Source: Pseudovibrio sp. Alg231-02
Lineage (GTDB): Bacteria; Pseudomonadota; Alphaproteobacteria; Rhizobiales; Stappiaceae
Reading direction: 5' to 3'
DNA length: 32,194 bases
NCBI RefSeq assembly: GCF_900143565.1
Contig: NZ_FREX01000013.1
Coordinates: 10,277-42,470, forward strand
Every line of letters starts with the position of its first letter. Within the stretch, counting starts at the first letter, position 1. A model generated the notes under the pieces. That model ran no database searches, was not told where the DNA came from, and worked only from the letters and a program-made list of their open reading frames with translations. Below are positions 1-32,194 of this stretch, in pieces. Position numbers and translations under genes: made by a program.

Positions 1-383
1 GCAAATTCACGCGCCGCGTTTCTGTCCATATGAATGACACGCATGTCGCAAGGCTCACAGCAGATCGCCTGCCCTATGCGGTTGATTATCAAAGCATCCG
101 TTTTGCCAGTCCGCGCAGGCCCTGCAAACACCGTCCCCCGGAAACGCCGTGACGCACTCATGTCCATAGGCTCCACCATGTAAGGCGTTACCTTGTTATC
201 CCACGCAATGACTGCCCCATTGTCCCGCAGCTTGCGCTCACCACCCGCCCAGTGAGAGACCGACATACGCCGCACGGGCGCAAGGATTGGCAGCGCATCA
301 GCAAGGCACCCAGCCGCACTCGCATAAGCAGGCGGCCGCCAGCCATGCACACGGGGCGGAAGTTGAAAATCCGCATACCTCAT
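1..383 (-). CDS. Phage terminase large subunit, GpA-like, N-terminal part (runs off left edge)
   Basis: Translating the minus strand from the ATG at 383 gives an open frame of 127 codons to the window edge. Residues 86-98 contain FAGPARTGKTDAL, a Walker A-type ATP-binding loop (GPARTGKT at 88-95). It is preceded by the tryptophan/proline-rich N-terminus and the 'VEPMDMSASRRFRG' stretch typical of GpA-family large terminases. Terminase large subunits use ATP to pump phage DNA into the prohead and cut it with a C-terminal nuclease; that nuclease half lies outside the window. The small terminase lies upstream on the same strand at 2227-2850, but cargo genes separate the two, which normally adjoin. 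The family call is from motif recognition and context. Confidence 0.8.
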   Translation of the reverse strand, partial: MRYADFQLPPRVHGWRPPAYASAAGCLADALPILAPVRRMSVSHWAGGERKLRDNGAVIAWDNKVTPYMVEPMDMSASRRFRGTVFAGPARTGKTDALIINRIGQAICCEPCDMRVIHMDRNAAREF

Positions 384-449
384 GACAACCCCTAGATTGA
401 TTTTTTAGATGAGAACATTTAATGAACATCACAAAGCGAGGTTGCCGAG

Positions 450-632
450 ATGACAGACCACAAATTCAAAGTTCAAATCTGGGATACACAAGGAAACCGC
501 CCGGTTGAAACCGTTGCAGAAGCCGGGCATTTCTCCATCGCAGACGCCGCGTACAATGCAGCGTTAGACATCCATCACAACAAAGTCCTAGTAATGCGCC
601 AAGGCGCTAGGATGATCAAAACCAACTCTTGA
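450..632 (+). CDS. Small hypothetical protein (60 aa)
   Basis: A 60-residue frame starts at ATG 450 behind a reasonable ribosome-binding stretch (GCGAGGTTGCCGAG). It has no signal peptide or membrane segment. The composition is that of a small soluble protein, with the alpha-helical stretch ADAAYNAALDIHHNKV at about residues 31-46. I do not recognise the family. It is transcribed against the terminase genes, starting 66 bases from the large-terminase start, and may be the first gene of a plus-strand cargo unit inserted in the packaging module. It could be non-coding, but start, RBS and composition all look real. Confidence 0.5.
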   Translation: MTDHKFKVQIWDTQGNRPVETVAEAGHFSIADAAYNAALDIHHNKVLVMRQGARMIKTNS

Positions 633-776
633 ACCAACTGCGAAGATACACGCCTGCTTTTCTCACTCAATCAACACATTCAGAAAGTCATCACGGACAA
701 GTCTTGACAATTATAATGCATCTCACATATTTCATTTATTACAATCATAAATTGCATTTACTTAAAAGAATTAGTC

Positions 777-1151
777 ATGCCAAATAAAGTAACAAAATAT
801 ATTGATATAAATTCGCTTAAACTTCTATGGTTCCTGTTTGTAGTCACCATATTATACAACCCGATATTATACATTGACGCCTCTCAGAATGCTGTATTCA
901 ACCCATTGTATTATATAATACCTATGCTTTCTGAAGGTGGCGGATGTAGACAACACTACATAGACATGCGTTTTGACCTGTATATGTGTTTTTCGATAGT
1001 TGTGACAGCAATGTTCGTGGTGTTCGTCTTTAGACATACGAAAATACTGTTAATGCGTATCCTGAGTATAGTGTATCTGATATGCAGCGCAGCAGCAGCA
1101 ATACTCGCCGTCTACATCGTAGGAATGGCAAGTATGTGGTGCCTAGACTGA
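777..1151 (+). CDS. Small multi-pass membrane protein, cargo gene 1 of a paralogous pair
   Basis: This 124-residue protein has three likely membrane segments, at about residues 14-33, 69-86 and 92-118. A short soluble loop with Gly-Gly-Gly-Cys lies between the first and second. The stretch ILYNPILYI..AVFNP (residues 25-44) and the C-terminal half (FVVFVFRHTKILL) match the product of 1296-1643, so the two genes are paralogues. The AT-rich coding sequence stands out from the GC-richer phage genes beside it, which suggests recent transfer. No enzyme motif is seen. Being plus-strand between the two terminase genes fits a phage moron, possibly acting in superinfection exclusion; that role is inferred from location and membrane topology only. 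Confidence 0.6.
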   Translation: MPNKVTKYIDINSLKLLWFLFVVTILYNPILYIDASQNAVFNPLYYIIPMLSEGGGCRQHYIDMRFDLYMCFSIVVTAMFVVFVFRHTKILLMRILSIVYLICSAAAAILAVYIVGMASMWCLD

Positions 1152-1295
1152 AACATGTTAAACACAGCAAACTAAGTTAGAAACCACCGAAAACGCTGTT
1201 CTGGCAAAGTCAGCTCATCTGGATCTCATCACCTGTAAGTTACTGTAAAAAAGCTGCCTTCACGTTTACTAAATTCATATTATGGAATTCACTTA

Positions 1296-1643
1296 ATGTT
1301 ATCTTCTCTGACCCGCTCGCCATATTTCGTGATTGGTTTATTTGCTTCCACCATTCTGTTAAATCCTCTTACATACCTTCCCATACCCATAGCTGCATTT
1401 TTTAATCCTGCCTTTCTGTTCATGGTAATTGCAAATCTGATGGGGTATGAGGAAGTCAGTTTAAATATGAATTTAGTCCTCCTATTGTCTTTGATTGTAA
1501 CAATAGTCTTTTTGCTCTTCACCTTTGACAGAACAAATAATCCGATTTTGTGGGTATTGGTTGTTGTGTATTCAGCTTGCAACGCTGCCATAGCAGCAGG
1601 CGGCTATTACCTAATGGAATTTGGAAAGGCATTTTACCACTAA
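1296..1643 (+). CDS. Small multi-pass membrane protein, cargo gene 2 of a paralogous pair
   Basis: This 115-residue protein has about four hydrophobic segments: residues 10-25, 33-49, 60-79 and 85-108. ILLNPLTYL....AAFFNP and the later NLVLLLSLIVTIVFLLFTFDRT align with the protein encoded at 777-1151, giving a tandem paralogous pair 144 bases apart. ATG 1296 is the start; the nearby ATG at 1282 ends after four codons. The sequence is AT-rich. The 3' end overlaps the converging remnant gene at 1640-1852 by four bases. Function is unknown. A membrane-located cargo role such as host-surface alteration or exclusion is a guess from setting. Confidence 0.6.
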   Translation: MLSSLTRSPYFVIGLFASTILLNPLTYLPIPIAAFFNPAFLFMVIANLMGYEEVSLNMNLVLLLSLIVTIVFLLFTFDRTNNPILWVLVVVYSACNAAIAAGGYYLMEFGKAFYH

Positions 1644-1852
1644 CCGAAGAAAGCTGAGCGCATTGAACTGATCCTGTCCCTCATTCCCTGCGTGAATTCA
1701 GAAAGCTCCCGGTGAAGATCTGCCAGTAGTTCATCAGCCACCACAACCGCAGCCTCTGACTGGCAGTCATCAAAGCCAACATCGCGTGACAATCGGTCAG
1801 GTATGCCGTTAATCGCATTGCCAAATGCCTCAACTTGCTCCTGACGCAACAA
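1640..1852 (-). pseudogene. Remnant of a second small-terminase (DUF1441-type) gene, 3' end only
   Basis: This 70-residue frame repeats the C-terminal part of the small terminase at 2227-2850. NAINGIPDRLSRDVGFD, QSEAAVVVADELLADLHREL and the following SEF correspond to NAVNGMPDRLSRDVGLD, QSEAAVVVADDLLAELHREL and TEF. The similarity holds at DNA level, roughly 1680-1840 against 2285-2445, with scattered substitutions and few gaps. The N-terminal DNA-binding part is absent, so this is a broken copy rather than a working terminase. It could still be expressed as a short peptide. A duplication or recombination between related phages, associated with the lipoprotein gene now between the copies, would explain it. 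Confidence 0.7.
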
Positions 1853-1865
1853 TCAAACTTACCTA

Positions 1866-2153
1866 TCAGTTGACCCAGTCACACTTTTTGCGTTCAGCTT
1901 GAGCCATAAGTTTATTCAACTGATCCTCTATGTCTTCTACGGGCACGACGGGTACTTCACCCATTTCAACTCTTTGGCTCTCAAGGCGATAAGAGCGTTC
2001 CGTAGCCTCAAAATCCTTGGCGAGCTGATCGCAATTCCGTTCAATCTGCTTTGCTTTTGGTAGGTCACTTGTGTCTGCCTCTACCTTATTCTGACAACCA
2101 GCAATTAATCCGGAGAATGAGACAAGAACCAAAACACTCAACCATCTGCACAT
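1866..2153 (-). CDS. Small secreted lipoprotein
   Basis: The product of about 95 residues starts at ATG 2153, with an in-frame GTG at 2159 as alternative. A hydrophobic signal segment ends in a lipobox, LIAGC, with the Cys to be lipidated near residue 20. The mature part is charged and helical (AKDFEATERSYRLESQRVE, then EDIEDQLNKLMAQAERKKC), possibly a short coiled coil. It lies between the small terminase and the broken terminase copy, on the same strand. Small lipoproteins in prophages include Rz1-type spanins and exclusion factors, but it is neither short nor proline-rich like Rz1 and no Rz partner is visible. I leave the role open. Confidence 0.6.
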   Translation of the reverse strand: MCRWLSVLVLVSFSGLIAGCQNKVEADTSDLPKAKQIERNCDQLAKDFEATERSYRLESQRVEMGEVPVVPVEDIEDQLNKLMAQAERKKCDWVN

Positions 2154-2226
2154 TTTCACGCTCGCAAACTTCTGTTTCAGTCAAACTACAAAACTTAGCT
2201 TTCGGCCCAGTAAACTCCTATTGCAG

Positions 2227-2850
2227 CTACTCAGCAGCTTCCATCATAGCAGTCTGCCCGGTGTTTTCTTCCGTGCTCATGGCCTGCATAAATTCAGTAA
2301 GCTCCCGGTGAAGCTCTGCCAGCAGATCATCAGCAACCACAACCGCTGCCTCTGACTGGCGGCCATCTAAACCAACATCTCTGGACAGCCGGTCAGGCAT
2401 GCCGTTCACCGCATTGCGAACCGCTGAGAACGTCCGTTCCAGCAACGCCACAACATCAGCACGGGCGATCAGCTCGCCACGCGATTGGGCCAGCTTGTTA
2501 TAGGCTGCCTCAGTTTCGTAAAGTTCCTTGCGCTGCCGTGGTGTCAGCGCCATTTCAGAACTACCAGATCCGCCACCCAACAAAGCCATCTGCATTTGCC
2601 GAATATTGCTTTGGATCTTCTCTTCTTCCGCAGCCTCTACGGCCTCTCTGTCTTTCTGCCAGGCATAACAAACCGAAAGCCGGAACTCGTATGCCTGCCC
2701 GTTGGTGCCTTTACTCTCACAAGGCATCCCTTCAGAAATCCATTGATCAATGGTGGGCAGGCTCTTCTTAAAAGCTTCCGCAAGGTGGCGTTTATTCACC
2801 ACCACATCTTCCACACCATCAGGGAGCGGATAGCGTTCAACATTCTCCAT
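2227..2850 (-). CDS. Phage terminase small subunit (DUF1441/Nu1-like)
   Basis: The start is ATG 2850, just behind a GAAGGGGGCGGGC ribosome-binding stretch; the longer open frame to 2976 adds a cysteine-rich, unlikely N-terminus. The 207-residue product has an N-terminal winged-helix-like DNA-binding part (VNKRHLAEAFKKSLPTIDQW at 14-33, then the EGMPCES turn), as in Nu1/DUF1441 small terminases. A central charged helix and a conserved C-terminal helical region follow (NGMPDRLSRDV and the QSEAAVVVADDLL helix). Small terminases recognise the packaging site and deliver DNA to the large subunit, here partly present at 1-383. Its C-terminal region is repeated at 1640-1852. Confidence 0.75.
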   Translation of the reverse strand: MENVERYPLPDGVEDVVVNKRHLAEAFKKSLPTIDQWISEGMPCESKGTNGQAYEFRLSVCYAWQKDREAVEAAEEEKIQSNIRQMQMALLGGGSGSSEMALTPRQRKELYETEAAYNKLAQSRGELIARADVVALLERTFSAVRNAVNGMPDRLSRDVGLDGRQSEAAVVVADDLLAELHRELTEFMQAMSTEENTGQTAMMEAAE

Positions 2851-3011
2851 GCCCGCCCCCTTCAATCTGGAACAACAACAGAAACGAAAACACCAAGTGC
2901 TTCCGCACACCAAACAAACCAATGTCCCGCAGTTCCGAACTACCCGCAGGCCGGCGCGTGCCCAGGAAGGACCCAAAGCTTTTCAGAATATGGAAACACG
3001 CCCCCAAGTTT

Positions 3012-3638
3012 TTAGCGGGCAGTTTTCAGAGCCTTCCGCATTGCATGCCGGAAGTTGCGTTTCATCCGTGCATCAGCGGTCTTTCGCGCACTCTCTTCAA
3101 AACGCAGGCGCGGTTGATAGTCTGCGCTTTTCTCATAGGCAACCAGCAGCTTTAAACCTGTGCGGCCCTTGGTGCCTCGCGAGCTATCTCGGCGCTTGCC
3201 GCGCTTAGGGCGCTGCCAGATTCCCTCAACCCCGTTGATCTCACCTTGAAACACATCCGGGCGTTTCAACAGCCGGTCAATACTGCGCCGTGGGAGGTTA
3301 CCGTATTTATTGAGCCGCTGTGAGAACGGAACCGCCAACGCTTTCCGCTTTGGCCTTCTGGTTCCACCCTTCTCCTGCAGCTCCAAATACTCTGCCTGCC
3401 TGTCCTTGAAGAAGACAACGGCCGATAGGTTACGCTTGCTTGCCCGCTTTAGTGCAAGGCCGCGTTTGGTGAAGGGTGTAGGGCGATCTAATCGCCTGCT
3501 TAACGCCTTCTCTGAATTGGTCTTGATATCCTGTGCTGTCTCATTCAGTGCTAAGCTGATCGCATAGGGCACCTGTCGTTGTTCCGCTTTGGTCAGCCCT
3601 TTGGCAACCTCAGTAAAGTTTGCAGTATACTGGAACAT
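3012..3638 (-). CDS. Phage virion morphogenesis / minor-tail-like protein
   Basis: This 208-residue, very basic protein starts at ATG 3638. The N-terminus (FTEVAKGLTKAEQRQVPYAI, then SLALNETAQDI at 29-39) and the middle (TPFTKRGLALKRASKRNL, then AEYLELQEKGGTRRPKRKAL) follow the pattern of phage proteins annotated as minor tail or virion proteins of the GPZ type: an amphipathic N-terminal helix, a 'PFTKRG' turn and a 'LQEKGGTRxP' loop. I recognise the pattern but not a specific family. Lying just upstream of the small terminase on the same strand is unusual for a tail gene. It may be a loosely placed accessory virion gene. Confidence 0.55.
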   Translation of the reverse strand: MFQYTANFTEVAKGLTKAEQRQVPYAISLALNETAQDIKTNSEKALSRRLDRPTPFTKRGLALKRASKRNLSAVVFFKDRQAEYLELQEKGGTRRPKRKALAVPFSQRLNKYGNLPRRSIDRLLKRPDVFQGEINGVEGIWQRPKRGKRRDSSRGTKGRTGLKLLVAYEKSADYQPRLRFEESARKTADARMKRNFRHAMRKALKTAR

Positions 3639-3696
3639 ATTGCAGAATCCTCCAGCTCAGATAACTTACGCTTTTGAATTTCAGAAGGAAGTACTG

Positions 3697-3933
3697 ATGC
3701 AAATAGAGCAACGCACCAATGGCTACTCAGTGGAGATCTCAGAACAGGAAGCTATCTTACTCTTCGAACTTCTAACCAATACAGTTGAAGCAGCTAAGCA
3801 GATGCATGAAGCTGATGATCAAGTCGCCAACGATCTCATTTGCCTGCTTGAAAAACAACTAACGGCACCACTACAGCAAGCCTATCCAGATGTTCTCAAC
3901 GCAGCCAGAAGCGCTTATATGACTATTACGTAA
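3697..3933 (+). CDS. Small acidic hypothetical protein (78 aa)
   Basis: The start is ATG 3697, eight bases behind an AGAAGGAA ribosome-binding site; the open frame further upstream overlaps the opposing virion gene and lacks a better start. The 78-residue product is acidic and mostly helical, with no membrane segment and no motif I know. It is transcribed away from the virion gene at 3012-3638 and toward the defence cargo, ending just before a terminator hairpin. A small phage regulatory or cargo protein is possible; no function can be assigned. Confidence 0.55.
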   Translation: MQIEQRTNGYSVEISEQEAILLFELLTNTVEAAKQMHEADDQVANDLICLLEKQLTAPLQQAYPDVLNAARSAYMTIT

Positions 3934-3941
3934 GCCCCAAT

Positions 3942-3970
3942 GAAAAAACACCCTCAGGTGGCAACCTGAA
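3942..3970 (-). terminator. Rho-independent terminator of the nuclease gene
   Basis: Perfect 6-bp inverted repeat TCAGGT/ACCTGA (3954-3959 and 3964-3969) with a 4-base loop. Read on the minus strand it is followed by GGGTG and six T residues. It lies about 90 bases past the stop of the EVE-like/HNH gene and would end that transcript. Confidence 0.5.
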
Positions 3971-4059
3971 AGCGCATTTGTTCATTATGGCTGAATGATG
4001 ACGATTAGTGCTGCACGTGTCAAGTCGCATCATTTATGATCAAACCAGCCACGCCACAT

Positions 4060-5010
4060 TCAACCAAGAAAAACGTTATCCCGATGGTAGCTAAGGTAAG
4101 CGATTTGATTACTTGTAAAAGTACCGACTTCCCGAGCCTCAGGTTTAGAAAGCCCCAAACAATCAATCGTTTCCTGATCAAGGCAATCTGAAACAAACAG
4201 TGTCCCAGTATCACCGAACGTGATCAAACCAAGATCAAACAATCGATCAATATGGGGAGCTAGAAGCAAGCCATTTGCCCCATCTAGTCGTTCCTCCGCA
4301 GTCTCACACACACGCCATGGTTTGATATGGCTTCCAATGAGCAGCCTTTTATCCCTAACGCCTGAAACCCGGCACTTGTCCTCAAACTGTTCTATATTTT
4401 GCCGAAACCGCCCCTGTCCTCTGCGTGCTTTGATAATGGCATCTGTTTCAGTACTATCTATCGGACTGTTTTGAATAAGCACCGTTGCAATTTGATCTTC
4501 AACTTCTTCAATAAATGCCTGATCGTCGAGCTCATGCTCAACTACAATGTTTCCATTGCGTTGAAATGAGCCTAGTTGCTCAAGCTCGGAAAATAACATC
4601 TCATCGATTTTCGTTAAGTAGGCTGCTTGATTGCCATTCCCGTTTTCTTGAATAGGAGAGTACCGTTTTGGCAAAAACGGTCGAAGGTGTTCGATGTTGT
4701 CTTTGGGACGAAATGGGTGGGCTACCTTTTCCCAGGCAACGCGGACCAACCAGCCATCCAAAGACCATTGTTCACCAGTCTTACCGAACTCATCTGGCTT
4801 TGGAGCACTCAACGGCAAACCTGAGACAATACCAAAATGGCCTATCTGAGCATGAGAGAATGAAACAATGAAATCACCTACACGCATCTCACGCATAAAA
4901 TCATAAAACTGACTACGCCGCCCGTTTGATTGGCATTTTGGAGACCAGACATAACCGCCTGCAATCTCTTGTTTCGATGTTTGATTATGGTTTACCCACC
5001 AAAAGGCCAT
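4060..5010 (-). CDS. EVE-like/HNH_2 fusion nuclease, candidate modification-dependent restriction enzyme
   Basis: The start is ATG 5010, spaced well behind AAGGGATG; the ATG at 5019 would sit on that site. Residues 2-64 (FWWVNHNQTSKQEI, YVWSPK, FYDFMREMRVGDFIVSF, IGHFGIVSG) resemble the EVE/PUA-like fold, which binds modified bases in DNA. Residues about 195-265 form an HNH_2 nuclease domain: RRGQGRFRQNI, Cys-x-x-Ser-Gly, SHIKPW (His 228), NGLLLAPHIDRLFD (Asn 246, His 253). Both catalytic His and the Asn are present. A reader domain joined to an HNH nuclease suggests a type IV-like enzyme cutting modified foreign DNA. It has its own terminator and lies downstream of the radical SAM operon, probably as a separate unit. 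Confidence 0.7.
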   Translation of the reverse strand: MAFWWVNHNQTSKQEIAGGYVWSPKCQSNGRRSQFYDFMREMRVGDFIVSFSHAQIGHFGIVSGLPLSAPKPDEFGKTGEQWSLDGWLVRVAWEKVAHPFRPKDNIEHLRPFLPKRYSPIQENGNGNQAAYLTKIDEMLFSELEQLGSFQRNGNIVVEHELDDQAFIEEVEDQIATVLIQNSPIDSTETDAIIKARRGQGRFRQNIEQFEDKCRVSGVRDKRLLIGSHIKPWRVCETAEERLDGANGLLLAPHIDRLFDLGLITFGDTGTLFVSDCLDQETIDCLGLSKPEAREVGTFTSNQIAYLSYHRDNVFLG

Positions 5011-5102
5011 GCAAAACATCCCTTAAACTTTTGAAGATAAAATAATAAAGCAATAAACCGGGCAAGTTAGAACAGCGCACAGATACCTATGACTTTATTC
5101 TT

Positions 5103-5228
5103 TTAGTTATTGCCCAGATTTCTGCTCAACCAGGTTGAACAAACAGGCCATTCGATTGCCACCTGCCCGGCAGCATCTGACTTCAATTTAGCTAAACAGC
5201 CTGGCAGATCTATATGATGCAAACGCAT
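5103..5228 (-). CDS. Possible 41-aa peptide downstream of the radical SAM gene
   Basis: A 41-codon frame from ATG 5228 to TAA 5103 begins 38 bases after the radical SAM stop, on the same strand. The peptide has two Cys (residues 11 and 30) and a small Gly/Ala-containing middle, and ends in LSRNLGNN. The ribosome-binding site is weak (TTTGAG, about 14 bases upstream), and the start lies inside a 10-bp hairpin (5211-5234). It could be a peptide substrate of the radical SAM enzyme or plain chance; ORFs of this length are common by chance. Confidence 0.2.
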   Translation of the reverse strand: MRLHHIDLPGCLAKLKSDAAGQVAIEWPVCSTWLSRNLGNN

Positions 5229-5234
5229 CGTATA
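5211..5234 (-). other. Stem-loop after the radical SAM operon
   Basis: TATATGATGC (5211-5220) pairs with GCATCGTATA (5225-5234) around the loop AAAC, giving a 10-bp stem with one G-T pair. It lies 33 bases past the radical SAM stop on the minus strand. No T-run follows, so it may protect the mRNA 3' end or act as a weak terminator rather than a classic one. Confidence 0.4.
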
Positions 5235-5266
5235 AATTACACTCAAACTTAACTAACTGCATTCTT

Positions 5267-6298
5267 CTATCGTTGCCCACAGACAACTAAATCCTCAAAA
5301 ATCGGACACCCATTTTTGCAGTTAGCCTTGTGGAGACATCCTCCGCAAGTATCTGACGAAAAGTACTTTCTGAACTGATCAAAGTTATCAGAGTTTAACC
5401 ATATATCCTTGAGACTAGTCGCATCAGTGATTTGCTCACCAGCATGCAATCCTCGTTGAAATGAGCAGGGATAGACTCGCATATCTTCAGCGACGAAAAG
5501 CGAGAAGCGTGCTGCATCACATGCATCAACAGAACTGGAGTTAACGTTGACACGGCCAAAAAGGCCACTCACACAACAAGCATCAAATCCAATCTTAAAC
5601 GGTGTACTGCTTGATGTTGCAACTTCAAAAAACCTCTGTTGCAACTCACTGTTTCGCAGTAGTTTTCGTTCAAATATTTTTCGCCCCATAGGTTTATAAT
5701 TAAGAAAAACTAAAGCATTTATACCACTAAGGAATGATGGAGGTTGCTCCAGCCATCGAATAGCTGTTTCAACAGAAACCGCATCAACTACAAAGTGAAC
5801 GTTTACTTTAACATCAGCTTTCAACAAACTCTCAATCGCGTGAGTTGTTTCATCATAAGGCTTATAAGCGCTAACAGCGACCGCCCCACAGTACTTTGAT
5901 GATGCCTGCAATATTGGAAAGGTTAGTCCTCTACCGTTTGTGGTATAATTGGGGACTATCCCTGCCTCATGTGTAATCCGCAGAATATCAATAAATTGCG
6001 GATGCTGATTTGGATTTCCACCGCCGAGCGCCACTTGATAAACACCCATATCAGCTGCTTGCTCAATGAGTTTTTCATAATCACTGACAGCCATATGATA
6101 TCCGCTTTTATCAGAACTCCGATAACAAAACGCACATCCTTTGTCACACCAGTTTGTGATGGCGATATCCATCAGTTCTGGGCCATGCGGAGCCCAAAAT
6201 GGTTCAGGTTGGCCACTATCTTCAACTCGTGCAAAAAATCCCGTTTTGGGATTAAAAATCGTAGTGTAACCTAGATCCTTAAAACGTTGAATCTTCAT
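5267..6298 (-). CDS. Radical SAM/SPASM maturase-like enzyme
   Basis: This 343-residue protein starts at ATG 6298; a GTG one codon upstream directly follows the stop of the preceding gene. Residues 51-58 hold the radical SAM cluster motif CDKGCAFC (Cys 51, 55, 58), followed by Tyr-Arg. ALGGGNPNQHP (about 90-100) is the SAM-binding glycine motif. The C-terminal third is SPASM-like: Cys 260, then VAEDMRVYPC (Cys 278), and CGGCLHKANCKNGC...C (Cys 318, 321, 327, 331, 340) would hold extra iron-sulfur clusters. SPASM enzymes typically alter peptide or protein side chains. As last gene of a coupled operon with a STAND ATPase and an NSSSTSF-motif protein, it may modify one of those partners; the substrate is inferred. 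Confidence 0.8.
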   Translation of the reverse strand: MKIQRFKDLGYTTIFNPKTGFFARVEDSGQPEPFWAPHGPELMDIAITNWCDKGCAFCYRSSDKSGYHMAVSDYEKLIEQAADMGVYQVALGGGNPNQHPQFIDILRITHEAGIVPNYTTNGRGLTFPILQASSKYCGAVAVSAYKPYDETTHAIESLLKADVKVNVHFVVDAVSVETAIRWLEQPPSFLSGINALVFLNYKPMGRKIFERKLLRNSELQQRFFEVATSSSTPFKIGFDACCVSGLFGRVNVNSSSVDACDAARFSLFVAEDMRVYPCSFQRGLHAGEQITDATSLKDIWLNSDNFDQFRKYFSSDTCGGCLHKANCKNGCPIFEDLVVCGQR

Positions 6299-6301
6299 CA
6301 C

Positions 6302-6697
6302 TTACCAGTAATTTTCGAATGCATTTATTAAGAACTTTTCTGATTTCACTTCAAACACTTCAGTACACAAGAACGCCTCTATTGCATCGACATCACTGCT
6401 AAACCCTCCCACAACGACTCTTTTCTCTTCTTCGAGAGCTTTAGTAATCTCATGAAGTATCTCTGGCGTTTGGAATAATCTTTCATCACCAATAACTTGC
6501 TGCACATCCAAGATTACACGCCCACTGTCAATTTGCTCTCGTAGCCGTTGGTAGATCTGATCAAAAAAAGAACTGATTGGCGACTTCTGATCGACCCCAG
6601 CTGCTTCAAAAAAGGCGTTTCGGTCAAACCGTTCAAACTCAACAAATATAAAAGAAGTTGACGAGCTATTTGAGACAAAATCTGTCTTAATTTTCAT
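6302..6697 (-). CDS. Small protein with N-terminal KTDFVSNSSSTSFIF motif
   Basis: This 131-residue protein has ATG 6697 behind GGGGATCAAATAC, and overlaps the preceding gene by 11 bases. Residues 1-17 read MKIKTDFVSNSSSTSFI, a near-invariant N-terminal tag I associate with many otherwise unlike bacterial proteins; this is memory of the pattern, not a search. The rest is acidic and mixed helix/strand: SFFDQIYQRLREQIDSG, then VILDVQQV, LHEITKALEEEKRVVVGGF and DAIEAFLCTEVF, which looks like a small alpha/beta domain. No catalytic motif is seen. It ends three bases before the radical SAM start, so the two are probably made together; the Ser/Thr-rich tag is a reasonable candidate site for recognition or modification. 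Confidence 0.7.
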   Translation of the reverse strand: MKIKTDFVSNSSSTSFIFVEFERFDRNAFFEAAGVDQKSPISSFFDQIYQRLREQIDSGRVILDVQQVIGDERLFQTPEILHEITKALEEEKRVVVGGFSSDVDAIEAFLCTEVFEVKSEKFLINAFENYW

Positions 6698-7058
6698 GTA
6701 TTTGATCCCCGAATTGCTTCAAAAACATCTCTAAGCAGTTTTCAACTAAATCAGCTTTAATGAACTCCAAGTCTGGCTTTATGAGGAGAACATGCCCATA
6801 ATCAAGAATTCTGGCATCAAACTTGAAATCTAAATAATGTTTCATGAATAATTCGAAACTTGCATACTCAACAGAATAGTACTTCTCATAATCTCGCTTG
6901 AAGTCGGTCGATCTAATAAATATGTCTCGATAAATTCTTTTAAGGATCTTTCCTCCATATCCTTCTGGCTGCACCATTGAAGAATGCAAGAACTCAGAAA
7001 AAGTAGGTATCTTATTGGTACCTAAGAGTGCAATTTTGTCATTTATTACTTCGAACAT
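6687..7058 (-). CDS. Unknown protein of the SMEK-NACHT/radical SAM operon (123 aa)
   Basis: The likely start is ATG 7058, overlapping the STAND gene stop by 20 bases; a TTG at 7088 in the same frame would add ten residues. The 123-residue product is soluble, rich in Phe, Tyr and Lys, with the segments TFSEFLHSSMVQPEGYGG, ILKRIYRDIFIRSTDFKRDY and FELFMKHYLDFKFDARILDY. No known domain, signal peptide or membrane segment is seen. Overlap with both neighbours shows it belongs to the four-gene unit. It could be an adaptor, a target-sensing partner or a second substrate of the radical SAM enzyme; none of these is shown by the sequence. Confidence 0.65.
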   Translation of the reverse strand: MFEVINDKIALLGTNKIPTFSEFLHSSMVQPEGYGGKILKRIYRDIFIRSTDFKRDYEKYYSVEYASFELFMKHYLDFKFDARILDYGHVLLIKPDLEFIKADLVENCLEMFLKQFGDQIHEN

Positions 7059-9672
7059 TTTCGACTCGTGATCTAATTTGTCTACCAAACTCTGAGATAA
7101 TTGTTGAGTTCGCTCTTTCTAGAGCCAAAAGACAATCCCGCTTCTTGCCTCCTTCCAGTATTCTGACTGCATTGGAGTGCGTTTCATTTCTGCTAGAGAA
7201 ACTTGCAAAAGCGGCTAACTGAAGAAAACAAACGTATCTTTCATCCTCAATATCGTCGATTTCATCGACAATGATTGAGTTAGTCTGGTCAACTATATCA
7301 TCAAGATTTCGGGCAAAGTTTTTTTGCATAAATGACGTGGCAGTATCATCATCTAAGTTATTCAAATAGCTAGTAAGGACACTAACATTAACTACATCCG
7401 TTTCTCCGGAGTAAAAAATCAAATAATAAACTAGCTCACGAAGTGGCGTTAGAAGGTAGTGGTTAGATTGCGCGCTGATGAGTACCTCTTGCGAAAATTC
7501 AACATCCTGTTCCTTCTGAAGTTCAAATGGGAGTGAGGACAAAATAAATGGAAACAGCGATAAAAACTCATCGAAATTTTCAACTTCATCTTGAACAAGC
7601 TCATTACTGCTCTTTCGAGCTAGCAAGTAGCTATATTTGCCGACTCCTTCAGATGACTGTAATTGTTGTACTGCAGCCCATCGATCTCGAAACCATTCAA
7701 TTCCTTCTTTCGTTGCAGTATCAACCCAATATGCCGCTATGATGTAATCCCTCAGCTCATCATACGTAAAACTGACAGCTTCTTTTTCTAATGATGTCAA
7801 AGATTCCTTTGGGATTTCTCTTCGGAGAATAACCTCTTCGTCTAACAGCCAATCGATTACTTTCCGCTCATCATCTGAGAAATCGTTTACTTCAATCGAG
7901 GAGGTATCTTTTGCAATAAAGGCCTGCTCAACCAACTTAAAAAGAACTGAAATGACATTTCTTAACTTAGATTTTTTGACTATCTTTTCTAGATATTTTT
8001 TAAATATATCAATCTTATAAAGTTCGTACACATCGCCGAGATCTTCATTGCGATAGAGTTCACAGAAGATCCTCATAAGCAAAAGATCTCGCCGTAAAAA
8101 ACTCCTAGCGCGTTGTGAAAGATTAGCCTTGATAGAGAAGTGCTTGAAGTATGCTTTCAGCATTCTTCCTCTAACTCGATCAGAAATACCTCCTTCAATT
8201 TTCTTTATGTAAACGCTTTTACAATCTACCGCATCTTGCTTTAAGTCTTGAAATTTATGTTCGAAGAACTCGCTTCTGCATGTTACGAGTACCTTGATAC
8301 CTTCATATTGAGAAACTGCACTCAGAAAATCCTTCAGATCAAAATTGATCTCATCCAGTTTTCGAACTTCATTTAGTCCATCGATAAAAACTACAATGTT
8401 TTTATCCAACTTCTTGCTCAACCGAGAGAGTAAATCTAATAACTCAAATTTATCTCGGATATCATTCAAGTATTTGTTGTTGGTTATGTAATCAACCAAA
8501 CTGACTGTTTGTTGCCCGTTCAACTCACGAGCAGGAATGTAAATTGCTGGAATGTTAAATTTGCCGCAAAAATCATCTGCCAAGTTGCAAATAAAATTTG
8601 TCTTTCCCTGCCCGGCTGCTCCAGTAACCATTAGAAGTTGAGCCAATGAGTATTCAAAATATTTTAGTGTATCGCTTAGAATATTTGAGATTTCCATTGC
8701 GGCGCCCATCATCTGATATTTCATCACCTGATGCATTTGCTCAAACTCAGGTTTAACAGTGAGAGCCTCACCACCTCGATAGAAATTGAGCTGTCCTACT
8801 TGCTCGTTTGCGAGATGGAGCGTGTCATAGTTTTTGGAAAGTTCCTTTGTCATCTCTAACAGAGATTTAGATTGGTCGGAGATACAATCGATCGACACTA
8901 TATCGGGGTCTAGTTGATCTACCCCTTGAAGAGACAGAGTTTCATTTAACCGCTCAAAATCTATTACTTCTAACTTATCAAAGGCCTTACCTTTAAAGTG
9001 AGTTGGATTAAGAAAAAATCGAGCCAAATCTTTATATGGCTTAGTTTCTGCAAATATTTCTGGGATGTACTTCCCAGAGCTCTTCTCATATTCAATTCTC
9101 TTATTACTCAGTTTGAAGAAATGCTCTTGATCTTGCAGAAAGCTCTCAAAGCGTTGATGGACTTCGAACTCTCGACGAACAATAGCCTCAAATTCGCTTA
9201 CCTTTGCTGTATCAAAACCTTTCACGACTTTTAATAAATCGCGGTAATCTAGGATATCCTCGTCAGGCTTAAAAGCTAGCTCTGACGCGAGAGATAATAA
9301 TTTTTTTGAAGTATATGAAGACTGCTTTGAAGTTAATACATATACATAAACCTTATCGAATTTATTATTTAACTTATGTTTTTTAAATTGCTTTAATGTA
9401 TGCTCTATCTTTGCTGATTTTGCAGATGATGTTACTTGAAAGGAAACTCGAGCACCTTCATCACCAAGGTCAACAGCGGGATAGTTATCTTCGTATGAGT
9501 TCATATTTTTCAAGTTCGGACAATCATACAGATAACCGAGAATTGGAATAAAAATATCTTCTGCGTGAGTATTAATATCAAAGTTGCCAACTGAGTTGTT
9601 AACATCAACCTCATGCTGGATCTTGCTAAAGCAAGAGGAGATACTATCAATTAGACTATCTCGAACGGCCAT
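7039..9672 (-). CDS. STAND ATPase with N-terminal SMEK domain and NACHT-type NTPase (Avs/NLR-like defence protein)
   Basis: About 877 residues from ATG 9672; in-frame ATG 9681 and GTG 9690 are alternatives. Residues 1-150 resemble the SMEK domain: YPAVDLGDEGARVSFQVTSS followed by KSAKIEHTLKQFKK and VYVYVLTSKQ. The NTPase core has Walker A GAAGQGKT (about 351-358), Walker B VVFIDGLNE (427-435, the NACHT-style D-G-x-N-E) and sensor-like VLVTCRSE (462-469). A long helical C-terminus of more than 300 residues, without clear repeats, would be the sensor. Proteins of this layout act as bacterial NLR-like antiphage proteins: the C-terminus detects a phage product, the ATPase oligomerises and the N-terminal effector fires. 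It is first in the operon, and its AT-rich coding sequence suggests transfer. Confidence 0.8.
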   Translation of the reverse strand: MAVRDSLIDSISSCFSKIQHEVDVNNSVGNFDINTHAEDIFIPILGYLYDCPNLKNMNSYEDNYPAVDLGDEGARVSFQVTSSAKSAKIEHTLKQFKKHKLNNKFDKVYVYVLTSKQSSYTSKKLLSLASELAFKPDEDILDYRDLLKVVKGFDTAKVSEFEAIVRREFEVHQRFESFLQDQEHFFKLSNKRIEYEKSSGKYIPEIFAETKPYKDLARFFLNPTHFKGKAFDKLEVIDFERLNETLSLQGVDQLDPDIVSIDCISDQSKSLLEMTKELSKNYDTLHLANEQVGQLNFYRGGEALTVKPEFEQMHQVMKYQMMGAAMEISNILSDTLKYFEYSLAQLLMVTGAAGQGKTNFICNLADDFCGKFNIPAIYIPARELNGQQTVSLVDYITNNKYLNDIRDKFELLDLLSRLSKKLDKNIVVFIDGLNEVRKLDEINFDLKDFLSAVSQYEGIKVLVTCRSEFFEHKFQDLKQDAVDCKSVYIKKIEGGISDRVRGRMLKAYFKHFSIKANLSQRARSFLRRDLLLMRIFCELYRNEDLGDVYELYKIDIFKKYLEKIVKKSKLRNVISVLFKLVEQAFIAKDTSSIEVNDFSDDERKVIDWLLDEEVILRREIPKESLTSLEKEAVSFTYDELRDYIIAAYWVDTATKEGIEWFRDRWAAVQQLQSSEGVGKYSYLLARKSSNELVQDEVENFDEFLSLFPFILSSLPFELQKEQDVEFSQEVLISAQSNHYLLTPLRELVYYLIFYSGETDVVNVSVLTSYLNNLDDDTATSFMQKNFARNLDDIVDQTNSIIVDEIDDIEDERYVCFLQLAAFASFSSRNETHSNAVRILEGGKKRDCLLALERANSTIISEFGRQIRSRVENVRSNK

Positions 9673-9701
9673 CTTAATCATCCAGCTCACATCTTAATCA
9701 T
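9670..9701 (-). repeat. 12-bp direct repeat at the STAND gene start
   Basis: CATCTTAATCAT occurs at 9670-9681 and again at 9690-9701, a 20-bp step. Read on the minus strand each copy is ATGATTAAGATG. The downstream copy supplies the in-frame ATG codons at 9681 and 9672. The upstream copy starts a four-codon frame ending in TGA at the GTG 9690. Confidence 0.6.
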
Positions 9702-9797
9702 TCCCATTGATAGTTGCGACATATCGTTGACACAATCAATATGACTAAGTAATTTGCCCTTTCCCCAGCATCTCCTCACAAAAAGCATGTTTAATAC

Positions 9798-10295
9798 CTA
9801 TTGGAACTCCCCTGCCACATGTCCTAACCCATTGCGCATCAACCTCGAAACGTAGTCGCGCGTCGCTCTGCTTGGCGTCCCCGCCTCCCGCTTGGCTTCG
9901 TTCTCCTCGAAGCCAATGGCCGCTTCTGTGATGGATAGCCCCTGCCCGGCGATGGCGAATACTGCCTGCGATTGATCAGGCCCCAAGAGGGCTGCGATCT
10001 GCTCCAGTGTTCGGTTTGCGTCTGTGGTGGAGACAAGAAGCCAGTCGCGCACTTTGCGGCTGCAATCTACGCGGGGCTGGGTGAAGTCGATGGAGCTGGC
10101 TTGCCCTTCACACTCAGCATACAGCGCCCGGATCTTACAACCTGCCAGGTATTGCTGCTTGTTGATGTGTTTATTGTTGTAGAGCCATTCCAGCGCCTGC
10201 CCGCGTTGATACTTTGCTCGGCGCAGCGCTTCTTGCTTTTGCTCTTTCTTGGTGCCGCGCAAGCGGAGTGGGTCTGTATTCTTAGAGTTCAACAT
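9798..10295 (-). CDS. Phage protein, DUF6456-like / late-regulator-like
   Basis: This 165-residue basic protein has ATG 10295 overlapping the preceding gene by 14 bases. The N-terminus is Lys/Arg-rich (RGTKKEQKQEALRRAKYQRG). A middle stretch, HINKQQYLAGCKIRALYAEC, resembles the 'AGxxlRxxY' pattern of DUF6456 proteins. The C-terminal half (LLGPDQSQAVFAIAGQGLSI, then RDYVSRLMRNGLGHVA) looks like a helix-turn-helix-type region. It is the last gene of the replication cluster, where lambdoid phages carry a late antiterminator, so a regulatory role is possible. The domain match is from memory and moderate. Confidence 0.55.
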   Translation of the reverse strand: MLNSKNTDPLRLRGTKKEQKQEALRRAKYQRGQALEWLYNNKHINKQQYLAGCKIRALYAECEGQASSIDFTQPRVDCSRKVRDWLLVSTTDANRTLEQIAALLGPDQSQAVFAIAGQGLSITEAAIGFEENEAKREAGTPSRATRDYVSRLMRNGLGHVAGEFQ

Positions 10296-10947
10296 CCTGC
10301 ATCTCCCCGTGTCGTAAAACTTCTTTGGCGATCAGGCCCGCCAGCCGTTCACGCCGCCGCTCAAAAGTATCTGCCATCAACTGAATTGGATGGTTTGGCG
10401 GGAGCGCTGCGAGCTCCCGTGTGGTTTCCCCGCGCAACACGTCCAGAGCAGTTTGCACCTGCCCGGCCACGCGCCGGTTGCGCTCCATTGTGGCGACCAC
10501 GAGAGTTTCAGTTTCCGCCATATCCGGCAGGCGCTTTTCCCGGCGCACAAAGTCCACCAGATCCGCTTGCCAGCCAGCAAGGCATGCCGAAAGCGCAGTG
10601 TCTGCATTCGCTCCCACCATCACCTTGATCGCCACATACTCCGGCCATGGATAGCCGCCCACCTGCAGGTTGGGTTCTGGAGCGCCTTCCAGCTGCCGTT
10701 GGGCTTCTGTGCAGGCTTTCACACACTCCCCGACAAACGGCCAAACAGTGCTTTTTGCGGCCAATACCAACGCATCCGCTCCGGCTTTCAGCACGTCCTC
10801 TGAAAACCCGCTTAGCTTCTCCCGCAAAGAGGTGAAATAGGCTTCCTCGTTACTGCCCGGTACCTTCTTGAAAGTGCCCCCCATCGTACTCAAAAAGTGC
10901 AGTGCTATGAGGTCGTGGGGAGGTTTTTCCTGTGGTGCAGCGTTCAT
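10282..10947 (-). CDS. Phage replication-module protein, unknown function
   Basis: This 221-residue protein starts at ATG 10947 and overlaps the stop of the upstream initiator-like gene by four bases (ATGA), so translation is probably coupled. It is soluble and largely helical, with FLSTMGGTFKKVPGSNEEAYF near the N-terminus, a central ECVKACTEAQRQLEG helix and a charged C-terminal helix (TFERRRERLAGLIAKEVLRH). No Walker or zinc motif is seen. Position directly after the initiator-like gene is where lambdoid phages carry a helicase loader, but without a P-loop this stays a guess from order. Confidence 0.6.
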   Translation of the reverse strand: MNAAPQEKPPHDLIALHFLSTMGGTFKKVPGSNEEAYFTSLREKLSGFSEDVLKAGADALVLAAKSTVWPFVGECVKACTEAQRQLEGAPEPNLQVGGYPWPEYVAIKVMVGANADTALSACLAGWQADLVDFVRREKRLPDMAETETLVVATMERNRRVAGQVQTALDVLRGETTRELAALPPNHPIQLMADTFERRRERLAGLIAKEVLRHGEMQDVEL

Positions 10948-11837
10948 ACGTAGCCCTCACCAAACACTTTGGTGATCGCCGCCCGGCAACGCTCTGCAGA
11001 TCTGTCGAGATCCCGCGCCCGCGCTGCTTTGGCCTTGCTGCCATCTGGTATGAAGCGGCCTTCAATCTTGCCCAGCTCTTCCCGGCTGCGTTTGGCCGCA
11101 AGAATGGCGCGGGTGAAGTAGTTGAGGCTGCGCGGTTGCTCTGGCGCACGCCCCAAAACATGGGCAATCGTGGGCTTTACGTCCTTTTCAAGATCGCACC
11201 CATGGATCAACCAGCCCCAAACCGGGTTTAGGCCGCCCCGCACCTGTGCTGTTGTTGGATCCAACCCAAGTGACTGTAGAAACCGGCTGCAGCCCTCAAC
11301 AAACCTCTGCCCGGCTCTATCCGCAATTGTGGGAGCTTTTGAGAGTGGTGAAGCGTTTTCGCATAAAGACCTACTCGCAGCCGCTTTGTCTTCTTCTTCT
11401 TTAGGTTTTAAGGACTCGTTCTTATAGGTGCCGATCTGGGGTGGCAGGGCCTGCCGACTTTCACGCGAAGCTTTAAGCTCATTTACATGAGCTGTATGCG
11501 GAACATCCTCTATAAGGTCGCGCTGCTCTTCCTCCTCCTCTTTAAGCGCCCGCATCACACGGTAGGTGTGGGAGCAACTGCCTCCATCCGGGCGGATACC
11601 AGCCATTACTTTCAGCCATCCAGCCTTACCCAGGTTACCAATGGATTTTTGAACCGTAGAACGCGCAATCTCCAACTGCCGGGCAATCTTCACTTGACTG
11701 CGATAGGTCACGCCGTTGCCATCCGTGGAACAGCACAGAACGCCCAGCACCTGAATATCACGCGGTTTCAACCGCCGGTCCTCAAACACACCTGCGGGAA
11801 TAAAAGACAAACGGGGACGGTTAACAGGTCTAGGCAT
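10944..11837 (-). CDS. Phage replication initiator-like helix-turn-helix protein
   Basis: This 297-residue protein has ATG 11837 behind a strong AGGAGGTTATAAA site. Residues about 26-75 form a winged helix-turn-helix: KPRDIQVLGVLCC, SQVKIARQLEIARSTVQKSI and LGKAGWLKV, as in MarR/Rep-type DNA-binding domains of plasmid and phage initiators. A Glu-rich linker (about 98-106) is followed by a helical C-terminal domain with GGLNPVWGWLIHGCDLEKDV. Such proteins bind origin repeats and recruit the replication machinery. It heads a three-gene minus-strand cluster downstream of the Cro-like gene, the usual early-gene order of lambdoid phages. A transcription-factor role is the alternative. Confidence 0.65.
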   Translation of the reverse strand: MPRPVNRPRLSFIPAGVFEDRRLKPRDIQVLGVLCCSTDGNGVTYRSQVKIARQLEIARSTVQKSIGNLGKAGWLKVMAGIRPDGGSCSHTYRVMRALKEEEEEQRDLIEDVPHTAHVNELKASRESRQALPPQIGTYKNESLKPKEEEDKAAASRSLCENASPLSKAPTIADRAGQRFVEGCSRFLQSLGLDPTTAQVRGGLNPVWGWLIHGCDLEKDVKPTIAHVLGRAPEQPRSLNYFTRAILAAKRSREELGKIEGRFIPDGSKAKAARARDLDRSAERCRAAITKVFGEGYV

Positions 11838-11984
11838 TTTATAACCTCCTGAGCAGTGCGGATAATTGGATAAGTGAGAACTAGAAAATCAGTGGCGGAA
11901 TACGCGCTCTGATTACAAAGGGATTGAAGCTAACAAGGTGACTTGTAACTATACCCTCAGAACAGCCCTAGCGGCTTGTGGTGG

Positions 11985-12209
11985 TCACGGTCCCATAGCT
12001 TTCCGTCTCCCGTTGCCACGTCTCCAATTGAAGAGATGGCGTGGTAGTTCTATATTGGCGACAAGCGCCAGCTGCTCCATCTCATGGAACCATGCAGCAG
12101 GAAAACGCCCCGCTTTAGCAGCATTGCAAATTGCTGACGAGCCAACTCCCAGTCGTTTTGAAAGCACGTCAACCTTGAGTTCCTTAACAACATTACTTGC
12201 GCTTTTCAT
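11985..12209 (-). CDS. Cro-like phage regulator
   Basis: A product of about 74 residues starts from ATG 12209; ATG 12224 is in frame but lies inside the operator-like dyad at 12219-12235, which favours the downstream start. NVVKELKVDVLSKRLGVGSS and AICNAAKAGRFPAAWFHEME make a compact helix-turn-helix with the recognition turn at GVGSSAICNAAKAG, similar to Cro/CII-type phage regulators. It diverges from the CI-like gene at 12296, the standard lysis/lysogeny arrangement. It probably represses the CI promoter and opens the early genes downstream. A role in lysis commitment is inferred. Confidence 0.7.
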   Translation of the reverse strand: MKSASNVVKELKVDVLSKRLGVGSSAICNAAKAGRFPAAWFHEMEQLALVANIELPRHLFNWRRGNGRRKAMGP

Positions 12210-12218
12210 GGTGTGATT

Positions 12219-12278
12219 ATTCATTTTTAGTGAACTCAGTCAACATCAACAAAATAGAAATATCCATTATTTGTGAAT
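12219..12278. promoter_or_regulatory. Divergent operator region of the Cro/CI switch (two 17-bp dyads)
   Basis: Two copies of an ATTCA-N7-TGAAT-type dyad: ATTCATTTTTAGTGAAC at 12219-12235 and ATCCATTATTTGTGAAT at 12262-12278. They match the two perfect copies at 12780-12826. They sit between the divergent Cro-like and CI-like starts and are the expected repressor sites. Confidence 0.55.
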
Positions 12279-12295
12279 TATGCGACAGTAGCACC

Positions 12296-12610
12296 ATGAA
12301 GAACACAGATGAATTCAGCCATGATAATGTCGCCAACAGGTTGACTTGGTTAAGAAACTTCCTAGGACTGAACCAAAAAGAGTTCGCCAAAAGCATCGGC
12401 GTTTTGCCTACTCAGCAAAATAACTGGGAAGCAGCCAAACAGCGCCTATCTCTTCAAGGGGCGCTAAAAATAAACTCTATTTATGGAACGTCTCTGGATT
12501 TTCTATTTCTAGGAAGAGCCGATACGTTGCCGCAAAACATGCGCAAAGCTTGGGTATCAAGACCCCTTGACAAAAATTCAATAAAATCAAGCGATAAACC
12601 TGAAATTTGA
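12296..12610 (+). CDS. CI-like XRE-family phage repressor
   Basis: The start is ATG 12296; the open frame upstream to 12197 crosses the operators and is unlikely to be translated. The 104-residue protein has an XRE helix-turn-helix at about residues 12-65: RLTWLRNFLGLNQKEFAKSI, PTQQNNWEAAKQRL and GALKINSIYGTSLDFLFLG. No C-terminal protease (LexA/Ser-Lys) domain is present, so induction would not be by RecA-driven self-cleavage. It probably keeps the prophage silent by binding the 17-bp dyads at 12219-12278 and 12780-12826. The short Ser/Lys-rich tail is plain. Confidence 0.75.
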   Translation: MKNTDEFSHDNVANRLTWLRNFLGLNQKEFAKSIGVLPTQQNNWEAAKQRLSLQGALKINSIYGTSLDFLFLGRADTLPQNMRKAWVSRPLDKNSIKSSDKPEI

Positions 12611-12779
12611 GAGGCTTCAGCCAGCAACTGTAATCGTTCCTCGTCACACATTTCAAACCCCATAAAGCTAAACAAATAGGCAGGTTTATCGTCAACAATT
12701 ACCTAATAACCAAGATTAAAGAATTTGATTAAAACACAAACCAGCATCCCTCTGATCTCAATTTTTGAAATACAACATA

Positions 12780-12832
12780 ATTCATTATTTGTGAATTAGT
12801 GAATTGACAATTCACTTTTTATGAATTTCAAT
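12780..12832 (+). promoter_or_regulatory. Repressor-controlled early promoter with two 17-bp operators
   Basis: Perfect dyads ATTCATTATTTGTGAAT (12780-12796) and ATTCACTTTTTATGAAT (12810-12826) flank TTGACA (12804-12809), a consensus -35. A -10-like TTCAAT follows at 12827-12832 after 17 bases, and the second operator fills the spacer. GTGAATTGACAATTCAC (12799-12815) is a third overlapping palindrome. The promoter points at the genes from 12857 on, so the CI-like protein probably controls them. Confidence 0.6.
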
Positions 12833-12856
12833 TCCACCAGTTGATTACCTTTCAAT

Positions 12857-13087
12857 ATGGAGGAATTGGAATTGCAAATCTTCAATAGCAATGGCCTGCC
12901 AGCCAGCCCGTCCGCACATAGTCTTTCCAGCTACTACAGCTTACTGCAGCCAGAAATTTTCAGCCTTGAACGGTTGGTTGAGGCTGCGCCTCTCCCTTTG
13001 AGTGAACGCGGCGAACTTGCGCAAATTATCGCAATCCGCTTTTCCAGCGGCGCAAATCGCACTCTTTCCATAGCTCCAACTCAGTGA
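12857..13087 (+). CDS. Small phage early protein
   Basis: This 76-residue frame from ATG 12857 has no ribosome-binding site upstream of that ATG. GGAGG at 12859-12863 lies eight bases before an in-frame TTG at 12872, so the real start may be TTG 12872, giving 71 residues. The product is soluble, with the helix FSLERLVEAAPLPLSERGEL in the middle. I do not recognise it. It is first in the three-gene early unit behind the operator-controlled promoter and ends nine bases before the next start. Confidence 0.5.
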   Translation: MEELELQIFNSNGLPASPSAHSLSSYYSLLQPEIFSLERLVEAAPLPLSERGELAQIIAIRFSSGANRTLSIAPTQ

Positions 13088-13095
13088 GGTTCAAC

Positions 13096-13662
13096 ATGGC
13101 ACCTCGCAAAACCACCCCAGAAGCGGAAGCAGTAGCCGAACAAGCCAGGCAAGCACAAAGCACCAAAGCTGCGGTAACCAAGCCTAAGACCAAGACCACC
13201 CCGGCGAAGACTGCCCCGAAAAAAGCTATACCAGCAAAAACACAAACCGGGTCGAACAGCTCCGGCATTGCAGCCGATCATCTGCAAAGTTTCTTTGACC
13301 GCATTGAGCGGCTGGAAGTTGAGAAAAAAGGCATCGCTGACGACATCAAAGACGTATTCGCAGAAGCCAAAGGCAACGGGTTTGATGTGCCCACCATGCG
13401 GGCGATCCTGAAAATCAAAAAACAGAAGCCATCAGAGCGTGAAGAGCAGGAATCAATGCTGGACCTCTACATGCACGCTCTGGGCATGCTGGAAGGCGAT
13501 CTGGACGAAGCTCAACAGCTTGGCATAGACGCAGCAAGCGCAGGCAAGGCAGTCACAGACAACCTCTACATGACCGAGGATCCACGCTTCAAAAAATGGG
13601 AACAAGGCTGGCAAATGCAAACAGCCTTCCTGGCAGCGCAAGACAGAGAAGGCGCAGCGTGA
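13096..13662 (+). CDS. GapR-like (DUF2312) DNA-binding protein with Lys/Ala/Pro tail and RMF-like C-terminus
   Basis: The start is ATG 13096 behind GAGG with six-base spacing; GTG 13084 in frame is less likely. Three parts can be seen in the 188 residues. Residues 1-52 form a histone H1-like Lys/Ala/Pro/Thr tail. Residues about 57-135 are a GapR/DUF2312 domain (ADHLQSFFDRIERLEVEKKG, then AKGNGFDVPTMRAILKIKKQ). The last part has an RMF-like signature (AGKAVTDNLYMTEDPRFKKW, then EQGW). GapR binds overtwisted AT-rich DNA and stimulates topoisomerases in Caulobacter. A phage copy could organise prophage or host DNA, and the RMF-like end hints at ribosome contact. The RMF call is from motif shape only. 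Confidence 0.75.
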   Translation: MAPRKTTPEAEAVAEQARQAQSTKAAVTKPKTKTTPAKTAPKKAIPAKTQTGSNSSGIAADHLQSFFDRIERLEVEKKGIADDIKDVFAEAKGNGFDVPTMRAILKIKKQKPSEREEQESMLDLYMHALGMLEGDLDEAQQLGIDAASAGKAVTDNLYMTEDPRFKKWEQGWQMQTAFLAAQDREGAA

Positions 13663-13666
13663 CGCT

Positions 13667-13873
13667 ATGAAGAAAGGCCCAACCTATCAAGAACTGGAAC
13701 AGGCAACGCGCTTTGCAGCATGGATTGTTGTTGAGTACGGCGAGCAGTACGCCCCCATTTTTGATAGGCTGGAAGCAGAACTAAATAAGCTTTCACCACG
13801 TGAGCGTGCAGTACAGTTCTTGAATTCAAACCCTCCTCAAACCCTCGAAGGTGGCGTGAAGGCAATTCGCTGA
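13667..13873 (+). CDS. Small hypothetical phage protein (68 aa)
   Basis: This 68-residue frame has ATG 13667 four bases after the GapR-like stop, so it is probably coupled to it. TYQELEQATRFAAWIVVEYG is a predicted helix, then a charged amphipathic stretch, DRLEAELNKLSPRERAVQFL. No known family. The 3' end overlaps the converging integrase stop by 37 bases. It is probably a phage accessory gene in the early unit. Confidence 0.5.
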   Translation: MKKGPTYQELEQATRFAAWIVVEYGEQYAPIFDRLEAELNKLSPRERAVQFLNSNPPQTLEGGVKAIR

Positions 13874-15174
13874 AGCCACTCCCGTTTATGCTCCAAGGTT
13901 GGGCCGTGACCGTATTTAGGCCGTTGGAATTTATGCCCCATAAGCATTGCAATAATCTTCTCCGGCGCTTCAACCGCAGTCAACCGATCCTCGAATGTGT
14001 GACGCAACGAATAGGCCGTATGCTTTCGCGGGTTTGGCCTTAGGTCATTTTCAAGCAAAAATTTATTCACCGTTGCAGAGAGGCTTCCAGCATTGTCGTG
14101 ATAGCGGCTGAAGCCTCGCTTAAACTCCTGCATTGCCATAAGAGACACACCCACGAGCGGAATTGTTCTGGTGGTGTGATCTTGCTTCAAAAGTCGCTCT
14201 TCTGGAGCAACCTCAATATAGGGCACCTTGCCTTCAAGATGTATCGTGTTTTCAGTCAGATTTGCCGCTTCTGACAACCGTAATCCAGTCTCAACGATTA
14301 GGTACAGGATAGACCTAGCGCTTGCATTCAATCCATCAAGCGCACCATCTGCCAGGATATTCTTTTGAACAAACTCAGGGTCAAATGGATGGCGTTGTTC
14401 TGTCCTCTCCCCCTCAAGTCGCAACTCTCCGAACGGTGACTGTATATCCAGTCTGAAATGATTAATGACCGTGCGCATCATTTTATTTATGTGCCCGATT
14501 TGCTTGTTGGCAGTTCCAATTTGGATTTGCCCAGCCTCCACGCGATCTTGCAGGCACTCACGAAAATCAATGGCGTCATTACGAGTAAGTTCTAAGAGAG
14601 GTTTATTCCCGGTGATTTCAGTTAGGCTTTTTAAGGCAAGTATCTTCGGGTTTCTCCACCGTCTTACCTGGTCCTTGGACATGTTTGAGAGATAAGTTTT
14701 TTGTGTCTTCTCGAACTCAGAGAATAAATCTTCAATCTGAATTTGGGGCGCTTTTTCACCACCGAGAACGCCCGCCACATCCACGATTGGAGGTCTATGT
14801 TGTGTTGTCTGAAGAGCCGATAACCGCGCCATGATTTCGCTGAGAGGTCGCCCGGCCACCTCATCAGAGGTCACATAATCAAAGCCTAGCACCCTTGCCC
14901 GCCGCCTCGCGGCTTCATATCGCTTCTTTGCTTCTTTCGCTTGACCATCTGCAAGGCCACGCCAGTACTCCTCAGTATGAGCATTTATCTTTGCGGCGCT
15001 TCTCGCAGCACGTAATCCCTTCGGATCTTCTGAAACAAGAATCCCTGTGGACGCCCTTGCAAACGTGCGTTTATCGAATGCTCTGAAAACCTCTGGAACA
15101 CGTCTAACATATATCCACCGTCCATCCTTGACGGACAAATAGTCAGGGTTCCCGCTGCCGATAGTTCTAGCCAT
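13837..15174 (-). CDS. Tyrosine recombinase / phage integrase
   Basis: This 445-residue protein has ATG 15174. The N-terminal 50 residues form an arm-type domain ('DYLSVKDGRWIYVRRVP'), as in alphaproteobacterial tRNA-site integrases. The catalytic domain has Arg 299 (TGLRLSEAANL), Lys 330 (LLKQDHTTRTIPL), the Arg-His pair 391-392 (AYSLRHTFEDRL), His 414 (LMGHK) and the nucleophile Tyr 421 (PKYGHG). The first box II position is Tyr 388, where the common pattern has His or Lys. The gene reads away from the att site about 100 bases to its right and probably acts with a host factor to insert the prophage into tRNA-Ser. Confidence 0.9.
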   Translation of the reverse strand: MARTIGSGNPDYLSVKDGRWIYVRRVPEVFRAFDKRTFARASTGILVSEDPKGLRAARSAAKINAHTEEYWRGLADGQAKEAKKRYEAARRRARVLGFDYVTSDEVAGRPLSEIMARLSALQTTQHRPPIVDVAGVLGGEKAPQIQIEDLFSEFEKTQKTYLSNMSKDQVRRWRNPKILALKSLTEITGNKPLLELTRNDAIDFRECLQDRVEAGQIQIGTANKQIGHINKMMRTVINHFRLDIQSPFGELRLEGERTEQRHPFDPEFVQKNILADGALDGLNASARSILYLIVETGLRLSEAANLTENTIHLEGKVPYIEVAPEERLLKQDHTTRTIPLVGVSLMAMQEFKRGFSRYHDNAGSLSATVNKFLLENDLRPNPRKHTAYSLRHTFEDRLTAVEAPEKIIAMLMGHKFQRPKYGHGPTLEHKREWLQRIAFTPPSRV

Positions 15175-15277
15175 TGTACAACCGAATCCATTTGTTACCC
15201 GTTTGGGGTAACATTATGGGTAACATATTGACTTGTAAACACGAAAAAACTCAATAATATCAATGATTGACATGGCA

Positions 15278-15301
15278 GTTCGAAGCCCACCCTCTCCGCC
15301 A
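15278..15301 (+). repeat. attR: 3' fragment of a tRNA-Ser gene
   Basis: 15278-15301 reads as the T-loop, acceptor strand and CCA end of a tRNA-Ser: TTCGAAG, CCCAC, CCTCTCC, G, CCA. The bases to its left do not pair as a T-stem, so the tRNA half was replaced by phage DNA. The fragment keeps its downstream hairpins, while the intact tRNA should lie at the prophage's left end, outside the window. The integrase gene starts about 100 bases away, as expected for an attachment site. tmRNA ends similarly but the acceptor fits tRNA-Ser better. Confidence 0.75.
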
Positions 15302-15319
15302 TCTATCTTTATGATAGAT
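15301..15319. other. Short stem-loop next to attR
   Basis: ATCTATC (15301-15307) pairs with GATAGAT (15313-15319) around TTTAT. It begins at the last base of the tRNA-Ser CCA and precedes the terminator at 15331. It may help end or process the tRNA transcript, or simply be part of the tRNA 3' flank. Confidence 0.35.
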
Positions 15320-15322
15320 AAG

Positions 15323-15356
15323 CAAAAAAAAACCCACCTTTATGGTGGGTTTTTTG
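15323..15356 (+). terminator. Rho-independent terminator of the tRNA-Ser unit
   Basis: AACCCACC (15331-15338) pairs with GGTGGGTT (about 15344-15351), with a run of A before and six T after. It is the former terminator of the tRNA-Ser gene, now separated from the intact tRNA by the prophage. Confidence 0.7.
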
Positions 15357-15513
15357 TTGTCTACGCATGAAAAAACTGTCCGCTTTTCGGGGGAATTGTA
15401 GCGCGCATTCTCGAAACGGAAACTGCGTCAAAATTGAGCGCGATCGTCCATACACAACGAACAACATCTTCACAACACTCGCCTGACGCACTCTTTAAAG
15501 TAAGTGCTGATCG

Positions 15514-15861
15514 CTATAAATCCCGCAGTACCCTGTTGCCTTCCATATAAATGGTACACTTTTTCTTGATATTTTGCTTTTTTCGCCCAATTTCACAACG
15601 TCTGAGAGCATCTCTCACAGCGCGCTCTCGTGTTGTGTTGTTTTTATTATATCCGTATGACCAAGCGCCATTTTTACCAATAACTGTCGCGAAGGCTTTC
15701 CGATGTTCGTAGTGCTTGTACTTTTCTATCGCCCTTTCCAATTTGCTTAATTCTTGCGAGTTAGAGACGATACGTCCTCCAGGTTGTGTGTCTAGTGTCT
15801 GGCAGCCAGTCAATGCTGCACATAATAGTATAGGCAGCATGGTTGAATTATTAACTTTCAT
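15514..15861 (-). CDS. Small lipoprotein with DUF4189-like domain
   Basis: The start is ATG 15861, behind GGGGATGCAAATTC; upstream frame residues are not a signal. The 115-residue product has a signal segment (STMLPILLCAALTGC) with lipobox LTGC, the Cys near residue 20. The mature part, KAFATVIGKNGAWSYGYNKN followed by an Ala-Leu-x-x-Cys helix (RDALRRCEIG) and KKKCTIYMEG, matches the 'G-A-x-G-Y ... AL..C ... C' shape of DUF4189, predicted disulfide-bonded periplasmic domains. It lies just outside the prophage, downstream of speB on the same strand. Confidence 0.65.
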   Translation of the reverse strand: MKVNNSTMLPILLCAALTGCQTLDTQPGGRIVSNSQELSKLERAIEKYKHYEHRKAFATVIGKNGAWSYGYNKNNTTRERAVRDALRRCEIGRKKQNIKKKCTIYMEGNRVLRDL

Positions 15862-16065
15862 GAATTTGCATCCCCAAATTTGAATTATAAATAATGATGA
15901 TATCACTGACCTCAATATCAAGTAACATACGTGATACATTATGAGATTCGGCGTAAGTTTTGAATTTATTAAACGGCTCCATGAATGATTTTCTTGGCGA
16001 TATGATCCGTAATATTTTTAAGCCTTCAATAGCAGCTCTTTCAAAATCAGCGTGCACCTCAAAAG

Positions 16066-16926
16066 CTATCGCCTTGAGTTCAGCGCCGCAGCCATCAGGC
16101 GATAGGTGATCTGAGCTGCTGTGAAGTCCCATGCAGCATTTCCATCTGGTGCCAGTTCAACCACGTCGAGGCCAACGCATTTTCGGCACTTTAGTGCATG
16201 CTCTACCAGATGCAGGGATTGGTAATATCCAAGACCTCCAGGCACAGGCGTGCCGGTTGCTGGCATTTGAGAGGGATCGAGACCGTCCACATCGAAGGAG
16301 ATGTAGATGTGCTCAGGGAAATCCTCAGGCAGATCGACAGCATGCAATCCTTTGGTGACCAACTCTTCTGCATCGATAAAGAAAACTTTGTTGTCTTTCC
16401 GGCTGTCTATTTCCTGCTGGCAGAGTGCGCGTACGCCGAATTGTGCCAGGGAGTTGCCCTCTTCTACCAGGAGGTTCATGACAGAAGCGTGGGAGTGTTT
16501 TTCGCCTTGATAGGCGATGCGCAGGTCTGCGTGCGCATCAACTTGCACAATGCCAACCGGTTTGCCGAGCGCACGGGCAACGCCTGAGACCGCGCCGTAA
16601 GACAGCGAGTGTTCGCCGCCCAGTGTGACTGGAATTTTACCGGCTTTGACGGCGTCTTCCGTACGCTGAGCGAGGCGCTCCATGACGTCTGGCAGAGGTC
16701 CATCGCAGTCGACTGGTGCTTGCGTTGCAATGCCGGAGGCGCATGGCTCAACGCTATTGCAGCCACGTTCCAATTCATTACTTGCCTCAATGATAGCTTC
16801 GGGGCCTTTGATAGTACCTGAGCCGTAAGAGACGGTGCGCTCCAGTGGGACTGGGATAATTGTGAAGAGAGCGTCTTCTGCTTTGCGTTCTGCTTCAGTC
16901 AGCTCACTGTCAAGAAAAACAGACAT
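16066..16926 (-). CDS. speB: Agmatinase (ureohydrolase family)
   Basis: Hydrolyses agmatine to putrescine and urea in the cytoplasm using two Mn ions. The 286 residues are usual for the family. Metal ligands appear in order: GGEHS (103-107, His 106), DAHAD (130-134) and FDVDGLDP (211-218, Asp 212 and 214). It is the last gene of the polyamine operon, starting nine bases after nspC, and supplies putrescine as substrate for the dehydrogenase upstream. Other ureohydrolases such as arginase or guanidinobutyrase have the same motifs, but the adjoining arginine decarboxylase makes agmatinase the natural reading. Confidence 0.9.
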   Translation of the reverse strand: MSVFLDSELTEAERKAEDALFTIIPVPLERTVSYGSGTIKGPEAIIEASNELERGCNSVEPCASGIATQAPVDCDGPLPDVMERLAQRTEDAVKAGKIPVTLGGEHSLSYGAVSGVARALGKPVGIVQVDAHADLRIAYQGEKHSHASVMNLLVEEGNSLAQFGVRALCQQEIDSRKDNKVFFIDAEELVTKGLHAVDLPEDFPEHIYISFDVDGLDPSQMPATGTPVPGGLGYYQSLHLVEHALKCRKCVGLDVVELAPDGNAAWDFTAAQITYRLMAAALNSRR

Positions 16927-16935
16927 TTCGTACCT

Positions 16936-18111
16936 TTAGGAAAGACGGTTCAGGAAGTCGTTGTAGGAGAACTCGCGAATGATTTTAAGATCATCACTTT
17001 CAGAGTTCCAGAGCGCGATTGCTGGCAGGGGAACTCCGTTGAAGGTGTTGGTTTTCACCATGGAATAGTGAGCCTGATCGAGGAATGCAAAGCGATCACC
17101 AATATTCAGCGGCTCTGCCCGTGTGTAATCGCCGATCACGTCACCTGCGAGGCAGGATGGGCCGCCAAGGCGGTATGTGTGCCCCTCCTCCACTTCATCC
17201 AGCATGGCCGGGCGATAAGGAGCTTCAATCACATCCGGCATATGGCAGGTTGCGGAAATGTCGACAATTGCCAGTTTCATGGCGTTTTGGGGTAGGTCCA
17301 GCACTTCACCTACCAGAATGCCCGCATCCAGAGCAACTGCTTCGCCCGGTTCCAGATAAACTTCCAGCCCTGTTGTTGCGCGCACATCCTTGACGAAGGC
17401 AATCAGCGCTTCACGGTCGTAGTCTTCACGCGTGATGTGGTGACCACCGCCGAAGTTGATCCATTTCAGCTGACTGAAATACGGCGCAAGCTTATCTTTC
17501 ACCGCCTCCCATGTGCGCTGGAGTGGTTCAAACTCCTGTTCACACAACGTGTGCATATGGATGCCATCGACGCCCTCCAATACCTCTGCATTTAATTGCG
17601 AGATTGGAAAGCCCAGGCGAGAGCATGGGGCGCATGGGTCGTATTTCGCAACCTCGCCTTCAGAGTGCTCAGGATTGATGCGCAGGCCCACATCGACTTT
17701 GTGTCTGGCAGTGCGGACATTGGGCAGGAAACGATCTTTTTGAGCAGGAGAGTTGAAGATCATATGGTCGGTGTAGCCAATGATCTCATCAATCTCGCTT
17801 GCTTTATAACCAGCGCAGAACGTTGCAACTTCTCCACCGTATTTTTCGCGGGCAAGGCGTGCCTCATAAAGGCCTGAGGCGCAGGTGCCTTCCAGATATT
17901 CGCGCACAACAGGGGCCAGTGCAAACATGGAAAAGGCTTTCAACGCGGAAAGAACGTGCGCGCCAGAGCGATCAGCCACGTCCTTAAGCACAGAAAGGTT
18001 GTGGCGGACCGCAACCTCATCAACGACGAAACAGGGGCTTGGGACCCGGGAAAGATCAAATGTCCTGAACGCTCCCGCATCGCCAGCCTGTGTCTGCATC
18101 ATGTCAGCCAT
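16936..18111 (-). CDS. nspC: Carboxynorspermidine/carboxyspermidine decarboxylase
   Basis: PLP enzyme of the alanine-racemase fold that decarboxylates carboxyspermidine to spermidine. The sequence has 'RVPSPCFVVDE', the PLP-lysine stretch VLSALKAFSMF (Lys 58 from this start), CSRLGFPIS, the HMHTLCEQE segment, INFGGGHHIT, and the C-terminal LEPGEAVALDAG. The start is uncertain: ATG 18111 follows the upstream stop by four bases, ATG 18099 lies inside, and ATG 18144 would overlap that gene by 29 bases. It is coupled to the dehydrogenase gene upstream and to speB downstream, which completes the pathway. Confidence 0.9.
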   Translation of the reverse strand: MADMMQTQAGDAGAFRTFDLSRVPSPCFVVDEVAVRHNLSVLKDVADRSGAHVLSALKAFSMFALAPVVREYLEGTCASGLYEARLAREKYGGEVATFCAGYKASEIDEIIGYTDHMIFNSPAQKDRFLPNVRTARHKVDVGLRINPEHSEGEVAKYDPCAPCSRLGFPISQLNAEVLEGVDGIHMHTLCEQEFEPLQRTWEAVKDKLAPYFSQLKWINFGGGHHITREDYDREALIAFVKDVRATTGLEVYLEPGEAVALDAGILVGEVLDLPQNAMKLAIVDISATCHMPDVIEAPYRPAMLDEVEEGHTYRLGGPSCLAGDVIGDYTRAEPLNIGDRFAFLDQAHYSMVKTNTFNGVPLPAIALWNSESDDLKIIREFSYNDFLNRLS

Positions 18112-18115
18112 CAGC

Positions 18116-19327
18116 TTAGAACTGTACCGGGCCGTCGAGCTCATGCACCTGCCAGGGCAGGCCGTGCTTGTTCAGCATGTCCATGAAGTTATCCGGGTCC
18201 AGCTGCTCCATGTTCCAAACACCCGGCTCGTTCCAGTTCCCTTTCAGGATCTGTGCCGCACCAATCATTGCCGGAACACCAGTGGTGTAGGAAACAGCCT
18301 GCGAGCCAACCTCTGCATAACACTCTTCGTGGTCACAGATATTGTAGATGTAATAGGTCTTCTCGCCGGAGCCGTCTTTCGCCTGACCGGTTGCAATGTC
18401 GCCAATGCAGGTCTTGCCTTTTGTCAGCTCGCCCAGGTCACTTGGGTCCGGCAGAACGGATTTCAGGAATTGCAGCGGGATGATTTCCTTACCTTCGTGC
18501 ATGACTGGTTCAATTGAGGTCATGCCAATGCCTTCAAGCACGCGGACGTGGTTGATGTAAGCATCGCCGAACGTCATCCAGAAACGCGCCCGTTCAATCT
18601 CGGAAAAGTGCGTTTTCATGCTTTCCAGTTCCTCATGATACATGAGGTACATGTTTTTCTCGCCAACGCCCGGGAAGTCGAAAGCAACTTTGTGGGTCAT
18701 CGCTGGTGAGCTGACCCAGTCGCCTTTTTCCCAATGGCGTGCATCTGCTGTTACTTCACGGATGTTGATTTCCGGGTTGAAGTTGGTTGCAAATGCCTTG
18801 CCGTTGTCGCCGCCGTTGCAATCAAGAACGTCGATCTGGCGGATGGTGTCGAGCTTGTGCTTTTTCAGCCATGTTGCGAAGACGGAAGTAACCCCCGGAT
18901 CGAAACCAGAGCCGAGGATTGCGGTCAGGCCAGCCTCTTTAAAGCGCTCCTGATAGGCCCACTGCCAGTGGTATTCGAACTTTGCTTCGTCTTCCGGCTC
19001 GTAGTTTGCGGTGTCCAGATAGTTGATGCCAGCTTCCAGACAGGCATCCATCAGCTTCAGGTCCTGATACGGCAGTGCCAGGTTCACCAGCAGCTCTGCG
19101 CCGCTCTCTTTGATGAGGGAAACAACTGCTGCAACGTCCATCGCGTCAACTTCAGCTGTCTTGATGGTAACGCCGGTCTTTGCCTTCACGCTTGTTGCAA
19201 TGTCATCGCACTTAAACTTGCGACGAGATGCGAGCGTAACCTCAGAAAAGATATCCGAATTCATTGCCATTTTGTGTACGGCTGCGGAGGAAACACCACC
19301 TGCGCCGATTACCAGAGTCTTACTCAT
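18116..19327 (-). CDS. Carboxynorspermidine/carboxyspermidine dehydrogenase (saccharopine dehydrogenase family)
   Basis: This 403-residue NADPH enzyme condenses putrescine (or diaminopropane) with aspartate semialdehyde to a carboxy-polyamine. The Rossmann fingerprint GAGGVSSAAV lies at residues 8-17; NYLDTANYEPEDEAKF and ILGSGFDPGVTSVFATWL are typical of the saccharopine-dehydrogenase-like family, and the C-terminal PAMIGAAQILKGNWNEPGVW suits the polyamine branch. It sits between speA and nspC, which excludes lysine metabolism as the likelier role. The start is ATG 19327, 22 bases past the speA stop. Homologues are called CASDH or NspD. Confidence 0.85.
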   Translation of the reverse strand: MSKTLVIGAGGVSSAAVHKMAMNSDIFSEVTLASRRKFKCDDIATSVKAKTGVTIKTAEVDAMDVAAVVSLIKESGAELLVNLALPYQDLKLMDACLEAGINYLDTANYEPEDEAKFEYHWQWAYQERFKEAGLTAILGSGFDPGVTSVFATWLKKHKLDTIRQIDVLDCNGGDNGKAFATNFNPEINIREVTADARHWEKGDWVSSPAMTHKVAFDFPGVGEKNMYLMYHEELESMKTHFSEIERARFWMTFGDAYINHVRVLEGIGMTSIEPVMHEGKEIIPLQFLKSVLPDPSDLGELTKGKTCIGDIATGQAKDGSGEKTYYIYNICDHEECYAEVGSQAVSYTTGVPAMIGAAQILKGNWNEPGVWNMEQLDPDNFMDMLNKHGLPWQVHELDGPVQF

Positions 19328-19348
19328 GCCTATTCCCCGGTCCTTGGA

Positions 19349-21238
19349 TTATTCGTAGTAAGTGTAGCCGTTGATGCTGTCGCGGTAAGCGGCAACCAAC
19401 GTGCGTCGATCAGCGTTCTTCAGTGTGCCAGCGGAGACTGCCTCATCGATAAGCTTGCGGAAAGCGTCTACGCAGTCGCGTGGATCATATTCCACATAGG
19501 AAAGAACCTGCGAGATTGTATCACCTTCAACTTCCTGAAGCAGATCAAATCCTCCATCAGCGCGCAGGTCAATGGTCGCCACATTGGTATCGCCAAACAG
19601 GTTATGCAGATCACCCAGCGTTTCCTGATAGGCGCCAACAAAGAAAACGCCAAGATAGTATGGCTTGCCTTCTTCGAGGGTATGGACCGGCAAAGATGGT
19701 GAGATGCCGTCCGCCAAAATGAACTTGTCTACTTTACCATCACTGTCACAGGTGATGTCAGAAAGAACAGCGCGGCGATCTGGTGCTTCATTCAGGCGTT
19801 GTAACGGCACAATCGGATGAAGCTGATCGATGGCCCAGACATCTGGCAGGGACTGGAACAAAGAGAAGTTACAGTGGTAGATATCCGCCACCTTCTCCAG
19901 CTGCTCGTCGATCTCGGGAGCAACACCTGTCGGTGGCGCCAGCTCTTTAATCTTGGACATCAAATGCAGGTAAATGCGCTCAGAACGACCCATCTGGCGC
20001 AGGTCGATATACCCACGGCGGAAGAGCGCACGCAGCTCATTGCGGTAGAATGAGGCGTCGTTCAAACATTCCTGAAGCCGCTCTGCGCTAAGGTACCCCT
20101 CAACGGCGGCAAGATCTGCAACCATGTGGTGATCGTCTTTTTCAGGCTCAGGGGCGGTTGGCGCATCAAACAGCGTTGCTTCAAGGACATTGAAGAGCAG
20201 CATTGAAGAGGTCGCGACAACGGCACGGCCACTTTCAGTGATCAATGTGGGGTGCGTGAGTTCTGCCTCATCCATTGCATAAGCAACGGTCTCCACCACA
20301 TTGGCGCAGTATTCTTCAACCGAATAGTTGGTCGAGTTTTCAATCGCCTTCTTCTCACCGGTGTAATCGACCCCAAGGCCACCACCGAGATCAAGATGGG
20401 TGAGCTCCGCCCCTTCTCTTGTCAGCTCGACAAAATAGCGACAGGCTTCGCCAACTGCACGGCGGACGTCATTAACATCAGGAACCTGCGAGCCGAGATG
20501 AGAGTGTTGCAACTTCAGGCAGTGCAAGAGTTTCGCATCGCGCAGTTTGTCAATCACTGAGACCAGCTGGTCCGTGTTCATGCCAAATGTGGAGCGATCG
20601 CCAGAGCTTTCTTCCCACTTACCGCCAATCTGGTTCGTCAGTTTAACGCGCACACCGAGCAAAGGCTCCTCACCCAGCTCCTCAACCACATTAATAACGG
20701 TGTCGAGTTCTTTCGGGCTTTCCAGCACGATGATGGTGTTAAAACCCAGTTTGCGCGAAAGAATTGCAAGACGAATGAACTCTTCGTCTTTTACACCGTT
20801 ACAAACAATGAGAGCTTCTTTAGGCAAGCGGTGCGCAAGCGCAATAACAAGCTCAGGCTTGGAGCCAGCTTCCAGCCCGTAAGAGTAAGGACGGCCAAAT
20901 TCAACGATACGGTCGATAACCTGCGCCTGCTGGTTTACCTTGATCGGGAAAACACCGCGATATTTGCCTTTGTAGCCGACGCGATTGATTGCATCTGCCA
21001 TGGAATTGTTGATGTGAGCGATTTCGTTTTGCAGGAACGAACTTACGCGCAGCAAAAGTGGAGAATGGATACCACGTTGTTCAAGGTCGTGAACGATCTC
21101 CGGCAGACTCACCTTGGGAGCGTCCGGCATCAAAGGATTACTAAGTGCTATATCGCCGTTTGGCAGCACAGAGAGAAGATCTTTACCCCAGCGCCCCATA
21201 CCATAGACGGCATGGGCAGTACCTTGATTATTTGGCAA
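19349..21238 (-). CDS. speA: Biosynthetic arginine decarboxylase
   Basis: Converts arginine to agmatine and CO2; PLP-dependent, group IV. The 629 residues are full length. The PLP lysine lies in FPIKVNQ (Lys 100); HSHLGSQ (245-251) and the glycine loop GGGLGVDY (285-292) bind the phosphate. The start is TTG 21238, with AAGGGGATAAATGG upstream; an ATG four bases earlier opens only a four-codon frame (ATG GTT GCC AAA TAA). First gene of the operon, followed at 22-base spacing by the dehydrogenase. VYGMGRWG near residue 11 is the family's expected N-terminus, supporting this start. Confidence 0.9.
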   Translation of the reverse strand: MPNNQGTAHAVYGMGRWGKDLLSVLPNGDIALSNPLMPDAPKVSLPEIVHDLEQRGIHSPLLLRVSSFLQNEIAHINNSMADAINRVGYKGKYRGVFPIKVNQQAQVIDRIVEFGRPYSYGLEAGSKPELVIALAHRLPKEALIVCNGVKDEEFIRLAILSRKLGFNTIIVLESPKELDTVINVVEELGEEPLLGVRVKLTNQIGGKWEESSGDRSTFGMNTDQLVSVIDKLRDAKLLHCLKLQHSHLGSQVPDVNDVRRAVGEACRYFVELTREGAELTHLDLGGGLGVDYTGEKKAIENSTNYSVEEYCANVVETVAYAMDEAELTHPTLITESGRAVVATSSMLLFNVLEATLFDAPTAPEPEKDDHHMVADLAAVEGYLSAERLQECLNDASFYRNELRALFRRGYIDLRQMGRSERIYLHLMSKIKELAPPTGVAPEIDEQLEKVADIYHCNFSLFQSLPDVWAIDQLHPIVPLQRLNEAPDRRAVLSDITCDSDGKVDKFILADGISPSLPVHTLEEGKPYYLGVFFVGAYQETLGDLHNLFGDTNVATIDLRADGGFDLLQEVEGDTISQVLSYVEYDPRDCVDAFRKLIDEAVSAGTLKNADRRTLVAAYRDSINGYTYYE

Positions 21239-21577
21239 CCATTTATCCCCTTCCAGAATTAATTTCGCCCCATTTACTCATGGTCTACCCATCTGACAAG
21301 CCCAATATTGGTGTTCTAAACATCAGAGGTGGGAGAACAGGTGCACAAGTCACTTTTTGCTGAAACTAAATCTACAACCTAAGATTTTGGTGGGAGTGCT
21401 GTTTCAGCAATTTTAAAGAGGAGGAAGATTGGCTAAAGACAATGCAGTAGGCAGCTCCCCTATTTCTTGCGGATATCTCATTTGCTTATTTATTTGTGAC
21501 CAATCTAGTCATAGATTAATTGCACTAACTGGAATACTTCTCCACGGGACTATGTTTTTAGCGACTGCAGAGCAACC
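21239..21577. other. Gap between speA and the XRE regulator
   Basis: This 339-base stretch holds the divergent upstream regions of speA and the XRE regulator gene. I see a 50-codon TTG-started frame with a strong ribosome-binding site (21429-21581) and an inverted repeat at 21502-21517, both described separately. No clear promoter consensus is visible for speA. Confidence 0.5.
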
Positions 21578-21581
21578 ATGA
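21429..21581 (+). CDS. Possible 50-aa leader ORF coupled to the XRE gene
   Basis: A frame of 50 codons starts at TTG 21429, four bases past AGGAGG (21419-21424). It ends in a TGA that overlaps the ATG of the XRE gene at 21578 (ATGA). It has a hydrophobic middle (GYLICLFICD) and no known motif. The overlap suggests translational coupling, but the TTG start and length leave chance possible. Confidence 0.3.
   Translation: MAKDNAVGSSPISCGYLICLFICDQSSHRLIALTGILLHGTMFLATAEQP
21502..21517. promoter_or_regulatory. Inverted repeat upstream of the XRE gene, possible operator
   Basis: AATCTA (21502-21507) and TAGATT (21512-21517) form a perfect 6-bp dyad around GTCA, about 60 bases before the XRE start. 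It may be an operator for the XRE protein's own gene, though it also lies inside the possible leader ORF. Confidence 0.3.
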
Positions 21582-21997
21582 CTTGGCAACAGCGGCTTCA
21601 AAAACTAAGAAAACAGAATGATCTGACGGTCAAAGATTTAGCTCGACGTGCAAACGTTGGTTATGACAATCTTTATAAGATCGAAAAAGGTTTAATAGAT
21701 AATCCACGTGGTGATACTCTGGGAAAGTTGGCACTAGCTCTTGGCGTCAACGAACAGTTTCTTCGTTTCGGAATTCACGGTGTTAATGATGTCGACTTTA
21801 TAGAAGACACTGAGATTCTAAGTGAGATGGAAGAGCATGTGAAGCAGACTGATCTGGATTTAATTGATCAGGCGTGGACCCAGGCATTAGAAATCGAAGC
21901 GCAGGTGTATGGCTCGGGTAGCAAAGGACCTATGAATTTCGTTTCCATGATGTTTGCTCGTATCTATCACGAGATGCTGAAACGAAATGAGCAATAA
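21578..21997 (+). CDS. XRE-family helix-turn-helix regulator
   Basis: This 139-residue protein has an N-terminal XRE domain (residues 3-62): RLQKLRKQNDLTVKDLARRA, VGYDNLYKIEKG and GDTLGKLALALGVNEQFLRF. The C-terminal half is acidic and helical (DTEILSEMEEHVKQTDLDLI, then DQAWTQALEIEAQVYG) and probably a sensing or dimer part. It is divergent from speA, so it may regulate the polyamine operon, which is only a guess from location. It could also regulate itself through the dyad at 21502-21517. Confidence 0.75.
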   Translation: MTWQQRLQKLRKQNDLTVKDLARRANVGYDNLYKIEKGLIDNPRGDTLGKLALALGVNEQFLRFGIHGVNDVDFIEDTEILSEMEEHVKQTDLDLIDQAWTQALEIEAQVYGSGSKGPMNFVSMMFARIYHEMLKRNEQ

Positions 21998-22585
21998 GGC
22001 GCATTTACTTGCGGCCTTGCCGACACTTTGGCACTGTTGTTAGAAATTTAAAGTCTTTTTCCAAACAACTTGTTACATCACGTTCTAAATTGAATATCGT
22101 GTCTATCTCTTTTCACAATGTCGTTTCGAGTTCACTTCCTTCAGTTTAATCTTCTCAGTGAATGTGATCGCTTCACAGTTATTGTTGGGGGAATCTACCT
22201 AATTTCTATCTGTCTATATGAAGCTATTTTCTCTGATTTTTTGCCTTATGAATTTGACTTAATAATTGTGCATACGTCATGAATGTGTCTTTTCGATCTC
22301 ATGTATTATTTAATTAAGGTGTTGTATCTTAAAGGTTAAATTGCTTTTTTGTCGTGCCTCTGTTTTTCGACTTTTAATGTGCATTGCTCAGGTTATTTAA
22401 AACTTGAGTTTATTTACCTTTTCAGCTGTTGAAATCTACGATATGGATTTATTATCCAATTCAACTCTAATTTGTGCTCCTTTCCTGATTATGTGAAAGG
22501 CGCATAAGGATTGGACATAATCAGATTGTTCGTCTGAATTCGTATTTTTACATTTGCTTTTAGTTCTCTAGTTGAAAGAACTCTT
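21998..22585. other. AT-rich gap with one strong stem-loop
   Basis: This 588-base AT-rich stretch has no frame I can support on either strand. Near its end a perfect 10-bp inverted repeat (22485-22524) precedes the small gene at 22586. Nothing resembles a known RNA family or a mobile element to me. Confidence 0.5.
22485..22524 (+). promoter_or_regulatory. 10-bp inverted repeat upstream of 22586 gene
   Basis: CTGATTATGT (22485-22494) and ACATAATCAG (22515-22524) are perfect complements separated by 20 bases. In RNA this is a stable stem-loop about 60 bases upstream of the 22586 start. It could control the gene's mRNA or be a protein-binding dyad; no T-run follows, so it is not a classic terminator. 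Confidence 0.4.
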
Positions 22586-22969
22586 ATGCCCATCGACTTA
22601 AATCGCGCTGAACATTCAAACGAAGTAGATAGTCAACATTCGACTGCGCGGCATGATATTTTTGAGGATCTCTTGAAAACGGCGAGTAAGCATGCTGCGG
22701 ATGGGACTCCTGAAGTTGATTTTTTGAACTTGCTGACTGCGGATATGTCTTTTGGGGAGCCTAAACTTGGTTCTATTGTTAAGCATAGGAACACTGAAGA
22801 GGTTGGGTTTATTTGCGGTGAAACCACACTCATTTGCGGGCATCGTGCACTCAAGTTCAGACCTTTTGATAGCTCTCCAACGGAAAGTGTGACGTGTGAT
22901 CCTGATGAGCTGATTGTGGTTGGAGATCCGGATCTGAGGGTTGGCTATCCGCAGCGTTGCAAGTACTGA
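22586..22969 (+). CDS. Hypothetical soluble protein (127 aa)
   Basis: This 127-residue frame has ATG 22586 behind GTTGAAAGAAC. The N-terminal half is polar with HDIFEDLLKTASKHAADGTP; the C-terminal half is compact beta-like: LGSIVKHRNTEEVGFICGET, TLICGHRALKFRPF and DPDELIVVGDPD. No domain recognised. It ends just before a bidirectional terminator (about 23003-23032) facing nosL, so it is a single-gene unit. The composition looks like coding sequence. Confidence 0.6.
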   Translation: MPIDLNRAEHSNEVDSQHSTARHDIFEDLLKTASKHAADGTPEVDFLNLLTADMSFGEPKLGSIVKHRNTEEVGFICGETTLICGHRALKFRPFDSSPTESVTCDPDELIVVGDPDLRVGYPQRCKY

Positions 22970-23002
22970 AGCAACTTGCCATTCTGTGAAACTGGTTTAG
23001 AC

Positions 23003-23033
23003 GCAAAAAACGCTCCATTTCTGGAGCGTTTTA
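23003..23033. terminator. Bidirectional terminator between 22586 gene and nosL
   Basis: CGCTCCA (23011-23017) pairs with TGGAGCG (23022-23028), extended by AAAA/TTTT. Read on the minus strand it is followed by TTTTTT, on the plus strand by TTTT. It serves the converging 22586 gene and the nos operon. Confidence 0.8.
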
Positions 23034-23058
23034 TATTTTCAGATTTTATAGTTCTGGG

Positions 23059-23586
23059 TTAGTTGCTTGACGCATCGCTGAGTTCGAATTCAACTGGTTT
23101 GAGTACGTACTCATCAGGAATTTCTGTCAGTTTCACAACCTTACCGCCGTTTTCAGAGGAAAACTTCTCAGCACCTGCTTGTGTGCCAAATGGAATTGCC
23201 TCTGGTGCCCCCATGCCGCCGTTCTGTGTGCTTTCTATAACGAAGTATGCTGTATCGGCATCAACCCAGTTGTTGTTGCCTGGTTGCTCCCAGCTGACTG
23301 CATTGTCCATATCGTTCACATAGATCGCAACGTAATCTTTGGACTCTTCAGGCAAACGTGTGAAGGCGACTGCATCGCGTACCTGCGAGAACCACAACGG
23401 AAACGGGCTACCTGCCAAGTGAATTTGAGCTTTTGGCCCTTCATGATCCAAGACGGTCATCTGGCAATAGAAACCCGCAGCTTCGACATTCAGCTCCATG
23501 GCGACTGGTTTTATGACTTCTTCTTTTTCCTGACACGCTGCCAGAAGCAATGTGACAGCAACGGCTGCAAATAGTTTCTTCATCAT
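23059..23586 (-). CDS. nosL: NosL copper-binding lipoprotein
   Basis: Outer-side lipoprotein that binds Cu(I) and hands it to NosDFY for building the NosZ CuZ site. The 175 residues have a signal segment with lipobox LLAAC (Cys 18) and the copper-binding CQM motif at Cys 41 to Met 43. IPFGTQAGAEKFSSENGGKV and AYFVIESTQNGGMGAPEA are typical of the family. ATG 23586 overlaps the nosY stop in ATGA. It is the last gene of the operon; no nosX follows. Confidence 0.85.
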   Translation of the reverse strand: MMKKLFAAVAVTLLLAACQEKEEVIKPVAMELNVEAAGFYCQMTVLDHEGPKAQIHLAGSPFPLWFSQVRDAVAFTRLPEESKDYVAIYVNDMDNAVSWEQPGNNNWVDADTAYFVIESTQNGGMGAPEAIPFGTQAGAEKFSSENGGKVVKLTEIPDEYVLKPVEFELSDASSN

Positions 23587-24413
23587 GGGGAAACCCTCTT
23601 AAGCAGCAGGATTGCACCAGACATTGCAACACCTGCAAACACAAAGATGGATGCAAGGGCAACGACTGGCGGGAATGGAAGGCTTTCAGCGACACCTGCC
23701 ATACCGCCGACCATGGCGTTGGCATCAAGTGCTGAAAGGTTGAACAAGCGAAAGGCATCCGCTGGATTTGCCAGCAGAGCGAATGGGAACACGCTGGAGG
23801 CAAAGAAACCTTCGCTATCAGCGACTAATGCTCCCAACAGTGCTAAATCGTAAAGCACAATCAGTACCAACCAAATTCCGATCGCCATTGCTGCTGCTGT
23901 CGTCACCTGGCGCACGAGTGCACTAACGATGTACCCGAGAGACAGGAATGCAAAGCCGAGGATGGCTGAGGTTGCGATCAGTCGCGCAAAGTCAATGAAA
24001 CCACTGGTGTCACCGCCACCGGTGGCTGCCAGCATCAATGCGGTTGACCCGTAGCCGAGTGTGAGAGCCAGCATTAGAACGCAGATATGTCCGACAGCCT
24101 TGCCAATTAGGAACTCGCTTCGCGTCATTGGTGAAGAGAAGATCAGCAGCAAGGTCCCGCGTTCGATTTCACCTGCAACAGCATCAAAAGCGAGCAGCAG
24201 TGCGATCAGCGGAACAAGATAGACTGACAGGCTGGACAGAGAAGCTACAGTGATAGTCATGCGGCTTACATCAAGCGTGCCCGCAGGAGCTGAACCGAGC
24301 AAGGCCAGCGCCATGGAGAACGCGCTCAGGATCACAACAGAAAGCAAGATCCAGCGATTTCGTAAACCGATCCGGAATTCTTGATGAGCTACAGTGAGGA
24401 TACGTTGGAACAT
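23583..24413 (-). CDS. nosY: NosY ABC-type permease
   Basis: Membrane subunit of the NosDFY ABC complex that drives copper or sulfur delivery to apo-NosZ. The start is ATG 24413, five bases past the nosF stop and behind GAGGCATAAAGAT. About 276 residues with six predicted membrane segments and the stretch AFDAVAGEIERGTLLLIFSS with MTRSEF, the ABC-2 coupling region for NosF. The longer frame at 24500 adds sequence overlapping nosF that does not look like a membrane protein. Confidence 0.9.
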   Translation of the reverse strand: MFQRILTVAHQEFRIGLRNRWILLSVVILSAFSMALALLGSAPAGTLDVSRMTITVASLSSLSVYLVPLIALLLAFDAVAGEIERGTLLLIFSSPMTRSEFLIGKAVGHICVLMLALTLGYGSTALMLAATGGGDTSGFIDFARLIATSAILGFAFLSLGYIVSALVRQVTTAAAMAIGIWLVLIVLYDLALLGALVADSEGFFASSVFPFALLANPADAFRLFNLSALDANAMVGGMAGVAESLPFPPVVALASIFVFAGVAMSGAILLLKRVSP

Positions 24414-24417
24414 ATCT

Positions 24418-25338
24418 TTATGCCTCCCCTGCACTATCTTCGAGATCTGCTTTTTCAGAGAAATGCTTATACACATCATCCAGAGTTGGCAGATGGACAT
24501 CGATGTCTTCGATCATCGCGCCAAGGCTGGTGACCGCAGCAATTCTTGCGATCTTGTCTTCGTGTGCGCACATGATCTCTACCGAGCGGCAATTAACCGG
24601 AGTACCACCCAAGCGGTTTGCCAGTTGCTCTGCTGGTTCTTCTTTCGACTTCACCTTGAGGCGGATCGGCAATCTTGCTGCGGTCCGCAAATGGTCGAGC
24701 GTATCGTTTGCCACCAATTTGCCTTTGGACATGATCAAGATGCGATCAGTACGTGCTTCCATTTCCGTCAAGGCATGAGACGACAGCAATACTGTTGCTC
24801 CATTTCCTGAAATCTCAGTCACCAGATCGTAGAAGTTCTGCCGAGAAATGGGGTCAAGGCCACTTGTTGGCTCATCAAGCAGGACAAGCTTCGGTGTTCC
24901 GATTAATGCTTGTGCCAGACCCAGACGTTGACGCATGCCTTTTGAGTATGTCCCAACGCGGCGGCGTCCTGCTTCTGCAAGTCCAACGCGTTCGAGCAAA
25001 CCAATGGCTTTTTTTGCATCTTCGCCCTTTAGTCGTGCGTAGTATTTGAGAACTTCGACACCTGTCAATGTTCTTTGAAAGGCAACAGATTCAGGCAGGA
25101 ACGCAGTGGATGCGCGTGCTTTGTCACTGCCGGGCTCTGCACCCAAAACTTCAATCCGTCCATCCGTTGGGGTTAGAAAACCAAGTGACATCTTAAAGAA
25201 TGTCGTTTTTCCTGCCCCATTGTGTCCGAGGAGCGCAACCCTCTCTGCGCTTCCCAGTTCAAAGGAAAGATCTTTTACAGCATCCCGTCCATCGAAGGTC
25301 ATGCGGACGTTTTCAGCTCGAAGAACTGTATTATTCAT
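24418..25338 (-). CDS. nosF: NosF ABC-type ATPase
   Basis: ATP-binding subunit of NosDFY. The start is ATG 25338 behind AGGAGCAAGAAG, overlapping the nosD stop (ATGA). The 306 residues carry Walker A GHNGAGKT (38-45), signature YSKGMRQR (131-138), Walker B LVLLDEP (151-157) and the D-loop SGLDP. A C-terminal domain of about 100 residues follows, as usual for NosF. Acts with NosY in the inner membrane to energise maturation of the CuZ centre through NosD. Confidence 0.9.
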   Translation of the reverse strand: MNNTVLRAENVRMTFDGRDAVKDLSFELGSAERVALLGHNGAGKTTFFKMSLGFLTPTDGRIEVLGAEPGSDKARASTAFLPESVAFQRTLTGVEVLKYYARLKGEDAKKAIGLLERVGLAEAGRRRVGTYSKGMRQRLGLAQALIGTPKLVLLDEPTSGLDPISRQNFYDLVTEISGNGATVLLSSHALTEMEARTDRILIMSKGKLVANDTLDHLRTAARLPIRLKVKSKEEPAEQLANRLGGTPVNCRSVEIMCAHEDKIARIAAVTSLGAMIEDIDVHLPTLDDVYKHFSEKADLEDSAGEA

Positions 25339-26609
25339 CTTCTTGCTCCTACCTTCGGCTTTGCTAACTCTGGTGCATGCATCAGCGGTTTTTTGTCCAC
25401 GATTCCGCCTGGCAAAAGCGCCGGAAACTGAGACTGTGTCCAACTGAGGAGTTGAACAGCAGGACTTCCGGTAAGCAGTTTTGCAGCGGGTTGCGTCCAG
25501 AGAATTTGATCGACCATGTCGTTTGGCCGGTAGGCGGTGTCGGCTACTCCGTCTCCGTTCATGTCAAAGGCTGAATGATCGCTCCAGAAGTTTCCACGAC
25601 CTTCGTAGGTCCACTCAAGATGACGTGTGCCCACGTATTTGACCTGAGTTTTATTTCCGATGAAAGCATTGTTGGAAAACTTATTTTTAGCGGAACCAGC
25701 CGTGAAATGAACTCCAATCTCGCAACGCTCAAACGTGTTTCCGTCGACTTTGTTTTTGTTGGCGTTGTACATAAACAAACATTTCTCAGGCGATGCTTTC
25801 ACGTGGTTTCCGGTGATTACGGCATTGTTTGCATAGTTCAGCATCAAGCCGTGATCGCGATCCCCATCAGAAATGTTGTTTGTGATGGTAAGCTTGTCGG
25901 AAAACATCAGAGCGTAGCCAATGTGATTGTCTACTGAGACGTTATTGGAGATAGTCCCTTTGTTGCCATACATGTAATGCACGGCAAAGCGCGTGTTTTC
26001 GAAATAGTTGTTTCTAAAGATATCTTTTGGGCTCGTGTTTACAAACACGCCGTCCCGGCCATATTTGATAGTGTTGAACTCCACCAAAAGTCTTGGTGAG
26101 TTCCACACATAGATGCCGTTCCCACGCTCGTTGGGGCGTAGATCACGACGTCCTTCAATCAGATTATCGGCAACATAAGCATCGTCTGGTCCGTGCACAT
26201 CGACACCCACCAGATTGTTGAGAAACTTATTGCCTGTAATTCGGGCACGATCTGCTTTTTTTGTCAGCTTCACGCCTGAATCGATTGTTTGGTTGGAAAG
26301 ACCTGAACCGGTAATGACCAGTCCATCGACGACCACATCTGGTGCTTCGACAGTTATTACTGAGCCTTTGCCATTGCCTTTAAGCTCTGCGCCTGGCTCT
26401 CCTTTAAGCACCAAAGACCGATCAATGATGATCGGTCCCTGATGAATTCCAGCAGAAAGGCGCAAAACGTCTCCGTCCTGCGCCTTATCTAAGGCGCGGG
26501 CTAAGGCATCAGGCTGTGCAGGAACAGTGATTTCAGCGGCGTGAGCGGAAACGCTCACACCAACCAAAGCCGTCGCTCCCAGCAATGCTTGCCAGAATAA
26601 CCTTTTCAT
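25335..26609 (-). CDS. nosD: NosD periplasmic maturation factor
   Basis: Periplasmic right-handed beta-helix protein that works with NosFY in assembling CuZ of NosZ. The start is ATG 26609 behind GGGAGCAGCGGGC; the frame continues to 26726 over nosZ but lacks a signal peptide there. The 424 residues have a signal peptide (residues 1 to about 24, ending VSAHA) and many turns of NosD/CASH-type repeats, such as ITGSGLSNQTIDSG, NNLVGVDVHGPDDA and NNYFENTRFAVHYMYGNKG. It overlaps nosF by four bases, so translation is coupled. Confidence 0.9.
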   Translation of the reverse strand: MKRLFWQALLGATALVGVSVSAHAAEITVPAQPDALARALDKAQDGDVLRLSAGIHQGPIIIDRSLVLKGEPGAELKGNGKGSVITVEAPDVVVDGLVITGSGLSNQTIDSGVKLTKKADRARITGNKFLNNLVGVDVHGPDDAYVADNLIEGRRDLRPNERGNGIYVWNSPRLLVEFNTIKYGRDGVFVNTSPKDIFRNNYFENTRFAVHYMYGNKGTISNNVSVDNHIGYALMFSDKLTITNNISDGDRDHGLMLNYANNAVITGNHVKASPEKCLFMYNANKNKVDGNTFERCEIGVHFTAGSAKNKFSNNAFIGNKTQVKYVGTRHLEWTYEGRGNFWSDHSAFDMNGDGVADTAYRPNDMVDQILWTQPAAKLLTGSPAVQLLSWTQSQFPALLPGGIVDKKPLMHAPELAKPKVGARR

Positions 26610-26622
26610 GCCCGCTGCTCCC

Positions 26623-28530
26623 TTATGCGTCGCGAGGCTCAACGAACATACGACCGCGCATTTCCATGTGCAGTGCATGACAGAACCACTGGCAGTAGAA
26701 CCAGTGAACACCTGGACGCTCAGCAATGAATGTCACAGAAGCTGTTGCCTGAGGAGCAACTTCCATTGCCACACCGTAGTTGGAGATACAGAAGCCGTGT
26801 GTCAGATCGTCAATGTCATCAATGTTGGTGACGTAAACGGTGACTTCATCGCCCTGCTTCACGGTGAACTTCTCAAGAGAGAAGGTTGGAGCTGCAGAGT
26901 GCATGTAAACGCGAACTTTGTTGCCATCGCGAATTACGTGTTCTGCTTCTTCCAGATCAACACCGTCTGCTTTTGCCTGTTTAACCGCATCAGCAAATGT
27001 TGGATCGTTGCGATCCCAAACAGAAGCTGGGTTCACGAGAGAACGGTGGACGATGATGACGTCATGCGGCTCAGCGAATGTTGGGCCGTCATGAACAATC
27101 TTCATTTCGTCGCCAGAAATATCGATCAGCTGCTCGTTTTCAGGCTTCAACGGACCGACGTTCAAGAAACGGTCTTTAGAGAACTTGTTCAGGGAAACAA
27201 GCCATTTACCGTCCGCCTCCAGGGTTTCACCCATGGAAGTGTGGTTGTGGCCTGGCTGATAAGCGACATCAATCTTGGAATGGATTGGGTCGATATCTTC
27301 ACCAGCGTACTGACGGATCGCTTTGTCGATGTCCCATTTAACCATCTGGCTGTCGAGGAACAGTGTGGTGTATGCGAAGCCGCGGTTATCGAATGCTGTG
27401 TGGAGAGGGCCAAGACCCAGCTCAGGTTCTGCAACAACTGCGGAACGTGGATCTGCACCGTCAAACACTGCATCCAGCTTGTCCACGTCGATAACGGAAA
27501 CTGTTGGAGACAGCTTACCAGCGATCATCACGTGTTTTTTATCTGGGCAAGTGTTACAGCCGTGTGGGCTGTTTGGCACTGGAACGTATGCGGTGTACTT
27601 AGAGCCTTTACGGCCATCAAGAACCGGCACACCATTCAGCATTTCGTAGTCGCCGTTTTTGACGCCTTCTTCGATGCGTTTGATGTTGAAGACTACGCAG
27701 TGGTCCATTTCGGACGCAGTCATCTCTGCCAGATTGGTACCCATTTCTGAGTTGTAGCTGGTTGAGAATGCATATTTGCCCTGGTAGTCAGCATCACAGT
27801 TATCCAGGTTACCGGATACAATCACCTGCCATGCAACTTCCATGGTGTCGCCGTCGATCGCGGAGAAGATGCAGCTATATTCTTCTGGTTTATCAAGGAT
27901 TTTGCCATCGTTTACGAGTGGAGCTTCATGCTCACCGTTTGCGAAGACATAACCTGTACGAGGCCATTTTTGAGGACGCAGACCATGGATGTCGTGCGCG
28001 TTTGGCACTTCGATGATCTTGTCAGCTTTCATGGTCTGGATGTTCACACGAGCAACGCGAGTGTTCGCTTTGTCGTTCATGAACAGGTAGCGGCCGTCAT
28101 ATTTACCATCGGTGAAAGACATATGTGGGTGATGAAGGTCACCGTTGTCATATGTATCCATGTTATGAGCTGCAAGGAACTCTTTGGTTTCTGGCAGCAG
28201 GTTTTCTGTCAGAATTTTTTTGGATTCGTTGGTCTGGCCCCAACCGGTTGCGGAACAACGGTTGAACACAGGAACGCGCATCAGTTCACGCATGGATGGG
28301 ATGCCCAGAATGCGCAGCTCGCCTGCCTGACCAGAAGACCAAAAGCCGTAGTATTCGTCCAGGTCGCCCGGAGCAACGTGGAAGTCGTTACCTTCAGCTG
28401 CCTGTGCAGCAGTGATGCCACCAGTAGCGCCAGCAACTGCCACTGCGCCCAGACCCGCAACAGCGGCTGTTTTAGCAGTGCCACCGAGCAATGCGCGGCG
28501 TGACAGACCTGTCTCTTTTCTATCAGTCAT
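26623..28530 (-). CDS. nosZ: Nitrous-oxide reductase, TAT-dependent (clade I)
   Basis: Periplasmic enzyme that reduces N2O to N2. The 635 residues open with a TAT signal ([10 protein letters not shown] at 8-17, cleavage near AQA-A about 44), which marks the clade I type. A seven-bladed propeller carries the CuZ histidines ([11 protein letters not shown] and HDIHGLRP among them). A C-terminal cupredoxin domain carries Cu[17 protein letters not shown] (609-624, Cys 613 and 617, His 621, Met 624). It is preceded by nosR and followed by nosD 14 bases on. Confidence 0.95.
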
Positions 28531-28565
28531 GAAAGTCTCCCTTGATACTTTCTAGTAGATTTGGC

Positions 28566-30773
28566 CTAAGCCGGTTGTTTGACGGAAGTGCCCTTTTCCG
28601 TCTTTGAAATACCCGTCTGCGCTTCGAACTTCTTGCGCTTGGCAAGCTTCTTAATGCAGACCGGACATTTGTCGTCGCTCTGATACAGAACCTGACAGTG
28701 CAGGCAGTTCAGGCATTCGTTTGGATTGATGTTGCCCTCTGGGTGGATCGCTCCAACCATGCAGTCCTTCTCGCAACGTGCGCATGGATTGCCGCACTCT
28801 TTGTAGCGCTTCAGCCAGTCGAACATGCGTAGGCGTGCTGGAATGGCGAGCGCTGCACCAAGTGGACAGAGGTAACGGCAGTAGAACCGCTCGATAAACA
28901 GACCCGCGGTCAAGAGTGCCACAGCGAACAGGACAAACGGCCATCCGCGCTGGAACTTCAAAATGATTGCGGTCTTAAATGGTTCAACCTCTGCATAATG
29001 CTCAGCAACTGCCAAGGAGTAGAGTGACAAGCCAAACAGAGCGAGGAAGATCATATACTTCACGGCCCAGAGGCGTTCATGCAATCCCCAAGGCAGTGAG
29101 ATCTGAGGAACTTTGAAGAACTTCGCAATCCGATTGGTTAGCTCCTGAAGTGCACCAAACGGGCAGAGCCAGCCGCAATATGCGCCACGCCCCCAGAAGA
29201 TGAGTGCTGCTGCAACAGCAAACCACAGTAGGAACACGAGCGGATCCATCAGGAATGCGGTCCAGCTGAATTCTGTCGTCAGCGCTGAGAAGAGTGCCAG
29301 AACGTTCACAACAGAGAGCTGAGCGTTTTCCATCCAGCCCAACCAGACCAAAACGAAGGTTAGGAAGCCAATACGGAACCAGAAAGTAAACTTCTCTGAT
29401 TTAGCAACCTGCATCTGGAAGAAGAAAACGCCTGTCAGGATTGTAAGAGCAATGCCTAGTATTGCGATATCAACCTGACGATCATTCCAAATGCGCTGCC
29501 AAAGCTCTACGCGGCCTTCTTCTGCAGGAGCGGCATCTGCGCCTTCTCCATTTCCTGCATCTGCTGCGGCAACCGGTGCATCCTCTACCTTCTTCAAGTA
29601 TTGCTGCGGCAACTGATAGCCCAGATCAAATGTTAGGAAGGTTTTCTCAATCGCACCAATTGTACGGTGTACGAGAAGTTGCAGCCGGAATGGTTTACTT
29701 GGATCGAAACCGGAGTCTGCAGGAATGGTGAACATGTCCAATTCTTTAAACGTTGGCGCATCATCTGCAGCCACAACGCCGAGACGTTTGTGTTGACGGT
29801 CTCTGAAGCGGACTGAAATGTCATCCTGGATCAGCTGAATACGATCAAAGATGCCACCACGTACGTAGCCTGTGCCTTTGAAGGAATAACGACCACGACC
29901 GAGGACCACGATTGCGTGCTCACCTTCTATCAGACGATTTTTCAGATTGGCATACTCTGCGTCTCCCAGGATCGTACGACCTACAGTTGGGACGTCAGCA
30001 AGCGCCATAAACATATCGACGTAAGAGTCGGTTTCTGGTCCCTTCTCTGGACGCTTGATGGCTTTGGGGTTGCCCTGCTCTACAAACGCGGCGTTGACCT
30101 GGCCAACATCAAGCGTCAGACGACGGATAGAACCATCACCAGTCATTGTCATCCAGTCAGAGACTTCTGCTTTGTCTGGATCTATGACAAATTTTGGACC
30201 AGTGTCAGCAGCAGCGCCTTTCAGGCCACCAAGTCCGAGGGTGCGCGCCACTTTCAGACTTGCTCTCACGACGGAATCATCAATCACCATAATGGTGACG
30301 GTCGCGCCGGAGATGATATCTAGCTCGTGAGCAGACCCGCCCTGCTCTGCTTCTTTCTTGATATCGAGACCAGCGTAATTCTCAGTGATCTTTTTGATCT
30401 CGCTATCAGGGATACCGATCAGAACGATTGGTTCTGCGTGCTTTACCAGCTGAACGCTTGTGAGCATGCCTTCAGGATTGATACCCACCAACGTATCGAT
30501 AGGCTTGCCGGAATATCCTGTTGTGGAAACTAGATCGGTGGTTAGGAAGACCCAACCTACAACGTCATCTCCGGCCATTGCTGGCAACACTGCGATGTCC
30601 TCGCGCAGCGCACCATACTTGTCGGCCTTAGGAAAGAACTTCGTGACCTCAACTTTTTTGGCAAAGTCGAGAACACGGTTTGAAGAGTCCGACGCAGCTA
30701 TCGCGTAGTTCGACGCACTGAGAAAGAACGTAAATATTAGAAGGAAGACAGTGCGCAACCTGAGAGCTCGCAT
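28566..30773 (-). CDS. nosR: NosR membrane flavoprotein / iron-sulfur regulator
   Basis: Polytopic membrane protein that passes electrons toward NosZ and is needed for nos expression. The 735 residues contain a signal peptide (1 to about 27), a periplasmic FMN-binding domain with SGATVT (155-160; Thr 160 the expected flavin attachment), several membrane segments (about 433-660), the CGWLCPFGA and CRYLCPLGA Cys-x-x-x-Cys-Pro motifs and a C-terminal ferredoxin-like part (Cys 660, 664, 667, 671, then 687, 690, 693, 703, 706). Upstream, an RNA hairpin at 30777-30793 may include its ribosome-binding site. First gene of the operon. Flavin attachment normally needs an ApbE-type enzyme (NosX), absent here. 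Confidence 0.95.
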   Translation of the reverse strand: MRALRLRTVFLLIFTFFLSASNYAIAASDSSNRVLDFAKKVEVTKFFPKADKYGALREDIAVLPAMAGDDVVGWVFLTTDLVSTTGYSGKPIDTLVGINPEGMLTSVQLVKHAEPIVLIGIPDSEIKKITENYAGLDIKKEAEQGGSAHELDIISGATVTIMVIDDSVVRASLKVARTLGLGGLKGAAADTGPKFVIDPDKAEVSDWMTMTGDGSIRRLTLDVGQVNAAFVEQGNPKAIKRPEKGPETDSYVDMFMALADVPTVGRTILGDAEYANLKNRLIEGEHAIVVLGRGRYSFKGTGYVRGGIFDRIQLIQDDISVRFRDRQHKRLGVVAADDAPTFKELDMFTIPADSGFDPSKPFRLQLLVHRTIGAIEKTFLTFDLGYQLPQQYLKKVEDAPVAAADAGNGEGADAAPAEEGRVELWQRIWNDRQVDIAILGIALTILTGVFFFQMQVAKSEKFTFWFRIGFLTFVLVWLGWMENAQLSVVNVLALFSALTTEFSWTAFLMDPLVFLLWFAVAAALIFWGRGAYCGWLCPFGALQELTNRIAKFFKVPQISLPWGLHERLWAVKYMIFLALFGLSLYSLAVAEHYAEVEPFKTAIILKFQRGWPFVLFAVALLTAGLFIERFYCRYLCPLGAALAIPARLRMFDWLKRYKECGNPCARCEKDCMVGAIHPEGNINPNECLNCLHCQVLYQSDDKCPVCIKKLAKRKKFEAQTGISKTEKGTSVKQPA

Positions 30774-30776
30774 TTC

Positions 30777-30793
30777 CGAGAAACCTTATCTCG
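30777..30793 (-). promoter_or_regulatory. Hairpin over the nosR ribosome-binding site
   Basis: CGAGA (30777-30781) pairs with TCTCG (30789-30793) around a 7-base loop. On the minus strand the loop contains TAAGG, the only Shine-Dalgarno-like stretch before the nosR ATG (30773), which begins four bases after the stem. It could tune nosR translation. Confidence 0.3.
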
Positions 30794-31284
30794 CATGAAA
30801 AATATACATTAAGTAGGTGCGCTTATTCGGAGGTGAGTTCTTTGCGGCAGATCAAAAAGCAAACCCCGCTAATCGATCAAAACACGCATCTCCACAGTAT
30901 TTAGATATTTCACAACTTTTGATTGATTTTGCACGATGGCGCTCTGGGTTGCGGAATTCTATATTGTTGTAACTTATTGAATTCGTTAGCATTTAATTTA
31001 ATGGTCAGCATCGGTGGTGGACACTTAAAACTCATGAATTGCCGTGGAAATACGTAGTCTAATGAGCTTTAGGTTGTAGTTTTACGGAGAAAACGAGACA
31101 ATTTGCCCTATGAGGGAAAGTCTGATGATAACTCCCACTCTTAACTTTGAGCGCTCGTACGCGTGAGGCGTATTCTTTGCTGAAGGCACTTAAGTGTAGC
31201 CGCCTTCTCTTCATGATTGTGAGAGGCGTAAGATGCATACTTGATTCAAATTCAATGCACTGTGTGGAAAATCGAAAAAACCGC

Positions 31285-31312
31285 TTGCGCTAAGCCCCTG
31301 CAATCCTTAGAA
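31285..31312 (+). promoter_or_regulatory. Possible tRNA-Lys promoter
   Basis: TTGCGC (31285-31290) and TTAGAA (31307-31312) are spaced by 16 bases, about 36 bases before the tRNA. The boxes are weak, but the spacing and distance fit a stable-RNA promoter. Confidence 0.3.
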
Positions 31313-31348
31313 GACCCCTCACAGGCAGTGACCTAACCGTCCCGCCGA

Positions 31349-31424
31349 GAGCCCGTAGCTCAGCTGGTAGAGCAACTGACTTTTAATCAGTAGGTCCACG
31401 GTTCGAACCCGTGCGGGCTCACCA
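31349..31424 (+). tRNA. tRNA-Lys (anticodon TTT)
   Basis: A 76-base cloverleaf: acceptor GAGCCCG pairs with CGGGCTC, discriminator A, encoded CCA at 31422-31424, D-arm GCTCAGCTGGTAGAGC, anticodon loop CTTTTAA with TTT at 31382-31384, T-arm CACGG-TTCGAAC-CCGTG. It reads lysine codons AAA and AAG. A terminator follows. No integrated element abuts its 3' end; the IS transposase lies further on. Confidence 0.97.
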
Positions 31425-31455
31425 TTTAATCTCATGGTATATAAAGAGGTTTAGC

Positions 31456-31480
31456 AAAGCTCCCTTCCGGGAGCTTTTTT
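31456..31480 (+). terminator. Rho-independent terminator of tRNA-Lys
   Basis: AAAGCTCCC and GGGAGCTTT form a stem around TTCC, followed by more T. It lies 31 bases past the tRNA CCA. Confidence 0.8.
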
Positions 31481-31539
31481 GCTTTTGTATCTTGTGTCAG
31501 CACTATGTAAGCAAATGAGAGCGTTTGAAAGCACGATTT

Positions 31540-32194
31540 CACCCCTCTTAGAGTCTGTTCAAGAATAGCCATATCGAGCAATTCTTCGAACCATCAGCTT
31601 GATCATTGCAACGTTCATTAGAGCTTCTGTGGTTTTTGCATATCGTTCCAAATCCTTTGACAACCTGCGGTTTATGCCAAGCCAGGCGAACGTGCGCTCT
31701 ACGGTCCAGCGTTTTGGAAGTACTTGAAACCCTTTCTGGTTTGGCTTGACGATTTGGAGCGGCCGCGGGCTCGCCTTTGCTGCAATTTTCCCCTGATATC
31801 CTCCATCAGCACAGATTACTTCAAGAAAGGGAAAGCGGGATGTCACCTTTTGGCAGACACTGGCGAGGCCATCGCGGTCCTGAATACCCGCTGAATGGAC
31901 CTTGCTATTCAAAACAAGTCCAAGAATATCAACGAGGATATGGCGCTTGCGCCCTTTAACTTTCTTTCCGGCGTCATAGCCGACATCGCCGCGGGCATCC
32001 GGGCCGGTTTTCGCTGACTGACTGTCAATAATTGCGAAGGTTGGACTGTCCTCACGCCCTTCCAGCTGGCGAGTTTGCTGATAAAGAGCTTCATGAGCCC
32101 GTTTCAGAGTGCCATCACAGGAGAAACGCTTGAAGTAGTAGTGCACGGTGCTACTCGGAGGAAAGTCCTTCGGCAAAAACGCCCACTGGCAGCC
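31540..32194 (-). mobile_element. IS5-type insertion sequence, right-edge partial
   Basis: Comprises the transposase above plus a short end region. GAGTCTGTTCAAGAATA near 31551-31567 is the likely terminal inverted repeat next to the transposase stop, but the other end is not visible, so the boundary at about 31550 is approximate. It lies just beyond the tRNA-Lys terminator. Confidence 0.6.
31559..32194 (-). CDS. IS5-family transposase, C-terminal part (cut by the right edge)
   Basis: The frame is open to the window edge: the six codons beyond the TTG at 32176 read GCQWAF, then LPKDFPPSSTVHYYF, the junction typical of IS5 elements of the IS427 type. DDE residues appear in AIIDSQSAKTG (Asp), ICADGGYQG (Asp) and RWTVERTFAWLGINRRL (Glu). 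The visible 211 residues include the C-terminus. It would move the element by cut-and-paste or similar. The 5' half lies outside the window, so whether it is intact cannot be judged. Confidence 0.85.
   Translation of the reverse strand, partial: GCQWAFLPKDFPPSSTVHYYFKRFSCDGTLKRAHEALYQQTRQLEGREDSPTFAIIDSQSAKTGPDARGDVGYDAGKKVKGRKRHILVDILGLVLNSKVHSAGIQDRDGLASVCQKVTSRFPFLEVICADGGYQGKIAAKASPRPLQIVKPNQKGFQVLPKRWTVERTFAWLGINRRLSKDLERYAKTTEALMNVAMIKLMVRRIARYGYS

Follow-up and report, generated by a model that had tools for sequence, protein, structure and literature searches.

The window, a stretch of 32,194 nucleotides from Pseudovibrio sp. Alg231-02, carries a cassette of four genes on its minus strand, encoding a STAND protein, two small proteins (p123 and p131) and a radical SAM/SPASM enzyme. 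The N-terminal motif of p131 is a portable tag that opens otherwise unrelated proteins, and is new here. A literature search, partial in its coverage, found neither the tag nor the cassette. We read the cassette as a mobile STAND-type defence system in which sensing falls to a small protein that a radical SAM enzyme, directed by the tag, renders competent; we put the probability of this at about 0.55.

Organization of the cassette

The STAND gene (7039..9672, minus strand) encodes 877 amino acids, or 883 in the longest frame from a GTG at 9690. It is followed on the same strand by the genes for p123 (6687..7058; 123 amino acids, or 133 in the longest frame from a TTG at 7088), p131 (6302..6697; 131 amino acids, with the N-terminus MKIKTDFVSNSSSTSF) and the enzyme (5267..6301; 344 amino acids from a GTG, with an ATG one codon later). 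From the ORF coordinates the STAND and p123 genes overlap by 20 bases and those of p123 and p131 by 11 bases; the p131 and enzyme genes abut, or are separated by 3 bases if the ATG of the enzyme is used. The ORF list thus bears out the original prediction of four coupled minus-strand genes, and the Walker A, Walker B and CDKGCAFC motifs that it named are all present. Between 5020 and 9800 promoter-like sites are no commoner than in shuffled sequence, and no terminator-like site was found.

An HNH endonuclease gene (4060..5019, minus strand; PF13391, 40.5 bits; PADLOC HNH, 1.1e-23) adjoins the cassette. It is not counted as a member; in a tblastn comparison of the homologous loci all its matches are to copies of the provirus or genome that the window comes from. 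The cassette of the window sits in a prophage; elsewhere the cassette occurs on proviruses, on plasmids and on further contigs.

Recurrence of the four genes

The operon had been put forward subject to a check of co-occurrence that could have gone against it, and the four genes travel together from three anchors. A search with p131 alone led to 26 genome loci, and 23 of them keep the order STAND, p123, p131, enzyme, which excludes a chance neighbourhood; the four genes are real associates. The STAND protein or the enzyme as anchor gives the same linkage. All five STAND-anchored viral loci that match through the ATPase, one of which is the window's own provirus, have p131 and the enzyme. The STAND protein is present over at least 80% of its length in seven plasmid records; the same seven contain the enzyme and each has all four genes, with only four different cassettes among them. 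Searching genomes from the enzyme, a tagged ORF adjoins it in five of five new places, two of them with the full cassette.

Across the p131-, STAND- and enzyme-anchored loci no STAND protein matched through its ATPase was seen without p131, and each STAND locus has exactly one tagged ORF (26/26). Together with the tight coupling of the genes this would also fit an antitoxin, where modified p131 (with p123) inhibits the STAND nuclease, and phage attack on the SAM supply, the enzyme or p131 lifts the brake, giving a toxin–antitoxin-like unit whose antitoxin is licensed. Against such an arrangement, STAND proteins of the Avs type are switched on when a ligand binds and not when an inhibitor is lost, and we consider it somewhat unlikely.

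The STAND protein

From the N-terminus the protein comprises a SMEK domain (residues ∼11–150), a linker with a KYIPEIF motif, a NACHT-type ATPase (∼346–475) and a short C-terminus. The SMEK domain scores 153.2 bits with Pfam PF21941 SMEK_N (cut-off 27; 5.1e-45). It is Mrr/PD-(D/E)XK-like, matching the Mrr domain of an Mrr-APAZ pAgo (PDB 26bh, E = 6.3e-29), and DNA cleavage is predicted for this nuclease-type end. The ATPase has a Walker A (GAAGQGKT) and a Walker B (FIDGLNE) motif; in Pfam it falls just under the cut-off for NACHT (24.0 against 26.7 bits) and reaches that for NPHP3_N (24.9 against 24.8 bits).

The STAND core is similar to that of Avs2, the PADLOC Avs2 profile PDLC02164 matching residues 248–657 (5.8e-20); Avs2 profiles also match the four other STAND proteins scanned (L041, L042, L131 and L149). 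The sensor of Avs2 is its long C-terminal part, of several hundred residues. The match in the window ends near residue 657, leaving ∼220 residues against ∼840 profile positions, so there is no room for such a sensor. The protein is shorter (877 residues, against Avs2 models of 1317–1576), misses the NCBIfam Avs2 equivalog cut-off (42.8 against 1000 bits), and differs further in its SMEK effector and its three small partner genes. The N-terminal effector is exchanged between loci, as seen in alignment A3, where it is a SMEK nuclease, a DUF676 esterase (L042) or one of two others; the N-termini of the L041 and L149 proteins have no Pfam match. A defence role for the STAND protein, part of the original prediction, is supported by homology (a SMEK domain equivalent to the Mrr-type domain of short-Argonaute systems, and an Avs2-like ATPase), by effector exchange and by the mobile settings.

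The SMEK/Mrr-APAZ short pAgo systems (PMC10810196) have a homologous N-terminal nuclease domain; in the window its fusion partner is instead an ATPase of the NACHT type. Among the four cassette proteins neither Pfam nor NCBIfam gives a match to APAZ or Argonaute, and the PADLOC Aga profiles match the STAND protein through residues 6–182 only.

The small proteins

A constant member of the cassette, p123 carries a YYSVEY motif and could be aligned from 25 loci and the window. It has 262 homologues at E ≤ 0.001, and among the 120 of these listed none has a Pfam domain. Its predicted model (pLDDT 82.9) gives no usable PDB match. The predicted model of p131 (pLDDT 87.3) has a small alpha/beta body behind the N-terminal tag, with residues 5–12 lying outside regular structure. 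The tag, residues 1–16 (6650..6697, minus strand), is the proposed site of enzyme recognition and modification. Its core is invariant across the 42 rows of alignment A1; p131 has 125 homologues at E ≤ 0.1, and phrog_7397 matches residues 1–21 weakly (E = 0.047). Neither small protein reaches a family cut-off in Pfam or NCBIfam or has a PADLOC family. No recognised fold was found for either, and so we can only infer their role in gating.

A portable N-terminal tag

The N-terminal motif MKxKxDF[VI][ST]NSS[ST][ST]xF opens 201 ORFs, or 189 distinct ones since some contigs were taken in twice. Their bodies, taken without the first 18 residues, fall into 44 clusters by single-linkage BLAST (E = 1e-4); distant relatives may be split by this procedure, so that the number of independent families is at most 44. 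This spread beyond the operon lay outside what the original prediction could see.

The tag is closely tied to the enzyme. In 78 enzyme-anchored viral loci all 143 tag matches (134 distinct) lie on the strand of the enzyme, in a scan that was partly non-blind to the tag because the enzyme alignment used (A2) included seven viral rows found through it. A start codon is located six residues ahead of the aromatic residue in 139 of the 143, and the median nearest distance between tag and enzyme in the viral loci is 227 bases. No tag was found in 17 of the 78 loci, even with a relaxed pattern, picked after the misses had been seen. Conversely, no enzyme match is present in the fetched stretch at 8 of 18 tag-only viral loci. 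One of these eight (L005) shares its contig with L083, which has the enzyme.

Ser 12 and Ser 13 are constant in 161 tags despite the use of both TCN and AGY codons. Extreme constancy may also be a property of binding motifs, and the tag could be for docking or localisation only, bound by the enzyme or by a shared host partner while the enzyme acts elsewhere, which would be compatible with the other readings. This is distinctly unlikely, given that tag residues change in step with the clade of the enzyme next to them, that the tags are mostly close to it and that its closest solved relatives act on peptides.

Enzyme loci of large viral contigs hold up to six tagged ORFs. Large phages have both radical SAM enzymes and arrays of tagged proteins, and p131 might be a host-side copy serving as a decoy, with phage enzymes or tagged proteins as the trigger of the STAND protein. 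We find this very unlikely; the cassette has its own enzyme, grouped apart from the viral ones, and its tag is slightly different, with Ser at position 9 in 26 of 26 STAND tags against Thr in all 134 distinct tags of the two viral groups.

The radical SAM/SPASM enzyme

The CxxxCxxC motif (CDKGCAFC, residues 52–59) and SPASM cysteines spaced C-x2-C-x5-C-x3-C-x8-C (319–341) are read directly from the sequence. In Pfam the enzyme scores 49.5 bits with PF04055 Radical_SAM (cut-off 29.5) and 24.4 bits with PF13186 SPASM (cut-off 21.5), and it is over the NCBIfam cut-off for TIGR04085 (29.8 bits). Its closest solved relatives are SuiB (5v1q), PqqE and SkfB, all of which modify peptides; these SPASM maturases and the named relative MftC share the SPASM cysteine pattern with the enzyme. 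None of the best 25 of 51 NCBIfam rows reaches an equivalog cut-off, the top being MftC (60.7 against 265 bits).

In a tree from which 24 of 120 enzymes had been left out by hand for thinning, the cassette enzymes form a group separate from the viral enzymes. There is one enzyme of this clade per genome in 25 of 25 genomes searched, taken from 25 of the 26 genome loci with L037 omitted. A related enzyme occurs in 167 phage records, with ∼29–30% identity among the 40 matches listed. Two of these records were opened (phages RB16 and RB43), and no tag adjoins the enzyme in either; the wider family can therefore do without the tag.

The radical SAM core is weakly similar to pVip profiles (41.8 bits), and like the viperins the enzyme has an antiviral setting, here a putative one; it might, as they do, make a small antiviral molecule, with p131 as a structural helper. 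This is extremely improbable. The enzyme differs in having a SPASM domain and a tagged protein partner, scores 36.3 bits against the NCBIfam viperin cut-off of 180, and the linkage to the tag would be left unexplained.

Proposed mechanism

The enzyme had been predicted to act on a small partner. That idea is strengthened, the partner being the NSSSTSF protein p131, the tag of which is common to unrelated proteins beside related enzymes; as also predicted, p131 may license the STAND protein or be guarded by it. The enzyme would recognise the NSSS tag at the N-terminus of p131, and it probably modifies this serine-rich and almost invariant stretch. The modification would most likely be a radical cross-link or an oxidation within F7-V8-S9-N10-S11-S12-S13; the aromatic-x-Ser/Thr start of the tag would fit a three-residue cyclophane and serine oxidation equally. 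We infer that modified p131 and p123 form the sensor or gate of the STAND nuclease. Modified p131, probably with p123, would bind the STAND protein at its short C-terminus and take the place of the long sensor built into Avs2. Infection may then change the modified p131 partner or bring its ligand, on which the ATPase would oligomerise. By analogy with what SMEK, Avs and NACHT proteins do, the effector at the N-terminus, which in this cassette is the SMEK nuclease, would then degrade DNA and halt phage growth, giving the putative anti-phage effect.

A broader proposal is made more tentatively, and we give it nearly even odds. One SPASM clade may put the same modification on the NSSS tags of many unrelated proteins, as an undescribed modification system with arrays in large phages and some bacteria. 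The STAND cassette would have taken up one enzyme–substrate pair. Its small protein, once modified, would then serve from outside the STAND polypeptide as the sensor or gate, a task for which Avs2 has a built-in sensor, and the effector would be freely exchanged.

If the cassette works in this way it is a new type of STAND defence, in which sensing depends on radical modification of a partner protein. The NSSS tag would be a simple sequence handle on many phage proteins of unknown function. The biology of phages would also be connected with protein modification by radical SAM enzymes, for which to our knowledge few folded substrates are known.

A further parallel is with the VMAP and FtsH ternary conflict systems, described by Kaur et al. 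2020 (PMC7159879) as NTPase-centred, with a gene for a radical SAM(-SPASM) enzyme and a peptide proposed to be modified by it. The window cassette likewise combines an NTPase, a radical SAM/SPASM gene and a proposed modified substrate. No vWA, MoxR or FtsH match was found in Pfam among its four proteins. The systems so described have a proposed peptide substrate, which in one class carries an FxSxx motif, whereas the proposed substrate in the window is a 131-residue protein with an NSSS tag common to many proteins.

The cassette and its prophage setting

The cassette comprises four genes on the minus strand of the window, encoding a STAND protein (7039–9672), p123 (6687–7058), p131 (6302–6697) and a radical SAM/SPASM enzyme of 344 amino acids (5267–6301). 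ORF calling places all four where the original prediction had put them. The STAND protein starts with an SMEK domain, continues as a NACHT-type ATPase and ends with a short C-terminus. In the enzyme the radical SAM core and the SPASM domain both exceed curated cut-offs. Neither p123 nor p131 reaches a Pfam or NCBIfam cut-off or matches a PADLOC family. At its N-terminus p131 bears a motif, MKxKxDF[VI][ST]NSS[ST][ST]xF, termed here the tag. Its first 21 residues weakly match phrog_7397 (PHROGs, E 0.047), a family also matched by 8 of 50 tagged viral proteins.

The cassette is located within a prophage, flanked on one side by minor tail and terminase small-subunit genes, and on the other by replication-type genes, a repressor (12197–12610) and an integrase (13837–15174). 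The same provirus is present in IMG/VR (locus L001). In the stretch 13837–31424 the integrase is followed by apparently chromosomal genes (arginase, arginine decarboxylase and an ABC transporter), with a tRNA-Lys at 31349; the right end of the prophage is probably near 15.2 kb. An HNH endonuclease gene (4060–5019; PADLOC HNH) adjoins the cassette and may be a further defence gene of this prophage site.

Conservation of the cassette

The original prediction treated the four genes as a unit, and they do recur together. When genome contigs were searched using only the p131 family, 26 loci emerged, 23 of which contain the four genes. All four are found by tblastn in 22 of the 26; the 23rd complete locus is L042, where tblastn misses p123 but an ORF and the alignment reveal it. 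L023 has a STAND match that falls into two pieces and a p123 with a broken frame, which was for that reason kept out of the p123 alignment. In the remaining three loci, all from deltaproteobacterial MAGs (L044–L046), the pattern finds two or three tagged ORFs along with the enzyme, and the fetched stretch contains no STAND match. L044, L045, L046 and L150 share a deltaproteobacterial-type arrangement in which between one and three p131-like ORFs with the tag accompany the enzyme and no STAND match was seen. By record title the 26 loci derive from alpha- and gammaproteobacteria, desulfobacterial lineages, a cyanobacterium and others, including one MAG labelled archaeal, on a 5.2-kb contig. The flanks, compared by ORF size and strand alone, vary between loci.

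The enzyme is also present at 60–80% identity in seven plasmid records, five typed as conjugative, and all seven carry the four genes in order. They represent four different cassettes, since four records have identical protein accessions. In L139 the STAND gene is split into two annotated ORFs, and in L155 p123 is unannotated and was recovered by tblastn. The STAND gene lies in two frames in L023 and L139, from either decay or sequence error.

The linkage is also seen from the other genes. With the STAND protein as anchor, viral contigs yielded nine loci. Five of them match across the ATPase: L128–L131 and L127, which is the window's own provirus. All five contain p131 and the enzyme; tblastn detects p123 in four, and in L131 it appears as an ORF. 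The other four match only within the first 210 residues of the STAND protein and show neither p131 nor enzyme; only L132 is a fair negative, because L133–L135 end 0.4 to 2.2 kb past the match. Among 24 plasmid records, the seven with at least 80% coverage are the same seven accessions having the enzyme, and the remaining 17 match 13–26% of the STAND query.

With the enzyme as anchor (E 1e-40, each count including the centre genome) it was found in 1 of 398 genomes of the window's phylum, namely the window's own. The corresponding figures for the phylum of G419 and the class of G398 are 5 of 395 and 2 of 385. Each of 25 genomes searched at this threshold has exactly one enzyme. A tagged ORF lies beside the enzyme in all five new places. 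Two of these (L148 and L149) are full cassettes. The 9.9-kb contig of L150 yields no STAND match, and contig ends truncate L147 and L151.

A constant tag beside the enzyme

The sequence DFVSNSSSTSF is invariant across the 42 rows of the p131 alignment. A p131 search of viral contigs gave 19 loci, of which 18 matched only via the first 17–30 residues; 10 of these 18 have an enzyme match at 31–35% identity, and eight have none within the fetched stretch. In the converse search, with the enzyme alignment, the best 80 of 249 viral relatives were kept, giving 79 loci. One is the window's own provirus, and the other 78 include three STAND cassettes and four loci on contigs already found via the tag. 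Tagged ORFs occur in 51 of the 78 by a strict pattern, and in 61 by a pattern relaxed after inspection of the misses; the 17 that lack a tag even then include some ended by contig ends. This anchor is not wholly blind to the tag, because the alignment held seven viral enzymes first found through it.

Matches to the tag pattern in the same viral DNA number 143 (134 distinct). All are on the strand of the enzyme, and in 139 a start codon precedes the aromatic residue by exactly six residues. Bare NSSS occurs on that strand 173 times in the tag register and 13 times elsewhere; on the opposite strand, as control, the numbers are 2 and 38. The nearest tag is a median of 227 bases from the enzyme (maximum 4835). 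Clustering the bodies of tagged ORFs from the loci assembled up to that stage (201 ORFs, 189 distinct) gave 44 groups not joined by BLAST.

The pattern required Asn 10 and Ser 11 and permitted Ser or Thr at 12 and 13, and all 161 distinct tags have Ser at both; L149, added later, has Thr at 13. The codons are AGY and TCN in comparable numbers (77/84 at position 12 and 67/94 at 13). A pattern that also admitted L, I, M and W at position 7 gave 120 start-linked matches, of which 119 have F, Y or H there; the odd one out is evidently a chance match. The tag is therefore constant at the protein level.

Covariation of tag and enzyme

The enzyme tree (96 rows, 24 of 120 enzymes having been removed by hand) was built by a quick method with SH-aLRT only. 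The STAND-cassette enzymes (n = 26) group together with two changes; L042 and the three deltaproteobacterial enzymes join them at an unresolved fork. Two viral clades are separate from this group. L042, L069, L131 and L136 have long branches. The tags differ correspondingly, counted as distinct sequences and with group B comprising the remaining viral loci that have an enzyme, some absent from the tree. Position 4 is Arg in 72/76 of viral group A and Lys in 57/58 of group B. Position 9 is Ser in 26/26 STAND tags and Thr in 134/134 of the two viral groups; deltaproteobacterial loci have five Thr and three Ser. The number of tagged ORFs per locus is one in all 26 STAND loci, two to six in group A and mostly one in group B (31/46).

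Phage records with a related enzyme number 167 and are mostly from enterobacterial phages; identity is ~29–30% among the 40 matches listed. In the two phages examined, RB16 (L136, 4932–6086) and RB43 (L137, 4917–6062), this distant relative has no tag nearby, and the tag therefore belongs to part of the enzyme family.

The tag as candidate substrate

The nearest solved relatives of the enzyme are SuiB, PqqE and SkfB, which modify peptides. Given these relatives and the SPASM cysteine pattern at its C-terminus, the enzyme would be expected to act on a peptide or protein. The best candidate for the substrate site is the tag, because it is close beside the enzyme, constant and covarying with it. 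Alternatively it may be only a binding or localisation motif, with the enzyme acting elsewhere; this is compatible with any other reading, and the odds of the readings are not mutually exclusive. In the predicted structure of p131 (pLDDT 87.3) residues 5–12 lie between two strands, outside regular structure, and model confidence is lowest, after the final residue, over residues 1–10; both features suit an exposed site. With its aromatic residue at 7 followed by x-Ser/Thr, the tag resembles substrates of cyclophane-forming enzymes; any modification may equally be a Ser oxidation.

Kaur et al. 2020 (PMC7159879) described NTPase-based conflict systems in which peptides are proposed to be modified by radical SAM enzymes; one class has an FxSxx motif. 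The cassette is akin to these in spirit, but its four proteins match none of their core genes. Neither tag nor cassette was found in a literature search of partial coverage.

The STAND protein and its effector end

The SMEK domain has a solved homologue in the Mrr domain of a Mrr-APAZ short Argonaute system (26bh; E 6.3e-29). Conservation in the STAND alignment is 90% or more at E38, D68, Q79 and T81, which would be compatible with a PD-(D/E)XK-like site.

STAND conflict systems typically swap effectors on a constant core. In L042 a DUF676 serine esterase replaces SMEK (29.1 bits against a cut-off of 20.3), and residues 7–235 match PADLOC LmuA (4.8e-12). The N-termini of L041 and L149 have no Pfam match; that of L149 weakly matches PADLOC DUF626_VIII (19.8 bits, residues 12–182). 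The Avs2-like ATPase is kept in all four STAND variants scanned. By eye, the N-terminus in L041 (4397–7540, from a cyanobacterium) has a GTCxD...GHA pattern with a transglutaminase or papain-like look, and no profile match.

The Avs2 match stops near residue 657 of 877, leaving no space for an Avs2-like sensor. We suggest that p131 and p123 would take over the sensor role that Avs2 builds in. Modified p131 may either activate or restrain the nuclease.

Neighbours of the viral arrays

Of ten proteins neighbouring two arrays, eight have PHROGs matches, and none of the matched families is structural. Seven viral loci (L052, L053, L054 and L058–L061) encode a phrog_1423-related reverse transcriptase within ~2 kb of the radical SAM gene; it overlaps the start of that gene in L061 and lies downstream of it in L053. 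In L061 (398–3854) the tag array is near genes for nicotinamide phosphoribosyl transferase and NAD synthetase (NAD salvage), and for tRNA-His guanylyltransferase.
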